This document shows, one piece after another, positions 1 to 64,000 of a stretch of DNA of 64,000 bases. Numbering within the stretch: the stretch's first letter is position 1; every line of letters starts with the position of its first letter. This stretch comes from Shinella sp. WSJ-2. Its GTDB lineage: Bacteria; Pseudomonadota; Alphaproteobacteria; Rhizobiales; Rhizobiaceae. A model generated the notes under the pieces. It was not told where the DNA came from and ran no database searches. It saw only the letters and a list, made by a program, of their open reading frames with translations. Made by a program: the position numbers and the translations under genes. The stretch lies in NCBI RefSeq assembly GCF_003432075.1, contig NZ_QWBU01000001.1:558001-622000 (forward strand). Direction: 5' to 3'.

Positions 1-1
1 T

Positions 2-622
2 CGCTGGGCTGCCAATGCGCCCGGCACGCACATCCTCAACCGCTTCGCCGACGCGATCATGACCAACCTGCGCCAGACGCTCTCGCAGGTGGAAACCGCG
101 GAATTCGACGGCGCCGCCGCCCTTCTCGCCGATCGCCAGCGCAGCATCTACATCATTGGCGGACGCATCACGAAGGCGCTGGCCGACTACCTGTTCACCC
201 ATCTCCAGGTCATCCGGCCGAACGTCACGCAGATCGCCTCCAATCCCAGTTCCTGGCCGCATTACGTGCTGAACATGAAGGCCGGCGACGTGCTGGTGAT
301 CTTCGATATCAGGCGCTACGAGCAGGAGATGGAAACGCTCGGCCGCGCGGCGCGCGAGCGCGGTGTGGAAATCGTGCTTTTCACCGATCAGTGGGCCTCC
401 CCCGTCGCCAAGGCCGCTGCAAAAGTCTTTCGCGTGCATATCGAGGCGCCCTCGGCCTGGGACTCGTCCGTCGTGACGCTGTTCATCGTTGAGGCGCTGA
501 TCGAAGCCGTGCAGAGCTCGGGCTGGGAGGAAACCAGCGACCGAATGAAAACGTTGGAGGGCCTCTTCGAGGCCAGCCGGCTTTTTCGCAAACCCCGGCC
601 GGAGGTCCCCGGCAAGTCCTGA
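2..622 (+). CDS. MurR/RpiR-family transcriptional regulator, C-terminal part (cut by window edge)
   Basis: The reading frame is open to the left edge, so the N-terminal helix-turn-helix domain lies outside the window. The visible 206 residues are the linker and a SIS (sugar isomerase) domain: a strand-turn segment IYIIGGRITKALADYLF, then GDVLVIFDIRRYEQEM and GVEIVLFTDQWASPVAKAA, the usual alternating strand/helix pattern of SIS domains that sense phosphosugars or related ligands. It ends about 100 nt before the binding-protein gene of an ABC importer on the same strand, so it probably regulates that importer. The inducer cannot be read from the sequence. Confidence 0.82.
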   Translation, partial: RWAANAPGTHILNRFADAIMTNLRQTLSQVETAEFDGAAALLADRQRSIYIIGGRITKALADYLFTHLQVIRPNVTQIASNPSSWPHYVLNMKAGDVLVIFDIRRYEQEMETLGRAARERGVEIVLFTDQWASPVAKAAAKVFRVHIEAPSAWDSSVVTLFIVEALIEAVQSSGWEETSDRMKTLEGLFEASRLFRKPRPEVPGKS

Positions 623-722
623 CAGTCATACGAAAAAACCGAAACAAAACTGTCACATAACGTTCATATGCCCGCAGTATCAGCTTCGCCGAAGTTGACT
701 GACACACCAAAGGAGAACACCC

Positions 723-1829
723 GTGATGTCATCTACGAAACGTCTGCTTTCGCTCTCCACCGCGCTTGCGATCGCGCTGCCGTCGCTCGCTTTCGCCGAG
801 CCGAGCGCCGAGCTGATCGAAGCTGCCAAGAAGGAAGGCATGCTGACGACGATCGCTCTGCCGCACGACTGGTGCGGCTACGGTGACGTCATCGCCTCCT
901 TCAAGGCGAAGTATCCGGAAATCCAGGTCAACGAACTGAACCCGGATGCCGGCTCGGCCGACGAAATCGAAGCCATCAAGGCCAATAAGGACAACAAGGG
1001 CCCGCAGTCGCCCGACGTGATTGACGTCGGTCTCGCCTTCGGCCCACAGGCCAAGGCCGAAGGCCTGACCCAGCCCTACAAGGTCTCCACCTGGGACGAA
1101 ATTCCGGACACCATCAAGGACGCCGACGGCCATTGGTACGGCGACTATTACGGTGTGATGTCCTTCCTCGTGAACAAGGACCTCGTGGCCAACACGCCGA
1201 AGGACTGGGCTGACCTCCTGAAGCCTGAATATTCCGGTCAGGTCGCGCTCGCCGGTGACCCGCGCGCCTCCAACCAGGCCATCCTCGCTGTTCTCGCCGC
1301 CGGCCTCGGCAAGGGTGCGAAGGCTGGCAAGGAAGCCGGTGAAGCTGGCCTCGGCTACTTCGCCGAGCTGAACAAGGCCGGCAATTTCGTTCCGGTCATC
1401 GGCAAGTCGGGCACGCTCGCCCAGGGCTCGACCCCGATCGTCGTTGCCTGGGACTACAACGCGCTCGGCTGGGCCAAGACGCTTAACGGCAACCCGCCGA
1501 CGGAAGTCGTCGTTCCCGCCTCCGGCGTTCTCGCCGGCGTCTACGTTCAGGCGATTTCGGCCTACGCGCCGCACCCGAACGCTGCCAAGCTGTGGATGGA
1601 ACACCTCTATTCCGACGAAGGTCAGCTCGGCTGGCTGAAGGGCTATTGCCACCCGGCCCGCTTCAACGCCATGGTCAAGGCCGGCAAGGTTCCGCAGGAC
1701 CTGATCGACGCCCTGCCGCCGGCAGCATCCTATGAAAAGGCCTACTTCCCGACGCTCGAGGAAGTCGATGCCAACAAGGCTGCCGTCACCGCGGAATGGG
1801 ACAAGGTCGTCGGCGCGAACGTTCAGTAA
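723..1829 (+). CDS. ABC transporter periplasmic substrate-binding protein (family 1, Fbp/PotD-like)
   Basis: Periplasmic receptor of the importer encoded by the next three genes. A classic Sec signal peptide (about residues 1-25, ending SLAFA) precedes a mature protein of family-1 extracellular solute-binding type. An AAAGGAG ribosome site at about 709-715 serves GTG 723 or ATG 726, which give proteins one residue apart. The mature part has a hinge-like SFLVNKDLV segment and a C-terminal SYEKAYFPTLEEVDANKA stretch, as in iron, polyamine and phosphonate binding proteins. The substrate is not determined. A strong stem-loop follows the stop codon and probably keeps expression higher than that of the permeases. 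Confidence 0.85.
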   Translation: MMSSTKRLLSLSTALAIALPSLAFAEPSAELIEAAKKEGMLTTIALPHDWCGYGDVIASFKAKYPEIQVNELNPDAGSADEIEAIKANKDNKGPQSPDVIDVGLAFGPQAKAEGLTQPYKVSTWDEIPDTIKDADGHWYGDYYGVMSFLVNKDLVANTPKDWADLLKPEYSGQVALAGDPRASNQAILAVLAAGLGKGAKAGKEAGEAGLGYFAELNKAGNFVPVIGKSGTLAQGSTPIVVAWDYNALGWAKTLNGNPPTEVVVPASGVLAGVYVQAISAYAPHPNAAKLWMEHLYSDEGQLGWLKGYCHPARFNAMVKAGKVPQDLIDALPPAASYEKAYFPTLEEVDANKAAVTAEWDKVVGANVQ

Positions 1830-1840
1830 ACGACATCCTT

Positions 1841-1870
1841 CGTCGCCCCGGCTCGTTGGCCGGGGCGACG
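1841..1870 (+). promoter_or_regulatory. Intercistronic stem-loop after the binding-protein gene
   Basis: A perfect 12-bp inverted repeat, CGTCGCCCCGGC (1841-1852) and GCCGGGGCGACG (1859-1870), has a 6-nt loop. It lies between the binding-protein stop and the first permease start, with no T-run after it. In binding-protein transport operons such hairpins protect the upstream mRNA from 3' decay or partly end transcription. That role is inferred here from position and structure. Confidence 0.65.
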
Positions 1871-1913
1871 ATTGCGGTATGCCAATGACGGCAACCCACC
1901 AGAGGTTTTCTTA

Positions 1914-2804
1914 ATGTCATCAGACAGTTCAGCCGCCAGACCGCCGGCACGGGAGCCTTTCCGCCTCCCGTTGCATTGGCTTGGCGCGGCGCCGTTCGCG
2001 ATCTTCGTCCTGCTGTTCCTGATCATGCCGACGATGCGCATCGTCATCGGGGCGTTCCAGACACCCGAGGGCAGCTTTACCCTGGAAAACATCCGGGGCC
2101 TCTTCACGACGTCGATCCTCTCGGCCTACTGGATCTCGATCAAGATCTCCATCGCATCCGCCCTGCTCGGCTGCCTGATCGGCTTTGCGGTCGCTGCCGC
2201 CGCCGTCCTCGGCGGCCTGCCGAAATGGATCCGCGGCCCGCTTCTGACCTTTTCCGGCGTCGCCTCCAACTTCGCCGGCGTGCCGCTCGCCTTCGCGTTT
2301 CTCGCAACGCTCGGCCCGGTCGGCCTGCTCACGGTATTCCTGAAGACGCAGGTCGGCATCGACCTGCGTGCGCTCGGCTTCAACATCCTGTCCTTCTGGG
2401 GCCTGACGGTCACCTACCTGTTCTTCCAGATCCCCCTGATGATCCTCATCATCACGCCGGCCCTCGACGGCCTGAAGCGCGAATGGCGCGAGGCAGCCCA
2501 GATCCTCGGCGCCACCAATGCGCAGTACTGGCGCATGGTCGCCTTCCCGATCCTGCTGCCGTCCTTCCTCGGCACGCTGGCGCTTCTCTTCGCCAATGCC
2601 TTCGGCGCCGTCGCCACGGCAATCGCGCTCACCGGCTCTTCGCTCAACATCGTGCCGATCCTGCTCTTCGCACAGATTCGCGGCGACGTGCTCGGCAACC
2701 CGCATCTCGGCTACGCGCTCGCCTTCGGCATGATCGTCGTCACGGGCATTGCCAACACGATCTACATCTGGCTGCGCGCCCGCAGCGAAAGGTGGCTTAA
2801 ATGA
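1914..2804 (+). CDS. ABC transporter permease, first of pair (PotB/FbpB-like)
   Basis: Inner-membrane permease of 296 residues with about six hydrophobic segments. The EAA loop is visible as EWREAAQILGATNAQYWRMV (about residues 202-221), the site where the ATPase docks. ATG 1914 is preferred over an in-frame ATG at 1872 because it follows an AGAGG ribosome site and removes a polar, poorly conserved extension that would run into the stem-loop region. The stop overlaps the start of the next permease (ATGA), so the two are probably translationally coupled. Confidence 0.85.
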   Translation: MSSDSSAARPPAREPFRLPLHWLGAAPFAIFVLLFLIMPTMRIVIGAFQTPEGSFTLENIRGLFTTSILSAYWISIKISIASALLGCLIGFAVAAAAVLGGLPKWIRGPLLTFSGVASNFAGVPLAFAFLATLGPVGLLTVFLKTQVGIDLRALGFNILSFWGLTVTYLFFQIPLMILIITPALDGLKREWREAAQILGATNAQYWRMVAFPILLPSFLGTLALLFANAFGAVATAIALTGSSLNIVPILLFAQIRGDVLGNPHLGYALAFGMIVVTGIANTIYIWLRARSERWLK

Positions 2805-3583
2805 AGAAGTTCTGGGCCTGGGGCGCCCTCATTTTCGGGCTGCTCTACTTCATCCTGCCGCTCGTCGGCATGACCAACTTCTCGCTGAAGATGCGCCGCG
2901 GCGTCTATTCGCTGGATGCCTATGCCGTCGTGCTCGGCGATCCGCGCTTCCAGGAGACGTTCACCTATTCGATCCTGATGGCGCTCGCGACCATCGTCTT
3001 CGGCGTGCTGCTCGTCGTGCCCACCGCCTATTGGGTACGGCTGAAACTGCCGGGCCTGCGCCCCTATATCGAGTTCGTCACGCTGCTGCCGCTGGTCATC
3101 CCGGCCATCGTCATCGTCTTCGGCTATATCAGGCTCTACAACACCTCGAGCTGGCTGCCGCTCACCGGCACGACGACCGGCACGAACATCCTACTGATGT
3201 TCGGCTATGCGACGCTGGCGCTGCCCTATATGTACCGCTCCGTCGATACCGGCCTGCGCTCGATCGACATCGCGACGTTGACGGAAGCCGCCCAAAGCCT
3301 CGGCGCCGGGTGGACGACAATCCTTGCCAAGATCATCCTGCCGAACGTGCTGGTCGCGGTTCTCTCCGGCGCCTTCCTGACCTTCGCCATCGTCATCGGC
3401 GAGTTCACCATGGCGGCCCTCCTCAATCGTCCGGCCTTCGGCCCTTACATGCAGCTGCTCGGTGCCAACCGCGCCTATGAGCCGGCAGCACTCGCGGTCA
3501 TGTCGTTCGCGCTGACCTGGGGTTGCCTCGGCCTGATCCAGCTTGTTTCCCGCTTCCAGAAGGGCGCGCAAAGCCCCGCCTAA
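2801..3583 (+). CDS. ABC transporter permease, second of pair (PotC-like)
   Basis: A 260-residue inner-membrane protein with about six transmembrane segments, starting at the ATGA overlap with the upstream permease. The EAA docking loop is TEAAQSLGAGWTTILAKIILP (roughly residues 162-182). It is expected to form a heterodimeric channel with the upstream permease. The ATPase gene starts 9 nt after its stop. The substrate is unknown. Confidence 0.85.
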   Translation: MKKFWAWGALIFGLLYFILPLVGMTNFSLKMRRGVYSLDAYAVVLGDPRFQETFTYSILMALATIVFGVLLVVPTAYWVRLKLPGLRPYIEFVTLLPLVIPAIVIVFGYIRLYNTSSWLPLTGTTTGTNILLMFGYATLALPYMYRSVDTGLRSIDIATLTEAAQSLGAGWTTILAKIILPNVLVAVLSGAFLTFAIVIGEFTMAALLNRPAFGPYMQLLGANRAYEPAALAVMSFALTWGCLGLIQLVSRFQKGAQSPA

Positions 3584-3592
3584 GGACCTTCC

Positions 3593-4654
3593 ATGAGCTT
3601 CCTCAACCTCACCAGCATCCAGAAGTCCTTCGGCCCCGTGCAGGTCGTGAAAGACTTCAACATGGCCATCGAGAAGGGCGAATTCGTCTCCTTCCTCGGG
3701 CCGTCGGGCTGCGGCAAGACCACGGTCCTGCGCATGATCGCCGGCTTCGAGACGCCCTCCGGCGGCACGATCACCATCAACGGCAAGAGCCAGGCGAACC
3801 TTCGCCCCAACCAGCGCAACATCGGCATGGTGTTCCAGGCCTATGCGCTGTTCCCCAACATGAACGTCGCCGAAAACGTCGCCTTCGGCCTCAAGGTCGC
3901 CGGCCGCCCGAAGGCCGAGATCGACCAGCGCGTCAAGGAAATGCTCGGCCTCATCAAGCTCGATCACCTCGCCGACCGCTACCCCTACCAGATGTCCGGC
4001 GGCCAGCAGCAGCGCGTGGCGCTTGCACGCGCGCTCGCCCCCAAGCCGCAGGTCCTGCTGCTCGACGAACCGCTCTCGGCGCTCGATGCCAAGATCCGCG
4101 TTTCGCTGCGCGAAGAAATCCGCATGATCCAGCAGCAGCTCGGCATCACCACGGTCTTCGTGACGCATGACCAGGAAGAGGCCCTGTCGATCTCCGACCG
4201 TATTGTGGTCATGAATGCCGGAAAGGCCGATCAGATCGGCGCACCGGCCGAAATCTATAACCGCCCGGCCACCCGCTTCGTCGCCAACTTCGTCGGCACG
4301 CTGAACCTCATCGAAGCCAAGGTCGTCGATCCCGCCTCGAACCGCGTCTCGATCGGCGACCAGGGCGTGACGCTGCGCGAGCCGCTCGGCGCCGTGAAGG
4401 CCGGCGACACGATCTCGCTGGCCCTGCGCCCTGAGGCCGGCTCGATTGCCCCCGACGCCAAGGGCGATACCGCGCTGACCGGCGAGGTCATCTCCTCCAA
4501 CTTCCTCGGCTCGGTCATCCGCACCCGCATGAAGGTCGGCCCATCCGTCATCTCCTTCGACATGTTCAACAGCCCCGGCCTCGTGCCGCCGGCCGTCGGC
4601 GAGACCGCGACCCTGCGCTTCACCGCAACCGACCTGTTGATCATCCGCGACTGA
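3593..4654 (+). CDS. ABC transporter ATP-binding protein (PotA/FbpC-like, with TOBE domain)
   Basis: The 353-residue ATPase energises the importer. Walker A is GPSGCGKTT (about residues 36-44), the Q-loop VFQAYALFPN, the signature SGGQQQRVALARAL, Walker B VLLLDEPLSALD and the switch His VTHDQEEA. After residue 235 a C-terminal regulatory TOBE-type beta domain follows (LALRPEAGSI...), typical of the PotA/MalK/FbpC branch. It is the last gene of the unit: a palindromic repeat and a hairpin follow before the FMN riboswitch. Confidence 0.9.
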   Translation: MSFLNLTSIQKSFGPVQVVKDFNMAIEKGEFVSFLGPSGCGKTTVLRMIAGFETPSGGTITINGKSQANLRPNQRNIGMVFQAYALFPNMNVAENVAFGLKVAGRPKAEIDQRVKEMLGLIKLDHLADRYPYQMSGGQQQRVALARALAPKPQVLLLDEPLSALDAKIRVSLREEIRMIQQQLGITTVFVTHDQEEALSISDRIVVMNAGKADQIGAPAEIYNRPATRFVANFVGTLNLIEAKVVDPASNRVSIGDQGVTLREPLGAVKAGDTISLALRPEAGSIAPDAKGDTALTGEVISSNFLGSVIRTRMKVGPSVISFDMFNSPGLVPPAVGETATLRFTATDLLIIRD

Positions 4655-4698
4655 GCAATTCCAGCAAAAGTGTGCAACGGTTTTGCGTCCGGAATTGC
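4655..4698 (+). repeat. Rhizobial intergenic palindromic element, copy 1
   Basis: A 44-bp element bounded by inverted GCAATTCC (4655-4662) and GGAATTGC (4691-4698), with a G/T-rich centre containing ACGGTTTTGCGTCC. A second copy in the same orientation lies at 21720-21762. From memory, elements of this form are scattered through Rhizobiaceae genomes. It begins immediately after the ATPase stop codon. Confidence 0.6.
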
Positions 4699-4714
4699 GC
4701 GGCAAAAATGAACA

Positions 4715-4796
4715 TTTTCCAAGTCTTTCCCGAGACTTGGAAAAATCTGTCGTGAATTGCCGTTTTTGCGTCGCCCGCGGATTTGATCCGCGGGCG
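4715..4796 (+). terminator. Two hairpins between the ABC operon and the FMN riboswitch, possible terminator
   Basis: Two perfect inverted repeats sit back to back: TTTTCCAAGTCT (4715-4726) with AGACTTGGAAAA (4733-4744), and CGCCCGCGGAT (4772-4782) with ATCCGCGGGCG (4786-4796), the second with a 3-nt loop. Neither has a clean T-run on its 3' side, so a factor-independent terminator is only one reading. Their place between an operon end and a riboswitch leader suggests they separate the two transcripts. Confidence 0.4.
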
Positions 4797-4816
4797 ATTG
4801 CTCGTTAATCTTCCAT

Positions 4817-4962
4817 CGTTCTCAGGGCGGGGCGAAAATCCCCACCGGCGGTATCCGGAGCGATCCGGGAGCCCGCAAGCGCCTTTCGCGAATGGAAGGG
4901 TCAGCAGATCCGGTGCGATGCCGGGGCCGACGGTTACAGTCCGGATGGAAGAGAGCAAGCAG
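4817..4962 (+). promoter_or_regulatory. FMN riboswitch (RFN element)
   Basis: The conserved landmarks of the FMN aptamer appear in order: CTCAGGGCGGGGCGAAA at the 5' side, CCCCACCGGCGGTAT, a variable arm, GGTCAGCAGATCCGGTGCGA, CCGACGGTTACAGTCCGGAT and a closing GATGGAAGAGAGC. The aptamer binds FMN and should switch off the downstream ribH gene when flavin is abundant. Between aptamer and start codon lie small hairpins (CAGGC/GCCTG and GTTGA/TCAAC) and a GAAAGG ribosome site next to a complementary CCTT, compatible with control of translation. The exact switching mechanism is not decided by inspection. Confidence 0.93.
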
Positions 4963-5034
4963 GACGACCGCCAGTCAGGCGGAATGCCTGCGTGTTCGCC
5001 CAAGGGGACCGTTGAAAAATGGCTCAACCCTTGA

Positions 5035-5523
<489 letters not shown>

Positions 5524-5591
5524 ATCGACATGTGAACGGCCGGAATCAGTTCGCAAGGATTCGACGGCAAGCCTTTGAAAAGACGCGGGGA

Positions 5592-5615
5592 GCCCGGCAG
5601 CGATGCCGGGCTTTT
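5592..5615 (+). terminator. Rho-independent terminator after ribH
   Basis: A perfect 8-bp stem GCCCGGCA (5592-5599) and TGCCGGGC (5604-5611) with a GCGA tetraloop is followed by TTTTCTTTT. This is a textbook intrinsic terminator for the ribH transcript. It also lies just downstream of the convergent LuxR-type gene. Confidence 0.9.
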
Positions 5616-5625
5616 CTTTTGGTAC

Positions 5626-6423
5626 CTACCCCTGGATGTTCTTGAGATAGATCGACAGCAGCTGGATCTGCGAGGAGATGCCGAGCTTGCGATAGACGTT
5701 GCGCCGGTGGACCTTCACCGTGCCGGTGGAGATATCAAGCTTGAGGCCGATCGATTCCGAGGAATGGCCTTGCAAAACCAGTTCGATGATCGACGCCTCG
5801 CGGTCGGTGAGGTTGAGCTTGCGCCATACCTTGTCGGCCTCGCTGACCGGCTCGCTGCGCCGGCCACGCCCCTGCCCCGTCTCGGCGAAACGCCGGGCGA
5901 GATCGCTCCAGGCCTGCCGCACGAAGGCTGCGACGAAGGGTTCGGCATCGTTGAGCAGCACGAATTCCTGCGCCGGAAAGACACCGGTCTTCTCGCGACG
6001 CATCAGGGATACCACCACCGTTACGCCATCTCCCACCGGCACGAAGAAGCCGAGTTCTTCCGCAAGACGGGTCTGCGAGTAGTAGGTTCGATAATATTCG
6101 CTCGAGAAAAAGCGGTCGGGTGCGAGCTCGCGCATGCGGAAAACGCCGGAGCGTCCGGCGCGCGTGGTATGGAAGAATGGATCGAGCAGATAGGGGCCGG
6201 CCTGATAAAGCGTCACGAAGATATTGTGATCCTCGGCCTCGAAGGTGCTGAACAGGTCGATCGGCCGCGCCTTGTCGCGATAGGCGAAAATAACGATATC
6301 GTCGAAGCGCACGAGCGCGTGCATCATGGCCAGCAGCGTTTCGCCCGCTTGCCGGTCGGAATGCTCCGCATTGCTGGTCCAATCCGCAAGCGACCGGAAA
6401 AATGCCGTGAAATCGACCCGCAT
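5626..6423 (-). CDS. LuxR-type transcriptional regulator
   Basis: A 265-residue regulator. The C-terminal third is a GerE/LuxR helix-turn-helix: LTDREASIIELVLQGHSSES followed by IGLKLDISTGTVKVHRRNVYRKLGISSQIQLL. The first 190 residues have no recognisable receiver or autoinducer signature and form an uncharacterised sensor domain. ATG 6423 is chosen because a GGGGAG ribosome site precedes it and because the longer frame would run through the intergenic region. It diverges from a Pot-like ABC operon with an SDR enzyme, which it most likely controls. Confidence 0.82.
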   Translation of the reverse strand: MRVDFTAFFRSLADWTSNAEHSDRQAGETLLAMMHALVRFDDIVIFAYRDKARPIDLFSTFEAEDHNIFVTLYQAGPYLLDPFFHTTRAGRSGVFRMRELAPDRFFSSEYYRTYYSQTRLAEELGFFVPVGDGVTVVVSLMRREKTGVFPAQEFVLLNDAEPFVAAFVRQAWSDLARRFAETGQGRGRRSEPVSEADKVWRKLNLTDREASIIELVLQGHSSESIGLKLDISTGTVKVHRRNVYRKLGISSQIQLLSIYLKNIQG

Positions 6424-6472
6424 GGCGTTTTCGCTCCCCGATTTTGGCCGCAGGAGGCGTTTACCGCCGCTG

Positions 6473-6533
6473 CTCGGGTATACTCCTCCCATAGCCAATT
6501 TACGGATAAAATACCTCTCTCGGGGTATATACC
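6473..6533. promoter_or_regulatory. Candidate operator in the LuxR/ABC divergent region
   Basis: The 196-bp divergent gap holds two related motifs, CTCGGGTATACTCC (from 6473) and CTCGGGGTATATACC (6519-6533). The second contains the 10-bp palindrome GGTATATACC (6524-6533). Spacing of 46 bp and similarity suggest binding sites for the adjacent LuxR-type regulator. This is inference from repetition only. Confidence 0.35.
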
Positions 6534-6619
6534 AACCCGCCAGCGGATGACTAGCTTTGGCAAGACGGTGGCCAAGGCGACACAGAGCGCCCAGAGACCA
6601 ACAACCGCAGGGAACAGAC

Positions 6620-7693
6620 GTGATATCCGCCCCAACGAACGACATCGAGTTCCGTTCGGTGACCAAGCGCTATGGCGCGGTGACCGCGGTCTCCGACATC
6701 AATCTCACGGTGCCGAAAGGCGCCTTCGTGGCCCTGCTCGGCCCCTCCGGCTGCGGCAAGACGACATGCCTGCGCATGATCGGCGGCTTCGAACAGCCGA
6801 GCGAGGGCGAGGTGCTGATCGCGGGCAGCGTTGCCAACGGCGTGCCGGCCTATCGTCGCCCGGTCAACATGGTCTTCCAGCAATATGCGCTCTTCCCGCA
6901 TTTCGACGTGGAGAAGAACGTCGCCTATGGCCTGAAGCAGCTGCGGCCGAAGCTGCCGGCGGCGGAAATATCCCGCCGGGTCGGCGAGGCCCTCGAAATG
7001 GTGCGCCTGTCAGGCTTCGCCAAGCGGCGCATCCATGAAATGTCCGGCGGGCAGCAGCAGCGCGTGGCGCTTGCCCGCGCATTGGTCAACAAACCCTCTG
7101 TGCTCTTGCTCGACGAGCCGCTTGCCGCGCTCGACAAGAAGCTGCGCACCGCCATGCAGATCGAGTTGCAGACCCTGCAGCGCGATCTCGGCATCACCTT
7201 CGTGCTGGTCACACACGACCAGGAAGAGGCGCTGTCGATGAGCGACCTCGTCTGCGTGATGAGCGCCGGTCGCATTCGCCAGCTTGCCACCCCGCAGGAG
7301 GTCTACGACCGCCCGGCCGATCTCTTCGTCGCCGATTTCGTCGGCAAGACCAACCGCTTCGACGGCATGCTGGAAGCAGGCGGCACCGTCCGGCTCGGCA
7401 ACGGCGCCGCGCTTCCCGTGTCCCGCAATGATCTCGCCCCCGGTGCCGTCACCGTGGCGCTGCGCCCCGAAGCGATCCGCCTGTCGCGCGGAACGGGCAA
7501 TGCGGCGACGCTGGAAGGCACCGTCACACACCGCATCTTCCTCGGCTCCGCCGCCGAATATTCCATCGCCATCGATGGCTTGGGTGACATGCTCGTCACC
7601 GCCGAACGCCAGACACAAAACGACCTCGTCGCGCCGGGCGAGCGGGTCGCAATAAGCTTCGATCCCGGTACAGCGCATGTCTTTCCGGCCTGA
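6620..7693 (+). CDS. ABC transporter ATP-binding protein (PotA-like)
   Basis: The 357-residue ATPase begins a five-gene unit. Walker A is GPSGCGKTT, the Q-loop FQQYALFPHF, the signature MSGGQQQRVALARAL, Walker B VLLLDEPLAALD and the H-loop VTHDQEEA. A C-terminal TOBE-type domain holds VALRPEAIRLS. GTG 6620 is preferred because GCAGGGA lies just upstream; the longer frame from 6557 adds a basic, unlikely N-terminus. The gene order ATPase, binding protein, two permeases is that of polyamine and betaine-like uptake systems. Confidence 0.87.
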   Translation: MISAPTNDIEFRSVTKRYGAVTAVSDINLTVPKGAFVALLGPSGCGKTTCLRMIGGFEQPSEGEVLIAGSVANGVPAYRRPVNMVFQQYALFPHFDVEKNVAYGLKQLRPKLPAAEISRRVGEALEMVRLSGFAKRRIHEMSGGQQQRVALARALVNKPSVLLLDEPLAALDKKLRTAMQIELQTLQRDLGITFVLVTHDQEEALSMSDLVCVMSAGRIRQLATPQEVYDRPADLFVADFVGKTNRFDGMLEAGGTVRLGNGAALPVSRNDLAPGAVTVALRPEAIRLSRGTGNAATLEGTVTHRIFLGSAAEYSIAIDGLGDMLVTAERQTQNDLVAPGERVAISFDPGTAHVFPA

Positions 7694-7728
7694 GGGAAAC
7701 AGGCCCGTCACAACAACAAGGGAACAGT

Positions 7729-8892
7729 GTGATGTCGAAATGGTTCAGAGAGAATGCCCCGATCAGCGCCCGTGATTTGACGGACGAGTTCATGCGGCTG
7801 AAACGTGGCTCCGTCAGCCGCCGCCACTTCCTCGGCATTACCGGCCTCGGCCTTGCCGCGGCCGTGCTCGCCCGTCAGCCCGGCTTCCTCGCCTCGCCGG
7901 CCTATGCCGAAGACCTGGGCTCCACCATGTCGCTGGCGACCTGGCCGAACTACCACGATCCGGCAACCTTCGAAGCCTTCACGGCTGCAACCGGCGTTGC
8001 CGTCGAAGTCAACGTCTTCGGCTCAAACGAGGAAATGCTGGCCAAACTCCAGGCCGGCGGCACCGGCTGGGACCTGTTCGTGCCGACGAACTACACGATC
8101 TCCACCTATGCCGGCCTCGACCTGATCGAGCCGCTTGATCTCGCCAAAGTGCCGAATTTCGATCCCAAGACCCAGAACACCCGCTTCACCAATGAGGGCA
8201 CGGTCGACGGCAAGGTGTTTGCCCTGCCGAAGAACTGGGGCACGACGGGCATCGCCTTCAATTCCGACAAGGTGAAGTCGAAGATCACGAGCTGGAAGGA
8301 GTTCTTCGAGGTCGCGCAGGGCGAGGCCACCGGCCGCGCCATGGTACATGACTACCAGCTCACCACCATCGGCAACGCGCTGGTCTCGCTCGGCTTCTCG
8401 TTCAATTCCATCAAGCCGGAGGAGCTCGCCAAGGCCGAGGAACTGCTGATCAAGGTCAAGCCGCATCTCTATGCCATCAACAGCGACTACCAGCCCTCGA
8501 TGCGCGCCACCGATGCCTGGATGACCATGTGCTGGACCAACGACGGTGCGCAGCTCAACCGCGACATCCCAGAAATCCAGTTCGCTCTCGGCACCGATGG
8601 TGGCGAGATTTGGTCGGATTTCTACGCGATCCCGAAGAGCGCGGCCAACAAGCCGGCCGGCTATGCGCTGCTCAACTTCCTGATGGATCCGGCGAACGCC
8701 GTGAAGGAGCACATCGCCAACGGCGCGCCGACGACCGACAGCCGCGTTCTCGCGCTGCTGCCGGCCGAGATCACCGGCAACAAGATCGTCTATCCCGATG
8801 AAGCAGCATTGACCCCGCTGGAATTCGGCGCCGCCGTGACCCTGACCGATCCGGCACGCGCGGAACTGATGGCGCGCTTCAAGTCGGCTTAA
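7729..8892 (+). CDS. ABC transporter substrate-binding protein (PotD-like, Tat signal)
   Basis: Periplasmic receptor of 386-387 residues (GTG 7729 or ATG 7732). A long N-region with the twin-arginine motif SRRHFLG, a hydrophobic stretch and SPAYAE cleavage site suggests Tat export of a folded protein. The mature part follows the PotD pattern: LATWPNYHDPATFEAF, GGTGWDLFVPTNYTIS, ALPKNWGTTGIAFNSDKV and WSDFYAIPKSAANK. The ligand is probably a polyamine or other small cation, but this is inferred from family alone. A long stem-loop follows the stop. Confidence 0.85.
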   Translation: MMSKWFRENAPISARDLTDEFMRLKRGSVSRRHFLGITGLGLAAAVLARQPGFLASPAYAEDLGSTMSLATWPNYHDPATFEAFTAATGVAVEVNVFGSNEEMLAKLQAGGTGWDLFVPTNYTISTYAGLDLIEPLDLAKVPNFDPKTQNTRFTNEGTVDGKVFALPKNWGTTGIAFNSDKVKSKITSWKEFFEVAQGEATGRAMVHDYQLTTIGNALVSLGFSFNSIKPEELAKAEELLIKVKPHLYAINSDYQPSMRATDAWMTMCWTNDGAQLNRDIPEIQFALGTDGGEIWSDFYAIPKSAANKPAGYALLNFLMDPANAVKEHIANGAPTTDSRVLALLPAEITGNKIVYPDEAALTPLEFGAAVTLTDPARAELMARFKSA

Positions 8893-8900
8893 GTCGCAAA

Positions 8901-8954
8901 CGGCCCCCGCCCACCGCTTCGCAGGGAGCGGTTAGGCGGACCGGACGGGGGCCG
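8901..8954 (+). promoter_or_regulatory. Two-level stem-loop between binding protein and permease genes
   Basis: Outer arms CGGCCCCCG (8901-8909) and CGGGGGCCG (8946-8954) enclose inner arms CCGCT (8914-8918) and AGCGG (8927-8931). No T-run follows. The position matches the hairpin at 1841-1870 in the first importer, suggesting mRNA stabilisation of the binding-protein segment or partial termination. Confidence 0.6.
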
Positions 8955-8983
8955 GAATTCTCCAAACACAACACGGATTTCCC

Positions 8984-9850
8984 ATGGCTTTGACGATGAC
9001 GGCAAAGAGACGGCTTGTGACGACCGCGCTGCTGGCGCCGGCGTCGCTCTGGCTGTTCGTCTTTCTCGTGCTGCCCTTCATCGCCATGGTGGTCTTCTCC
9101 GTCGGCGAACGCGGTCCGGCGGGCGGCTATCAGGCGGCGTTCACCTTCGCGCAATATTTGAACCTGCCGGCCCGTTCCGCCGCCTACTGGAACACGCTGC
9201 TGCTCGCCCCCGTCGGCGCCTTCTTCTGCCTTGTGGTCGCCTATCCCACGGCCTACTATCTCGCCGTTAAGGCAAACCCGCGCCATCGGCTGCTGCTCGT
9301 CTCGCTGGTCGTCGTGCCGTTCTGGACGAGCCTGCTCGTGCGCACCTATGCCTGGATGTATATCCTCGGCTCGCGCGGCATCCCCAACCTTCTGGACATG
9401 ATCGGCATTGCGGATGTGCGGCTCCTCAACACGCCGGGCGCCGTCCTGCTCGGCATCGTCTACGGCTACCTCCCGCTGATGATCATGCCGATCTATGTCA
9501 GCCTCGAAAAACTCGACCGCCGCCTGCTCGAAGCCTCGGCCGATCTCGGCGCGAAGCCGGTCTCGACCTTCTTTTCCGTCACCCTGCCGCTGTCGCTGCC
9601 GGGCGTCATGACCGGCGTCGCGCTGGTGACGATCCTGCTGCTCGGCGAATATCTCATCCCGCAGCTGCTCGGCGGCGGCAAGGTCTTCTTCATCGGCAAT
9701 GCGCTGGTCGATCTCTTCCTGCAATCGCGCAACTGGCCCTTCGGCTCGGCGATTGCCGTTACCCTCGTCGCCATTGTCGTGGTGGTGCTGATGGTCGCCA
9801 TGCGCATTGCCTGGCGCATATCGGGCACGAGACAAGTGGATCTCATCTGA
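8984..9850 (+). CDS. ABC transporter permease (PotB-like)
   Basis: A 288-residue inner-membrane protein with about six membrane segments. The EAA loop is LEASADLGAKPVSTFFSVTLP, and the YPTAYYLA motif typical of PotB permeases is present near residue 87. It ends in a TGATG overlap with the next permease. It pairs with that gene and the ATPase at 6620. Confidence 0.87.
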   Translation: MALTMTAKRRLVTTALLAPASLWLFVFLVLPFIAMVVFSVGERGPAGGYQAAFTFAQYLNLPARSAAYWNTLLLAPVGAFFCLVVAYPTAYYLAVKANPRHRLLLVSLVVVPFWTSLLVRTYAWMYILGSRGIPNLLDMIGIADVRLLNTPGAVLLGIVYGYLPLMIMPIYVSLEKLDRRLLEASADLGAKPVSTFFSVTLPLSLPGVMTGVALVTILLLGEYLIPQLLGGGKVFFIGNALVDLFLQSRNWPFGSAIAVTLVAIVVVVLMVAMRIAWRISGTRQVDLI

Positions 9851-10674
9851 TGCGCGCGCTGATCACCTCCGTCTATCTCTTTCTCTATGCACCGATCGCG
9901 CTGGTCGTGCTGTTCTCCTTCAATGCGGGGCGCAATGCGAGCGAGTTCACCGGCTTTTCCGCGCAATGGTACGGCAAGGCGCTCGCCAATCCGTTCCTTG
10001 TTACGGCATTGCAGAACAGCCTGATCATCGCGTTCGTCAGCGCCACGCTCGCCGCGGTCTTCGGCACCATGGCCGCGCTCGGGCTGGAACGCCTCGGTGC
10101 CCGCACACGCGCGATCTTCGACGGCCTGCTCGCCGCCGCCATCGTCGTGCCGGGCGTCGTCATCGGCATTGCGACGCTGGTGGCCCTGGTCGCCGTCTTC
10201 GGCGCGATCAATCCGGCCATCGCCGCTCTCTGGCCGGGTGAGACGCCGCCGCAGCTCGGCCTCGGCTACGGCTCGATCATCGCCGCACATGGCCTCTTCA
10301 CCATGGCACTCGTCACCATGATCGTGAAGGCGCGCATCGCGACCCTCGGGCGCGACATCGTCGAAGCTTCGGCCGATCTCTATGCCACGCCCTTCACCAC
10401 CTTTCGCGATATCGTGCTGCCGCAGATCCTGCCGTCGGTGCTGTCGGGCTTCCTGCTCGCCTTCACCTTTTCCTTCGACGATTTCATCGTGGCCTTTTTC
10501 GTCGCGGGCTCGAAGACCACGCTGCCGATCTACGTCTTCGCCTCGATCCGCCGCGGCGTAACGCCGGAGGTCAACGCCATCGCCACCATGGTGCTGGTCG
10601 CCTCGCTGCTGCTCATCCTGATTTCCCGCCTTCTGATGCGGGACAAAACCCAGAAATCGCCTGCCGGGGAGTGA
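9850..10674 (+). CDS. ABC transporter permease (PotC-like)
   Basis: A 274-residue protein beginning with a membrane segment, then SFNAGRNASEFTGFSAQWYGKAL, the PotC-type loop. The EAA loop is VEASADLYATPFTTFRDIVLP, and FTFSFDDFIVAFFVAG follows as in PotC. It overlaps the first permease by one nucleotide; the downstream SDR gene begins 5 nt after its stop. Confidence 0.87.
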   Translation: MRALITSVYLFLYAPIALVVLFSFNAGRNASEFTGFSAQWYGKALANPFLVTALQNSLIIAFVSATLAAVFGTMAALGLERLGARTRAIFDGLLAAAIVVPGVVIGIATLVALVAVFGAINPAIAALWPGETPPQLGLGYGSIIAAHGLFTMALVTMIVKARIATLGRDIVEASADLYATPFTTFRDIVLPQILPSVLSGFLLAFTFSFDDFIVAFFVAGSKTTLPIYVFASIRRGVTPEVNAIATMVLVASLLLILISRLLMRDKTQKSPAGE

Positions 10675-10679
10675 GACCG

Positions 10680-11441
10680 ATGATCCTGAAGAACCGTGTC
10701 GCCATCGTCACCGGAGCGGGCTCCGGCATCGGCCGGGCCGGCGCGCGCATCATGGCGCGCGAGGGCGCCACCGTCTGCGTTGCCGATCTCGACGAGACCC
10801 GCGCGCAGGAGACGGTCGATTTCATCCGCGCCGAGGGCGGCAAGGCGGAGACCGTCATCGTCGACGTCACCGACGATGTGGAACTGAAGATGGCGGTCGC
10901 CTCGGTGCTGTCGCGCCACGGCCGCATCGATATCCTGCACAACCATGCCGGTGCCCAGGTGGCGGGCGATCTCGAAACCGTGCCCATCGACGGGTTGGAT
11001 TTTTCCTGGAACCTCAATGTGCGCGCGCATCTGATGGCGGCGCGCTATGTCATGCCCGTCATGAAAGCGCAGAAGAAGGGGGTGATCCTCAACACCGCCT
11101 CCTCCTCCGGCGTGCTCTACGACCGCGAGATGATCGCCTATACGACGACCAAACATGCCGTCATCGCCATGACCAAGCAGATGGCGGGCGACTATGCGGG
11201 CCACGGCATCCGCGTCAATGCGCTCTGCCCTGGCTGGGTCGATACGCCCTTCAACGCGCCCTTCATCGCCCAGATGGGCGGGCGCGAGGCGATCGAAAGC
11301 TACATCAAGGAAAAGGTGCCGATGGGGCGCTGGGCCGATGTGGAGGAGATCGCCGAGCCGATCCTCTTCCTCGTCTCCGACCGGTCAAGCTACATGACCG
11401 GCCAGATTCTTGTTGTCGATGGGGGCGAGACGGTAACTTAA
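10680..11441 (+). CDS. SDR-family oxidoreductase in the ABC transport operon
   Basis: A classical short-chain dehydrogenase of 253 residues: cofactor motif TGAGSGIG (about residues 11-18), NHAG in place of the usual NNAG, catalytic Ser near ASSSGV, YTTTK with the catalytic Tyr and Lys, and CPGWVDTPF. Asp after VCVA favours NAD(H). ATG 10680 follows GGGGAG at 10666-10671. Being the last gene of the transporter unit, it probably oxidises the imported compound or a product. Its 3' end overlaps the convergent L,D-transpeptidase gene by 4 bp. Confidence 0.85.
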   Translation: MILKNRVAIVTGAGSGIGRAGARIMAREGATVCVADLDETRAQETVDFIRAEGGKAETVIVDVTDDVELKMAVASVLSRHGRIDILHNHAGAQVAGDLETVPIDGLDFSWNLNVRAHLMAARYVMPVMKAQKKGVILNTASSSGVLYDREMIAYTTTKHAVIAMTKQMAGDYAGHGIRVNALCPGWVDTPFNAPFIAQMGGREAIESYIKEKVPMGRWADVEEIAEPILFLVSDRSSYMTGQILVVDGGETVT

Positions 11442-12160
11442 ACGCCGACCGGCGTGCCGAGCGAACCCTGATGCACGACGATGCGCGCGTGATAGGGCAC
11501 GCGCTTGTAGAGATCGAGCACATCCTGGTTGATCAGCCGCACGCAGCCCGACGATGTCGCCTTGCCGATCGACTTCCACTCCGGCGAACCGTGCAGCCGG
11601 TAGAGCGTGTCCTTGCCGTTCTGGAAGATATAGAGCGCACGCGCGCCGAGCGGGTTCTTGATGCCCGGCTCCATGCCGCCGTTTTCGACGGAATATTTCG
11701 CAAGGCTCGGCGTGCGGGCGATCATGTCGGCCGGCACCTTCCAGCGGGGCCAGGGCTGACGCCACTGGATGACGCCCTCGCCTTCCCAGGCAAACCCGTC
11801 GCGGCCGATACCCACACCATAGCGCATCGCCGTGCCGCCCGGCTCGACGACATAGAGGAAGCGATTGGGCGTATCGACGACCACCGTACCGGGAGCTTCG
11901 CCCGTCGGGTCCTGCACGCGCTGGCGATAGTATTTCGGATCGATCTGTGTATAGGGAATGGCCGGAATCTGATGGCCGCCATCCTCCAGCGCAGCATAGC
12001 GCAGAGCCAATTCCTCGTCCGTCGCCGGTGTTATGGGGTAGCGGATCTTCTGCGGAACCGGAACAATCTTGGTCGACGGCTGCGTGGTCGCGCAGCCCGC
12101 AAGCGTCGCGGCAGCGCCAAGGAAGAAAGCTCTGCGCGACAAAGTGCACACCGTAGACAT
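11438..12160 (-). CDS. L,D-transpeptidase (YkuD domain), exported lipoprotein-like
   Basis: Predicted to form or remodel 3-3 crosslinks or protein-peptidoglycan links in the periplasm. The N-terminus has Ser-Arg-Arg-Ala-Phe-Phe-Leu followed by a hydrophobic stretch and the lipobox LAGC (Cys about 23), so it may be a Tat-exported lipoprotein. The YkuD core follows: VDTPNRFLYVVEPGG, YGVGIGRDGFAWEG and the catalytic signature HGSPEW...SSGCVRL, with nucleophilic Cys about 213. The length of 240 residues is usual for rhizobial members, which often occur in many copies. Confidence 0.9.
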   Translation of the reverse strand: MSTVCTLSRRAFFLGAAATLAGCATTQPSTKIVPVPQKIRYPITPATDEELALRYAALEDGGHQIPAIPYTQIDPKYYRQRVQDPTGEAPGTVVVDTPNRFLYVVEPGGTAMRYGVGIGRDGFAWEGEGVIQWRQPWPRWKVPADMIARTPSLAKYSVENGGMEPGIKNPLGARALYIFQNGKDTLYRLHGSPEWKSIGKATSSGCVRLINQDVLDLYKRVPYHARIVVHQGSLGTPVGV

Positions 12161-12323
12161 TCTCGATAGGACTCCAATGGGATAGACGGGTTAAGGCCGA
12201 TGGCTATCCAAAATCTTGGGTGACTGGCAAGAAGAACGGCTTCACATCTTCGGCATCGGCGCTTCGTTTCACCGAGGCGATGCAAAGCAGCCACGCCCGG
12301 CCCGGCAGAATGAGGGAAACACG

Positions 12324-12923
12324 ATGGCCCCTGTGGAAATCAATCCGGCGCATGTGCGCGAATTCGTGGATATCGACAGCTTCTATCGCTGGCTCGGCGA
12401 GAACCATGCCGGCGCGCCGGAAGTCTGGATCAAGATTCACAAGAAGGCATCCGGCCTGCCATCGATCACCGCCGAGGAGGCGATCGAGGCCGTGCTCTGC
12501 TGGGGCTGGATCGACGCCATCCGCAAGAGCCATGACGACAAGAGCTTCTTCCAGCGCTATTGCCCGCGCGGCAGGAAAAGCGTTTGGAGCAAGAAGAATG
12601 TCGAGACCGTCGGCCGGCTGATCGAGAGCGGGCGAATGACGGAACATGGCCTGAAACAGGTGGAAGCAGCAAAGGCCGACGGGCGCTGGGACAAGGCCTA
12701 TGGCAGCGGCAAGGACCTGAGGATTCCTGATGATCTCCAAGCCGCCATCGATGCCGAGCCTGCGGCCAAGGACATGCTGGCCAAACTGACCGCGCAGAAC
12801 CGCTTCGCGCTGGCATTCCGCATACACAACGTCAAGACAGAGGCCGCGCGCAAGCGACGGATCGAGGCTTTCGTGGAGATGCTGAAACGCGGCGAGACGA
12901 TCTATCCGCAAAGGCAGAAATAG
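12324..12923 (+). CDS. YdeI/OmpD-associated family protein
   Basis: A 199-residue cytosolic protein with the YdeI family pattern: VDIDSFYRWLGENHAGAPEVW, KASGLPSITAEEAIEAVLCWGWID, the FFQRYCPRGRKSVWSKKN stretch and a C-terminal ARKRRIEAFVEML. Some family members are linked to bacteriocin or stress tolerance, but the biochemical function is unclear. ATG 12324 is chosen for its GAGGG ribosome site; the frame continues upstream to 12216 without other support. It converges with the GH25 gene. Confidence 0.8.
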   Translation: MAPVEINPAHVREFVDIDSFYRWLGENHAGAPEVWIKIHKKASGLPSITAEEAIEAVLCWGWIDAIRKSHDDKSFFQRYCPRGRKSVWSKKNVETVGRLIESGRMTEHGLKQVEAAKADGRWDKAYGSGKDLRIPDDLQAAIDAEPAAKDMLAKLTAQNRFALAFRIHNVKTEAARKRRIEAFVEMLKRGETIYPQRQK

Positions 12924-12947
12924 ACCGTCCCGTTACGGCGGGTTGGA

Positions 12948-13988
12948 TCAGTCGGCGCTGGCCGTGCGTGTGCCCGACTGGCCGGCGAGCCAGTTGTGCC
13001 AATCATTCTCGCTGCCGGCAAAGACATTCAGGTCGATCTTGCCGGAAACGCCGTGCGACAAGCCCGAACCGGAATATTGCCAGAAGGTCCAGCGGCGGTT
13101 CGGGTAGCGCTTCGAGGGGTGGGCGGCGACCGAGCGCAGCCAGAACGGATATTGCGTCAACTCGCCCGAGAGGTTGTCCTCATAGAAGTCCGGCGCCGTG
13201 TAGATGATCGGGCGCTTGCCATAGTGGCGCTCCAGCATCTCGGCGAAGACCTTGATCTTTTCGACGTATTGCGCACGCGTCAAGCGCTTCTTGCACGCAG
13301 ATTCGCCGTTGTATTCCGCGTCGATGACCGGCGGCAGCGCATCGGGATCACGCGGCACGTTACGGATGAACCACTCAGCCTGGGAGCTTGCCACACGGCA
13401 CCAGTAGAAGAAGTGGTAGGCACCGCGGCGGATGCCGGCTTCCTTCGCCAGGCGCCAGTTCTTTTGGAACATCGGGTCGAGATGGTCTCCGCCATCGGTC
13501 GCCTTGATGAAGGCGAAGTTGGCGCCCTGCGTGCGCAGCTTCATCCAGTCGATATCGCCCTGCCAGCGCGATACGTCGACGCCGTGCACCTGATAGTTCT
13601 TCGGCGCGCGCTTGCCGAAATTGATCGGCTTGGCATCGCGGAACTGCTGGCTGTAGATGCGGGAGCGCTTGGCGGACCGCCCGCTCAACGGCGCTACGGC
13701 GAAGACCGCATTTTCCGGCCGTGTCTCGGGAACGGCCGCCTGCTTTTCCATGCTTTCGAAGACGTGGTTTTCCGGCATGGCACCGGCCCAGGCGAGCATG
13801 TCCGCACCCCCCTCTGCCTTCACCTTGCCCTCACCGACCGCGACTTCCGGAACAGGCCCCGCCTTCACGGAGCTGGTGACTTCCGAGGACGGTTTTATCG
13901 ACAGGGCAGTCTCTGGATTGGAGCTCGAGGCACAGCCCGCCATGGAGGCGCAGCCGAGCAGGATCGCTGTCAGGACCGAAAGACGCAT
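12948..13988 (-). CDS. Glycoside hydrolase family 25 (lysozyme-like) lipoprotein
   Basis: Putative N-acetylmuramidase of 346 residues. A lipoprotein signal with lipobox MAGC is followed by a disordered linker to about residue 130. The GH25 barrel then begins at YQVHGVDVSRWQGDIDW; the catalytic pair lies in PPVIDAEYNG, and RRWTFWQYSGSG closes the domain. Cellular lysozyme-like proteins of this kind are common in Rhizobiales chromosomes, and no phage genes surround it. ATG 13988 places the lipobox near residue 19; the frame continues upstream to 14027. Confidence 0.87.
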   Translation of the reverse strand: MRLSVLTAILLGCASMAGCASSSNPETALSIKPSSEVTSSVKAGPVPEVAVGEGKVKAEGGADMLAWAGAMPENHVFESMEKQAAVPETRPENAVFAVAPLSGRSAKRSRIYSQQFRDAKPINFGKRAPKNYQVHGVDVSRWQGDIDWMKLRTQGANFAFIKATDGGDHLDPMFQKNWRLAKEAGIRRGAYHFFYWCRVASSQAEWFIRNVPRDPDALPPVIDAEYNGESACKKRLTRAQYVEKIKVFAEMLERHYGKRPIIYTAPDFYEDNLSGELTQYPFWLRSVAAHPSKRYPNRRWTFWQYSGSGLSHGVSGKIDLNVFAGSENDWHNWLAGQSGTRTASAD

Positions 13989-14173
13989 AGGCACTCGCAC
14001 GCAATACAAATCGAAGCCCCCGTCCACAGCACGCAGACGGAATTACTAACGGAAGATTACCGCGAAATGTTAAATGCAAGGTTTACGCCAGCCGTGACAT
14101 TTCAGGCACTTAGCGCCATCAACTCTCATGATTCCTGCTGGTTTCCGGTCACGAAAGCGTGTCCGGTAGCCCG

Positions 14174-15841
14174 TCAGGCATTTCCGATCCTGATGTAACC
14201 GATATCCTTCTTCTCGATCTCGTCTAGCGATTCCTCGTAGCCGGCATCCGCGTAGCGGATCACGCCGAGCGATGTATCGTTGGTCAGCGCATGCTGCAGC
14301 CGCTCGGCTCCGCCGGCCGTGCCGTCGGCCACCAGCGTCACGCCGCAACTCGTCATGTACCCGGCATAACCGCCGCCGCCGGAGTGAATGACGACGAGAT
14401 CGGCCATCGATGACGAGAGCAGCATGGCATCGAGCAGCGGCCAGTCGGCGATGGCGTCCGAACCGTCCTTCATACGCTCGGTCATGATGTTCGGATGCGC
14501 CATGGCGCCGGCATCGAGATGGTCACGCGAGAAGGCGATTGGCCCATTCAGCTCGCCCGCCGCGACCAGCCTGTTGACCGCCAGCGCCAGCGCCGTGCGC
14601 TCGCCGTGGCCAAGCCAGGCAATGCGCGCCGGCAGGCCCTCGAAGGGCACGTTCTCGCGGGCAAGGCGGATCCAGTTGGTGACGATGAAATTGTCCGGGA
14701 ACATTTCCAGCACGAGATCGTCGATGCGGGCGATATCGCTTTCCTCGCCCGACAACGCCATCCAGCGGAACGGCCCGATGGCGCGCGCGAAAAGCGGGCG
14801 CAGATAGGCTTCGGTGAAAATCGGAATGTCGAAGGCAGCGGCCACGCCGCCCTCCCGCGCCTGGGTGCGGATGAGGTTGCCATTGTCGAAAACTTCCGAG
14901 CCCATTTTCTGGAAATCCAGCATGGCCGAGACATGCTCTACGATAGAGGCACGGCTTGCCGCCATCAGCTGCCCCTGCCCGTCGTCGCGCAGGCCCTTCA
15001 CCTGATCGAGGCTCATTCCCTTCGGCACGTAACCATAGACGAGATCATGCGCCGAGGTCTGGTCCGTGACGATATCGGGCACGATGCCGCGCCGCGCGAT
15101 CTCTGGATAAATCTCCGCCGCATTGCCGACGAGACCGATCGAGGTCGCGCGCTTTTCCTTGACCGCTTCGTCGATCATCGCGAGCGCCGTATCGAGATCC
15201 GACGCGACATGTTCGAGATAGCCGACGGCCTTGCGCGCCGCAGCACGGGCCGGATCGATATCGACGCAGAGAATGGCCGCGCCCGCCATGCGCCCGGCGA
15301 GCGGCTGCGCGCCGCCCATGCCGCCGAGGCCTGCGGTCAAAATGAAACGGCCGGCAAGGCTGCCGCCGAAGCGCTTTTCGGCAATGCGCATGAAGATTTC
15401 ATAGGTGCCCTGAATGACGCCCTGGCTGCCGATATATTGCCAGGCCCCCGCCGTCAGCCCGCCCCAGCAGATCAGCCCCTTGCGCTGAAGCTCATAAAAC
15501 ACCTCAGCCTTCGCCCACTGCCCGACGATGTTGCAATTCGCCATGATGACGAGCGGTGCCTTCACATGGGTCTTGAGGAGTCCGACCGGCTTGCCGGACT
15601 GGATGACCAGCGTCTGATCCTCGTCCATCTCCGTCAGCGCCTTGACGATGGCTCGGTGCGCCGCCCAGTTGCGCGCCGCCTTTCCGAGCGCCGCGTAGAC
15701 GATAAGATTGTCCGGGTCCTCGCCGACCGACAGCACGTTTTCGAGCAGCCGCAACAGCCCCTCCTGCCGCCAGCCCTTGGCACGCAGCACATCGCCACTG
15801 GGGATCGGATAGTTCGGATGACGCGGATTGGCTTTGGGCAT
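14174..15841 (-). CDS. Urocanase-family hydratase, probable thiourocanate hydratase
   Basis: Urocanase family (about 555 residues, usual family length) using NAD+ as an internal electrophile: QSGKPVGLLKTH, YIGSQGVIQGTYE, TAGLGGMGGAQPLA and TDQTSAHD are conserved. However, the glycine-rich active-site segment that reads HHGGGVGxGxSxHxG in true HutU reads HSGGGGYAGYMTSCG here (His486 to Cys499), and VYGGIGRAARNW is VYAALGKAARNW. That and the neighbours suggest it hydrates thiourocanate to 3-(5-oxo-2-thioxoimidazolidin-4-yl)propionate rather than urocanate. ATG 15841 has a GGCGGTG ribosome site; GTG 15850 overlaps the upstream stop. No hutI or hutG gene is nearby. Confidence 0.75.
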   Translation of the reverse strand: MPKANPRHPNYPIPSGDVLRAKGWRQEGLLRLLENVLSVGEDPDNLIVYAALGKAARNWAAHRAIVKALTEMDEDQTLVIQSGKPVGLLKTHVKAPLVIMANCNIVGQWAKAEVFYELQRKGLICWGGLTAGAWQYIGSQGVIQGTYEIFMRIAEKRFGGSLAGRFILTAGLGGMGGAQPLAGRMAGAAILCVDIDPARAAARKAVGYLEHVASDLDTALAMIDEAVKEKRATSIGLVGNAAEIYPEIARRGIVPDIVTDQTSAHDLVYGYVPKGMSLDQVKGLRDDGQGQLMAASRASIVEHVSAMLDFQKMGSEVFDNGNLIRTQAREGGVAAAFDIPIFTEAYLRPLFARAIGPFRWMALSGEESDIARIDDLVLEMFPDNFIVTNWIRLARENVPFEGLPARIAWLGHGERTALALAVNRLVAAGELNGPIAFSRDHLDAGAMAHPNIMTERMKDGSDAIADWPLLDAMLLSSSMADLVVIHSGGGGYAGYMTSCGVTLVADGTAGGAERLQHALTNDTSLGVIRYADAGYEESLDEIEKKDIGYIRIGNA

Positions 15842-15846
15842 CGTAT

Positions 15847-16389
15847 TCACCGCCTTGCATTTTCGAGTGCAATGTCCCTATCCATTCGGAATTCGGACAC
15901 CCACGTTTTAAGGATGGAATAGTAGTCGTCTGCCAGAATGGTTCGCTCCGTCAGATCACTGGCTTTTCCCACATCGTTTCGGAATGCAACGAGACGCACA
16001 TGCGCTCCTTGGTCGAACTGCAAGACATGACTGCCATCATCAAATGCAGCGTCCCCATCTGGGCACCAGATCACATTGCTCTCGAGAAAATCGTTCTGCG
16101 ATCGCGTCCAGTGATCTGTGTCACCGTAGAAACTCAAAAAATATAGCTCCGCCAGTTCTTCGGCTGAGAGAGATGCAAGTCGCTCACTCACATGGCTACC
16201 ACGCATCGCTAATCTTTGTTCAACCGCTTCCACAGAGCACCCCAGAAGCGTTGCCTCTGAATTGCGCACTCCAAAACGCCTGCCAGACAGGTGGATCAAG
16301 AAGAAACCGAGCGCTTGCTGTGACGTGTTTTCGACCGGGCACGATAGGCCGCTTTCCAGAGCGAAATTTTCGGTGTCACCGACAATCAA
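15847..16389 (-). CDS. Imm42-like immunity-family protein embedded in the ergothioneine operon
   Basis: A 180-residue acidic cytosolic protein, intact although it lacks an ATG. TTG 16389 overlaps the stop of the upstream DUF917 gene (TTGA) after a GGAGGAG ribosome site, and its own stop falls at 15847 just before the hydratase start, so it is translationally coupled at both ends. The opening VGDTENFALESGL, then LGFFLIHLSGRRFGV and LLGCSVEAVEQRL, resembles the Imm42 group of immunity proteins as I remember it. The ending ILADDYYSILKTWVSEFR is also plausible for that fold. No toxin gene is visible. Its base composition looks less GC-rich than that of its neighbours, which suggests later acquisition. 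Confidence 0.6.
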   Translation of the reverse strand: MIVGDTENFALESGLSCPVENTSQQALGFFLIHLSGRRFGVRNSEATLLGCSVEAVEQRLAMRGSHVSERLASLSAEELAELYFLSFYGDTDHWTRSQNDFLESNVIWCPDGDAAFDDGSHVLQFDQGAHVRLVAFRNDVGKASDLTERTILADDYYSILKTWVSEFRMDRDIALENARR

Positions 16390-17498
16390 GCACTCCTCCC
16401 GCTGCCAACGCCATTCAACGCGTAGCTGACGAGATCGATCCCCATGGCCTTTTCGACCGATGGATAAACCGTCGGATCGAGCACGCTGGAGGCGAGCGGG
16501 ATGATCGACTTCGGCACATGCAGTACGAAGGCCGTCATGCCGACTTCGAGCTGGCCGACGCTCAGCGGCTCGCCCTCGGGCGACAGCGTGGTGATGACAT
16601 CGGGGAAGGTGGCGCGACGTTTTCCGTCCGCCGATTCCACCGCCATATATTCGTTCATCACATGCAGCACCGAGGCCGTATCGCCCTTGCCGACCGTCAC
16701 CGTGCCGATGTCGAAGGCCTCCTTGGTATAGACCACCGACTTGTCGGTGATCACGCCTTCCGAGAGGATCGCGCCGCCGGTCGTCTTGACGATGGCGTCG
16801 ATGATCGCCGAGCCGCCCTTGCCTTCCGCCGCGATGATCGCCTCGCCGAGCGTCAGCGCCAGCGAGATGCCGCCGAGGGCAGCGTTCTTGCGGACGTAAG
16901 AGGCACGCAGTGGGTTGCGGCAGGAGGCGATGAAGCCGCCGGACATGTCGGAGGCGGTGCGCAGGATCGGCGAGACCTTTGCCGTCGCACCACGCACGAC
17001 GAGCTCGATGTAACGGTTCTCGTCGCGATTGCCGCCGACGGCCGTCTGGATCATCTGTTCGGGCGAGCCCGCCATGCCGATCGAGCCCATGTCGCCGGTC
17101 GGATGCGCGCGCATGTCGCCCACGGCATCCAGCACCTTGGTGCCGAGAATGGCGGAGGGCAGCCAGCCGTTCAGTGTCGAGGACTTGCCGTTCTGGCCGA
17201 CCATCAGCGCCGCGACCTTCTCGCCGAGCGCCTCCTGCAGAAGCTCCACTGCCTTCACATAATCGACGCCGCGCATTTCCCAGGGCGTGGTCGAGGCCGG
17301 CGCGCCGATGGCCGCCGCCGTCGCCACCCAATCGTCGTCGGAGAGTTCATCGATGGAGACCAGTTCCGGCTTGCCGATCGACACCGCCGCATAGCCGAGC
17401 ATGCGCCCATGGTCCGCCCAGCCGCCACCACCGGCGGCATAGACCGAGCCGCCCTTGACCGCCGCCTCGACGTCTTTTTCCTTTAAAATCCGGCCCAT
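16386..17498 (-). CDS. DUF917 / S-methyl-thiohydantoin desulfurase (S-Me-THD) family protein
   Basis: A 370-residue protein of the family formerly called DUF917, renamed for S-methyl-thiohydantoin desulfurase. Family landmarks are GSVYAAGGGGWADHGRMLG near the start, PASTTPWEMRG, MVGQNGKSSTLNGWLPSA and RAHPTGDMGSIGMAG (roughly residues 130-144), then a second domain of swivelling-hydantoinase type (PEGEPLSVGQLEVGMTAFVLHVP). In this operon it is the natural candidate to remove sulfur from thiohydantoin-5-propionate, giving hydantoin-5-propionate and sulfide. Its ATG overlaps the M20 stop (TAATG). The function is inferred from family name and context. Confidence 0.8.
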   Translation of the reverse strand: MGRILKEKDVEAAVKGGSVYAAGGGGWADHGRMLGYAAVSIGKPELVSIDELSDDDWVATAAAIGAPASTTPWEMRGVDYVKAVELLQEALGEKVAALMVGQNGKSSTLNGWLPSAILGTKVLDAVGDMRAHPTGDMGSIGMAGSPEQMIQTAVGGNRDENRYIELVVRGATAKVSPILRTASDMSGGFIASCRNPLRASYVRKNAALGGISLALTLGEAIIAAEGKGGSAIIDAIVKTTGGAILSEGVITDKSVVYTKEAFDIGTVTVGKGDTASVLHVMNEYMAVESADGKRRATFPDVITTLSPEGEPLSVGQLEVGMTAFVLHVPKSIIPLASSVLDPTVYPSVEKAMGIDLVSYALNGVGSGRSA

Positions 17499-18766
17499 TA
17501 GACGCTCTCCTGACTCAATGTCTCATCCAGCTGAATCACTGCATTAAAAAGCACCGCCGCCCCGAGCGCGATATCGTCGGTCTCGGCAAATTCCTCCGGC
17601 GCATGGCTGCGCCCGCCAAGGCACGGCACGAAGATCATCGCCGACCGCGTCACCTTTGCCATGAAGGCGGTGTCGTGGCCCGCGCCCGACGCCATGCGCC
17701 GGTGACTGGCGCCGGCCGTTTCGCAGGCGGCGTCCAGCACGTCGAGCAGCAGCGGATCTCCGGGTGTCGGCATGTTGTCGGAGATGCGGCGCGGCGCGGC
17801 GATGGTTGTGCCGGTCTCGCGCGCGATCCCATCGGCGAGTAGATCGACCGAAGCGGCGAAGAGATCCATTGCGTTGCGCTCTTCCGCCCGCGCATCGATC
17901 AGCAGGCGCGCGCGCGAGGGCACGACATTGGCGGCATTCGGCTCGATGGAGAACTCGCCGACCGTCGCCGTGAAATGGCCCGGCCCTTCCGAGAGCGATT
18001 TCGCCAGCGCCTCGATGCCCGAGACCAGCCGGGCGGCGGCGGCCAGCGCATCGGCGCGCGATCCCATCGGCGTCGTGCCGGCATGGTCCGCCCGGCCCTC
18101 GACGATGATCTCGATGCGTGTGATCCCGGCAATCGCCGTCACCACGCCGATATCCAGCTTTTCCGTTTCCAGCACCGGCCCCTGCTCAATATGCAGTTCG
18201 AGAAATGCGGAAATATCCTTGCGCGCTTCGGCCGCGATGCGCGCGGGATCGCCGCCGACATCGCGGATGCCTTGCTCCAGTGTCAGCCCATCCCGCTCGC
18301 GCGACAGCCAGTCCGCAGGCAGCACGCCGGCCATGCCGCGGCTGCCGATGCAGGAAACGCCGAAGATCGAGACCTCCTCGGCGAGGAAATCGACGACCTC
18401 CAGATCGTGATCCAGTTCGATGCCCTTGTCGGCCAGGGCCTGCGCCACTTCCAGCGCCGCCGCGACACCGGCAATGCCGTCATAGCGCCCGCCATCCGGC
18501 ACCGTATCCGAATGCGAGCCGAGCATGATCGTGCCGAGACCGGGCTTTTTGCCCGGCCGCCGGGCAATCAGATTGCCCGCGGCATCCACGCGTGTCTCGA
18601 GCCCCGCAGCCCGAAACCGTTCGTCGAGAAAATCCCGCCCCGCCGGGAACAGAGCGGTAAAGGCACGCCGCGTGTAGGGCCGGCCGGGCTCGGTGAGCCT
18701 GGCCAGCCCGTCGATCACATCCGCGATACGCGCGGGATCGACCGGCAAATTGCTTGCGCGGGCCAT
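17498..18766 (-). CDS. M20 amidohydrolase, probable N-carbamoyl-L-glutamate amidohydrolase
   Basis: A 422-residue two-metal enzyme of the AllC/hydantoin utilisation (HyuC) branch of M20. Metal ligands visible are His85 and Asp96 (GSHSDTVPDGGRYDG), Glu130-Glu131 (FLAEE), His192 (LHIEQGP) and His in GAGHDTAFMAK. The family hydrolyses N-carbamoyl amino acids or allantoate to the amine, CO2 and ammonia. Lying two bases after the hydantoinase-like gene, it should take N-carbamoylglutamate to glutamate, the last step of the proposed pathway. ATG 18766 is preferred; the frame continues upstream over the hydantoinase gene. Confidence 0.83.
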   Translation of the reverse strand: MARASNLPVDPARIADVIDGLARLTEPGRPYTRRAFTALFPAGRDFLDERFRAAGLETRVDAAGNLIARRPGKKPGLGTIMLGSHSDTVPDGGRYDGIAGVAAALEVAQALADKGIELDHDLEVVDFLAEEVSIFGVSCIGSRGMAGVLPADWLSRERDGLTLEQGIRDVGGDPARIAAEARKDISAFLELHIEQGPVLETEKLDIGVVTAIAGITRIEIIVEGRADHAGTTPMGSRADALAAAARLVSGIEALAKSLSEGPGHFTATVGEFSIEPNAANVVPSRARLLIDARAEERNAMDLFAASVDLLADGIARETGTTIAAPRRISDNMPTPGDPLLLDVLDAACETAGASHRRMASGAGHDTAFMAKVTRSAMIFVPCLGGRSHAPEEFAETDDIALGAAVLFNAVIQLDETLSQESV

Positions 18767-18768
18767 GA

Positions 18769-20145
18769 TCAGGCCCCCGTGGAAACAAGTGTCGGCAGCG
18801 GACGCACGAAGGCGCCGGTGCCGGGTTCGGAATGCACGTTCGTGCCGTCGAAGGCGAGTTTGCCACGCAGATAGGTCGCTGAGACGCGCCACGGCAGGCG
18901 GATGCCATTGTAAGGCGACCAGCCGACGACGTTGTGACCGCTGGCGGCGGCGTCATAGGTATAGGGCTCGGGCGTCAGCACAGTGATGTCGGCATCCTTG
19001 CCGGCCTCCAGCGCGCCCTTCACATGGTCGAGCCGGAAATGCCGGGCGGGGTTGAGTGCCATCAGCTCGGCAGCACGCGTCAGCGGAATGCCGCGCTCCA
19101 GCGCGCCCTTGACGAAGAGCGGCACCATGACCTCCAGCCCCGGCACGCCGGAGGCATTGGCCAGCATGTCCGGATTGGTCTTGCGGTCCTCCGACCAGCT
19201 GACATGGTCCGTCGAAACAAGCGTGACATTGCCCGCCGCGACATGGCGCCAGAGCTTTTCCACCTCGGCGCGCGGGCGGATCGGCGGATTGATCTTCGCC
19301 TTGCCGCCAAGCCGGGCAACGTCGTTCTCCTCGTCGAGAACGAGATAGTGGATGCAGCATTCGATGGTCGCGCGGTGTCCTTGCGCGCGATAGGCGGCGG
19401 CGATCTCGTAGCCGCGGCCGAGCGAGCAATGCACGACATGGGCCGGGCAGCCCGTTTCGGCACCGGTTTCATAGATCTGGTTTGAGGCGAGCAATTCGGT
19501 CAGCGGCGGGCGCGACAGGCCGTGCGCACGATAATCGGTGATACCCGCTGCCTTCACCTTGGCGATCGCTGCGCGCACCGCCTCGTCGTCCTCATTGTGC
19601 ACGCCGGCCGTCAGGCCCGTCGGCGCGATGGCGCGGAAGCAATCCTCCAGCAATGCCGCCGGAATCCGCGGAAAGCGCTTCGGGTCCGTGCCGAAGGTCG
19701 AGAACTTGAAGGCGGCGACACCCGCCTCGACCATTTCGGCAATGCGCGCCGGCCCTTCCTCGGGATCGACGGTGCCGTAGAGCGCGAAATCGACGCGCGC
19801 CTGCGGGCTCGCATGATCGACCTTGATCTTCACGGCCTCGGCCGAGCAGACGAGATTGCCCTCGTCATAGGGCATGTCGACAATGGTCGTGACGCCGCCG
19901 GCCGCCGCCGAGCGTGTCGACCAGATGAAATCCTCCTGGTTCTTCTGCGAGAGTGAATGGACCTGCGCATCGATGGCGCCGGGCAGGATCAGCGCACCGG
20001 AGAGATCGTGCCGCTCTTTCGCCGCCGGCATCGCGCCCTGGCCGACATGCACCACCTTGCCCTCCCGCACCGCGACATGGCCGCCTTCGACGATACGGTC
20101 CGGCAGAACCACGGTGCCTTTCAGAACGAGATCGAAATCGGCCAT
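18769..20145 (-). CDS. Dihydroorotase/hydantoinase-like amidohydrolase, probable hydantoin-5-propionate hydrolase
   Basis: A 458-residue cyclic amidohydrolase with the hydantoinase/allantoinase layout. Expected binuclear-metal residues are Lys147 (carboxylated; AAFKFST), His183 (GVHNEDD), His239 (HVVHCS) and Asp313 (VSTDH). The N-terminal HxH is unusual: the motif reads DAQVHS, so the first His is Gln61 and only His63 remains. In context it should open the hydantoin ring of hydantoin-5-propionate to N-carbamoylglutamate. A 10-nt gap separates it from the lyase gene upstream. Allantoinase or dihydropyrimidinase activity cannot be excluded by sequence alone. Confidence 0.78.
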   Translation of the reverse strand: MADFDLVLKGTVVLPDRIVEGGHVAVREGKVVHVGQGAMPAAKERHDLSGALILPGAIDAQVHSLSQKNQEDFIWSTRSAAAGGVTTIVDMPYDEGNLVCSAEAVKIKVDHASPQARVDFALYGTVDPEEGPARIAEMVEAGVAAFKFSTFGTDPKRFPRIPAALLEDCFRAIAPTGLTAGVHNEDDEAVRAAIAKVKAAGITDYRAHGLSRPPLTELLASNQIYETGAETGCPAHVVHCSLGRGYEIAAAYRAQGHRATIECCIHYLVLDEENDVARLGGKAKINPPIRPRAEVEKLWRHVAAGNVTLVSTDHVSWSEDRKTNPDMLANASGVPGLEVMVPLFVKGALERGIPLTRAAELMALNPARHFRLDHVKGALEAGKDADITVLTPEPYTYDAAASGHNVVGWSPYNGIRLPWRVSATYLRGKLAFDGTNVHSEPGTGAFVRPLPTLVSTGA

Positions 20146-20155
20146 CGGCTGGTCC

Positions 20156-21694
20156 TCACGGTTTCAGGGCAAAGAAGCTGTCGACATCCGCCATCGGCGC
20201 GGCATCGATGAAGGCGGCGAGCGCCTCGGGGCTGGCAAGGTCACGGTCGAGTGCCTCGATTTCGGCGGATAGCGGCCGGTCCTTGCGGTAGAAGGGGCTG
20301 ATCGCCCGCGTGCGCTGATAGGCAACGGCGGCGACACCCTCGGCATTGTCACCGGAAAGATCGATCGCCTGGGCGGAGAGCATGGCCTCCAGCGCCGCGA
20401 GCTGGCGCAGGTCCCGCACCTGACTTTCCATGCGTTCGACGATGAGCGGCAGGAAGGTCGCCTCCTCCTCCAGCCCGCCGGCCACGACGATGGATTGCGC
20501 CGAGATCGGCACCGCCAGCGACTGGATGCGCATGTAGAGTTCAACGGCGAGTTTCAAGAGCGGACCAAACCCTGTCGCCGCCTCGCCGGGCGCCACGAGA
20601 TTGACCGGCAGGTTGCGGCGCACGCCGTTGGACAGCAGCACGCAGCGGTTCAGCACGTTGCGGGCAAGATGGGCAAATCCGGTCTGCGCCGCCTCGACAT
20701 AGAGCGTGGTCGAAAGCGGCAGCGAACCACCCGAGGCCATGACATGGCTGTCCATCACGACCGGATTGTCATCCGACTGCGCCGTCGCCTCGACAAGCCG
20801 CTCGGCCGCAGTCATCAGCGTATCCAGGCACGCGCCAAAAACCTGCGCGGTCATGCGCAGGCTCAACGGATCGTGGATGGCCGACGGTTTCGGCCAATGC
20901 CCCGAGGTCGCCTGCGCCTCGAACCAGGTCCCGGCCAGCGCCTCGCCATGCGCCGAAAGCCGCGCCGCCACCCGCCACGGATCGGCCGAAGCGCCGAGCG
21001 CCAGCGACGAGAGCACGCCGGTCACCATCAGATTGCGGATAGCTTTCGCCGCCTCGCGCACGACATTGGCTGCAGCGGCATGCGAGATGGCGTTGACGCT
21101 GAGCGCCGCGAGCGCATCGCGCGGCTGCATACGATAGGGTTTCAGGCCGGCGCGCTTCAGTGCTTCCGGCGCCGGCAGGCGCTCGCCGCCATACCAGGCC
21201 TCGCCCTCGCCGGTCATGACGGCGGCGATCTGCCCCATCAGGCCGATATCGGCGCAGCCCATCGAGCCATGCCGTCGCACGACAGGCACGACATCCTTCT
21301 CCAGCAGCGCCAGGAAGGCATCGATCAGCTCCGGGCTGCATCCGGAATAACCGCCGAGCGCCGTGTTGACGCGGATCGCCATCGCCTTGCGTACGATCGG
21401 CAGCGTGAAGGGCTCGCCGGTGCCGAAATGGTGTGCCTTGACGAGATTGTTGTTGAACTCGACGAGATCGTCCGCCGTCCAGAGCTTGTCCTTCATCGAC
21501 CCGACGCCGGTATTGGCGCCGTAGATCGGCAGGCCCGTGGCAAGACGGTCGGTGATCACGAGACGCGACGTGCCGACGCGGCCCATGCCGATCTCGCAGG
21601 CCACCGGACGCCGCGCACCCGTGCCGATCGCCTCCAGCGTGGCGAAATCGAGCGGTTGGCCGGTGAGATAGAGCGTATCGGCGGAAGCGAGCAT
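20156..21694 (-). CDS. Histidase-superfamily lyase without MIO triad, probable ergothionase
   Basis: First gene of the operon, 512 residues, with the all-helical aromatic ammonia-lyase fold: YGANTGVGSMKDKLW near residue 55, the NNLVKAHHFGTGEP stretch, RHGSMGCADIGLMGQIAAV and a C-terminal AQSDDNPVV. True histidases make the MIO cofactor from Ala-Ser-Gly in GSVGASGDLAP; here the site reads Cys147-Ala148-Asp149, so MIO cannot form. Ergothionase, a member of this superfamily, eliminates trimethylamine from ergothioneine without MIO because the leaving group is already activated. The four downstream enzymes fit the rest of that pathway. ATG 21694 is the start that fits family length. Confidence 0.8.
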   Translation of the reverse strand: MLASADTLYLTGQPLDFATLEAIGTGARRPVACEIGMGRVGTSRLVITDRLATGLPIYGANTGVGSMKDKLWTADDLVEFNNNLVKAHHFGTGEPFTLPIVRKAMAIRVNTALGGYSGCSPELIDAFLALLEKDVVPVVRRHGSMGCADIGLMGQIAAVMTGEGEAWYGGERLPAPEALKRAGLKPYRMQPRDALAALSVNAISHAAAANVVREAAKAIRNLMVTGVLSSLALGASADPWRVAARLSAHGEALAGTWFEAQATSGHWPKPSAIHDPLSLRMTAQVFGACLDTLMTAAERLVEATAQSDDNPVVMDSHVMASGGSLPLSTTLYVEAAQTGFAHLARNVLNRCVLLSNGVRRNLPVNLVAPGEAATGFGPLLKLAVELYMRIQSLAVPISAQSIVVAGGLEEEATFLPLIVERMESQVRDLRQLAALEAMLSAQAIDLSGDNAEGVAAVAYQRTRAISPFYRKDRPLSAEIEALDRDLASPEALAAFIDAAPMADVDSFFALKP

Positions 21695-21861
21695 GTTTCG
21701 AGAAGCCTGTTTTTCAAAAGCAATTCCAGGACAGCGACGTGCGGTTTTCCGTCGGGAATTGCGTGTGGATGTTATGCGGAACGGGAACGGATCGTATATC
21801 CCAAAATCCGTACGGTTCATGCTATAAATCGAACAGCCAGCAAGAAGCCGAAGGACCCACC
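21695..21861. promoter_or_regulatory. Divergent promoter region, ergothioneine operon and LysR-type regulator
   Basis: This 167-bp gap must hold both promoters. It carries the palindromic repeat at 21720-21762. Nearer the regulator start is an AT-richer block, GGATCGTATATCCC and CCGTACGG followed by GCTATAAATC, with T-N11-A-like spacing as LysR-type proteins prefer. The -10-like TATAAA near 21825 would serve the regulator. Assignments are tentative. Confidence 0.4.
21720..21762 (+). repeat. Rhizobial intergenic palindromic element, copy 2
   Basis: A 43-bp element with inverted ends GCAATTCC (21720-21727) and GGAATTGC (21755-21762) and centre GCGGTTTTCCGTC, matching the copy at 4655-4698 in layout and orientation. 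It lies within the divergent promoter region of the lyase operon. Confidence 0.6.
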
Positions 21862-23016
21862 GTGGACCTATCCACACTTTGCCTTGTGCACAGCATTCTC
21901 GAAGAACGCGGCATCCGCAGGGCAGCCGCCCTGTGCCGCCGCCCGGCCTCCAGCGCAAGCGCCGCGCTACGACGGGTCGAGACCGTGTTGTCCGTACCGC
22001 TCGTGCGCCGGGATGGTCAGGCACTCGTGCCGACGCTGGAGGCGGAAGCCCGCCTGCCGCGCTTCGCCGACATTGCCCGCGCCGCCGCGGCACTTACCGC
22101 GCTCGGCGATGGCGACGGCACCATCCCGCTCACCGCCCTATCCCGTTTTGCAGCCACGGCCCGCGCCGGCAGCATTAACGCCGCCGCCAAAGCGCTCGGC
22201 CTCGGCCAGCCGCAACTCACCCGCCAGCTAAGCCATCTGGAAGCGGCCATCGGCTGCAAACTGCTCGACCGTTCGACCTCCGGCATAAGCTGCACGCCGG
22301 AAGGCCTGGAGGCGCTGGTACTCGCCGAACGCATCGGTGCCGCGTGGGAGCAGCTCTTCGCCGCCTCCGCCGAACGCTTCCGCCGCAGCGCCGCCACCTG
22401 GCGGCTCGGCACGATCATCCCCTTCGGCCACGAAAGCGAAATCGCCGCCATGCTGGCGCGGCTTGCCGTGGAGTGGCGAAGCGCACGCCCACGCCAGCCG
22501 CTCTTCCTGTCCTCCACCACCGCCGACGAACTCGTCTCCGGGCTGAAAAACCGACGTTTCGACCTGATCCTTCTCGACACGGACCACTATCCTGCCGAAT
22601 TTGACGGACAGCTGATCGGCCGTTCCCAACTCGCCCTCGCCGCCCCGCGCACGCTGGACCGGAACGAGAGACAGGACGTCGCAAACCTGCTACGCCGCTA
22701 CCCCATCGCCGTGCCAAGCCCGAAGAGCGGCCTGCGCCAGATGACCGATCGCTTTCTGGAAGCGACCCTCTCCCCGGCCGAGCGCTCCCGCCTGACGCTG
22801 GTCGAAGTCGATTCGATCCCCGTCATCATCAATCTCGTGCTGGACCACGGCCACCTCTCCGTGCTGCCCGAACATTCCGTCGCCAACATCAACCCACCAC
22901 CGACACTGCTCCCGCTCGACACCGCCTACCAGCAATCCCTCAGCCTCGTCTGGCCGCGAGACGCCCTCTCCCGGCAGGCGGCGGAGACGATGGTAAAGCT
23001 GATTGAGAGATCCTAA
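21862..23016 (+). CDS. LysR-type regulator with two tandem helix-turn-helix domains
   Basis: A 384-residue regulator, about 80 residues longer than usual. Residues 1-62 form a first LysR-like winged helix (LSTLCLVHSILEERGIRRAA, then ALRRVETVLSVPLVRR), and residues 89-150 form a second, more canonical one (LTALSRFAATARAGSINAAA, then LTRQLSHLEAAIGCKLLDRS). A periplasmic-binding-like effector domain follows (RFDLILLDTDHYPAEF, PVIINLVLDHGHLSVLP). GTG 21862 with GAAGG upstream is the likely start. It diverges from the lyase operon and most likely controls it, with ergothioneine or thiourocanate as a possible inducer. Confidence 0.8.
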   Translation: MDLSTLCLVHSILEERGIRRAAALCRRPASSASAALRRVETVLSVPLVRRDGQALVPTLEAEARLPRFADIARAAAALTALGDGDGTIPLTALSRFAATARAGSINAAAKALGLGQPQLTRQLSHLEAAIGCKLLDRSTSGISCTPEGLEALVLAERIGAAWEQLFAASAERFRRSAATWRLGTIIPFGHESEIAAMLARLAVEWRSARPRQPLFLSSTTADELVSGLKNRRFDLILLDTDHYPAEFDGQLIGRSQLALAAPRTLDRNERQDVANLLRRYPIAVPSPKSGLRQMTDRFLEATLSPAERSRLTLVEVDSIPVIINLVLDHGHLSVLPEHSVANINPPPTLLPLDTAYQQSLSLVWPRDALSRQAAETMVKLIERS

Positions 23017-24008
23017 CCCTTCGCGCCCGTCCTCAGGCGCCGGCGGGTCTCCGTCGGGCTTTCGTGATAGTGCGCGCGGTAGCTGCGCGAGAAGGCGGAG
23101 GAGGAGTTGAAGCCGGTGAGCGCGGCGATGTCGGCGAATTCGGCCTTGGTTTCGATGACCTTGCGCCGGGCAGCGTTGAGGCGCAGTGCCAGATAGTGCT
23201 GGTGGGGCGCGACGCCCATCGATTCCTGGAAGAGATCCTGGAGATGGCGGGCGCTGATGCCGACGCGCTTGGCGAGCCGCGTCAGGGTGAGCGGCGCATC
23301 CACCGTCTCCTCCATCAGCCGCACCGACTGGCTGACGCGCTGGTCGGCGACGCGCATGTTGCCGAGCGCCGGCACCTGCAAAAGGCCACCCGTGCGCTCG
23401 TGTTCGTAGATGAACAGCCGCGAGACCTCCAGCGCCAGCGAATAGCCCTGCCGGCGGCGGATGATCTCCAGCATAAGGTCGAGCGTAGGCAGAGAGCCGC
23501 CGGTGGTGATGCGCTTGCCGTCGATGACGTAGCGCTCGCGCATGACGGCGATCTGCGGGTAACGCGAGGCGAACTCCTCCATGTCCTCCCAGTGGATCGT
23601 CACGGAATGGCCGTTGAGCAGACTCGCTTCGGCAAGCAGCCAGCTGCCCGATTCGATACCCGCCATCATCGAGCGATAGCGCGCCGTCTGCGAAAGCTGG
23701 CGCCGCAACAGAGGCGTCGCACTCATCTGCCATTGATAGCTCGACAGCACGAAGAGCGGATGGGCTTCCTTATCCGGCCGGAACACGCCGTCGACGGGCA
23801 CGGGAATGCGGCTGCGCGTCTCCACCGGCGCGCCATCCGGCGAGAAGATGCGCCAGCGATAGAGGTCCTGGCCGGAGATGCGGTTGGCCGCGCGCAAGGG
23901 TTCGATGACCGAGGCGACGAGGATGAGGTTCGTCTCGGGCAGCACGAGAATATCGATGTCGAGTGTATCGGCGGATGGATCGAGCATGGCGGCATCCTGC
24001 TTTTTCAT
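23013..24008 (-). CDS. GlxA-type AraC-family regulator, CdhR-like
   Basis: A 331-residue regulator with an N-terminal DJ-1/PfpI-like domain (DIDILVLPETNLILVASVIEP, then FVLSSYQWQMSATPLLRRQL, GIESGSWLLAEASLL) and a C-terminal AraC DNA-binding domain (LTRLAKRVGISARHLQDLFQ, then FNSSSAFSRSYRAHYHESP). This is the architecture of CdhR, the activator of carnitine dehydrogenase genes in Pseudomonas. It diverges from the carnitine operon. The start is uncertain between ATG 24008 and ATG 23987; the latter has a clearer AGGA site. Its stop overlaps the convergent LysR gene by 4 bp. Confidence 0.83.
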   Translation of the reverse strand: MKKQDAAMLDPSADTLDIDILVLPETNLILVASVIEPLRAANRISGQDLYRWRIFSPDGAPVETRSRIPVPVDGVFRPDKEAHPLFVLSSYQWQMSATPLLRRQLSQTARYRSMMAGIESGSWLLAEASLLNGHSVTIHWEDMEEFASRYPQIAVMRERYVIDGKRITTGGSLPTLDLMLEIIRRRQGYSLALEVSRLFIYEHERTGGLLQVPALGNMRVADQRVSQSVRLMEETVDAPLTLTRLAKRVGISARHLQDLFQESMGVAPHQHYLALRLNAARRKVIETKAEFADIAALTGFNSSSAFSRSYRAHYHESPTETRRRLRTGAKG

Positions 24009-24101
24009 CTCTCGAATTGTCAAGGATGGATCCGAAAAGTGAAAGCATTGCGCCTTCTCTTGGCTCGTAATGGACCCAACAAGAATTCTGGGAGAGACCA
24101 C

Positions 24102-25013
24102 ATGCCCTTAGCCATGAACCGTGATGTCTTCATCACCTGCGCCGTCACCGGCTCCGGCGACACCGCCGGCAAATCGCCCCACGTTCCGCGTTCGCCCAAG
24201 CAGATTGCCGAATCGGCAATCGACGCCGCAAAGGCCGGTGCCGCCGTCGTGCATTGCCACGTCCGCGATCCCGAAACCGGCGCACCGAGCCGCCGCAACG
24301 ATCTCTACCGCGAAGTGACCGAGCGCATCCGCGATGCGGAAGTCGACGTGGTGTTGAACCTTACCGCCGGCATGGGCGGCGACATGATCTTCGGCAATAC
24401 CGAACAGCCGCTGCCGCTCAACCCCGTCGGCACCGACATGGTGGGCGCCACCGAACGTGTTAGCCACGTCGCCGAATGCCTGCCGGAAATCTGCACGCTC
24501 GATTGCGGCACGATGAACTTCTCGCTTGGCGACTACGTGATGACGAACACGCCGTCGATGCTACGCGCCATGGGCAAGATGATGACCGATCTCGGCGTGC
24601 GCCCGGAAATCGAAGCCTTCGACACCGGCCATCTCTGGTTCGCCAAGCAGCTCGTCGAGGAAGGCGTCATCGAGGATCCGGTCCTCATCCAGCTCTGCAT
24701 GGGCATTCCGTGGGGCGCGCCCGATGACCTGAACACCTTCATGGCGATGGTCAACAACGTACCGGCCAACTGGACCTTCTCGGCCTTCTCCATCGGCCGC
24801 AACGCCATGGCCTATCCGGCGGCGTCCGTACTCGCCGGCGGCAATGTCCGCGTCGGCCTGGAAGACAATCTCTATGTCGGCAAGGGCCAGCTCGCCACCA
24901 ATGCGCAGCTCGTCGAAAAGGCCGTGAACGTCGTTGAAAGCATGGGCGCCCGGATCATCGGCCCGGCCGAAGTGCGCGAGAAGCTGAAACTCCAGAAGCG
25001 GGCACCGAAATGA
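24102..25013 (+). CDS. BKACE-family beta-keto acid cleavage enzyme, dehydrocarnitine type
   Basis: A 303-residue TIM-barrel zinc enzyme of the beta-keto acid cleavage (DUF849) family, which transfers acetyl-CoA onto a beta-keto acid. Visible residues are VVHCHVRDPETG with metal His, VLNLTAGMGG, LDCGTMNF and EAFDTGHLWFA. With carnitine dehydrogenase beside it, the substrate should be 3-dehydrocarnitine, giving acetoacetate and betainyl-CoA. GGGAGAG precedes ATG 24102, and the stop overlaps the next start (ATGA). An orthologous arrangement has been described in Sinorhizobium meliloti. Confidence 0.88.
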   Translation: MPLAMNRDVFITCAVTGSGDTAGKSPHVPRSPKQIAESAIDAAKAGAAVVHCHVRDPETGAPSRRNDLYREVTERIRDAEVDVVLNLTAGMGGDMIFGNTEQPLPLNPVGTDMVGATERVSHVAECLPEICTLDCGTMNFSLGDYVMTNTPSMLRAMGKMMTDLGVRPEIEAFDTGHLWFAKQLVEEGVIEDPVLIQLCMGIPWGAPDDLNTFMAMVNNVPANWTFSAFSIGRNAMAYPAASVLAGGNVRVGLEDNLYVGKGQLATNAQLVEKAVNVVESMGARIIGPAEVREKLKLQKRAPK

Positions 25014-26503
25014 GCCAGATCAACAAGGCAGCCTGCGTCGGCGGCGGCGTCATCGGCGGCGCCTGGGTCGCGCGTTTCGCGCTCGCCGGCATCGACGTCA
25101 AGATTTTCGATCCGCATCCGGAGGCCGAGCGCATCATCGGCGAAGTCATGGCCAATGCCGAGCGCGCCTACGGCATGCTCACCATGGCGCCATTGCCGCC
25201 GAAGGGCAAAGTCACCTTCTGCAAGAGCATCGAGGAAGCGGTGCAAGACGCTGACTGGATTCAGGAAAGCGTGCCCGAACGCCTGGAGCTGAAGCGTGGC
25301 GTGCTGACCCAGATCGATGCGGCGGCAAAGCCCGACGCCCTGATCGGCTCGTCCACGTCAGGCCTGATGCCGACCGACCTGCAGCGCGACATGAAGCATC
25401 CCGAACGCCTGTTCGTAGCGCATCCCTACAATCCCGTGTACCTGCTGCCGCTGGCCGAACTCGTGGGTGGTCAGAAGACCTCGCGCGCCGTTCTCGAAGA
25501 CGCCAAGGCCAAGCTCGCGCCTATCGGCATGAAGGGCGTGATCATCAACAAGGAGATCGAGGCCTTCGTCGGCGACCGTCTTCTGGAAGCTGTCTGGCGC
25601 GAAGGCCTCTGGCTCATCAAGGACGACATCTGCGACACCGAGACGCTCGACGACGTGATCCGCTATTCGTTCGGCATGCGCTGGGCGCAGATGGGCATGT
25701 TCGAAACCTACCGCATCGCCGGTGGCGAAGCCGGCATGCGCCACTTCCTCGCCCAGTTCGGTCCCTGCCTCTCCTGGCCGTGGACGAAGCTCACCGATGT
25801 CGTCGATCTCAATGACGAACTGGTCAACAAGATCGCCGACCAGTCGGACGCCCAGTCCGGCGCACGCGGCATCCGCGAGCTGGAGCGCATCCGCGACCAG
25901 AACCTCGTCGGCATCATGCACGCGCTGAAGGCGGGCGACGACGGCAAGGGCTGGGGGTCGGGCAAGCTGCTCGCCGAGTTCGAGGAACATCTCTGGGCCA
26001 AGGCCGGCAAGGCGAAGGTCGAGGTTTCCGTAAGCGAACCGCTGCGCCTGATCGATACCAAGGTCAATGCGGCCTGGGTCGATTACAACGGTCACATGAC
26101 GGAGCACCGCTATCTCCAGCTGTTCGGCGATACGTCTGATGCGCTGCTGCGGCTGATCGGCGTCGATTTCGCCTATGTCGAGGCCGGCCACAGCTACTAC
26201 ACGGTGGAAACCCACATCCGCCATCTCGGCGAAGCCAAGCTTGGCCAGGCGCTCTACACGACGCTGCAGCTTCTCTCGTCCGACAGCAAGCGGCTGCACT
26301 ACTTCACCCGCATCCACGATGCGGCGAGCGGCGGCGTGATCGCAACAGCCGAACAGATGATGGTCCATGTCGACTCGAAGGCCGGCAGGAGCGTCGAGGC
26401 ACCCGAAGAGGTGCTGGCGAAGATCAAGCCGATCGCCGACGCCCATGCCAAGCTGGCGACGCCCGACGGCGCCGGCCGCAGCGTCGGGCAGAAGCGCGCT
26501 TAA
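25010..26503 (+). CDS. lcdH: L-carnitine dehydrogenase fused to betainyl-CoA thioesterase
   Basis: A 497-residue fusion. Residues 1 to about 320 form a 3-hydroxyacyl-CoA dehydrogenase-type NAD enzyme (GGGVIGGAWVARF at 9-21, PERLELKRGVL, STSGLMPTDL, HPYNPVYLLPLAE). Residues from about 335 form a hot-dog thioesterase (LIDTKVNAAWVDYNGHMTEHRYL, SYYTVETHIRHLGEAKLG). The N-part oxidises L-carnitine to 3-dehydrocarnitine. After the BKACE enzyme acts, the C-part hydrolyses betainyl-CoA to glycine betaine and CoA. The fusion is typical of alphaproteobacterial carnitine pathways. Confidence 0.9.
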   Translation: MSQINKAACVGGGVIGGAWVARFALAGIDVKIFDPHPEAERIIGEVMANAERAYGMLTMAPLPPKGKVTFCKSIEEAVQDADWIQESVPERLELKRGVLTQIDAAAKPDALIGSSTSGLMPTDLQRDMKHPERLFVAHPYNPVYLLPLAELVGGQKTSRAVLEDAKAKLAPIGMKGVIINKEIEAFVGDRLLEAVWREGLWLIKDDICDTETLDDVIRYSFGMRWAQMGMFETYRIAGGEAGMRHFLAQFGPCLSWPWTKLTDVVDLNDELVNKIADQSDAQSGARGIRELERIRDQNLVGIMHALKAGDDGKGWGSGKLLAEFEEHLWAKAGKAKVEVSVSEPLRLIDTKVNAAWVDYNGHMTEHRYLQLFGDTSDALLRLIGVDFAYVEAGHSYYTVETHIRHLGEAKLGQALYTTLQLLSSDSKRLHYFTRIHDAASGGVIATAEQMMVHVDSKAGRSVEAPEEVLAKIKPIADAHAKLATPDGAGRSVGQKRA

Positions 26504-26634
26504 AAAGGATCGCCGCGGCGCCGAGAGGAACGGCGCCCGGCGTGACACTTCAGCCTCTCCCGGCCTCCGGGGGAGACGCCCGCCAAGGGCACCGGCCACT
26601 ATGCGGCCAGCAAAAGAATTCGAGGGGGAATGCC

Positions 26635-27795
26635 ATGAATTTCGCATTGACCGACGAGCAGCAGATGATCGTGGATACGGTCCGCTCCTTCGTCGAAACG
26701 GAAATCTATCCGCACGAAAACGAAGTCGAGCGCACCGGCCATGTGCCGCCGGAACTCGGCCAGGAAATTGCCCGAAAGTGCAAGGAAATCGGGTTCTTCG
26801 GCTGCAACATGCCGGAAGAGGTCGGTGGTGCGGGCCTCGACCACACCTCCTTCACGCTGGTCGAGCGCGAGCTTGGCCGCGGCTCCATGGCGCTCACCGT
26901 CTTCTTCGGCAGACCCTCGGGCATCCTGATGGCCTGCAACGACGCGCAGCGCGAACAGTATCTTCTGCCGGCCGTGCGCGGCGACAAGTTCGACGCACTC
27001 GCCATGACCGAACCGGATGCCGGCTCGGACGTGCGCGGCATGAAGTGTTTTGCCCGCAAGGACGGCGACGACTGGGTCGTCAACGGCACCAAGCACTTCA
27101 TCAGCCATGCCAACATCGCCGATTTCGTCATCGTCTTCATCGCAACCGGCGAAGAGGACACGCCGCGCGGCAAGAAGAAGCTCATCACCTGCTTCCTCGT
27201 CGACCGCGGCACGCCGGGCTTCGAAATCCGCGACGGCTACAATTCCGTCTCGCACCGCGGCTACAAGAACTGCATTCTCAACTTCGACGAATGCCGCCTG
27301 CCCTCCTCCCAGATCCTCGGCGAGGTGCACAAGGGTTTCGACATCGCCAATGACTGGCTTTATGCGACCCGCATCACGGTTGCCGCCACCTCCGTCGGCC
27401 GCGCCCGCCGTGCCTTCGACTACGCGCTGAACTATGCCGCAGAGCGCAAGCAGTTCGGCAAGCCGATCGGCGCGAACCAGGGCGTTTCCTTCAAGCTCGC
27501 CGACATGATCACCGAAATCGACGCCGCCGACCTGCTGACGCTGAACGCCGCCTGGCGGCTCGATCAGGGCCTGCCGTCGAACCGCGAGATCGCCTCGGCC
27601 AAGGTCTATGCCACGGAAATGCTCGCCCGTGTCACCGACGAGGCGATCCAGATCTTTGGCGGCATGGGCCTGATGGACGATCTGCCGCTCGCCCGTTTCT
27701 GGCGCGATGCTCGCGTGGAGCGCATCTGGGACGGCACGTCGGAAATCCAGCGGCACATCATCAGCCGTGATCTGCTCCGGCCGTTGGGAGCTTAA
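26635..27795 (+). CDS. Acyl-CoA dehydrogenase, probable gamma-butyrobetainyl-CoA dehydrogenase
   Basis: A 386-residue flavoprotein with the acyl-CoA dehydrogenase layout: LTDEQQMIVDTVRSFVETEI, ALAMTEPDAGSDVRGM (FAD contact), KHFISHANIADFVIVF, ERKQFGKPIGANQGVSFKLA and IFGGMGLMDDLP. The C-terminal motif is IWDGTSEIQ with Asp366 where medium-chain enzymes have the catalytic Glu, so the base may differ. Placed between carnitine dehydrogenase and a CoA ligase plus hydratase, it should desaturate gamma-butyrobetainyl-CoA to crotonobetainyl-CoA. ATG 26635 follows a GAGGGGGAA ribosome site. Confidence 0.85.
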   Translation: MNFALTDEQQMIVDTVRSFVETEIYPHENEVERTGHVPPELGQEIARKCKEIGFFGCNMPEEVGGAGLDHTSFTLVERELGRGSMALTVFFGRPSGILMACNDAQREQYLLPAVRGDKFDALAMTEPDAGSDVRGMKCFARKDGDDWVVNGTKHFISHANIADFVIVFIATGEEDTPRGKKKLITCFLVDRGTPGFEIRDGYNSVSHRGYKNCILNFDECRLPSSQILGEVHKGFDIANDWLYATRITVAATSVGRARRAFDYALNYAAERKQFGKPIGANQGVSFKLADMITEIDAADLLTLNAAWRLDQGLPSNREIASAKVYATEMLARVTDEAIQIFGGMGLMDDLPLARFWRDARVERIWDGTSEIQRHIISRDLLRPLGA

Positions 27796-27802
27796 TCAGA
27801 GA

Positions 27803-29863
27803 ATGGTACGTTCCCTCGACCGTCTGATCCGGCCCAAATCCATTGCCGTCTTCGGCGGCAAGGAAGCGCGACGGGTCATCTTCCAATGCGACAAGATGGG
27901 CTTTTCCGGCGAGATCTGGCCGGTGCACCCGCGCGAGGACGAAATCCTCGGGCGCAAATGTTACCGCTCGGTCGCCGATCTGCCCGGCGCGCCGGATGCC
28001 TCCTTCGTCGGCGTCAACCGCGAACTGACCATCAGCATCATCAGGGACCTCTCGGCGCGCGGTGCCGGCGGCGCGGTCTGCTACGCCTCCGGCTTCCGCG
28101 AGGCTGTCAGCGAACTTGCCGATGGCGACGACCTGCAGAAGGCGCTGGTGGACGCGGCCGGCGACATGCCGATCCTCGGGCCGAACTGCTACGGCTTCAT
28201 CAACATGCTCGACGGCGCCCTGCTCTGGCCCGACCAGCATGGCATGCTGCGCATCGACAGGGGCGTGGCCGTCCTCACGCAGTCCTCCAACATCGCCTGC
28301 AACATCTCCATGCAGCAGCGCGGCCTGCCGCTCGCCTATATCCTGACGGCCGGCAACCAGGCGCAGACCGGCCTTGCCGATCTCGCCTGTGCCGTTCTTG
28401 AAGACCCGCGCGTCACCGCCGTCGGCCTGCATATCGAAGGCTTCGACAGTCTCGAATCCCTGGAGCGGCTCGCCCTTCGTTCGCGCGAATTGAAGAAACC
28501 AGTCGTTACGCTGAAGGTCGGCAAGTCCGAGCAGGCGCAGCTGGCCACCGTCTCGCACACCGCCTCGCTCGCCGGCAATGACGCGGTCTCCTCCGCCCTG
28601 CTCGCCCGCCTCGGCATAGGCCGTGTCGAGACGCTGCCGGAGCTTCTGGAAACGCTGAAGCTGCTGCATGTCGCCGGTCCGCTGCCGAACCACGACATCT
28701 CCTCCATGTCCTGCTCGGGCGGTGAGGCCTCGCTGATGGCGGATGCCGGTTTGAAGCGCAAGGTCAACTATCGCGACCTCAAGGATTTCCAGCGCCAGCC
28801 GCTGCGCGAGACGCTCGGCCAGATGGTGACGATCTCCAACCCCCTCGACTACCACACCTTCGTCTGGGGCAACCGGGAGAAGCAGACAGACGCTTTCACC
28901 ACGATGATGAAGGGCGGCTACGCCCTGAACCTCGTCGTGCTCGATTTCCCCCGCCTCGATCGCTGCGATGCCGAAGACTGGACCACCACCTGCCACGCCG
29001 TCATCGATGCGTCGAAGGCGACGGGGGCCAATGCCGGCATCGTCGCCTCGATGGGCGAGAACATGCCGGAAGCGACCGCCGAAATGCTGATGCAGAACGG
29101 CGTCGTGCCCTTCTATGGGATCGAGGAGGCGCTGGCCGCCGCCGATGTCGCCGCCGGCATCGGCGAGGCATGGGCAAAGCAGCAATCCGCCCCTTTGCTC
29201 AAGGTCGCCCCAGGAGAAGGCGAAGCCGTTACGCTAAGCGAACACGAGGCCAAGCAGGCACTCGCCGCGTACGGCCTGCCTGTCCCGAAGGGTCTGACCG
29301 CCGAGACAGCGGAGGCGGCGGCCATTGCCGCCGAAACGCTCGGTTTCCCCGTCGTGCTCAAGGGTCTCGGCGTCGCGCACAAGACCGAAGCCGGCGCGGT
29401 TAAGCTCAATCTGGCAAGCCGCGCGGCCGTTCTGGAGGCTGCGAACGCCATGGCCGGCGTGGCCTCCGGTTTTCTCGTGGAAAAGATGGTGGGGAAACCC
29501 GTCGCCGAACTCATCGTCGGCGCGATGCGTGATCCGGTCGCCGGGCCGGTGCTAACGATCGGCGCCGGCGGCATCCTCGTCGAACTGCTTGAGGATTCAG
29601 CGATCTTGACGCTGCCGACCGATGAGAAGACGATCCGCGAGGCCCTTTCCGGCCTCAAGATCGCTAAGCTCTTGAACGGCTATCGCGGCGGTCCGAAGGG
29701 CGATATCGACGCGCTCGTCGCCGCCGTCGCATCAGCGGCATCCTATGTCGTTTCAAACGCTTCAATAATAGAAGAACTGGACGTTAATCCCATAATGGTG
29801 CTGCCAGCCGGCGACGGTGTCGTCGCGGCCGATGCGCTGATCCGTCTGAGGAAAAACCCATGA
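27803..29863 (+). CDS. NDP-forming acyl-CoA synthetase (ACD-type), probable gamma-butyrobetaine-CoA ligase
   Basis: A 686-residue single-chain ACD-type synthetase: CoA-binding domain (RLIRPKSIAVFGGKEARRVI), succinyl-CoA ligase-like domain with PILGPNCYGFIN and SHTASLAGNDAVSSALLARL (phospho-His region), and a C-terminal ATP-grasp domain (LSEHEAKQALAAYGLPVPKG, GFPVVLKGLGVAHKTEAGAV, LDVNPIMVLP). It should activate gamma-butyrobetaine or a related betaine to the CoA ester. ACD-type enzymes replace the AMP-forming CaiC here. ATG 27803 lies 7 nt after the dehydrogenase stop; the stop overlaps the next gene by 4 nt. Confidence 0.85.
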   Translation: MVRSLDRLIRPKSIAVFGGKEARRVIFQCDKMGFSGEIWPVHPREDEILGRKCYRSVADLPGAPDASFVGVNRELTISIIRDLSARGAGGAVCYASGFREAVSELADGDDLQKALVDAAGDMPILGPNCYGFINMLDGALLWPDQHGMLRIDRGVAVLTQSSNIACNISMQQRGLPLAYILTAGNQAQTGLADLACAVLEDPRVTAVGLHIEGFDSLESLERLALRSRELKKPVVTLKVGKSEQAQLATVSHTASLAGNDAVSSALLARLGIGRVETLPELLETLKLLHVAGPLPNHDISSMSCSGGEASLMADAGLKRKVNYRDLKDFQRQPLRETLGQMVTISNPLDYHTFVWGNREKQTDAFTTMMKGGYALNLVVLDFPRLDRCDAEDWTTTCHAVIDASKATGANAGIVASMGENMPEATAEMLMQNGVVPFYGIEEALAAADVAAGIGEAWAKQQSAPLLKVAPGEGEAVTLSEHEAKQALAAYGLPVPKGLTAETAEAAAIAAETLGFPVVLKGLGVAHKTEAGAVKLNLASRAAVLEAANAMAGVASGFLVEKMVGKPVAELIVGAMRDPVAGPVLTIGAGGILVELLEDSAILTLPTDEKTIREALSGLKIAKLLNGYRGGPKGDIDALVAAVASAASYVVSNASIIEELDVNPIMVLPAGDGVVAADALIRLRKNP

Positions 29864-30642
29864 CCGGACCGATAAGACAGCGCCGCGAAGGCGGCATTCT
29901 CGAAGTCACGATCGATCGCCCCAAGGCGAACGCCATCGATCTCGCGACTAGCCGCATCATGGGCAAGGTCTTCGCGGATTTCCGCGACGACGACAGCCTG
30001 CGCGTCGCCATCATCACCGGCGCCGGGGAAAAATTCTTCTGTCCGGGATGGGACCTGAAGGCGGCCGCCGCAGGTGACGCCGTGGACGGCGACTACGGTA
30101 TCGGCGGTTTCGGCGGCATGCAGGAACTGCGCGACCTCAACAAGCCGATCATCGCGGCGATCAACGGCATCTGCTGCGGCGGCGGCTTCGAGATCGCGCT
30201 GTCCACCGATCTGATCCTCGCCGCCGAGCACGCGACCTTCGCTCTGCCGGAAATCCGCTCCGGCACGGTGGCGGACGCCGCCTCGATCAAGCTGCCGAAG
30301 CGCATCCCCTACCACATCGCCATGGATATGCTGCTGACCGGCCGGTGGCTGGACGTACAGGAGGCGCATCGCTGGGGCTTCGTCAACGAGATCCTGCCCG
30401 CCGACAAGCTGCTCGACCGCGCCTGGGAACTGGCGCGCACGCTCGAAAGCGGCCCACCGCTCGTCTATGCCGCCATCAAGGAGGTGGTGCGCGCCGCAGA
30501 AGGCGAGACCTTCCAGGCGACAATGAACAGGATCACCAAGCGGCAGTTCCGCACGGTCGATATTCTCTATTCCAGCGAGGATCAGCTCGAAGGCGCGCGC
30601 GCCTTCGCCGAAAAGCGTGATCCCGTCTGGAAAGGACGATAG
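29860..30642 (+). CDS. Enoyl-CoA hydratase/isomerase, crotonobetainyl-CoA hydratase-like
   Basis: A 260-residue crotonase-fold enzyme. The oxyanion-hole segments are AIITGAGEKFFCPGWDLKAA and AAINGICCGGGFEIALSTDL; LPEIRSGTVADAA carries a Glu in the catalytic region. It resembles CaiD in placing the substrate pocket beside a GDYGIGGFGGM loop. In context it should hydrate crotonobetainyl-CoA to carnitinyl-CoA, feeding the carnitine dehydrogenase. It ends the catabolic unit; a 275-nt gap precedes the transporter. Confidence 0.85.
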   Translation: MTGPIRQRREGGILEVTIDRPKANAIDLATSRIMGKVFADFRDDDSLRVAIITGAGEKFFCPGWDLKAAAAGDAVDGDYGIGGFGGMQELRDLNKPIIAAINGICCGGGFEIALSTDLILAAEHATFALPEIRSGTVADAASIKLPKRIPYHIAMDMLLTGRWLDVQEAHRWGFVNEILPADKLLDRAWELARTLESGPPLVYAAIKEVVRAAEGETFQATMNRITKRQFRTVDILYSSEDQLEGARAFAEKRDPVWKGR

Positions 30643-30917
30643 GAGCGCGCCCCTGCATCGGGCGCGATCCGAAACTTTCCATAAGCCTGGCTTGTGGCGA
30701 AAATAGATATTTTAGGGCGTTACATACGCCCTATCGATAGATAACTTTATAGATCACGAGCCGCATTGCGGCAGGAATAGGAGGCTTCCGGGAGACGTGA
30801 CGACGCCGGCATCTGCATAAAAAGCCGGTCGTAAGGTTGCCTTAAAGGCAAAAAACAGAAATTCTGCCAACCATAACGACAAATGCCCAAAATGGGCGCA
30901 GCAAAGGGAACAGGGGA
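30643..30917 (+). promoter_or_regulatory. Promoter region of the Dpp-type transporter with inverted repeat
   Basis: This 275-nt gap is AT-richer than its surroundings. It holds an inverted repeat TAGGGCGT (30713-30720), 5-nt spacer, ACGCCCTA (30726-30733), flanked by AT-rich ATAGATATTT and ATCGATAGATAAC. It is a candidate operator for the transporter. An AAAGGGAACAGGGG ribosome site precedes the binding-protein start. Nothing coding is seen. Confidence 0.5.
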
Positions 30918-32507
30918 ATGACTGACTACACCAAATATCTCACCGACCAGGTTTCGCTCGGCAAGATGAGCCGCCGCGAATTCATGGGCCGCGCGGCCGC
31001 TTTCGGCGTTACGCTCGCCGTTGCCGGCACGATGTTCGACACCGCCGCCAAGGCGCAGGAGCCAAAGCGTGGCGGCAATCTCAAGCTCGGTCTCGAAGGT
31101 GCCGCCGCCACGGACTCGAAGGACCCGGCAAAGGCGCTCTCGCAGTTCATGTTCGTCGTGAACCGCAACTGGGGCGACATGCTGGTCGAATCCGAGCCGC
31201 TGACCGGCAAGGCCGTGCCGGCGCTCGCCGAATCATGGGAACCGTCCGCCGATGCCTCGAACTGGACCTTCAACATCCGCAAGGGCGTGAAGTTCCACGA
31301 CGGCAAGGAACTGACCGTCGATGACGTGATCAAGACCCTGCAGCGCCACACCGACGAGAAGTCGGAGTCGGGCGCGCTCGGCGTCATGAAGTCGATCAAG
31401 GAAATCAAGGCCGATGGCGACAAGCTCGTCCTCGTCCTGTCGGAAGGCAATGCCGACCTGCCGCTGCTTCTGACCGACTATCACCTCGTCATCCAGCCGA
31501 ACGGCGGCCTCGACGATCCGAACGCCATGATCGGCACCGGCCCGTTCAAGGTCACCAGCTTCGAAGCCGGCGTGCGCGCCACCTTCGAACGCAACAAGGA
31601 CGACTGGCGCCAGGACCGCGGTTATGTCGACACGGTCGAGATGATCGCCATGAACGACGCAACCGCCCGTATCGCGGCGCTGTCCTCCGGCCAGGTGCAC
31701 TATATCAACCGCGTCGATCCCAAGACCGTCGACCTGCTGAAGCGTGCGCCGACCGTGGAAATCCTCTCCACCTCTGGCCGTGGCCACTACGTCTTCATCA
31801 TGCATTGCAACACGGCGCCGTTCGACAACAACGACCTGCGTCTCGCGCTGAAATACGCGATGGACCGCGAAACGATGCTGGAAAAGGTGCTCGGCGGCTA
31901 CGGCAAGGTCGGCAACGACTTCCCGATCAACGAGACCTATGCCCTCTTCCCCGAGGGCATCGAGCAACGTGCCTATGACCCCGACAAGGCGGCCTTCCAC
32001 TACAAGAAGTCCGGCCACAGCGGCTCGGTGCTGCTGCGCACATCCGACGTCGCCTTCCCGGGTGCCGTCGATGCGGCCGTGCTCTATCAGGAGAGCGCCA
32101 AGAAGGCCGGCATCGAGATCGAAGTGAAGCGTGAACCGGGCGACGGCTACTGGTCGAACGTCTGGAACGTGCAGCCCTTCTCGACCTCGTATTGGGGCGG
32201 TCGCCCGACCCAGGATCAGATGTATTCCACCGCCTATCTCTCGACGGCGGACTGGAACGACACGCGCTTCCTGCGCCCGGACTTCGACAAGATCCTGCTC
32301 GAAGCCCGCTCGGAACTTGACGAAGGCAAGCGCAAGGAGATGTACCGCACCATGGCCACGATGGTGCGCGATGAAGGTGGCCTCATCCTGCCGATGTTTA
32401 ACGATTTCGTGAACGCCTGCTCCAAGCAGGTGAAGGGCTATGTCCACGACATCGGCAACGACATGTCGAACGGCTTCGTCGCAACCCGCGTGTGGCTCGA
32501 CGCCTGA
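30918..32507 (+). CDS. ABC transporter substrate-binding protein, family 5 (Dpp/Opp type)
   Basis: A 529-residue periplasmic receptor with a twin-arginine signal (MSRREFMGRAAAFGVTLAVA, cleavage near KAQE) and the family-5 pattern (GGNLKLGLEGA, PALAESWEPSADASNWTFN, IRKGVKFHDGKELTVDDVI, GTGPFKV). Such proteins bind peptides or other compounds. Being next to the gamma-butyrobetaine/carnitine genes, it may import a betaine, but the ligand is inferred from context only. The stop overlaps the first permease start (TGATG). Confidence 0.87.
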   Translation: MTDYTKYLTDQVSLGKMSRREFMGRAAAFGVTLAVAGTMFDTAAKAQEPKRGGNLKLGLEGAAATDSKDPAKALSQFMFVVNRNWGDMLVESEPLTGKAVPALAESWEPSADASNWTFNIRKGVKFHDGKELTVDDVIKTLQRHTDEKSESGALGVMKSIKEIKADGDKLVLVLSEGNADLPLLLTDYHLVIQPNGGLDDPNAMIGTGPFKVTSFEAGVRATFERNKDDWRQDRGYVDTVEMIAMNDATARIAALSSGQVHYINRVDPKTVDLLKRAPTVEILSTSGRGHYVFIMHCNTAPFDNNDLRLALKYAMDRETMLEKVLGGYGKVGNDFPINETYALFPEGIEQRAYDPDKAAFHYKKSGHSGSVLLRTSDVAFPGAVDAAVLYQESAKKAGIEIEVKREPGDGYWSNVWNVQPFSTSYWGGRPTQDQMYSTAYLSTADWNDTRFLRPDFDKILLEARSELDEGKRKEMYRTMATMVRDEGGLILPMFNDFVNACSKQVKGYVHDIGNDMSNGFVATRVWLDA

Positions 32508-33616
32508 TGACCGGCAGCGGACCGGCGCACGGTCCGGAGCTGACAGCAACGGCTGCTGCGGGCGCTAGCCCGCAGTCTGCCGGCGTTGCCGGGTCGGTTG
32601 CGTCCACTGAAGCGCCCGTCAGCGAAGGCACGCCTTCGTTCTGGGCAAAACTCAGCAAGAGCAGCCCCCTGGTTGCGCTCATCCTGCAACGCCTCGCGCT
32701 CAGCGTGGCCTTGCTCTTCGCCGTGTCGCTGATGATCTTCGGCGGTGTGGAAGCCTTGCCCGGCGACTTCGCGACGACCTATCTCGGCCAGTCCGCAACG
32801 CCGCAGGCGGTGGAAAACATCCGCAAGGACCTCGGCCTCGACCAGCCCGCCACGACGCGCTACTTCAAGTGGCTCGGCGGCGCGCTGCAGGGCGATTTTG
32901 GCAAATCCTGGGCCTCGAAAAACTCGGTCAGCGAGCAGATTGGCAAGCGCCTCGGCAATTCGCTGTTCCTCGCCTTCTTCGCAGCGATTATTTCCGTGCC
33001 TCTCGCTGTCGGCCTCGGCATGCTGGCGGTGCAGTTTCGAAACCGCCTGCCCGACAAGATCATAAACGTCATCTCGCTTGCGGCGATCTCGTTGCCGGAG
33101 TTCTTCGTCGGCTACCTGCTGATCTTGTTCTTCGCCGTGCAGCTGGGTGTCGCGACCTTCCCCGCGACGGTTTATGACTCGATGACGATCGGCCAGCGCC
33201 TGTCGGCCATCGCTCTGCCCACGGCAACCCTCGTCCTCGTCGTGCTCGCCCACATGATGCGCATGACGCGGGCGGCGATCCTCAACGTCATGTCCTCGGC
33301 CTATGTCGAGACGGCGGAACTCAAGGGCCTTTCGGGCCTGCGCATAATCGCCAAGCACGCGGCGCCGAATGCACTTGCGCCCGTCATCAACGTCATTGCG
33401 CTCAACCTCGCCTATCTCGTGGTCGGCGTCGTCGTCGTAGAGGTGGTGTTCGTCTATCCCGGCATGGGCCAGTACATGGTCGATGCCGTGACGGTACGCG
33501 ATATGCCGGTCGTGCAGGCCTGCGGCCTGATCTTCGCCGCCTTCTACATCTTCCTCAACATGTTCGCCGATATCCTTGCGATCATCGCGAACCCCAGATT
33601 GAGGCACCCGCGATGA
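32507..33616 (+). CDS. ABC transporter permease, DppB-like
   Basis: A 369-residue inner-membrane protein. About 60 residues of polar, Ala/Ser/Thr-rich N-terminal extension precede the usual first membrane segment (LILQRLALSVALLFAVSLMI). DppB features follow: LPGDFATTYLG, DLGLDQPATTRYFKWL, a channel domain, and the docking loop ETAELKGLSGLRIIAKHAAP. ATG 32507 overlaps the upstream stop by one base; the long hydrophilic head is unusual for the family, and an internal start is possible. Confidence 0.83.
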   Translation: MTGSGPAHGPELTATAAAGASPQSAGVAGSVASTEAPVSEGTPSFWAKLSKSSPLVALILQRLALSVALLFAVSLMIFGGVEALPGDFATTYLGQSATPQAVENIRKDLGLDQPATTRYFKWLGGALQGDFGKSWASKNSVSEQIGKRLGNSLFLAFFAAIISVPLAVGLGMLAVQFRNRLPDKIINVISLAAISLPEFFVGYLLILFFAVQLGVATFPATVYDSMTIGQRLSAIALPTATLVLVVLAHMMRMTRAAILNVMSSAYVETAELKGLSGLRIIAKHAAPNALAPVINVIALNLAYLVVGVVVVEVVFVYPGMGQYMVDAVTVRDMPVVQACGLIFAAFYIFLNMFADILAIIANPRLRHPR

Positions 33617-34440
33617 GACTTTCCTCCATTCCTGTCAGCGCCTGGGTCGGCATTCTGGGCATTGCGCTTGCCCTTTTCTGCGCCCTCTTCGCCCCCTTCA
33701 TCGCCCCGCATGGCGAAAGCGAGATCGTCGGTGCCGTCTGGCAGCCGATGGGCGGCGATTACCTGCTCGGCACGGACAATCTCGGACGCGACCTCTTCTC
33801 GCGCCTGATCTTTGGCGCCCGCACCACTATCTTCGTGGCGCTGGCGGCAACCGTGCTCTCCTTCTCGCTCGGCATGCTCTTGTCGTTCACGGCAGCGGTG
33901 ACGGGCGGGTTCATCGACCAGATCTTCTCGCGCTTCAACGACCTGATGATGGCGATCCCGACGCTGATCTTCGCGCTCGTCGTTCTGGCGGTTCTGCCCC
34001 AGCAGCTCTGGATCCTCATCCTCGTCATGGCCGTGCTCGACTCGACCCGCGTCTATCGCATCGGCCGCGCCGTGGCGCTCGATGTGGCGGTCATGGAGTT
34101 CGTGGAAGCCGCACGGCTACGCGGCGAGGGCACGGGCTGGATCATTTTTCGCGAAATCCTGCCCAACACGCTCTCGCCGTTGCTTGCCGAGTTCGGTCTG
34201 CGTTTCGCCTTCTCGATCCTGTTCCTCTCCACCCTCTCCTTCCTCGGCCTCGGCATCCAGCCGCCGGCAGCGGACTGGGGCGGCATGGTGAAGGACAACA
34301 AGGACGGCATCATCTTCGGCATCTCCGCCGCCCTCATTCCGGGCGGTGCGATCGCGGGGCTCGCCATCTGCGTCAACCTCGTCGTCGACTGGCTGATGAA
34401 ACGCACCTCGAGCCTCAAGGGAGGGCGCGGCGATGCCTGA
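33613..34440 (+). CDS. ABC transporter permease, DppC-like
   Basis: A 275-residue permease with the DppC/OppC motif LLGTDNLGRDLFSRLIFGAR after the first membrane segment, then ISRF-like FSRFNDLMMAIPTLIFALV and the docking loop EAARLRGEGTGWIIFREILP. Starts in a 4-nt overlap with DppB and ends in an 8-nt overlap with the ATPase gene. Confidence 0.88.
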   Translation: MRLSSIPVSAWVGILGIALALFCALFAPFIAPHGESEIVGAVWQPMGGDYLLGTDNLGRDLFSRLIFGARTTIFVALAATVLSFSLGMLLSFTAAVTGGFIDQIFSRFNDLMMAIPTLIFALVVLAVLPQQLWILILVMAVLDSTRVYRIGRAVALDVAVMEFVEAARLRGEGTGWIIFREILPNTLSPLLAEFGLRFAFSILFLSTLSFLGLGIQPPAADWGGMVKDNKDGIIFGISAALIPGGAIAGLAICVNLVVDWLMKRTSSLKGGRGDA

Positions 34441-36064
34441 TCTTCTTTCCGTCCGCAATCTCAAGATCGAGGCGACCAGCTATCCGCCGGGCGAGCCGCC
34501 GAAAACCGTGACGCTTGTCGAGGGCGTGAACTTCGACGTGCAGAAGGGCAAGGTGCTCGGTCTGATCGGCGAATCCGGCGCCGGCAAATCCACCATCGGC
34601 CTCACCGCGCTCGCCTATGGGCGCGGCGGGGTGCGGATCACCGGCGGCGAGGTCAAGCTCAACGGCGAAGACCTGCTGAAGCTCGGGCCATCAGGCATCC
34701 GAAAGGTGCGCGGCGCAAAGGTCTGTTACGTCGCCCAATCGGCGGCCGCGGCCTTCAACCCCGCCCACCGGCTCGGTGAACAGGTGATCGAAGCCTCCCT
34801 GAAACACGGCATCATGAGCCGTGCGGAGGCGGAAAAGCGCGCGCTTTATCTGTTCAAGGTGCTGGGCCTCCCAAGCCCGGAAACCTTCGGCCAGCGTTAT
34901 CCGCACCAGGTCTCCGGCGGCCAGTTGCAGCGTGCCATGACGGCCATGGCGCTGTGCCCCAACCCAGAACTGATCGTCTTCGACGAGCCGACCACCGCTC
35001 TCGACGTGACGACGCAGATCGACGTGCTTGCCGCGATCAAGCACGCCATCGAGGAGACCCATACGGCTGCACTCTACATCACCCACGATCTCGCGGTCGT
35101 GGCGCAGATCACGGACGACATCCTCGTGCTCCGCCACGGCAAGATGGTGGAATACGGCTCGGTGAAGCAGATCATCGAGGCCCCGACACAGGACTATACC
35201 CGCGCGCTGGTCAATGTGCGCGGCACCAAGCGGGAGGAAGCGCCCGACCAGACGGACACGCTCCTGAAGGTCGATAACATCACGGCCGGCTATTCCAATG
35301 GCTTCAAGGTGTTGCAGAACGTCTCGCTGCATCTGCCGAAGGGCCAGACGCTGGCGGTGGTGGGCGAATCCGGCTCGGGCAAATCGACTCTTGCCCGCGT
35401 CATCACCGGCCTGCTTCCGCCGCAGGAGGGTACAATCAGCTTCGACGGCAAGGCCTTGCCGAAGGCGCTGAAGGGCCGCTCGAACGACGAGCTGCGCCGC
35501 GTCCAGATGATCTACCAGATGGCCGACACGGCGATGAACCCCCGCCAGACGGTGCGCGACATCGTCGGCCGCCCGCTCACCTTCTATTACGGCCTGCGCG
35601 GCCGAGAGAAGACGGAGCGGGTGAAGGAACTGCTGGAGCAGATCGAGATGGGCGGCCGCTTCGCGGATCGCTATCCGGCAGAACTTTCGGGCGGCCAGAA
35701 GCAGCGCGTCGCCATCGCCCGTGCCTTGGCGGCCAAGCCCGAACTCATCCTCTGCGACGAGCCGACCTCCGCTCTCGATCCACTGGTTGCCGAAGGCATC
35801 CTGAAGCTCCTCCTGAAACTGCAAGAGGAAACGCAGGTCTCCTACATGTTCATCACGCACGACATCGCCATCGTGCGCGCCATCGCCGATTCGGTAGCCG
35901 TGATGCATCGGGGCAAGCTCGTGCGCTTCGGCCCGAAATCCAAGGTGCTCTCACCGCCCTTCGACGATTACACGGACCTGCTGCTCAAGTCGGTTCCGGA
36001 AATGGAGATCGGCTGGCTGGAGCGGGTGCTCACGACGCGGCGTATGGCCAGCGCTGGGAACTGA
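34433..36064 (+). CDS. ABC transporter ATPase, fused DppD-DppF
   Basis: A 543-residue protein carrying two complete nucleotide-binding domains, replacing the usual separate DppD and DppF. Domain 1: GESGAGKST (about residue 43), VSGGQLQRAMTAMAL, VFDEPTTALD. Domain 2: GESGSGKST (about residue 313), LSGGQKQRVAIARAL, CDEPTSALDP, with switch His in both. Last gene of the unit; a strong intrinsic terminator follows 8 nt after the stop. Confidence 0.92.
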   Translation: MPDLLSVRNLKIEATSYPPGEPPKTVTLVEGVNFDVQKGKVLGLIGESGAGKSTIGLTALAYGRGGVRITGGEVKLNGEDLLKLGPSGIRKVRGAKVCYVAQSAAAAFNPAHRLGEQVIEASLKHGIMSRAEAEKRALYLFKVLGLPSPETFGQRYPHQVSGGQLQRAMTAMALCPNPELIVFDEPTTALDVTTQIDVLAAIKHAIEETHTAALYITHDLAVVAQITDDILVLRHGKMVEYGSVKQIIEAPTQDYTRALVNVRGTKREEAPDQTDTLLKVDNITAGYSNGFKVLQNVSLHLPKGQTLAVVGESGSGKSTLARVITGLLPPQEGTISFDGKALPKALKGRSNDELRRVQMIYQMADTAMNPRQTVRDIVGRPLTFYYGLRGREKTERVKELLEQIEMGGRFADRYPAELSGGQKQRVAIARALAAKPELILCDEPTSALDPLVAEGILKLLLKLQEETQVSYMFITHDIAIVRAIADSVAVMHRGKLVRFGPKSKVLSPPFDDYTDLLLKSVPEMEIGWLERVLTTRRMASAGN

Positions 36065-36071
36065 TCAAAGC

Positions 36072-36101
36072 GGGCGGCTTTGGAGCCGCCCGTTTGTTTT
36101 T
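36072..36101 (+). terminator. Rho-independent terminator after the Dpp-type operon
   Basis: GGGCGGCT (36072-36079), TTGG loop and AGCCGCCC (36084-36091) form a perfect 8-bp GC stem followed by GTTTGTTTTT. It ends the transporter transcript and lies between convergent genes. Confidence 0.9.
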
Positions 36102-36131
36102 GAGAAGCCCCAACGCCTTCCTCTGTCATCC

Positions 36132-36485
36132 TCAATTCTGCTTGCAGTTCACATCCCCGACGCGGCTGGTTGTCTCGCCCTCGGCCATCACGGTTTCTTC
36201 GCCGCGCGCCGTGCAATTGCCCTTCTCGCCAACACCGCTGCGGAATTTCACCATGGGCTGGCCCTCGATCATGATGCTCGGCACGATCTCGTAAAGCTCC
36301 GGTGGGCAATTCACCACATCGGACAGCCTGAGCGCCGGCGCACCGCCGATGAAGACGCTCTGCGCACCGGTCAGCGCACAAGCCGGGATTGGCGGCGCGG
36401 CGTCCTCAGCCACGGATATGGACGGCAACGCCGCTGCAAGGCCAAGAGCCAAGGCGGTTTCCGCTAACCGGAAAAATCTCATCAT
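36132..36485 (-). CDS. Small secreted protein with PAAR-like repeats
   Basis: A 116-117-residue protein with a Sec signal peptide (about residues 1-27, ending ISVAE). The mature part shows three repeats like the PAAR element (S-x-V-x-I-x-G-x-P-x-x-R-x-x-D): QSVFIGGAPALRLSDVVNCP, PSIMIEGQPMVKF and ETVMAEGETTSRVGDVNC, with four to five Cys. PAAR proteins sharpen type VI secretion spikes, but those lack signal peptides and no T6SS genes are near, so a different exported beta-rich role is likely. The start lies in a GAGAGGG-ATGATG context and overlaps the upstream stop. Confidence 0.65.
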   Translation of the reverse strand: MMRFFRLAETALALGLAAALPSISVAEDAAPPIPACALTGAQSVFIGGAPALRLSDVVNCPPELYEIVPSIMIEGQPMVKFRSGVGEKGNCTARGEETVMAEGETTSRVGDVNCKQN

Positions 36486-36898
36486 CCCTCTCCCTTTTCA
36501 CGCGCCGAACGAGATAAGGCGCGAAGGGCCTCCAGCGCCCGTTCCGCATCTCGCTCCGGCACGAATATATGGTCGTGATGGTAGGCGGCAACCACGTTGG
36601 CGCTGATGCCCTCGCGCGTCAACGCCGCGGCGAAGGCTCCCGTCAACCCGACCGCCTCCAGCGAGGAATGCACGGTGAGCGTGATCAGGCGCATAGGTGG
36701 GCTGGCGGATAGCCCTTCGGCAGCCTCAGCAGGCACAATCAGTGTCACCCCCTCCGCCTCCTGGAACATGCCGATCGGCTTGCGGAATAGGTAGCCCGCC
36801 AGCTCCTCCGCCGGAACGCAGGCATAGACGAAGCTGCCGTCCACGAGATCCGGCTCCATCGTCTGCAGCAACGCGTCGAGATCGGTGATGCCGCTCAT
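36482..36898 (-). CDS. ACT-domain protein (two ACT-like repeats)
   Basis: A 138-residue cytosolic protein. The first half (SFVYACVPAEELAGYLFRKP, GMFQEAEGVTLIVP) and second half (LITLTVHSSLEAVGLTGAFA, ISANVVAAYHHDHIFVPERD) form a pair of ACT folds like small amino-acid-binding proteins of the ACT_3/ACT_7 type. Function is unknown; such proteins often sense amino acids. ATG 36898 lies within the 4-nt overlap with the upstream hydrolase gene, so the two are probably co-transcribed. Confidence 0.8.
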   Translation of the reverse strand: MSGITDLDALLQTMEPDLVDGSFVYACVPAEELAGYLFRKPIGMFQEAEGVTLIVPAEAAEGLSASPPMRLITLTVHSSLEAVGLTGAFAAALTREGISANVVAAYHHDHIFVPERDAERALEALRALSRSAREKGEG

Positions 36899-37806
36899 GG
36901 ATTGGCCATCCGGCGGACGGCATCGCATAGCGCCGCAAAACCTTTCTTCGCGCCCTCGCTCATGAAGCGCGCGCGCAGCCAGGCATGAATCATCTGTTTT
37001 TCCTCGCGATATTCCACCGGCACGCCGGCCAGGATCAGACGCGCCGCATAGGCCCGAGCATCGTCGCGTAGCGGGTCGAAATAGGCGCCGGTGATGAAGG
37101 CCGGCGGGAGGCCGGCGAGTTCTGTCGCCCGCAGCGGGAAGGCATGGGTCGCGTCGTCCGGTGCCTTATAGACATCGCGATAATAGGCGACATCGGCGGT
37201 GGAAAGACCGGGAGCATCGGCCATCTCCACATAGGAGCCGGAAACGAGATCGCCCCCCAAACCGGGATAGATCAAAGCCTGCCCGACGATGCCCTTCAGT
37301 CCCTCGTCACGCGCCTTCAGCACGATCCCGGCCGCCAGGTTGCCGCCGGCACTGTCGCCAATGACGACCACGGGCCGGCCTTCCCGCAAAAGCGCGACCA
37401 GCACGGCCCAGCAATCATCGAAGGCCGCCGGCCAGACATGCTCCGGCGACAGGCGATAATCGACCGAGACGAGTTCGGCCCCCGCCGCTTCGGACAGTTC
37501 GGCGCAGATCGCATCGTGGCTATCGAGCGACCCAACGACGAAACCACCGCCATGAATGTAGTAGAGCCGCGTCGATGTCCTGATACCGGTCGGCCGATAA
37601 CGCCGTATCGGGATGCGCTCCGCCACCAACCCATCCTCCTTGACCATGCCCTCCGGCGGCGGCGCATCGAAGGCGGCGCACAGGGCATCGTACCAGGCGC
37701 GCTGCTGCGCGATATCGGCGTCTACCGCGTCGGCAGGGTAAAAATCCTCGCAACGCTTGTGGAAGGCCAGAATGCCTTCTTCGGTCGGCATGGGACGTTC
37801 GGTCAT
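36895..37806 (-). CDS. Alpha/beta hydrolase, hormone-sensitive lipase-like esterase
   Basis: A 303-residue esterase with the HSL-family oxyanion motif HGGG (85-88), nucleophile elbow GDSAGG with Ser152, an acid in GAYFDPLRDDA and catalytic His in MIHAWLR near residue 282. The substrate is likely a short acyl ester or carboxylic ester. It is the first gene of a three-gene minus-strand unit with the ACT and PAAR-like proteins, divergent from a LysR regulator. Confidence 0.88.
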   Translation of the reverse strand: MTERPMPTEEGILAFHKRCEDFYPADAVDADIAQQRAWYDALCAAFDAPPPEGMVKEDGLVAERIPIRRYRPTGIRTSTRLYYIHGGGFVVGSLDSHDAICAELSEAAGAELVSVDYRLSPEHVWPAAFDDCWAVLVALLREGRPVVVIGDSAGGNLAAGIVLKARDEGLKGIVGQALIYPGLGGDLVSGSYVEMADAPGLSTADVAYYRDVYKAPDDATHAFPLRATELAGLPPAFITGAYFDPLRDDARAYAARLILAGVPVEYREEKQMIHAWLRARFMSEGAKKGFAALCDAVRRMANP

Positions 37807-37929
37807 GGCGGCTCCTCGTCTTGTTCCGGCAGCATAGCAGCGCCCTTCCCCGCCGCCTGTCCTGCAAACGGCTTTCCCAAGGAATTTTCGGCGCTTGCCT
37901 GACCTGCCGCCACCATATTAACTGCCGCC

Positions 37930-38838
37930 ATGGCATTCACCTTCCGGCAATTGCAATATTTCGTCGCCGTCGCGGAACAGGGCTCCGTGACGCGCGCCGC
38001 GCAGAACCTGTCGATCTCGCAATCTTCAATCACGGAGGCGATCAAAGAACTCGAATCGGATCTCGGCGTCGAGCTTTTCGAGCGCCATCCGCGCGGGCTG
38101 ACGACGACGCATAACGGCCATCAATTCCTGCGCCATGCCACGAAAATTCTCGCCAATGTCTCGGATGCCCGCTCCTCCTTCTCCGACAACCGTACACCCG
38201 AAAAAGGCCAGCTTAATCTCGGTGTCACCTCGCTCGTCGCCGGCTACGTGCTGTCGGACCTGCTGTCGCGCTATCGCCGCGCCTTTCCCGGCATTGATGT
38301 CAGCGCGATCGAAGACAACGGCTCCTATCTGGAACACCTGCTGGTAGGGGGCGAACTCGACGTTGCCGTCATGGTCATCTCAAACCTACGCGACCGCATG
38401 GCGCTGCAGGCCGAGATCATCGAGACCTCGCCCTACCGGCTCTGGCTACCGATCGGCCATCCGCTCGTTTCTGCCGATATCATCTCCGTCAACGATATCG
38501 CCAAGGAGCCTCTGATCATGCTCACGGTGGATGAAATCGAGGAGAACACCGGAAAGCTACTCTCGGCGCTAGGCGCCCGCCCGCATGTCGCGTTCCGCAC
38601 GCGCTCGGTGGAAGCGGTGCGCAGCCTCGTGGCAACGGGTGCGGGCATCGCGCTGCTGCCCGATCTGGTCTACCGCCCCTGGTCGCTGGAAGGCGACCGC
38701 ATCGAAAGCCGTGATGTCTCTGGAGCGCTACCGGTGGTGCAGATCGGCATGGTCTGGCGCAAGGGGTCCAGCCTGCCACAGGCGGCGCGCGATTTCGTGG
38801 GACTTGCGGAAGCGCTGCGCGGCGGGCGCGGACGCTGA
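37930..38838 (+). CDS. LysR-type transcriptional regulator
   Basis: A 302-residue regulator with a canonical N-terminal winged helix (FRQLQYFVAVAEQGSVTRAA, QNLSISQSSITEAIKELESD, LGVELFERHPRGLTTTHNG) and an effector domain (LNLGVTSLVAGYVLSDLLSR, GAGIALLPDLVYRPWSLEGD). It diverges from the hydrolase/ACT/PAAR-like unit across a 123-bp gap and probably controls it. No effector can be inferred. Confidence 0.88.
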   Translation: MAFTFRQLQYFVAVAEQGSVTRAAQNLSISQSSITEAIKELESDLGVELFERHPRGLTTTHNGHQFLRHATKILANVSDARSSFSDNRTPEKGQLNLGVTSLVAGYVLSDLLSRYRRAFPGIDVSAIEDNGSYLEHLLVGGELDVAVMVISNLRDRMALQAEIIETSPYRLWLPIGHPLVSADIISVNDIAKEPLIMLTVDEIEENTGKLLSALGARPHVAFRTRSVEAVRSLVATGAGIALLPDLVYRPWSLEGDRIESRDVSGALPVVQIGMVWRKGSSLPQAARDFVGLAEALRGGRGR

Positions 38839-38847
38839 GTATCCCTA

Positions 38848-39909
38848 TCAGTTGGATGCCGGAACCTCGATTTTACCGGTCGGCGTATCGACGAGGCCGC
38901 TGCGCAGCCCGCTCTTGCGCCAATATCCGACCAGCCATTGCCGTGCAGGCATTTCAACCGTCACATGCACGAACCACGCGGCAAGGCCCGCGATGACGAA
39001 TGTCAACGGAATGACGAGTGATTCCGGAAGGAGGCCGCTCAGCGTGCGCCGCGCGAGAAACATCGCCGGCACATGGAAGAGATAGAGCGAGAAGCTGATC
39101 GCGCCGAGAAAACGAAGCGGTGCCGAGGCAAAAATTCTCGCGGAGAGCGGCGCTTGCCAGGCGACGAGCGCGACGATGATCGCCGAAGCGAAAGCGCTGT
39201 GCACACCCCAGAAACCGGGATCGACCGTGGGCAGGAGATAGCGATAGCTCATGAACAGGACCGGAAGCAGGAGCGCCAGAAGACCGATAAACGGCGACCG
39301 GGATGCCGGCCCCCAGAGCCCATGCAGGCGGCCGGCCACCGCCCCGAAGACAAAATAGGGCAACTTGGAGGGAAGCAGGATGCCCGGCCCCGGCAGGCCA
39401 AGCAGCCCATCGATGGCGACGAGCGCCATCAGCACCGCGATCAGGACCGGAAACTGCCGCGGCTGCCCAAGGCAGAGCCACAGCACGGGGAAGAAGAGAT
39501 AGAACTGGATTTCCGGGGGCACCGACCAGAAGACGCCGCTCGAGCCGAGCAGTACGACATGCCGCACAAAATCCTTCATGCCCTGGATCGGCTGGATGTA
39601 ATCGAGGCCCGGCGCGATCGATAGGATCATCACGACGACGACGGCGACGAGATAGACCGGATAGATACGGGCAAAGCGGCTGACGAGAAAATCCAGCACG
39701 GTGCTGCGCGTCACCGGCTGCCCGCCATAGAGATAGGCCATCAGAAAGCCGCTCAAGGCGAAGAACAGGCCAACGGCCTCGCTGCCCATGACGGGGAGAT
39801 GAATTGCGGCGAGGCTTGGAAAGACCAGACCGATATGCGCCATGACCACCAGCGCCGCCGCAAGGCCGCGCAAGCCATCGAGACTGGCAATATGTTCCGG
39901 CCGGCCCAT
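38848..39909 (-). CDS. Acyltransferase family 3 membrane protein
   Basis: A 353-residue polytopic membrane protein with about ten hydrophobic segments. The family signature is at the N-terminus (HIASLDGLRGLAAALVVMAHIG, with the conserved Arg and His), then AVGLFFALSGFLMAYLY and FLVSRFARIYPVYLVAVVV. Members O-acylate surface polysaccharides, lipids or other acceptors. ATG 39909 follows a GGGAGCGGGTG stretch; in-frame ATGs exist at 39951 and 39987. It converges with the LysR gene. Confidence 0.85.
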   Translation of the reverse strand: MGRPEHIASLDGLRGLAAALVVMAHIGLVFPSLAAIHLPVMGSEAVGLFFALSGFLMAYLYGGQPVTRSTVLDFLVSRFARIYPVYLVAVVVVMILSIAPGLDYIQPIQGMKDFVRHVVLLGSSGVFWSVPPEIQFYLFFPVLWLCLGQPRQFPVLIAVLMALVAIDGLLGLPGPGILLPSKLPYFVFGAVAGRLHGLWGPASRSPFIGLLALLLPVLFMSYRYLLPTVDPGFWGVHSAFASAIIVALVAWQAPLSARIFASAPLRFLGAISFSLYLFHVPAMFLARRTLSGLLPESLVIPLTFVIAGLAAWFVHVTVEMPARQWLVGYWRKSGLRSGLVDTPTGKIEVPASN

Positions 39910-40107
39910 CGTCACCCGCTCCCTTTCGTGTAAAGCGAGAGCTTCCCCCATGGCTGCTTTACAGACGATTAAAGCCACTCGTTTCATCGAGCATTCGGAA
40001 TTTCCGATAGCGGCATTCTGATTAATGAATTTGCGAAAGCGGCAAAATCACGGCACCTTTTCACACGGGAACAATACCGCTCAAAGCGGCCAAAACGGGA
40101 GACTGTC

Positions 40108-41268
40108 ATGAAGCGACTTCTGCATTCCTGCACCGCGCTTACCCTTTCGCTCGCCTTCACCACAGCCGCCATCGCGCAAGAGCCCTTGAAGGAACTTGGG
40201 CCTGGCGAAGGCGAAGTGTCCATCGTTGCCTGGGCCGGCTATATCGAGCGCGGCGAGACGGACAAGAATTACGACTGGGTCACCGATTTCGAGAAGAAGA
40301 CGAGCTGCAAGGTCACCGTGAAGACCGCCGCGACCTCGGATGAAATGGTCGCCCTGATGAACGAAGGCGGCTTCGACCTCGTCACCGCCTCGGGCGACGC
40401 GTCGCTGCGCCTCGTTGCCGGCAAGCGCGTTCAGCCGATCAACACGGACCTCATCCCGAGCTGGAAGACCATCGACGAGCGCCTGCAGAGCGCGCCGTGG
40501 CACACGGTGAACGGCGTTCACTACGGCACGCCCTATCTCTGGGGCCCGAACGTGCTGATGTACAACACCGAAGCCTTCAAGGGCGAAGCGCCGAAGAGCT
40601 GGAAGGTCGTCTTTGAAGAGATGACGCTGCCGGACGGCAAGTCCAACAAGGGCCGCGTGCAGGCCTATGACGGCCCGATCCACATTGCCGATGCCGCCCA
40701 GTACCTGATGGCTCACAAGCCGGAACTCGGCATCAAGGACCCCTACGAGCTCAATGAAGACCAGTACAAGGCCGCGCTCGACCTCCTGCGCGTCCAGCGC
40801 ACGCTGGTCGGCCGCTACTGGCACGATGCGATGATCCAGATCGACGACTTCAAGAACGAAGGTGTCGTCGCCTCGGGCTCCTGGCCGTTCCAGGTCAACC
40901 TGATGCAGGCCGAAAAGCAGCCGATCGCCTCGACCTTCCCGGAAGAGGGTGTCACGGGCTGGTCGGATACGACCATGCTGCATGCCGAAAGCCAGCATCC
41001 GAACTGCGCCTATATGTGGATGGAACATTCGCTGTCCGCCAAGGTGCAGGGTGATGCGGCCGCCTGGTTCGGCGCAGTTCCCTCGGTTCCGGCCGCCTGC
41101 AAGGGCAATGCGCTCCTGACCGACGGCGGTTGCTCGACCAACGGTTTCGACAATTTCGACAAGATCCACTTCTGGCGCACGCCGGTTTCCAAATGCGAAA
41201 GTCAGGGCGAATGCGTGCCCTACCACCGCTGGGTCTCCGACTATATCGGCGTGATCGGCGGCCGTTGA
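40108..41268 (+). CDS. ydcS: ABC transporter substrate-binding protein, YdcS/PotD-like
   Basis: A 386-residue periplasmic receptor with a Sec signal (AAIAQ end near residue 24). The mature part has VSIVAWAGYIERGETDKNYD, FDLVTASGDASLRLVAGKRV, TVNGVHYGTPYLWGPNVLMY and C-terminal PYHRWVSDYIGVIGGR, the pattern of YdcS putrescine-type receptors. Gene order receptor, ATPase, permease, permease, aminobutyraldehyde dehydrogenase is exactly that of E. coli ydcSTUVW, so a polyamine is the likely ligand. REP-like sequence separates it from the ATPase gene. Confidence 0.85.
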   Translation: MKRLLHSCTALTLSLAFTTAAIAQEPLKELGPGEGEVSIVAWAGYIERGETDKNYDWVTDFEKKTSCKVTVKTAATSDEMVALMNEGGFDLVTASGDASLRLVAGKRVQPINTDLIPSWKTIDERLQSAPWHTVNGVHYGTPYLWGPNVLMYNTEAFKGEAPKSWKVVFEEMTLPDGKSNKGRVQAYDGPIHIADAAQYLMAHKPELGIKDPYELNEDQYKAALDLLRVQRTLVGRYWHDAMIQIDDFKNEGVVASGSWPFQVNLMQAEKQPIASTFPEEGVTGWSDTTMLHAESQHPNCAYMWMEHSLSAKVQGDAAAWFGAVPSVPAACKGNALLTDGGCSTNGFDNFDKIHFWRTPVSKCESQGECVPYHRWVSDYIGVIGGR

Positions 41269-41275
41269 TCGAATA

Positions 41276-41430
41276 CCCCCTCACCTAACCCTCTCCCCGT
41301 AACCGGGGAGAGGGAACGTGCCCCACGTCGAATTTCGTTTCCCGATGTTTTTGCGGAGACGGAAAACGGTGCCTCATGCCTCTTTCTCCCCACCTGTTGG
41401 GAGGAGGTGCCGGCAGGCGGATGGGGGGCA
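41276..41430. repeat. Intergenic REP-like palindromic sequences
   Basis: Two inverted-repeat units lie between receptor and ATPase genes. One is CCCTCTCCCC (41289-41298) with GGGGAGAGGG (41305-41314), inside a CCCCTCACCTAACC context. The other is around 41396-41413 (CTCCC...GGGAG), followed by GGTGCCGGCAGGCGGATGGGGGGC. Sequences of this wording are, from memory, widespread between genes of rhizobia and relatives. As at 1841 and 8901, the hairpin sits just after a binding-protein gene. Confidence 0.6.
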
Positions 41431-41455
41431 AATCGCAAACTCATCGGGAGCCCCC

Positions 41456-42451
41456 ATGACCGCCGTCCTGTTCCAGCAAGTGTCCCGCCATTTCGGCGCC
41501 GTGCGCGCCGTCGATAGCGTGGATCTCGCCATTGCCGAAGGTGAATTCTTCGCGATGCTTGGTCCTTCCGGCTCCGGCAAGACGACCTGCCTGCGCCTGA
41601 TGGCCGGCTTCGAGCAGCCGACCTCGGGCCATATCGAGATCTTCGGCGAGACGGCGGAGGGCGTGCCGCCCTACCGGCGCAACGTCAACACGGTGTTCCA
41701 GGACTATGCCCTCTTCCCGCATCTCTCGATCCTTGAGAATGTCGCCTATGGCCTGATGGTCAAGGGTGTCGACAAGGCGGAACGGCTGAAGGCAGCGGAG
41801 GACGCGCTCGCCATGGTCAAGCTGCCCGGCTACGGCACGCGCCGCCCCGGCCAGCTCTCCGGCGGCCAGCGCCAGCGCGTGGCGCTCGCCCGCGCCCTCG
41901 TCAACCGCCCCCGCGTGCTCCTCCTCGACGAACCGCTCGGCGCGCTCGATCTCAAACTGCGCGAGCAGATGCAGGAAGAGCTGAAGTCGCTGCAGAAATC
42001 GCTCGGCATCACCTTCGTCTTCGTCACGCACGATCAGGGCGAGGCCCTGTCGATGGCCGACCGCATCGCTGTGTTCAGCGACGGCAGGATTCAGCAGCTC
42101 GGCACGCCGGAAGAGGTCTACAAGCGGCCGCAGACGCGCTTCGTCGCCGATTTCGTCGGCTCGTCCAACGTGCTTCCGCCGGATTTCGTGGAACATCTCG
42201 GTTTCGGCAAACACTATGCGAGCCTCCGGCCGGAAGACATTGGCCTTGGCGAGGGCCCCGGCCGCAAGTCGTTTTCCGGCCGCGTGACCGCTGCAAGCTT
42301 CCTCGGTGCCGCCAACCGCGTGACGGTCGAGGCGAATGGCGCGCGTGTCGCGGCCATGCTGCCGGCCGCCGTCGCCGTTCCCGCACAGGGCGAAATGGTC
42401 ACTCTCTCCTTCCTGCCTCAGGACCTGCATACGATGGACGGCGCCCAATGA
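41456..42451 (+). CDS. ydcT: ABC transporter ATP-binding protein, YdcT/PotA-like
   Basis: A 331-residue ATPase: GPSGSGKTT (Walker A), VFQDYALFPHL (Q-loop), LSGGQRQRVALARAL (signature), LLLDEPLGALD (Walker B), VTHDQGEAL (H-loop) and a short C-terminal TOBE-type segment (ASLRPEDIGLGEG). ATG 41456 with GGGAG upstream is preferred; the frame continues back through the REP-like region to 41318. Its stop overlaps the next start. Confidence 0.9.
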   Translation: MTAVLFQQVSRHFGAVRAVDSVDLAIAEGEFFAMLGPSGSGKTTCLRLMAGFEQPTSGHIEIFGETAEGVPPYRRNVNTVFQDYALFPHLSILENVAYGLMVKGVDKAERLKAAEDALAMVKLPGYGTRRPGQLSGGQRQRVALARALVNRPRVLLLDEPLGALDLKLREQMQEELKSLQKSLGITFVFVTHDQGEALSMADRIAVFSDGRIQQLGTPEEVYKRPQTRFVADFVGSSNVLPPDFVEHLGFGKHYASLRPEDIGLGEGPGRKSFSGRVTAASFLGAANRVTVEANGARVAAMLPAAVAVPAQGEMVTLSFLPQDLHTMDGAQ

Positions 42452-43398
42452 GCACCGTTACCGACACTTCGATCCTCGCGGGCCGGCAAGGTCCTTCCGG
42501 GCGGCTCTCCGACTTCTTCTGGCGCAACCCAAAGATCCTGCTGCTCCTGATGCTGACGCCGCCGCTGCTCTGGCTCGGCATCATCTATCTCGGCTCGCTT
42601 TTCGCCCTGCTATTGCAGAGCTTCTTCTCGATCGACGACTTTTCCGGCTTGATCAATTATGAGTTCACGCTCGCCACCTACAGGCAGCTGCTGATCCCGT
42701 CGAATTTCGACATCATCCTGCGCACCGTCGTGATGGCCGTGCTGGTGACGCTCGCCTCCGCCGTCATCGCCTTCCCCATCGCCTATTACGCGGCGCGTTA
42801 CGCCAAGGGCAAATGGAAGGTCGTCTTCTATCTCGGCGTCATGCTGCCGCTGTGGTCGAGCTATCTGGTGAAAATCTACGCCTGGAAGCTCATCCTCGCC
42901 AAGGAAGGCATCCTGACCTGGCTCTTCGCCAAGCTGCACCTGCTGTGGCTTCTCGACGCATGGCTTTCGCTTCCGGTCGTCGGCGGCTCCTCGCTGTCGA
43001 TCAGCTATACCGGCACCTTCATCGTCTTCATCTATGTCTGGATGCCGTTCATGATCCTGCCGATCCAGGCCTCGCTGGAGCGCGTGCCGGGCAACCTGAT
43101 CGAAGCGTCGGCCGATCTCGGCGGCACCCCGGCGCAAACCTTCCGCTTCGTGCTCTTCCCGCTGGCGCTGCCCGGCATCATCGCCGGCTCGATCTTCACC
43201 TTCTCGCTGACCTTGGGCGACTACATCATTCCGCAGATCATCGGCTCGTCCCGGCTGTTCATCGGCCAGGCGGTCTATGCTCAGCAGGGCACGGCCGGCA
43301 ACATCCCACTCGCCGCCGCCTTTTCCGTCGTGCCGATCGTCATCATGGGCCTCTATCTCTGGATGGCCAAACGACAGGGAGCCTTCGATGCGCTCTGA
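42448..43398 (+). CDS. ydcU: ABC transporter permease, YdcU/PotB-like
   Basis: A 316-residue inner-membrane protein with about six membrane segments. PotB-type features are [16 protein letters not shown] and [18 protein letters not shown]; the docking loop is [20 protein letters not shown]. It starts in a 4-nt overlap with the ATPase and its end overlaps the next permease by 11 nt. Confidence 0.88.
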
Positions 43399-44203
43399 TA
43401 GAAACGCCTCCGCGCCCCTCGGCCTGAAGGTCGCCGCCGGTCTCGGCCTCGCCTTCCTGCACCTGCCGATCCTGCTCATCTTCCTCTATGCCTTCACCAC
43501 GGAGGAGAAGAGCTACCAGTTCCCGCCGCCGGGCTACACGCTGCAATGGTTCTCCGTCGCCTGGAACCGGCCTGATGTCTGGGAAGCCATGGGCCTTTCG
43601 GTCCGCGTCGCCTCGATCTCGACGGCCGTCGCCCTGGTGCTCGGCACGCTCTGCGCCGCCGCCGTCAGCCGCACGAAGTTCTTCGGCCGCGAGACGATCT
43701 CGCTGCTCGTCATCCTGCCGATCGCCCTTCCGGGCATCATCACCGGCATCGCGCTGCGCTCCGCCTTCTCCTTCGTGGAGATGCCCTTCTCATTCTGGAC
43801 CATCGTGCTCGGCCACGCGACCTTCTGCGTCGTCGTCATCTACAACAATGCGGTCGCCCGCTTCCGCCGCATCTCGGGCTCGCTGATCGAAGCCTCGATG
43901 GACCTCGGCGCCGACAGTTTCCAGACCTTCCGCTACATCATCCTGCCGAATATCGGCACGGCGCTGCTCGCTGGCGGCATGCTCGCCTTCGCGCTGTCCT
44001 TCGACGAGGTGATCGTCACGACCTTTACCGCCGGCCAACAATCGACCCTGCCGATCTGGATGCTCGAAGAGCTCGTGCGCCCGCGCCAGCGGCCGGTGAC
44101 GAATGTCGTCGCCATGATCGTCGTACTCGTCACCTTCCTGCCGATCCTCGGCGCCTACTACCTCACCCGCGATGGCGACCAGGTCGCCGGCGGCGGCAAA
44201 TGA
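43388..44203 (+). CDS. ydcV: ABC transporter permease, YdcV/PotC-like
   Basis: A 271-residue permease with the PotC loop [20 protein letters not shown], docking loop [20 protein letters not shown] and [18 protein letters not shown] 43388 lies inside the end of the upstream permease gene; the longer frame from 43277 is shadow coding. The dehydrogenase gene begins 22 nt after the stop. Confidence 0.88.
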
Positions 44204-44225
44204 ACCAACGATAGGGAGAACGTCC

Positions 44226-45653
44226 ATGGACACCCAGATGCTGATCGGCGCGCGCTTCGAAGCCGGCACCGAGGCGGAAGAGCATATCCTGAACCCGAAG
44301 ACCGGCGGCAAGATTGTCGATCTGCCGGAAGCCTCCTACGCGCAGATCGACGCCGCCGTCGACGCCGCCGAAAAGGCCTTCATCTCCTGGGCGACGACGA
44401 CACCCGCCGAACGTTCCGGCTACCTGCTGCGCATCGCCGATGCCATCGAAAAGGACGCCGACGCCTTCGCCGCACTGGAATCGCTCAACTGCGGCAAGCC
44501 GATCAATTCCGCCCGCAATGACGAACTGCCCGCTATCGTCGACTGCTGGCGCTTCTTCGCCGGCGCCATCCGCTCGCTCAACGCCCCTGTCGCCGCTGAA
44601 TACCTGCCCGGCTTCACCTCCATGGTACGCCGCGATCCGATCGGCATCGTCGGCTCCATCGCGCCCTGGAACTATCCGCTGATGATGATGGCCTGGAAGC
44701 TGGCGCCGGCCATTGCCGGCGGCAACACGGTCGTTTTCAAACCCTCCGAGCAGACGCCGCTGACGGCGCTGAAGATGGCAAAGCTGCTCGCCGACATTCT
44801 TCCCGAGGGCGTGGTCAACATCGTGCTCGGTCGCGGCGAGACGGTCGGCAATGCGCTGATCAACCATCCGAAGATCAACATGGTGTCGATCACCGGCGAC
44901 GTCGCAACCGGCAAAAAGGTGCTGGCCGCCGCGGCGAAAACCGTCAAGCGCACCCATCTGGAACTCGGCGGCAAGGCCCCCGTCGTCGTCTTCGACGATG
45001 CCGATCTCGAAGCCGTCGTCGCCGGCATCCGCGCCTTCGGCTATTACAATGCCGGCCAGGACTGCACCGCCGCCTGCCGTATCTATGCGCAGGACGGTAT
45101 ATACGAAAAGCTCGTTGCCGACCTCTCGGCCGCCGTCTCCACCATCAAGTACAACGATCCGGACGACACGCTGAACGAGATCGGCCCGCTGATCTCCAAG
45201 CGTCAGCGCGACCGCGTCGCAAGCTTCGTCGAACGCGCGGCGGAGGTGAAACATATCGAGATCACCGCCGGTGGCCGCGCCGGCAGCGACGAGGGCTATT
45301 TCTTCCAGCCGACCGTCGTGGCCGGTGCGACGCAGGACGACGAGATCGTTCGCCGCGAAGTGTTCGGCCCCGTCGTCTCCGTCACGCGCTTCTCCGAAGC
45401 CGAGCAGGCGATCGCCTGGGCCAATGACAGCGACTACGGCCTCGCCTCCTCTGTCTGGACGAAGGATATCGGCAAGGCGATGAGGGCGGCGTCACGCCTG
45501 CAATATGGCTGTACCTGGATCAACACGCATTTCATGCTCACCACCGAAATGCCGCATGGCGGTGTCAAACAGTCGGGCTACGGCAAGGACATGTCGATCT
45601 ATGCGCTCGAGGACTACACCGCCGTACGTCACGTTATGATCAATCACGGCTGA
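44226..45653 (+). CDS. patD: Gamma-aminobutyraldehyde dehydrogenase (YdcW/PatD-like)
   Basis: A 475-residue NAD+-dependent aldehyde dehydrogenase. Features are [54 protein letters not shown] with catalytic Glu, and [11 protein letters not shown] with catalytic Cys about 280. The [10 protein letters not shown] wording and YdcW-like gene order point to 4-aminobutanal oxidation to GABA in putrescine breakdown. Betaine aldehyde is a possible alternative, given the surrounding betaine genes. GATAGGGAGA precedes ATG 44226. Confidence 0.87.
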
Positions 45654-45760
45654 TCCTCCCCGCCGCCCAAGAGCGCGGCCACCTTCCGGGGCGTCCTCCA
45701 CGCTCCGGAACTTTTTTGCCGTTCGAGCGTCTTGTCTGCGATCAATTCGGAGGCATGACC

Positions 45761-45934
45761 ATGCTTAAATGGGCACTGATTTTTCTCGTTATTTCGCTGA
45801 TCACCGGCTTCCTCGGCTTCTCCGGCGTTTCCGCCGCCACGGCCACCGTCGCCAAGGTGCTTTTCGCGATCGCACTCATCATCTTCCTGATCTTCCTGGT
45901 GCTTGCATTGACCGCAGGCAGCCTCGTCCTCTGA
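45761..45934 (+). CDS. Small DUF1328 (YtjA-like) membrane protein
   Basis: A 57-residue protein made of two membrane helices: [20 protein letters not shown] and [20 protein letters not shown]. This matches the YtjA/DUF1328 family of small inner-membrane proteins linked to envelope stress responses. ATG 45761 has GGAGG 7 nt upstream; ATG 45755 is too close to that site. Confidence 0.88.
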
Positions 45935-45951
45935 GTGCAACCCATCCCTAA

Positions 45952-45977
45952 CCACTGTTGCACCCACGCAACAGTGG
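45952..45977 (+). terminator. Hairpin after the DUF1328 gene
   Basis: A perfect 10-bp inverted repeat, CCACTGTTGC (45952-45961) and GCAACAGTGG (45968-45977), with a 6-nt loop, lies between the DUF1328 stop and the iron operator. No T-run follows, so termination is possible but not certain. Confidence 0.45.
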
Positions 45978-45984
45978 CGAAATC

Positions 45985-46006
45985 ATGACTATTATAGTCA
46001 TATAAT
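45985..46006 (+). promoter_or_regulatory. Iron-responsive operator (RirA-type IRO) and -10 element for the siderophore receptor
   Basis: The perfect 17-bp palindrome ATGACTATTATAGTCAT (45985-46001) contains TGA-N9-TCA (45986-46000), the consensus of the rhizobial iron-responsive operator bound by RirA. It runs straight into TATAAT (46001-46006), a perfect -10 box, so bound repressor would cover the -35/-10 spacer. The receptor start is about 70 nt downstream. This predicts repression of the receptor gene, and perhaps fhuF, when iron is sufficient. Confidence 0.8.
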
Positions 46007-46075
46007 ATCTTGCGGCGCGCGGAATCCTGATAAAAACGGTCATCTTATAGATCGTCCAATCAGAAAGTGATCCGC

Positions 46076-48244
46076 ATGCAAAACCGTACCCGCACGCTGC
46101 TCCGGCTGGCGCTCGCCGGCACCTCCCTCCTGACGCTCGCCACCATGGCCGCAGCGCAGGATCAGGCGGCCCCCGCCGACAACGGCGCGACGGTTCTAGA
46201 AGAGGTCGTGGTTAACGGCGGCAGCGGCGGTGTCATCACCGCGGATGGCTATGTCGGCAAGAGCAGCGCGACGGGTGCCAAGACGGACACGCCGTTCGTC
46301 CAGACGCCCCAGTCGATCTCCTCGGTCACCAAGGACCAGCTGGAAGACCGCAAGCCGCAGAACCTGCTCGACGCAGTCGCCTACACGCCCGGTGTGCGGG
46401 TCGGCGGCTATGGCTTCGATCCGCGCTTCGACAGCTTCACGCTGCGCGGCTTCGACATGACCTATATCGGCATCTTCCGCGACAACCTGCGCCAGCCCGG
46501 CGCCGGATCCTCGCTGTTCAAGACCGAGCCCTATGGTCTGGAAGGTGTGTCGATCCTGCGCGGCCCGTCCTCGGCGCTTTACGGCCCGGCCGGCGCCGGC
46601 GGCCTTTACAACCTCATCAGCAAGCGGCCGACGGAAGAGGCTCTTCGCGAGGTGGAGGCCCAGTACGGCACCCACAACCGCTACCAGGGCCAGTTCGACG
46701 TTTCCGGACCGATCAATGAGGAAGACCCATTCTACTATCGCCTGACAGGCTTGTTGCGCAGCTCCGACACCGAGCAAGTCGGCGTTCCCGACGACCGCGC
46801 CTATATCGCGCCGGCCTTTACCTGGAAGCCGGACGAAGACACCAAGCTGACCATCCTGGGCGAATATTCCCGCACCAAGACCGGCGGCACAGCGGCCTAC
46901 TATTTCGACGGCACCGAGGTCAGCGACTTCTTCGCCGGCAACCCTGACTTCAACGATTCCATCCAGAACCAGGGCCGCATCGGCTACGAGTTCGAGCATC
47001 GCCTGAACGACACCTTCGTCTTCCGCCAGAACGCGCGCGCCTCGTGGCTGAATGTCGATGCAGACTGGGCCTTCGCCTACCAGCCGAATGCCGTCGACCC
47101 CACACTGCTCGACAGCAGCGCCGGTAGCTTCGAGGAATGGCTGAACACCTATACGGTCGACAACCAGCTCGAAGCGACGTTCGACACCGGTGCGCTTGAG
47201 CATACCGTGATCACCGGCGTCGACTTCACAAAAATCTATTGGAAGTCGCTCAACGGCTACGGCTCCACGCCGCCGCTCGACACAAAGAACCCGACGGACG
47301 GCCGACCGACCGATCCGATCGCCTTCCAGACGAAGAGCGTACAGGACCAGCTTATCACCGGCGTCTATCTGCAGGACCAGATCCGCTACGACGCCCTCAC
47401 CTTCACGCTGGGCGGCCGCTACGACTGGGTTTCGACGGATACCGACAACACGGATCTCGCCTCCGGCGCCGTGGATACCATCAACCAGAAGGACCGCGCC
47501 TTTACCTGGCGTGCGGGCGTGACCTACGAAACGCCATGGGGCATCACACCCTACGCCACCTACTCGACCGCCTTCTCGCCCAATGCCGGCGTCAACCAGG
47601 CAACCGGCAATCCGTTCAAGGCCACGGAAAGCGAGCAGGAAGAAGTGGGGGTCAAGTACCTGCTGCCCGACAGCAACACGCTGCTCACGGCCGCGCTTTT
47701 CAACATCGACCAATCGAACAGCCTCTACTATGAAGTCGTCGAGCTTCCGGACGGCCCGGCGAACATCCAGGTGCAGCGTGGCGAAATCCGCTCGCGCGGC
47801 TTCGAATTCGAGGCGAACACGTCGCTCGACAACGGCCTCTCGCTAATTGCGTCCTATACCTACACGCAGACCGAGATCCTCGACGGCCCGACCGGCACGG
47901 TCGGCAACGAAGTGTCCTCCGTACCGCGCCACATGGCCTCGCTCTGGGCACATTACGACCTGCCGGAAGATGGGCCGTTCAACGGTCTTGGCCTGGGTGC
48001 GGGCGTCCGCTTCCTCGGCGCAAGCTATGGCGACGATGCCAATATCAACAAGAACAAGTCCCGCGCCCTCGTCGATGCCGCGATCGACTTCGATTTCGCG
48101 GCCATTGACAAGGATTACGAAGGCCTGAAGCTCCAGGTCAATGCGACGAACCTGTTCAACCGGCAGGACTCCGTCTGCTCGGCCGGCTATTGCTACCGCG
48201 ACCGGGGCCGCACGGTCATCGGCAGCCTGAAATATTCGTGGTAA
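46076..48244 (+). CDS. TonB-dependent siderophore receptor (FhuA/FoxA-type)
   Basis: A 722-residue outer-membrane receptor. Signal peptide (about 1-27, TMAAAQD), TonB-box region ATVLEEVVV, plug domain (TPFVQTPQSISSVTKDQLED, YTPGVRVGGYGFDPRFDSFT, GVSILRGPSSALYGPAGAGG) and a long beta-barrel ending in SLKYSW with a terminal Trp. The form is that of ferric hydroxamate-type receptors. ATG 46076 or GTG 46067 may be the start. It is preceded by the iron operator and followed by fhuF. Confidence 0.92.
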   Translation: MQNRTRTLLRLALAGTSLLTLATMAAAQDQAAPADNGATVLEEVVVNGGSGGVITADGYVGKSSATGAKTDTPFVQTPQSISSVTKDQLEDRKPQNLLDAVAYTPGVRVGGYGFDPRFDSFTLRGFDMTYIGIFRDNLRQPGAGSSLFKTEPYGLEGVSILRGPSSALYGPAGAGGLYNLISKRPTEEALREVEAQYGTHNRYQGQFDVSGPINEEDPFYYRLTGLLRSSDTEQVGVPDDRAYIAPAFTWKPDEDTKLTILGEYSRTKTGGTAAYYFDGTEVSDFFAGNPDFNDSIQNQGRIGYEFEHRLNDTFVFRQNARASWLNVDADWAFAYQPNAVDPTLLDSSAGSFEEWLNTYTVDNQLEATFDTGALEHTVITGVDFTKIYWKSLNGYGSTPPLDTKNPTDGRPTDPIAFQTKSVQDQLITGVYLQDQIRYDALTFTLGGRYDWVSTDTDNTDLASGAVDTINQKDRAFTWRAGVTYETPWGITPYATYSTAFSPNAGVNQATGNPFKATESEQEEVGVKYLLPDSNTLLTAALFNIDQSNSLYYEVVELPDGPANIQVQRGEIRSRGFEFEANTSLDNGLSLIASYTYTQTEILDGPTGTVGNEVSSVPRHMASLWAHYDLPEDGPFNGLGLGAGVRFLGASYGDDANINKNKSRALVDAAIDFDFAAIDKDYEGLKLQVNATNLFNRQDSVCSAGYCYRDRGRTVIGSLKYSW

Positions 48245-48248
48245 ACCC

Positions 48249-49007
48249 TTGACGACGCTCTCCACAGGGGATCGCGAGACTGCCTTCAGGCCCGATGGCC
48301 TGAAGGCAGTCTTTACCGGCGAACATGCCTGGTGCGGCGAGAAGATGATGCTCTCGTCGAACCTCGAGGGCGCCTTGCCGCTTGCCGAGTTCCTGACGGG
48401 AAGCGGCTTCTCCGAAACGCTCGACCGTTTCGCCGCAGGCTATGGCAATGCGGATCGGCGGGCGGCCGCCTCCTTTTGGTCGCTCTACTACTTCTCCACC
48501 CTGACCATCCCCTATATCATCGCACGCCGGGCTGAGCGCACGCTGCCGATCAGCTTCGACCAGATGACCATCGCCATCGGCGACGACGGCCTGCCGCGTG
48601 CCTTCGGCCTGCCGCATGAGGGAGACTGGAGCGAGGGCGACGATCTCGTCGGCTTCATCACCCCGCTGGTCGATGCGCATCTCGCCCGCGCCGTGGCGCT
48701 GCTCAAGGAAAAATCGGGCATCGCGCCAAAACTCGCCTGGAACAATGCGGCCGTCTATATCGACTATGCCTTCAACGTGACGGACCGTGCGCCGCCCGAG
48801 GGCGACGATCCCTGGCCATCACGCCCGCTCTTCGACTGCCCGCTGCTTTCCGATGGCAGCCGCAATCCCTTCCATGGCTGCCTGCGCCACGAACTCCACG
48901 CCGGCACCACGCAGTGTCGCCGAAAGGTCTGCTGCCTGCGCTACATGCTGCCGGGCATTCCCGGCTGCGGTGAACTCTGCGCCCTGCCTGAACTGAGAAA
49001 ACAATGA
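48249..49007 (+). CDS. fhuF: FhuF-like ferric siderophore reductase
   Basis: A 252-residue cytosolic protein ending in the [2Fe-2S] ligand pattern Cys228-Cys229-x10-Cys240-x3-Cys244 (E. coli FhuF has CCx10Cx2C). The N-terminal region has VFTGEHAWCGEKMML and RFAAGYGNADRRAAASFWSL, as in FhuF homologues. It releases iron from hydroxamate siderophores by reduction. The start is unclear: TTG 48249 is the only upstream in-frame start, but the codons around a large inverted repeat at 48279-48310 are poorly conserved. It is co-directional with the receptor, 4 nt apart. Confidence 0.83.
   Translation: MTTLSTGDRETAFRPDGLKAVFTGEHAWCGEKMMLSSNLEGALPLAEFLTGSGFSETLDRFAAGYGNADRRAAASFWSLYYFSTLTIPYIIARRAERTLPISFDQMTIAIGDDGLPRAFGLPHEGDWSEGDDLVGFITPLVDAHLARAVALLKEKSGIAPKLAWNNAAVYIDYAFNVTDRAPPEGDDPWPSRPLFDCPLLSDGSRNPFHGCLRHELHAGTTQCRRKVCCLRYMLPGIPGCGELCALPELRKQ
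48279..48310 (+). promoter_or_regulatory. Large inverted repeat at the start of fhuF, possible attenuator
   Basis: A perfect 14-bp inverted repeat, ACTGCCTTCAGGCC (48279-48292) and GGCCTGAAGGCAGT (48297-48310), with a CGAT loop is followed by CTTTACC. It lies 35 nt past the receptor stop and within the presumed first codons of fhuF. It looks like an intrinsic terminator or attenuator that would lower fhuF expression relative to the receptor. Confidence 0.6.
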
Positions 49008-50113
49008 CCATGCGCCTCTTCGCCCTCCTCGCCGCCGTCTTCCTGCTGGTTGCCGCCCTGCCGCTTCGGGCTGAGGTGCAGTACCCGCTCACCGTCAAGG
49101 ATGCACTCGGTCGCGACGTCACCATTCCGGCGCAGCCGAAAGCGATCCTGCTCGGCAGCGGCTTCAATCTGGTGGCACTGTCGCTGATCCACCCCGATCC
49201 GGTGAGCCTGCTTGCCGGCTGGGCCAGCGACATGAAGGGCGACAACCCAGAAATCTATGCCCGTTTCAAGGACAAGTTCCCCGCCATCGAACAGGTGCCG
49301 ATCATCGGCGACGGCATCACCATGTCCTTCGAGGCGACCCTGTCGCTGAAGGCCGATCTCGCCATCCTCGCCAACTGGCAGGCCGAAACCGAACTCGGCA
49401 AGCAGGCAATCGGCTATCTCGAACAGACCGGCGTTCCCGTCGTCGTGGTGGATTTCAACAGCGATGCGCTGAACAACACCGCCGGCAATATGCGCCTGCT
49501 CGGCAAGGTGCTGAACCGCGCGGAGCAGGCCAACGCCTTCGCCGACTTCTACGACGCCCGCGTCAAACGCATCCGCGACCGCGTGGCAGACCATCCCGAG
49601 CCCGGCCCGAGCGTGCTGATGGATGCCTTCCCGAACCCGGAAAAGTGCTGCTACGCCTATGGCACCGGCGGCCTCGGCGCCTTCATCGCCATCACGGGCA
49701 GCCGCAACATCGCCGAAAGCCTGCCGGCGCAGGGCGGTATCGTCAATCTGGAATTCATCGTCGCGGCGGAGCCGGACGTCTATATCGCGACGGCCTCGCC
49801 GGGCGGCACCTACAGCACCTTCTCCGTCGGCCCCGGTGTGGATCCCGCCGAAGCGCGCGAGACGCTCGGCCGCGCCGTGAAGGGCCCCATGCTGTCAGGC
49901 CTGAAGGCCGTGAAGGAGGAGCGCGTCTACGGCCTCTGGAACTTCTTCAACGCCGTGCCGCTTAACATTCTCGCCGCCGAAGCCTTCGCCCACTGGCTGC
50001 GCCCGGACATTTTCGCCGATGTCGATCCCGATGCAACGCTGAAGGAAATCAACGAACGTTTCGCCGCCGTTCCCTTCGACGGCGCCTATTGGATCGCGCT
50101 CAAGCCGAATTGA
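49004..50113 (+). CDS. Iron-siderophore ABC transporter substrate-binding protein (FhuD/FepB-type)
   Basis: A 369-residue periplasmic protein with a Sec signal (cleavage near LRAEV) and family-8 features: VKDALGRDVTIPAQPKAILL, GVPVVVVDFNSDALNNTAGN and a long connecting helix. Starts in a 4-nt ATGA overlap with fhuF. It should hand the siderophore taken up by the upstream receptor to an inner-membrane permease, but no permease or ATPase gene follows, so it must share one encoded elsewhere. Confidence 0.85.
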   Translation: MTMRLFALLAAVFLLVAALPLRAEVQYPLTVKDALGRDVTIPAQPKAILLGSGFNLVALSLIHPDPVSLLAGWASDMKGDNPEIYARFKDKFPAIEQVPIIGDGITMSFEATLSLKADLAILANWQAETELGKQAIGYLEQTGVPVVVVDFNSDALNNTAGNMRLLGKVLNRAEQANAFADFYDARVKRIRDRVADHPEPGPSVLMDAFPNPEKCCYAYGTGGLGAFIAITGSRNIAESLPAQGGIVNLEFIVAAEPDVYIATASPGGTYSTFSVGPGVDPAEARETLGRAVKGPMLSGLKAVKEERVYGLWNFFNAVPLNILAAEAFAHWLRPDIFADVDPDATLKEINERFAAVPFDGAYWIALKPN

Positions 50114-50172
50114 ACCGGTTCGCCCTTTCGGCGACCCGCCGCGCAGGCTATATCATGCCCAGGAGGACTTGA

Positions 50173-50688
50173 ATGATCTGGGCATTTGCGGTTGCGGCAG
50201 CGGCCATTCTTTATCTCGCACTGCGCTTCCGGCGGTTTCAGAGCTGGGTCGAGCCCGTCCTCACCATCGTCGTGGCCATCGGCTTGGCCGCCGCCCTGCT
50301 GATCTGGTTCGTGGAGGACCGTGGCCCATCCGGGACGGTTGCGACCCCCACCGCCGAAACCCCGGTACTATCGGCCGATGTCATCACCCTCTCGGAAATG
50401 CAGGCGACTGTCGGCCAACCGAAGACCAGCTACCGCGTCACCGGCCAGGTGACGAACAGCGGCACGGTTCCGTTGCAATCCTTCTGGCTGGACGTGGTGC
50501 TCTCTGATTGCCCCGCCGGCACCTGCCGCGAGGTCGGCCGCGACGATGCGCTCATCGTGCTGCGCGTGCTGCCGGGGGAAAGCGCCGATTTCTCGACCTT
50601 CGCCGTCTTCCCCGGCAGCGATCTCACGCCTATCACCGCGCCGAAATTCGACTACGGCATCAGGAACGTGCGCGCCCTCACCCGCTAA
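50173..50688 (+). CDS. Hypothetical membrane-anchored periplasmic protein
   Basis: A 171-residue protein of unrecognised family. Two membrane helices (about 1-17 and 28-49) precede a periplasmic domain of about 110 residues with a beta-sandwich look (YRVTGQVTNSGTVPLQSFWL, VLPGESADFSTFAVFPGSD), as in FxLYD or DUF3426-like domains that carry extracytoplasmic modules. A Cys pair lies in DCPAGTC. AGGAGG lies 5 nt upstream of the start. No functional link to the neighbours is evident. Confidence 0.75.
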   Translation: MIWAFAVAAAAILYLALRFRRFQSWVEPVLTIVVAIGLAAALLIWFVEDRGPSGTVATPTAETPVLSADVITLSEMQATVGQPKTSYRVTGQVTNSGTVPLQSFWLDVVLSDCPAGTCREVGRDDALIVLRVLPGESADFSTFAVFPGSDLTPITAPKFDYGIRNVRALTR

Positions 50689-51245
50689 AGTGCCGCCAGG
50701 ACGTCAGCGGTCTTGAGCACCGTGGCGAATTCGTGCCGCAGGGTCGCGACATGGGTACGGTGGACATCACGCGCCGCAATCGTGCCGCCGGCACCATCCG
50801 GCAGGTCGAAGCAGTCGCAGGCATCCTCCACGAGCAGAACACGATAGCCCATATTGGCGCCGACGCGCACGCTGGTCGACACGCACATATCCGTCGAAAT
50901 ACCGAACAGCACGACCGTATCGACGCCGAGGCGGCGCAGGCGCAGATCGAGATCCGTGCCGATGAAGGCGGCATTGACGCTCTTGCGCACAAGCGGCTCG
51001 TCTGCCTGCGGCTCGAAGCCCGGGCGTAGCGCGTTACCGGGGTTTTCACGGCGCAGCGTAGAGTTCGGTTCAGTGCTGTCGTGGCAGACATGGATGACCG
51101 GCCGGCCGGCGCCGCGCCAGGCAGCGAGCAAGGCGAGGCCATTCTCGTCCAGCCGGTCGTTCCAGCGCGACGCCCAGGGCACGGCATCGAAAGCCTGCTG
51201 CATGTCGATCGGGATCAGGACGGCATTGTGCGGAAGGGTCTGCAT
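50685..51245 (-). CDS. Isochorismatase-family cysteine hydrolase
   Basis: A 186-residue hydrolase: Asp in VLIPIDMQQAFDA, Lys in LVRKSVNAAFIGT, and nucleophilic Cys in GISTDMCVSTSVRVGANMGY (Cys about 129). These three form the family triad used for amide or vinyl-ether hydrolysis (nicotinamidase, N-carbamoylsarcosine amidase, isochorismatase). AAGGAG precedes ATG 51245. It is transcribed away from the Lrp-type regulator, which probably controls it. The substrate is unknown; N-carbamoylsarcosine is possible but unproven. Confidence 0.85.
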   Translation of the reverse strand: MQTLPHNAVLIPIDMQQAFDAVPWASRWNDRLDENGLALLAAWRGAGRPVIHVCHDSTEPNSTLRRENPGNALRPGFEPQADEPLVRKSVNAAFIGTDLDLRLRRLGVDTVVLFGISTDMCVSTSVRVGANMGYRVLLVEDACDCFDLPDGAGGTIAARDVHRTHVATLRHEFATVLKTADVLAAL

Positions 51246-51319
51246 CGGTTTCTCCTTGAAGCGATATCCGACGAATAGTTGCTTTTCCGTCCGGTTTCGC
51301 GCAGCAAGGAGACGGAGTG

Positions 51320-51335
51320 CCGGACAATCGTCCGG
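51320..51335. promoter_or_regulatory. Dyad in the isochorismatase/Lrp divergent region
   Basis: CCGGAC (51320-51325), a 4-nt spacer and GTCCGG (51330-51335) form a perfect inverted repeat 19 nt upstream of the Lrp-type gene start. It is a possible autoregulatory site; the evidence is symmetry and place only. Confidence 0.3.
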
Positions 51336-51354
51336 CCAAGGGAGAATTTTCCGG

Positions 51355-51801
51355 ATGAACGAGCTTGACGAGAAGGACAGATTGCTCATCGCAGCACTTC
51401 GCGCCGATGCCCGCCAGAGCCTCGTGGAACTTGCGCACCACACCGGTCTCTCGCGCAGCGCCGTGCATGAGCGCATCCGGCGTCTGGAGGCGAAGGGCGT
51501 TATCGCCGGTTATACGGTGAAGCTCGGTATCGACAGAGACCGTGCCGGCGTGGAGGCGCTGATCGCCGTCGGCTTCCAGCAGGGCCGCAACTGCGATCAT
51601 GTCGTGCCGCATCTCACCGGCATTCCCAATGTCGTGACCTGCTGGTCGCTTGCCGGGCCGACGGATCTGATGCTGCTCGTCGAATGCACGTCCAACGCCG
51701 AACTCGACACGGTGCGCCGCCAGATCGCGACGACGCCGGGCATCGCGAGCGTGCAAACGCATGTCTCGCTGCGCACCCATTTCGACCGTCGGGTCGGCTA
51801 A
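51355..51801 (+). CDS. Lrp/AsnC-family transcriptional regulator
   Basis: A 148-residue regulator with N-terminal helix-turn-helix (LDEKDRLLIAALRADARQSL, LAHHTGLSRSAVHERIRRLE, GVIAGYTVKLG) and the RAM ligand-binding domain (GIPNVVTCWSLAGPTDLMLL). ATG 51355 follows AAGGGAGAA. It diverges from the isochorismatase-family gene across 109 bp. Confidence 0.9.
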   Translation: MNELDEKDRLLIAALRADARQSLVELAHHTGLSRSAVHERIRRLEAKGVIAGYTVKLGIDRDRAGVEALIAVGFQQGRNCDHVVPHLTGIPNVVTCWSLAGPTDLMLLVECTSNAELDTVRRQIATTPGIASVQTHVSLRTHFDRRVG

Positions 51802-51861
51802 TCAAAACAAAGGGATGGAGCGTGCCCGTGAATCAATACACGAGAGCGCTCACCCATTCTT

Positions 51862-53403
51862 TCAGAAATAGATCTTGAACTTCTCGCGTACCGCCTGGTC
51901 CGTCGCGAAGTCGAAGAGCGGTCCGCCGGCCTCGGAGAGGATGCGGTTCTTGCGCTCGATGGCCTTCTGCACGAGGTCCGGACGGCCGATCTCGGCCCAT
52001 TCCTTCGGGCTCGTGCGGTCGGCGACGGCGGGATAGACATATTCCGTCTGCATCAGCGACAGCGTCTGCGGATCGCCGAGATAGTGGCCGGGTCCGTCGA
52101 GGCAGACGGAGCGCATCGTCTCCAGCGAAACGGAATCCTCGGTGACGTCGATGCCGCGGACGCAGCGCTGCACCTGGCCGAGAAGATCATCGCCCAGCAC
52201 GAGGCTTTCCAGGCAGAAGCCGAGCAGCGAGGCATGCATGCCGACGGATTCATAGACCATGTTGAGCCCCGAAAGGCCGGCCATGACGTTGGAGATCGCC
52301 TGTTCCCAGCCGGCCTGCATATCCGGCAGCTTCGAGTCCGCAATGCCGGCAGCGGCACCGCCCGGCAGGCCGTAGAACTGGTGCATCTGCGCGCAGCCGG
52401 CCGTCAGCAGCGCCTGCTCGCCCGACCCGCCAGACATGGCGCCGGTGCGCAGGTCCGAGACGAAGGGCCAGGTGCCGAAGATCGCCGGATGGCCGGGGGC
52501 CATGGCATTGACATAGACGACGCCCGCCAGGCATTCCGCGACGGCCTGCACGATGGCCGTGGCGAGCGGTGCCGGCGCCGTAGCACCCGCCTGCCCGGCC
52601 GAGAGCAGCAGGATTGGCATGCCGGCCCGGATGCAGGCCTCCATGGTGATGCAGCTCTCTTCGGCGAATTTCATCGGCGGTACGACGAAGCAGTTGGAAT
52701 TCGAGACGAAGGGCCGCGCCCGCCACTTGTCCTCGCCGCCCGCCATCATGTGGATGAGATCGAAGCAGCCGGCGACATGCGAGGGATCGGAGAAGCTGGT
52801 TCCGACATGTTTGGAGGTGCCGGCGCAGCAGCCGTAAAGCGTGTTGATGTCCATCAGGAAATTGTCGGCCACGTCACGGCAGACCATCGCGCGCTGGAAG
52901 AAATGGATGTTGTCGAGATGGTGGACGAGCTGCGCGGCGTTGAAGAGGTCCTTGGCCGTCGACTCGCGGTATTCCCGCTTCTCGACATCGACGATATGCA
53001 CGGCAGCACCCGCCGTGCCGTAATAGACGCGAGTGCCCGACAGTTCGAGATCGTATTTCGGATCGCGGCCATGCAGCGTGATATCCCGCGCCGCGATGGC
53101 CAGCATGTCCTCCACCAGCGCACGCGGGAAACGCAGGCGCCCGTCCTCGCCGAGAATGGCGCCGGCGCGGGTCATGATCTCAATGCCGGATTTCGGCGCA
53201 TTGGCGAGGCCGATATTTTCCAGCGCATCGAGGGCCGCCTCATGGATGCGGCGCACATTCGCCTCCGTCAGCGGCCGGTACTGGCCGCCGGGCAGGCCCG
53301 GACGGATAGGGCGGACGTTTTCCGCAAGCGGCGCGGCACGCATGGCGACACGGGCGGCGCGGCCGCCGGCACGGCGGGAGGACAAGGTTGCTGCTTCACT
53401 CAT
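51862..53403 (-). CDS. MttB-superfamily methyltransferase, non-pyrrolysine (glycine betaine-type)
   Basis: A 513-residue TIM-barrel methyltransferase of the trimethylamine methyltransferase (MttB) family. The frame is continuous, with no internal amber codon, so it belongs to the non-pyrrolysine branch whose known members demethylate quaternary amines such as glycine betaine, carnitine or proline betaine onto a corrinoid protein. Recognisable segments are VYYGTAGAAVHIVDVEKREY, SNSNCFVVPPMKFAEESCIT and LSAGQAGATAPAPLATAIVQ. No corrinoid protein or reactivase gene is in the window. It overlaps the upstream PEPM-family gene by 8 nt, tying it to the dimethylglycine dehydrogenase operon. Confidence 0.85.
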   Translation of the reverse strand: MSEAATLSSRRAGGRAARVAMRAAPLAENVRPIRPGLPGGQYRPLTEANVRRIHEAALDALENIGLANAPKSGIEIMTRAGAILGEDGRLRFPRALVEDMLAIAARDITLHGRDPKYDLELSGTRVYYGTAGAAVHIVDVEKREYRESTAKDLFNAAQLVHHLDNIHFFQRAMVCRDVADNFLMDINTLYGCCAGTSKHVGTSFSDPSHVAGCFDLIHMMAGGEDKWRARPFVSNSNCFVVPPMKFAEESCITMEACIRAGMPILLLSAGQAGATAPAPLATAIVQAVAECLAGVVYVNAMAPGHPAIFGTWPFVSDLRTGAMSGGSGEQALLTAGCAQMHQFYGLPGGAAAGIADSKLPDMQAGWEQAISNVMAGLSGLNMVYESVGMHASLLGFCLESLVLGDDLLGQVQRCVRGIDVTEDSVSLETMRSVCLDGPGHYLGDPQTLSLMQTEYVYPAVADRTSPKEWAEIGRPDLVQKAIERKNRILSEAGGPLFDFATDQAVREKFKIYF

Positions 53404-54241
53404 GATCCGTCTCCCCCGCTCCCGCGGCAAGCATTCTGTTGATGAGATCCCCCGACGCGGCGGCGGACAATTTGGCGAAACTGCCATCCTTGATGATGGC
53501 GTCCATCTGTTCGGCGATGGCGGCGTGGGTGACGCGGGCGATCATCGAGCCGAGCGAAATGCGGCGCACGCCGATGGCGGCGAGTTCAGGCACGGTCAGC
53601 TGGCGCAGCGGCCCCGCGGCCAGCGCATTGACGGGCGCCGACACCGACTGCACGATGCGGCGCAACTCCGCCTCGCCCGGCGGCACCGGCACATAAACGA
53701 GATCGGCACCCGCCTTCTCGAAGGCCTGGATACGGCGGATCGCCTCGTCGAGATCATAGACGCCGTTCATCACGCCATCGGCGCGGGCACAGAGAATGAA
53801 GGGGCGACCCAGCGAGCGGGCGGCATCGGCAGCAGCACGGATGCGCTCGACGGCAAGATCGAACGCATAGGCCGGGTTGCCGTCGACCATCTGCGTGTCT
53901 TCGATCGAGCAGCCGGACAAGCCGACCTCGGCAGCAAGCCGGATCGTCTCGGCAACATCATCGGGCGCATCGGCAAAGCCGTTCTCGAAATCGCCGGAGA
54001 CGGGAAGCGGCGTGGCGCGCACGATGTCTTCCGCGTGCCTCAAGGATTCCTCTCGCGTCACGCGGCCCATATCCGGCCGGCCGAGTGTGAAGGCGAAACC
54101 GGCCGAGGTGGTGGCGAGCGCCACGGCGCCCGAGGCCGCCATCATGCGGGCGGAACCGATATCCCAGGGGTTCGGGATGACGAAGCAGCCCGACTCATGC
54201 AGGTCGTGAAACCGCTGGTGGCGCGCGGCGAGATCGGTCAT
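53396..54241 (-). CDS. Isocitrate lyase/PEP mutase-family protein
   Basis: A 281-residue TIM-barrel protein: NPWDIGSARMMAASGAVALA, SGDFENGFADAPDDV (metal site), GCSIEDTQM, FILCARADG and a C-terminal VRRISLGSMIARV. The KKCGH-type loop bearing the lyase Cys is not visible, so classical isocitrate lyase chemistry is unlikely; C-C or P-C bond cleavage of a small 2-oxo or phosphono acid is possible. It overlaps both neighbours (4 and 8 nt), so it belongs to the betaine/dimethylglycine operon, but its step there is unknown. Confidence 0.83.
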   Translation of the reverse strand: MTDLAARHQRFHDLHESGCFVIPNPWDIGSARMMAASGAVALATTSAGFAFTLGRPDMGRVTREESLRHAEDIVRATPLPVSGDFENGFADAPDDVAETIRLAAEVGLSGCSIEDTQMVDGNPAYAFDLAVERIRAAADAARSLGRPFILCARADGVMNGVYDLDEAIRRIQAFEKAGADLVYVPVPPGEAELRRIVQSVSAPVNALAAGPLRQLTVPELAAIGVRRISLGSMIARVTHAAIAEQMDAIIKDGSFAKLSAAASGDLINRMLAAGAGETDHE

Positions 54242-56685
54242 GCCCGCACCCTCTCCGATTTCGGATCATACATCGGCACGAGCGAGGCTTCCGCCTTCAC
54301 CCGCGTGCCGGCGATCTCGACCTCATAGCTCGAAGCCAGCACATCCGCTTCGCTCTCACCCGCGCAAGGCACATAGCCCATGCCGATGGCGCCACCGAGG
54401 AAGTGGCCGTAGTTGCCCGAGGTGATGGTCGAGACGATCTTGCCGTCGCGCACCAGCGCCTCGTTGTGGAAGAGCAGCGGCTCGGCATCGGTAAGCCTGA
54501 ACTGCACCATGCGGCGCTTCAGGCCCTCCTCTTCCTTGCGCAGCACCGCATCGCGACCGATGAAATCGCCCTTCCTGGTGCGCACGGCAAAGCCGAGACC
54601 GGCCTCCAGCACATGGTCCTCGTCGGTGATGTCGTGGCCGAAATGGCGGAAGGCCTTTTCGATACGGCACGAGTCGAGCGTGTGCAGGCCGCAGAGCTTG
54701 AGGCCGACATCCGCGCCCGCCTCCTCCAGCGCCTCGAAGACATGGGCGGTCTGTTCGGTGGAGACATAGAGCTCCCAGCCGAGCTCGCCGACATAAGTGA
54801 CGCGGTGCGCGCGGGCGAGGCCCATGCCGATCTCGATCTCCCGCGCGGTGGCGAAGGGGTGTGCGGCATTGGAGAAATCGTTCGGGCTGACCTTCTGCAT
54901 GAGATCACGCGCCTTCGGCCCCATGACGCAAAGTACGCTCTCAGCCGCCGTCACATCGGTGATGACGACGAACTCGTCCTGCAAGTGCTTGCGCAGCCAG
55001 GCAAGGTCGCGCTGCAGCGTCGCACCGGGAACGACGAGGAAGAAGGCCGTTTCCGAGAGACGCGTCACCGTCAGGTCGCTCTCGATGCCGCCACGGGCGT
55101 TGAGCATCTGCGTATAGACGATCTTGCCGGGGGCCACGTCCATCTGGTTGGCGCAGAGCTTTTGCAGGAAGGCCAGCGCATCGCGGCCTTCGACACGGAT
55201 CTTGCCGAAGGAGGTCATGTCGAACAGGCCGACGCCGTTGCGGACGGCCAGGTGCTCTTGCCTCTGGTTGTCGAACCAGTTCTGCCGCTTCCAGGAATAG
55301 CGGTATTCCCGCTCCTGCCCTTCCTTGGCGAACCAGTTGGCGCGCTCCCAGCCGGCGACTTCGCCGAAGACGGCGCCACGCGCCTTGAGGTGCTCATGCA
55401 GCGGCGAGCGGCGCACGCCACGGGCCGTCGCCATCTGGCGATAGGGGAAATGGTCGGCATAGAGCAGGCCGAGCGTTTCGGAGACGCGGTCTTTCAGATA
55501 GGTGCGGTTGCGCTGGAAGGGCTGGGCGCGGCGGATATCGACCTCCCAGAGATCGAAGGGCGGCTCGCCGTCGTTCATCCACTGCGCCAGCGCCATGCCG
55601 GCGCCACCGGAGGAGACGATGCCGATGGAATTGTAGCCGGCGGCAACCCAGTACCCTTTGAGCTGCGGCGCTTCGCCGAGATAGTAGCGGTCGTCGGGCG
55701 TGAAGCTTTCCGGGCCGTTGAAGAAGGTGTGGATGCCGGCCGTCTCCAGCATCGGCATGCGATTGATGGCGTTTTCGAGGATCGGCTGGAAGTGATCGAA
55801 ATCCTCCGGCAGCTGGTCGAAGCAGAAGTCTTCCGAAATGCCGTCCATGCCCCAGGGCTTGGCTTTCAGCTCGAAAGCGCCGATCAGCATCTTGCCGGCA
55901 TCTTCCTTGTAATAGGTGCACTCGTCGGGCACGCGCAGCACCGGCAGGCGCGTGAGGTTCGGGATCGGCTCGGTGACGATGTAAAAATGTTCGCAGGCAT
56001 GCAGCGGCAGCGTCACGCCGGACATATCGGCCAGCGTTCGGCCCCACATGCCGGCGGCATTGACGACATTCTCCGTCTCGATGGTGAAGGTCTCACCGTT
56101 CTGCTCGCAGGTGACGCCCGTGACGCGGCCGTCCTTGGTGACGACGGAGGTGACCTTCACGCCTTCGATGACAGTCGCGCCGTTCTGCCGCGCGCCCTTC
56201 GCCAAGGCCATCGCGATGTTGGCCGGATCGCACTGGCCGTCGAGCGGCAGATGCACTGCCGCCTTCACATCCGCCGTGTTGAGGTGCGGATACATCGCCT
56301 TCACCTCATCGACGCTGATCTCGCGCACATCCACATCGAAGGCGCGGGCAAGCGAGGCCTGGCGGTAGATCTCTTCCTTGCGCTCCTCGGTCAGCGCCAC
56401 CGTCATGGAGCCACACTGGCGCATGCCGGTGCCGATGCCGGTCTCGGCTTCGAGCTTGGTGTAGAGATCGGCCGAATATTTGGCGAGCCGCGTCATGTTC
56501 TGCGAGGCGCGCAGCTGGCCGATGAGGCCCGCGGCATGCCACGTCGTGCCCGACGTCAGCTGCTTGCGCTCCAGAAGCACCACATCCGTCCAGCCAAGCT
56601 TGGCCAGGTGATAAGCGACCGAACAACCGGACACGCCACCGCCGATGATGACGGCTCTCGCCTTGGAGGGAATGGGCTTGCTCAT
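54238..56685 (-). CDS. Dimethylglycine/sarcosine dehydrogenase-like flavoprotein with GcvT domain (paralogue 2)
   Basis: An 815-residue protein: N-terminal FAD-binding DAO domain (ARAVIIGGGVSGCSVAYHLA at about 9-28; TSGTTWHAAGLIGQL with the His that carries covalent FAD in dimethylglycine dehydrogenase), a middle domain, then a folate-binding GcvT aminomethyltransferase domain from about residue 430 (GLFDMTSFGKIRVEGRDALA, ELGWELYVSTEQ). It oxidatively demethylates an N-methylglycine and passes the C1 unit to tetrahydrofolate. It overlaps the upstream paralogue by 4 nt. Confidence 0.85.
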   Translation of the reverse strand: MSKPIPSKARAVIIGGGVSGCSVAYHLAKLGWTDVVLLERKQLTSGTTWHAAGLIGQLRASQNMTRLAKYSADLYTKLEAETGIGTGMRQCGSMTVALTEERKEEIYRQASLARAFDVDVREISVDEVKAMYPHLNTADVKAAVHLPLDGQCDPANIAMALAKGARQNGATVIEGVKVTSVVTKDGRVTGVTCEQNGETFTIETENVVNAAGMWGRTLADMSGVTLPLHACEHFYIVTEPIPNLTRLPVLRVPDECTYYKEDAGKMLIGAFELKAKPWGMDGISEDFCFDQLPEDFDHFQPILENAINRMPMLETAGIHTFFNGPESFTPDDRYYLGEAPQLKGYWVAAGYNSIGIVSSGGAGMALAQWMNDGEPPFDLWEVDIRRAQPFQRNRTYLKDRVSETLGLLYADHFPYRQMATARGVRRSPLHEHLKARGAVFGEVAGWERANWFAKEGQEREYRYSWKRQNWFDNQRQEHLAVRNGVGLFDMTSFGKIRVEGRDALAFLQKLCANQMDVAPGKIVYTQMLNARGGIESDLTVTRLSETAFFLVVPGATLQRDLAWLRKHLQDEFVVITDVTAAESVLCVMGPKARDLMQKVSPNDFSNAAHPFATAREIEIGMGLARAHRVTYVGELGWELYVSTEQTAHVFEALEEAGADVGLKLCGLHTLDSCRIEKAFRHFGHDITDEDHVLEAGLGFAVRTRKGDFIGRDAVLRKEEEGLKRRMVQFRLTDAEPLLFHNEALVRDGKIVSTITSGNYGHFLGGAIGMGYVPCAGESEADVLASSYEVEIAGTRVKAEASLVPMYDPKSERVRA

Positions 56686-59132
56686 GCGCGCAGTCTTTCA
56701 TTGTTCGGGTCGAAGAGAGGGCCATCGGGCTGGACGGTCGCCTTGAAACGGTCGCCGTAGATTTCCACCTCGATTTCCGTGCCCGGCACAGCGAGGTCGG
56801 CTTTCAGCATGCCGAGCGCGATGGACTTTCCGACGCGGTAGCCCCAGTTGCCGGAGGTCGTCTCGCCGACCACCTTGCCGCCGTGCCAGAGCGTCGACAT
56901 GTAGGGCGCATCGCACTCGCCGGCATCCACCGTCAGCGTGACGAAACGCTTGGTGACGCCCTGCTGCTTCTCGCGCTCCAGCGCCGCCTTGCCCTTGAAA
57001 TCGGGCTTCGCCCAATCGACGAAACGGTCAAGGCCCCCTTGCAGGATCGTGTAGTCGGTCGAGAGATCGCCCTTCCAGGCGCGATAGCTCTTTTCGATGC
57101 GCAGGCTGTCCAGCGCCTCCATGCCGAAGGGCTTCAGGCCATGCTTCTGGCCGGCGGCCCAGACGGCATCAAAAATCGCGGGGGTATCCTCGACCTTCGT
57201 GTGGATTTCCCAGCCGAGTTCGCCGGCAAAGGAGACGCGCACCAGCTGGCACCAGCGGCCGGCAATCTGGCAGCTCTGATGCGTCAGCCAGCCCTTGGAA
57301 AGGTCGGCATCGGTGACATCGGCGAGAATGGCGCGAGAGTTCGGACCGGACAGGATCTGGCAGGAGAAGCTTTCCGTCACATCATCGATTGTGAAGGCGG
57401 CGTCCTTCGGCAGGTGCTTTTGCAGCCACTCGAAATCATGCCACTGGGCAGTCGCGGCGGTGATGAGGAAGAAGAAATCCTCATCCAGCATCATGACCGA
57501 CATTTCCGTGACGATGCGGCCCTTGTCGTCGGAGAAATAGGCAAGGCCGATGCGGCCGGGCTTCGGCACCTTGCCGGTGATGAGCGAGGACAGCCACGCC
57601 GTCGCCCCCTCGCCCTTCACGCGGAAGCGCGAGAAGCCGGGAAGGTCGAGAATGCCGGCGGCCTCGGTGACGGCGCGGCACTCCGCCTCAATGCGCGGCC
57701 GCCACGGCCCCTCGCGGTTCCAGGTCTGGGTCGACTGCTCCGAGAGATCATCGCCCGGCGCCGCATACCAATTGGCGCGCTCCCAGCCGTTATAGGGCTT
57801 GAACTGCGCACCCAGCGCCTTGATGCGGTCATGGATCGGCGAGAGCTTCCGGTCACGCCCGGCCGGCCAAGCGTGCTTGGGAAAATGCATGGCATATTCG
57901 TGGCCGTAGATTTCCATGCCCTTGGCGACGCAATAGTCCTTGTCAGCGGCAAAGGCCGTGTATCGGCGTGGGTCACAGGACCACATGTCCCATTCCGTCT
58001 CGCCCTCGGTCACCCATTCGGCCAGCACCTTGCCCGCGCCACCGGCCTGGCAGATGCCGAAGGTGAAGACACAGGCCTCATAGGCGTTCGGCACGCCTGG
58101 CATCGGGCCGATGAGCGGGTTGCCATCAGGCGCATAGGGAATGGGGCCGTTGATCATGCGCGACAGGCCGGCCGTGCCGAGGATCGGCACGCGCTCGACG
58201 GCGTCGTTCAGATACCATTCGAGGCGGTCGAGATCGTCGGGGAACAGCTGGAACGAGAAATCGTCCGGCATCGGATCATCAGGCGTCACCCAATGCGCCT
58301 TGCAGTTCCGTTCATAGGGGCCGAGATTCATGCCCGTCTTTTCCTGACGGAGGTAATAGGAACTGTCGACGTCACGCAGCAGCGGCAGCTTGTGGCCGGC
58401 CTCGCGCGACCAGGCGGCCAGCTCCGGAATTTCCTCGAACAGCATGTATTGATGGCTCATCACCATCATCGGCACGTCGCGGCCGAACCATTTGCCGACC
58501 TCGCGGGCATAGTAGCCGGCGGCGTTGACCACCTTCTCGCAACGGATCTCGCCCTGCGGCGTGGAGATCACCCATTCGTCGCCCTCGCGGCGCGCGCCGG
58601 TGGCCGGGCAGAACCGGAAGATTTTTGCCCCCATGTCGCGCGCGCCCTTGGCGAGCGCCTGGGTCAGCTGCGCCGGATCGATATCGCCGTCATAGGGATC
58701 GTAGAGCGCGCCGGTCAGGTCATGGGTTTCGAGGAAGGGATATTTCGAGCGCATCTCGTCGGGCGAGAGGATATCGAGATCCATGCCCTGATAGCGCCCC
58801 ATGCCCACGACGCGCTTGAACTCCTGCAGCCGCTCCTTCGAGTGGCCAAGGCGGATCGAGCCGGTGACATGGTAATTCATGGGGTAATCGACGAGGTCGC
58901 CCAACTCGCGATAAAGCGACGCTGAATAGCGCTGCATGTTCATGAGAGACCAGGAGGACGAGAAGGTCGGCACATTGCCGGCCGCATGCCAAGTGGAGCC
59001 CGCCGTCAGCTCATTCTTTTCGAGCAGCACGCAATCCGTCCAGCCGGCCTTGGCCAGATGATACAGCGCCGACGCGCCCACGGCGCCTCCGCCGATGATG
59101 ACGACACGGGCATGGCTTGGCAGTACGGACAT
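56682..59132 (-). CDS. Dimethylglycine/sarcosine dehydrogenase-like flavoprotein with GcvT domain (paralogue 1)
   Basis: An 816-residue paralogue of the next gene and first in the operon: ARVVIIGGGAVGASALYHLA, AGSTWHAAGNVPTF with the covalent-FAD His, ILDLPGFSRFRVKGEGATAW and ELGWEIHTKVEDTPAIFDAV in the GcvT part. Two copies in a row fit sequential demethylation (dimethylglycine to sarcosine, sarcosine to glycine), though which copy does which step is not clear from sequence. A LysR regulator is divergent. Confidence 0.85.
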   Translation of the reverse strand: MSVLPSHARVVIIGGGAVGASALYHLAKAGWTDCVLLEKNELTAGSTWHAAGNVPTFSSSWSLMNMQRYSASLYRELGDLVDYPMNYHVTGSIRLGHSKERLQEFKRVVGMGRYQGMDLDILSPDEMRSKYPFLETHDLTGALYDPYDGDIDPAQLTQALAKGARDMGAKIFRFCPATGARREGDEWVISTPQGEIRCEKVVNAAGYYAREVGKWFGRDVPMMVMSHQYMLFEEIPELAAWSREAGHKLPLLRDVDSSYYLRQEKTGMNLGPYERNCKAHWVTPDDPMPDDFSFQLFPDDLDRLEWYLNDAVERVPILGTAGLSRMINGPIPYAPDGNPLIGPMPGVPNAYEACVFTFGICQAGGAGKVLAEWVTEGETEWDMWSCDPRRYTAFAADKDYCVAKGMEIYGHEYAMHFPKHAWPAGRDRKLSPIHDRIKALGAQFKPYNGWERANWYAAPGDDLSEQSTQTWNREGPWRPRIEAECRAVTEAAGILDLPGFSRFRVKGEGATAWLSSLITGKVPKPGRIGLAYFSDDKGRIVTEMSVMMLDEDFFFLITAATAQWHDFEWLQKHLPKDAAFTIDDVTESFSCQILSGPNSRAILADVTDADLSKGWLTHQSCQIAGRWCQLVRVSFAGELGWEIHTKVEDTPAIFDAVWAAGQKHGLKPFGMEALDSLRIEKSYRAWKGDLSTDYTILQGGLDRFVDWAKPDFKGKAALEREKQQGVTKRFVTLTVDAGECDAPYMSTLWHGGKVVGETTSGNWGYRVGKSIALGMLKADLAVPGTEIEVEIYGDRFKATVQPDGPLFDPNNERLRA

Positions 59133-59205
59133 TCTCTTCCCCTTGGTTGCCCCGGATTTGTGGCAATCAAAGCGACAGGCGGCAAGCGGGCGGAATTCGC
59201 TTTAT

Positions 59206-59244
59206 TAATCGATGATACCGATTACACTTCCGCCAAATATTTGG
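59206..59244. promoter_or_regulatory. Candidate LysR-type operator, dehydrogenase operon/regulator gap
   Basis: The 129-bp divergent gap holds the dyad TAATCG (59206-59211), 7-nt spacer, CGATTA (59219-59224), with the T-N11-A spacing LysR-type regulators use. Close by is the perfect 12-bp palindrome CCAAATATTTGG (59233-59244). The two lie 18 to 56 nt upstream of the regulator start and are good candidates for recognition and activation sites. Confidence 0.5.
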
Positions 59245-59261
59245 GAAATCGCGGCGCATTC

Positions 59262-60110
59262 ATGCAAATCGTTCTGATTGAGACATTCCTCGACCTGATG
59301 GAAACCCGCAACTTCAACCGCACGGCGGAGCGGCTGAACATCACACAATCGACGGTCACCCATCGTATCAATGCGCTGGAGGCGCTGTTTGCGCGAAAAC
59401 TCTTTGCCCGCAACAAGGGTGGCACGCAGCCGACAGCCGCCGGCCTGCGCTTTCTCGACCACGCGAAAGCCCTTCAACATCAATGGCATGAAGCGACACG
59501 CGCGGTGGAGACGGCCGGCGCCTATGAACGCTCGATGCGCATCGGCCTGCAGCACGATCTGGCCGCCCATTATGCCGGCGACTGGCTGGCCGCCGTGCGT
59601 CGGGAGTTGCCGGCCACCTCCATCTATCTGGAGGTCGATTATTCCGGCCAGATGAACCGCGACCTGGGCGCCGGCGACCTCGATCTCGCCATCCTCTTCA
59701 CGCCGCACTACCTGCCCGACCTGCATTACGAGCGTATCGGCGATGTGCATTACGAGATGGTCAGCAACAAGGTGAGCCGCATCGAGGATGTGCGGCCAGA
59801 AGACTATATCCAGGCCGTCTATTCCCCCGCCTTCGACCGGCTGCACCGGCAGGCCCATCCCGCACTCTCCACCGCGCCGATCGCCAGCGGCGAAACGACG
59901 GCGATCCTGGCCTTGATGCAGAAACTCGGCGGCTCGGCCTTCGTGACGGAGGCAGATGCGAAGCGGCTGCTTCGAACGGGGGCCGTCAGCCGCGTGGTAG
60001 GCGCCGAACCGATCGCCCAAGCCGTTTATGCCGCCGTCAACGTGCGCACCCGCCACGCCCACCAGCACCGGCGCATCATCGCCGTGCTTCAGGCGCTCCT
60101 AGCGGCATGA
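59262..60110 (+). CDS. LysR-type regulator of the dimethylglycine dehydrogenase operon
   Basis: A 282-residue regulator with winged helix IETFLDLMETRNFNRTAERL, NITQSTVTHRINALEALFAR, KLFARNKGGTQPTAAGLRFL and an effector domain (DLDLAILFTPHYLPDLHYER). ATG 59262 is chosen; the frame continues upstream over the divergent gene to 58986, which is not plausible coding. Divergent placement indicates control of the demethylation operon; the ligand may be a methylated glycine. Confidence 0.86.
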   Translation: MQIVLIETFLDLMETRNFNRTAERLNITQSTVTHRINALEALFARKLFARNKGGTQPTAAGLRFLDHAKALQHQWHEATRAVETAGAYERSMRIGLQHDLAAHYAGDWLAAVRRELPATSIYLEVDYSGQMNRDLGAGDLDLAILFTPHYLPDLHYERIGDVHYEMVSNKVSRIEDVRPEDYIQAVYSPAFDRLHRQAHPALSTAPIASGETTAILALMQKLGGSAFVTEADAKRLLRTGAVSRVVGAEPIAQAVYAAVNVRTRHAHQHRRIIAVLQALLAA

Positions 60111-60174
60111 ACCATTGAAACCAGCGCGGGCGATGCCTATTAACGGGCAAACCCATCTCGTGAAGGAATCGCCC

Positions 60175-60432
60175 ATGGCCGCCCGTGACCGCTATTCGCG
60201 CAAACTCGAATGCGCCATGTGCGGCAATTCCGGCTATGCCGAGGTCTCGGAAGACGACATGCCGACGCGCAAGGATCCGGACTTCAAGATTGACGCGCTC
60301 CCCACCGGCTTCCTCACCGAGCGCCCGTCGAAATATCCGGACAGGCACATGATCCGCTGCCGCTGCGGCCATATCTTCAAGTTCCAGCAGAAGACGGTCT
60401 ACGCCGAAGGCGGCGAGCCGCGGCGGCGATAA
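60175..60432 (+). CDS. Small zinc-ribbon-like protein
   Basis: An 85-residue protein with two Cys pairs, CAMC (about 13-16) and CRC (about 62-64), spaced like a zinc ribbon, and basic ends. GTGAAGGAAT precedes ATG 60175; the frame continues upstream to 60115. Function is unrecognised. It lies 4 nt from the convergent SDR gene. Confidence 0.7.
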   Translation: MAARDRYSRKLECAMCGNSGYAEVSEDDMPTRKDPDFKIDALPTGFLTERPSKYPDRHMIRCRCGHIFKFQQKTVYAEGGEPRRR

Positions 60433-60436
60433 CCCC

Positions 60437-61213
60437 TCACCCCCGCCCGACGAACGGCATGTTGGTCGCCATCACCGTCATGGTCAGCACATTAGCGTCG
60501 AGCGGCAGGCTTGCCATGTAGATCACGGCATCGGCGACGTGCTTGACCGACATGGTCGGTTCGCTGGCGATTTCGCCATTCGCCTGCAACACGCCGGCAT
60601 TCATCTTCGACGTCATGTCAGTGGCGGCATTGCCGATATCGATCTGCCCACAGGCAATGTCGTATTTGCGCCCGTCAAGCGCCGTCGATTTGGTGAGGCC
60701 GGTGATGGCATGTTTCGTCGCTGTGTAGGGCGCGGAATTCGGGCGCGGCGCGGTCGCTGAAATCGAGCCGTTGTTGATGATACGCCCGCCGCGCGGCGCT
60801 TGCGCCTTCATGATCCGGAAGGCGTGCTGGGTGCAGAGGAAAGCACCCGTGAGGTTGGCGGCAAGGATGCTCGACCATTCCTCGAATGGAATATCCTCCA
60901 GCAGGGCCGGCGACACATTGGAGCCGGCATTGTTGACGAGCAGATCGAGCCGGCCGAAGTCCCGCTTCACCGCATCGAAAGCCGCGGCCACATCGTCCGG
61001 CTTGCCGACATCGCAGGTGATGGCCCGAACCGCATTGCCGGTGTCGCCGGAAATATCCGCCGCCGCCTTCTCCAGCACATCTGCACGGCGGCCGGTGATG
61101 ACGACCCGATATCCCTCCGCACTCAGGCCTCGCGCAATGGCAAGGCCTATGCCCGTGCCGCCGCCCGTCACCAGCGCGATCATGCCGTTGCCGGTTTTGC
61201 CCCAATCGGTCAT
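60437..61213 (-). CDS. SDR-family oxidoreductase
   Basis: A 258-residue short-chain dehydrogenase: TGGGTGIG cofactor loop (about 16-23), with Arg after VVITG suggesting NADP(H), NNAG at about 93-96, catalytic Ser in [16 protein letters not shown] with Tyr and Lys, and a C-terminal [12 protein letters not shown]. Substrate unknown. It is not in an operon with a recognisable pathway. Confidence 0.85.
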
Positions 61214-61412
61214 GTCAGCCCTCCGCCGCTCTCATCCTGCTCCGTCACGCCCGGCGCGCGAAACGCGACCGTTCGGACATCCAGGCCTGAAATGGCGGAA
61301 GCGGTACGGAGCGACGGCGTAGCCGGGGCGTGCCCGTTCTACGACGTGTTTCCACGCTTGACCAGCAAGGAGGCGCGACTGTCCCGCAGGGAGCAGTCCG
61401 CCGATCTCATCA

Positions 61413-61634
61413 TCAGGAATGCAGATGGATTCGTTCGCGGCGTTCACGCATCGCCACAAGCTCTTGTTCGATATGGATTTTCCGCGCCTCGTCGATCGCG
61501 GCTGCGATGGTCTGGCCGATCACGCGCACGCAGTGTTCTGACAGGGGCTCGGTGGCTCCATGGCATTCTGCTGCATGAATTTTGTCGAGTGCGCTGGCGA
61601 GCAGCCGCGCATAGTCTTCCGGTTTGCGACCCAT
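61413..61634 (-). CDS. Small hypothetical protein
   Basis: A 73-residue protein, helical in appearance and charged (EDYARLLASALDKIHAAECH, IGQTIAAAIDEARKIHIEQE). GGTGGGGA lies 5 nt before ATG 61634, supporting real translation. No family recognised. The gaps on both sides (61214-61412 and 61635-61802) show nothing else; the latter is AT-rich and may hold its promoter. Confidence 0.55.
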   Translation of the reverse strand: MGRKPEDYARLLASALDKIHAAECHGATEPLSEHCVRVIGQTIAAAIDEARKIHIEQELVAMRERRERIHLHS

Positions 61635-61802
61635 ATTCCCCACCTCTTTTTGATTATGGCCACATAAAACCACACAATGCGGCAAAAAGCCACATCTTTC
61701 TCTTAGAAAAATGAAAAAATATCGAAAATTCCGAAGCTTTATCGAAGCCGGAATACTGAAAAACGAAACTTTTGGGAACGATCAAGAAGCGGTCAAAAAA
61801 CC

Positions 61803-63179
61803 TCAACCGGCGGGCGGAAATACGATCTCTGCCTGAAAACCGTCAATCCGGCCCGGCACCGGCGAGCTCAACACCAGGTTTGCCCGCATCTGCTGCAGCA
61901 GACGGTCGGCAATGGAGAGGCCAAGGCCGGAACCGGCGGCGACCGTCTTGCCGCGGGCAAACCGCTTGCGCACCGCCACTAGCTCCGTTTCGGAAAGCTG
62001 TGGCGATCCGTTGGAAATTTGCACATTTCCCTCGTCCGTTAGGTGAATCTCCACAGGCTCCCCGGCCCGCCCGTGCAACAGCGCGTTCTCGATGAGGTTC
62101 CGCAAGACGATGGCAAAAGCGTCGGCAGTTCCCTCGTAAAGGCGCGGTACGGCAAGTTTACTCGTGAAATGGATACGGTCGGCATACTCCGAGGCGCGCT
62201 GAAAGTCGGTGACCACGACGCCGACGACATCGGCAATGTCGAATGTGGTTTCCGCGACGCCGATGCCCGCTTCGGCGCGGGCAAGCTGAAGCAGCTTTTC
62301 GGTCAGCTTTGTGAGTTTTTGCAGCGAGGCCTCGATCTGCTGCGCACGAACGCGCGTCGGGCTGCCGTCGAGTTCCGAAAGCAGAAGCTGCGTCTGCGCC
62401 AGCGCGCCGGCTATGGGTGTACGCAGTTCATGCGCGCTGTTGGAGGTAAATTCCCGTTCGGAGGCGATAACCGCGCGCAGGCGCGACAGGAGCAGATTGA
62501 CCGAGCGCAGGATCGGCTGAAGTTCATGCGGCAGATGCGCCGCCTCGATGGCGGCGAGATTACCGCCGTCCTTCTCGGCGATCGCCGCCCGTAGCATTTC
62601 GACCGGCGCCAGCACGCGTCGCACGGCAAACCAGACGGCGGCAATGGTGATCGGCACGATCAGCAGCACCGGCAAAAGCAGGGCAAGCGACCCCTCGCGT
62701 GTTGCCTCATCGCGCTCTTCCGCCGTGTCCTTGACCTGCACGAAGGTGACACCGTCAGCAGCCACGGCGGTATAGATGCGCCCGTCCTCGGCCTGCCAGA
62801 ACCCCTCCTTCAACGGCGCTTCAAAGGGCTTGGTCGTCGCGGAATGCGAATGCAGGAGAACACGGCCCGTCAGGTCGCGCACCTGATAGGACAGATACTC
62901 ATCTTCGACAGGTGCGCGCAGCGCCTCGATGCGCTGGGCCTCAGCCGGATCTTGCCGGCTTCTCAGATCATCGAGCAGCAATGGCGTCAGGCGCTCGGCC
63001 GTCTCCTGCAGAGCGCTGTCATAGATCTCGCCGAACTCGTCCTGCATGATGAGCGCCCCGAAGCCGACCGCGACGAGCCACAGCGCTGTGATGGTGATCG
63101 TGACCCACAGCATCAGCCGACCGGCGAGACTTTGGTGTCTCGGGAGCGCAGCGCGGCGTGCGTTCATGTCTTCCGTCAT
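61803..63179 (-). CDS. Two-component sensor histidine kinase (QseC/TctE-like topology)
   Basis: A 458-residue membrane kinase: first helix near residues 21-43, a periplasmic sensor of about 120 residues (FGEIYDSALQETAERLTPLL), second helix (LALLLPVLLIVPITIAAVWF), HAMP-like linker, H-box SNSAHELRTPIAG, N-box NLIENALLHG and G-box GSGLGLSIADRLL. ATG 63179 overlaps the stop of the response regulator gene (4 nt). It phosphorylates the OmpR-type partner next to it. The signal is unknown. Confidence 0.9.
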   Translation of the reverse strand: MTEDMNARRAALPRHQSLAGRLMLWVTITITALWLVAVGFGALIMQDEFGEIYDSALQETAERLTPLLLDDLRSRQDPAEAQRIEALRAPVEDEYLSYQVRDLTGRVLLHSHSATTKPFEAPLKEGFWQAEDGRIYTAVAADGVTFVQVKDTAEERDEATREGSLALLLPVLLIVPITIAAVWFAVRRVLAPVEMLRAAIAEKDGGNLAAIEAAHLPHELQPILRSVNLLLSRLRAVIASEREFTSNSAHELRTPIAGALAQTQLLLSELDGSPTRVRAQQIEASLQKLTKLTEKLLQLARAEAGIGVAETTFDIADVVGVVVTDFQRASEYADRIHFTSKLAVPRLYEGTADAFAIVLRNLIENALLHGRAGEPVEIHLTDEGNVQISNGSPQLSETELVAVRKRFARGKTVAAGSGLGLSIADRLLQQMRANLVLSSPVPGRIDGFQAEIVFPPAG

Positions 63180-63832
63180 CGCCCAAGCCTGTAACCGATG
63201 CCTCGCAACGTCTCGACGCAATCCTTGCCGAGCTTCTTGCGCAGCCGGCTGACATAGACCTCCACCGTGTTGCTCTCGATTTCGGAGCCGAAGGCATAGA
63301 GCGCCTCCTCGATCTCGCTCTTGGAGACGATGGCCTCCGGACGGTTGGCAAGCCGGGCCAGCACGGCCCATTCCCGGCCCGAGAGATCGACCGGCTGGCC
63401 GTCGCGCAGCACTCGCCTATCGGCAAGCTGGATGGAGAGCGCACCGGTCTCCAGGATCGGGAGCGACGAGCCGGCATAGCGCCGCGCCACGGCCAGCATA
63501 CGCGCACCGAGTTCGCCGAGATTGAAGGGTTTGACGAGATAGTCGTCCGCCCCGCTGTTCAGACCTTCGATCCGGTCGGAAATCTGGTCGTGAGCGGTCA
63601 GGATGATGACGGGCGTCACCGCACCGGCCCGGCGCAATTCCGTCAGCAACGTCAGCCCGCGTCCATCCGGGAGACGCAGGTCGAGCAGGATCAGATCGTA
63701 ATCGACCGCCCGCGCCGCCGCTCTGCCGTCATCCAGCGTCTGCATCCAATCGACCGCATGGCCGAGACCGGCCACGTAGTCGCGCACCGCCTCGCCCAAA
63801 ACGGCGTCGTCCTCGATCAAAAGAATTCTCAA
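63176..63832 (-). CDS. OmpR-family response regulator
   Basis: A 218-residue regulator: receiver domain with acidic pair in LLIEDDA, phospho-acceptor Asp51 in LLDLRLPDGRG, Thr in ILTAHD and Lys in YLVKPF; winged-helix output domain (VDLSGREWAVLARLANRPEA, IESNTVEVYVSRLRKKLG, ETLRGIGYRLG). No ATG fits. TTG 63832 with GGGAG 7 nt upstream gives the standard MRILLIEDD start; a longer frame reaches 63889 without support. It is co-transcribed with the kinase. Confidence 0.88.
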   Translation of the reverse strand: MRILLIEDDAVLGEAVRDYVAGLGHAVDWMQTLDDGRAAARAVDYDLILLDLRLPDGRGLTLLTELRRAGAVTPVIILTAHDQISDRIEGLNSGADDYLVKPFNLGELGARMLAVARRYAGSSLPILETGALSIQLADRRVLRDGQPVDLSGREWAVLARLANRPEAIVSKSEIEEALYAFGSEIESNTVEVYVSRLRKKLGKDCVETLRGIGYRLGR

Positions 63833-63917
63833 GCCAGACTCCCGAAACCGGGAGCCACAATAGGCATCACACCTTTCGCCCGCAAGCACGCGTCAGCCCG
63901 CTGGAAGATCGGTCCTG

Positions 63918-64000
63918 TCAGCTCGTCGCGCCGAGCCGGCAAGCCGAAATGAGATCGAGTGCCGGATCGCGCACCTTGGTTTCCACCCGCATCATGCCAA
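63918..64000 (-). CDS. C-terminal end of an unidentified gene (cut by window edge)
   Basis: An open frame enters from the right edge and stops at 63918; the readable end is MMRVETKVRDPALDLISACR followed by LGATS. Third positions are G/C-rich, as in real genes here. It lies 85 nt upstream of the response regulator in the same direction, with a CTCCCG/CGGGAG dyad in the gap, and may belong to the same transcript. Too short to identify. Confidence 0.45.
   Translation of the reverse strand, partial: GMMRVETKVRDPALDLISACRLGATS

What the first reader, a model, noticed from the sequence alone, without database searches (positions are those of the whole stretch)
14174..23016. Complete five-enzyme ergothioneine-to-glutamate operon with its own regulator
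Genes in order from the promoter: MIO-less histidase-like lyase, hydantoinase-like hydrolase, M20 N-carbamoyl amidohydrolase, DUF917/S-Me-THD protein, Imm42-like protein, urocanase-like hydratase. Known steps of ergothioneine breakdown are: ergothionase (gives trimethylamine and thiourocanate), thiourocanate hydratase, removal of sulfur from the thiohydantoin propionate, hydantoin ring opening, and N-carbamoylglutamate hydrolysis. Each step has a matching family here, and no hutI, hutG or hutF is present. It would be annotated by default as a broken hut operon. Released trimethylamine, sulfide, CO2, ammonia and glutamate would make the compound a C, N and S source.
Basis: partly seen in the sequence, partly recalled or inferred. 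Interest (0 to 1): 0.9.

Follow-up and report, generated by a model that had tools for sequence, protein, structure and literature searches.

The report
Ergothioneine-breakdown operon in Shinella
A soil bacterium carries a set of genes that looks complete for turning the mushroom antioxidant ergothioneine into glutamate by an already published five-step route, and its first enzyme belongs to a separate branch of the enzyme family.

Summary
Observation confirmed, interpretation supported. The window lies in a Rhizobiaceae genome close to Shinella. The minus-strand operon 14174-21694 encodes lyase, ErtD, ErtE, ErtC, an Imm42-like protein and ErtB. Four of the five enzymes pass NCBIfam cut-offs for ergothioneine-catabolism equivalogs, so it would not be annotated as a broken hut operon. 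The pathway is published (Beliaeva 2021; seen only as a citation). The lyase has no specific NCBIfam model. It lacks the MIO triad, shares key positions with Treponema ergothionase, and forms its own strongly supported clade on the ergothionase side of the tree. The order LysR<-A-D-E-C-B recurs in 17 of 18 fetched relatives; none of those 17 has the Imm42-like gene, which looks like recent cargo. Among 32 same-order genomes with the desulfurase, 16 have a betaine-type ABC transporter directly after this lyase within the cluster, and in 2 more lyase and transporter sit together apart from the core. In 5 of 32 no lyase with this signature was found. Verdict: a new member of a known pathway, with a deep-branching ergothionase class and a separable uptake-plus-lyase module. 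No activity was measured.

The parts
20156..21694 (-). MIO-less PF00221 lyase, proposed ergothionase (first step, releases trimethylamine)
   Evidence: Best solved relative T. denticola ergothionase 6s7j, E 9.1e-55; residues K68, D69, D308, K381, E409 shared with it, C147 in place of its Glu; own clade, 100/100, apart from histidases
18769..20145 (-). ErtD, hydantoin-5-propionate amidohydrolase
   Evidence: NF058538 803 bits, cut-off 600
17498..18766 (-). ErtE, N-carbamyl-L-glutamate amidohydrolase
   Evidence: NF058540 598 bits, cut-off 520; the generic PRK12893.1-5 scores higher, 664, cut-off 486
16386..17498 (-). ErtC, thiohydantoin desulfurase (DUF917/S-Me-THD)
   Evidence: NF058529 597 bits, cut-off 440; S-methyl model NF058532 285, cut-off 450
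15847..16389 (-). Imm42-like gene inserted between ErtC and ErtB; cargo, not a pathway part
   Evidence: PF15593 37.0 bits, cut-off 27.2; absent from 17 of 17 related operons; G+C 0.52 against 0.65 and 0.64
14174..15850 (-). ErtB, thiourocanate hydratase
   Evidence: NF058530 1041 bits, cut-off 930; S-methyl model NF058531 728, cut-off 880; the generic hutU model is also over its cut-off, 679 against 375
21862..23016 (+). Divergent LysR-type regulator with two HTH_1 stretches
   Evidence: PF00126 in two stretches plus PF03466; two stretches also in 3 of 3 relatives tested
21796..21834 (.). Conserved block in the LysR-lyase intergenic region, candidate operator or promoter
   Evidence: Alignment of 17 intergenic sequences; coordinates checked; binding inferred

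Best explanation
It is an ergothioneine-utilisation operon. The lyase eliminates trimethylamine from ergothioneine to give thiourocanate, without MIO cofactor. ErtB hydrates it to the thiohydantoin propionate. ErtC exchanges sulfur for oxygen and frees sulfide. ErtD opens the hydantoin to N-carbamoyl-glutamate. ErtE cleaves that to glutamate, CO2 and ammonia. A divergent double-HTH LysR protein probably regulates it. Shown: gene content, families, conserved order, lyase residues and clade, transporter linkage in relatives. Inferred: each reaction, the substrate, the regulation. The lyase is a deep-branching second class of ergothionase, which outside Rhizobiaceae usually sits beside a betaine-type ABC importer.
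For: Four NCBIfam equivalogs over cut-off. Lyase: nearest solved relative is ergothionase; 29 of 29 clade members lack the MIO triad and have the Lys and Asp found in T. denticola ergothionase, while 9 of 9 histidases have the triad and Val; a 97/92 branch puts clade and known-type ergothionases on one side, histidases on the other. Order kept in 17 of 18 loci. A betaine-type ABC (OpuAC/OsmF) beside the lyase in 19 loci, which fits a quaternary-amine substrate. The genome has no EgtD match and its own separate HutH and HutU.
Against: Only about 30% identity to any lyase of known activity. Cys, Thr or Ala replaces the Glu of T. denticola, L052, L054 and L138. Long branches meet in the tree, so the sister relation is not certain. 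Single signature residues are not exclusive: Lys-383 also in L106 and L154, Lys-Asp 63-64 also in MIO lyases L149-L151, and one clade member (L152) has Arg-Asp. The window and 24 further Rhizobiaceae loci have no linked transporter, and the OsmF model names glycine betaine, not ergothioneine. For EgtD no control genome was over cut-off.
Confidence: 0.87

Rival explanations
1. The lyase and operon act on another trimethylated histidine betaine (S-methyl-ergothioneine, ergothioneine sulfonate, hercynine or selenoneine).
For: The lyase clade is distant from enzymes of known substrate; an ergothioneine-sulfonate pathway from Agrobacterium radiobacter is cited in PMC13405746 (title seen in its reference list).
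Against: ErtB and ErtC pass the thio models and fail the S-methyl ones; the reverse holds for the Agrobacterium pAt cluster L056. Hercynine would not need a desulfurase. Selenoneine cannot be excluded as a side substrate.
Confidence: 0.08
2. The lyase releases ammonia from 2-thiohistidine rather than trimethylamine from ergothioneine; the rest of the route is the same.
For: The product would also be thiourocanate, so ErtB to ErtE would fit.
Against: No MIO triad, which ammonia elimination in this family normally needs (established knowledge); the lyase sits beside a betaine-type transporter in relatives.
Confidence: 0.02
3. A diverged or broken histidine-utilisation (hut) operon.
For: The lyase and urocanase-like protein belong to the hut superfamilies; the generic hutU model is over its cut-off.
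Against: Specific ert models win for four proteins; the lyase lacks MIO and is outside the histidase clade; a separate HutH and HutU exist.
Confidence: 0.02

Closest known systems
Five-step bacterial ergothioneine catabolic pathway (Beliaeva, Leisinger, Seebeck 2021, ACS Chem Biol 16:397; seen as a reference in PMC9732360; its content is recalled) and the NCBIfam Ert models
   Same: All five enzyme families in one cluster; ErtB, ErtC, ErtD and ErtE over the curated cut-offs
   Different: The lyase belongs to a separate clade from T. denticola ergothionase and the lyases beside ert genes in P. denitrificans and B. arboris; an Imm42-like gene is inserted
Ergothionase of Treponema denticola (6s7j, 6s7q)
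   Same: No MIO triad; shared Lys-Asp, DDNP, Lys and Glu positions
   Different: About 30% identity; Glu to Cys at the former MIO site; an 11-residue deletion
S-methyl thiourocanate / S-methyl thiohydantoin clusters (example Agrobacterium tumefaciens pAt, L056)
   Same: Same downstream layout; ErtD and ErtE models over cut-off in both
   Different: There ErtB and ErtC are of the S-methyl type, with GST-like and S/N-oxide reductase genes and no lyase annotated in the fetched stretch
Histidine utilisation (hut)
   Same: Homologous lyase and urocanase
   Different: No MIO; hydantoin instead of imidazolone route

Membership tests
Ergothioneine catabolic (ert) operon | Thiourocanate hydratase over curated cut-off | tested here: met
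   NF058530 1041 against 930
Ergothioneine catabolic (ert) operon | Thiohydantoin desulfurase over curated cut-off | tested here: met
   NF058529 597 against 440
Ergothioneine catabolic (ert) operon | ErtD and ErtE over curated cut-offs | tested here: met
   NF058538 803 against 600; NF058540 598 against 520
Ergothioneine catabolic (ert) operon | Growth on, or conversion of, ergothioneine | not testable with these tools
   Needs bench work
Ergothionase | PF00221 fold family without MIO triad | tested here: met
   PF00221 278.6 bits; GCA-D in place of GASGD
Ergothionase | Lys and Glu at the T. denticola positions (recalled as Lys-384 and Glu-411; paper not held) | tested here: met
   K381 and E409 align
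Ergothionase | Same clade as known-type ergothionases | tested here: inconclusive
   Own 100/100 clade; same side as ergothionases of a 97/92 branch against histidases; long-branch warning
Ergothionase | Trimethylamine release from ergothioneine | not testable with these tools
   Needs an enzyme assay
S-methyl-ergothioneine type cluster | NF058531 and NF058532 over cut-off | tested here: not met
   728 against 880 and 285 against 450
Histidine ammonia-lyase (HutH) | Ala-Ser-Gly MIO triad; HutH models over cut-off | tested here: not met
   No triad; TIGR01225 217.5 against 539 and NF006871 222.9 against 524

The most novel reading that the evidence does not exclude
Ergothioneine breakdown is built from two separable modules: an entry module (a second class of MIO-less ergothionase plus a betaine-type ABC importer) and a D-E-C-B core. 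Some bacteria keep the core without such a lyase, often beside amino-acid-type or TRAP carriers, and live on thiourocanate released by others.
Probability: 0.42. Interest if true: 0.5.

Novelty: new member of a known kind. Interest (0 to 1): 0.36.

Why it matters
It points to a widespread soil route that returns the carbon, nitrogen and sulfur of ergothioneine to general metabolism: 32 of 397 sampled genomes of the order carry the desulfurase over cut-off. A 2026 survey (passages read in PMC13405746) searched with a Burkholderia ergothionase, found only ammonia-lyase similarities, and called the enzyme restricted, while warning of divergent homologues. A lyase class that current models name only as histidase-like would be missed by such a survey, so ergothioneine breakdown and the trimethylamine from it may be undercounted. 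The residue pattern here, used as a set, gives a sequence test for it.

Tried and rejected
Rejected: broken hut operon; S-methyl variant; the Imm42-like protein as a hidden subunit. It has no counterpart in 17 related operons, and its DNA matched only the window genome's own loci. Of five ErtC-ErtB gaps printed, two are 20 and 33 bases, two (L006, L011) hold another small ORF that looks TfoX-like by eye (recalled, not searched), and one (L018) is 431 bases that I did not analyse. PADLOC gave nothing.

The structure prediction of the lyase gave mean pLDDT 54 and was not used. The pathway papers by Beliaeva, Maurer and Zhou are not held. Six literature searches listed no paper on this lyase class or on ergothioneine use by Shinella; that covers the open-licence library only. 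The Agrobacterium radiobacter ergothionase cited in PMC13405746 may belong to this clade; I could not check, so I do not claim that the class is biochemically unknown.

I first thought that clusters without a nearby lyase lack ergothionase. Whole-genome checks of the 9 such order genomes showed an intact lyase of this class elsewhere in 3, only fragments in 1, and none with the full signature in 5 (G707 is about 90% complete; G653 has one MIO-less lyase, L154, with Lys-383 but not the other positions). For the plasmid records L047, L048, L051, L053 and L058 other replicons were not examined. The carrier contrast is not clean: L134 (lyase on another contig) has the betaine-type ABC, L158 has TRAP genes beside lyase and betaine-type ABC, and L133 has a weak amino-acid-type binding-protein hit (30%).

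A test for a methylamine-assimilation marker (TIGR03105) gave nothing over cut-off, so the fate of trimethylamine is open.

Of 23 plasmid records with a desulfurase-like match I fetched 12 by that list. For the tree 9 Shinella loci were left out as near copies, short or truncated lyases (such as L122, L129, L131, L132) did not reach the length limits, and 9 of the 50 collected rows were dropped (fragment L139 and 8 near copies). In L120 no ErtD or ErtE was found in the fetched stretch.
Full report
OBSERVATION. The minus strand of 14174-21694 encodes, from its promoter end: a PF00221 lyase (20156-21694), a hydantoinase-like protein (18769-20145), an M20 hydrolase (17498-18766), a DUF917/S-Me-THD protein (16386-17498), an Imm42-like protein (15847 to about 16389, start uncertain) and a urocanase-like protein (14174-15850). 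A LysR gene is divergent at 21862-23016. The window is G000:C1:558001-622000 of a 5.14 Mb genome. The ten Shinella loci (L006-L015) have lyases 91-99% identical.

FAMILIES. NCBIfam gives function-specific matches over cut-off for four enzymes: ErtD NF058538 803 bits (600), ErtE NF058540 598 (520), thiohydantoin desulfurase NF058529 597 (440), thiourocanate hydratase NF058530 1041 (930). Generic models are also over cut-off for ErtE (PRK12893.1-5, 664 against 486, which scores higher) and ErtB (hutU, 679 against 375). The S-methyl counterparts fail: NF058532 285 (450), NF058531 728 (880). The Agrobacterium pAt cluster L056 scores the other way (NF058532 555 against NF058529 272; NF058531 976 against NF058530 725), so the models discriminate. 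Only the lyase would be left as histidase-like (TIGR01225 217.5, cut-off 539). The lyases beside ert genes in P. denitrificans (L052) and B. arboris (L054) also have no specific model.

THE LYASE. The best solved relative is T. denticola ergothionase 6s7j (E 9.1e-55), about 30% identical. One search aligned 50 lyases, 29 of this clade. All 29 lack the Ala-Ser-Gly triad and have Lys at index 383 and Asp at index 308 of the 6s7j chain as printed; all 25 that cover it have Lys-Asp at 63-64. All 9 histidases have Ala-Ser-Gly and Val at 383, and none has Lys-Asp. T. denticola, L052, L054 and L138 share Lys-Asp, Asp and Lys, but have Glu at 142 where this clade has Cys, Thr or Ala. Single positions are not exclusive: L106 and L154 have Lys-383, the MIO lyases L149-L151 have Lys-Asp 63-64, and clade member L152 has Arg-Asp. 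Window numbering: K68, D69, C147, D308, K381, E409. That Lys-384 and Glu-411 are catalytic in T. denticola is recalled, not read. A maximum-likelihood tree of 41 rows makes the clade one group (21 rows, 100/100) and known-type ergothionases another (5 rows, 96/90; one of them, L140 of S. meliloti, has Ala at 383); a 97/92 branch separates both from the 15 histidases and other lyases. The tool warned that long branches meet, so a sister relation of the two ergothionase groups is likely, not certain.

CONSERVATION. Of the 18 loci (L006-L022) have LysR<-A-D-E-C-B in this order; in L021 the lyase comes as two pieces. The 18th, L023, holds an MIO histidase. None of the 17 has the Imm42-like gene, and its DNA matches only the window genome's own loci. 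Its G+C is 0.52 against 0.65 and 0.64 for ErtC and ErtB, and ErtC is 370 residues here against 361-366 aligned in relatives. It looks like recent cargo.

DISTRIBUTION AND MODULES. In a sample of 398 genomes of the phylum, 6 have the desulfurase over cut-off, all in the same order. In 397 genomes of the order, 32 have it; I fetched the surroundings of the other 31. A lyase of this class lies near it in 23 of 32, the window included. In 16 of these 23 a betaine-type ABC transporter follows the lyase, before ErtD (in L120 before ErtC); in the one example annotated, L117, the binding protein is PF04069 OpuAC and passes the OsmF glycine-betaine model (491 against 400). In the other 9 genomes: in G647 and G711 the lyase sits elsewhere, next to such a transporter; in G642 it is on another contig while the transporter stands at the core; in G719 only fragments remain; in G289, G580, G596, G653 and G707 no lyase with the full signature was found. 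With the plasmid locus L050, lyase and betaine-type ABC are neighbours in 19 loci. In 25 Rhizobiaceae loci, the window included, no such neighbour was found (24 genomes, as L019 and L063 are one). The window genome has a full four-gene relative of the L117 transporter on contig C25 at 64-77% identity, unlinked. Cores without a nearby lyase have amino-acid-type ABC genes (L047, L053, L058, L062, L113, L115), TRAP genes (L048, L051, L135), the betaine-type ABC (L134) or none that my queries recognised (L110, which ends with its contig, L111, L124, L130). L053 has no ErtB in the fetched stretch; L113 and L115 have no ErtD or ErtE there. L052 and L054 have a known-type ergothionase with an MFS gene between it and ErtB. 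The simplest reading is that the lyase module imports and cleaves a quaternary amine and that the core can also be fed from outside; the second half is a hypothesis.

REGULATION. The LysR protein shows two HTH_1 stretches, as do 3 of 3 relatives tested (L016, L048, L051), two of them from cores without a nearby lyase. The intergenic region has a conserved block at 21796-21834 in an alignment of 17 sequences. Binding is inferred.

PHYSIOLOGY. The genome has a separate HutH and HutU on contig C4. It has no match to EgtD, though no control genome was over that model's cut-off either. The neighbouring genes 23013-36064 look like carnitine degradation: carnitine 3-dehydrogenase 904 bits (cut-off 592), with BKACE, acyl-CoA dehydrogenase, a CoA ligase, a crotonobetainyl-CoA hydratase-like protein below its cut-off and an oligopeptide-type ABC transporter. 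BKACE, the carnitine dehydrogenase and the AraC-type regulator are within the flanks of 16 of the 17 relatives (L021 ends too early).

VERDICT. The pathway is published (Beliaeva et al. 2021, citation only), so this is a new member of a known kind. What is added is a deep-branching ergothionase class, its link to a betaine-type importer, and cores without it.

Noticed in passing
window 23013-36064: Carnitine-degradation-like cluster next to the operon (AraC-type regulator, BKACE, carnitine 3-dehydrogenase, acyl-CoA dehydrogenase, CoA ligase, hydratase, ABC transporter), conserved beside it in 16 of 17 relatives.
   Followed up: partly
window 15847-16389; L006 15280-15656; L011 15295-15670: The ErtC-ErtB junction is a variable slot: an Imm42-like gene here, another small ORF in two Shinella relatives, 20-33 bases in two others.
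   Followed up: partly
L056 (Agrobacterium tumefaciens pAt) 7878-16248: S-methyl-type ErtC and ErtB with ErtE, ErtD, a GST-like and a TMAO/DMSO-reductase-like gene and no lyase annotated in the stretch; the role of the reductase is unexplained.
   Followed up: partly
L057 (Lichenihabitans) 12670-14202: A similarly laid out cluster that includes a lyase with an intact MIO triad passing the HutH models.
   Followed up: no
L055 (Deinococcus sp. KNUC1210) 9039-10574: An MIO-less lyase beside ErtB- and ErtC-like genes that lacks the Lys-383 equivalent; ErtB and ErtC there stay under all specific cut-offs; the amidohydrolase is annotated as two overlapping genes.
   Followed up: no
L140 (Sinorhizobium meliloti pSymA) 7923-9563: Known-type ergothionase relative with Ala in place of Lys-383 and Gln in place of Glu-142, near a gene annotated as dimethylsulfoniopropionate lyase.
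   Followed up: no
L138 (Paracoccus saliphilus) 7914-9602: Ergothionase-type lyase placed directly after a complete-looking hut cluster.
   Followed up: no
L002 (G000 contig C24); also L102, L103, L104: A further PF00221 lyase in the window genome whose triad region aligns as SAG followed by a gap; its own group in the tree, function not explored.
   Followed up: no
L160 (G719 contig C22): Lyase of this class present only as fragments in a genome whose core sits beside TRAP genes.
   Followed up: partly
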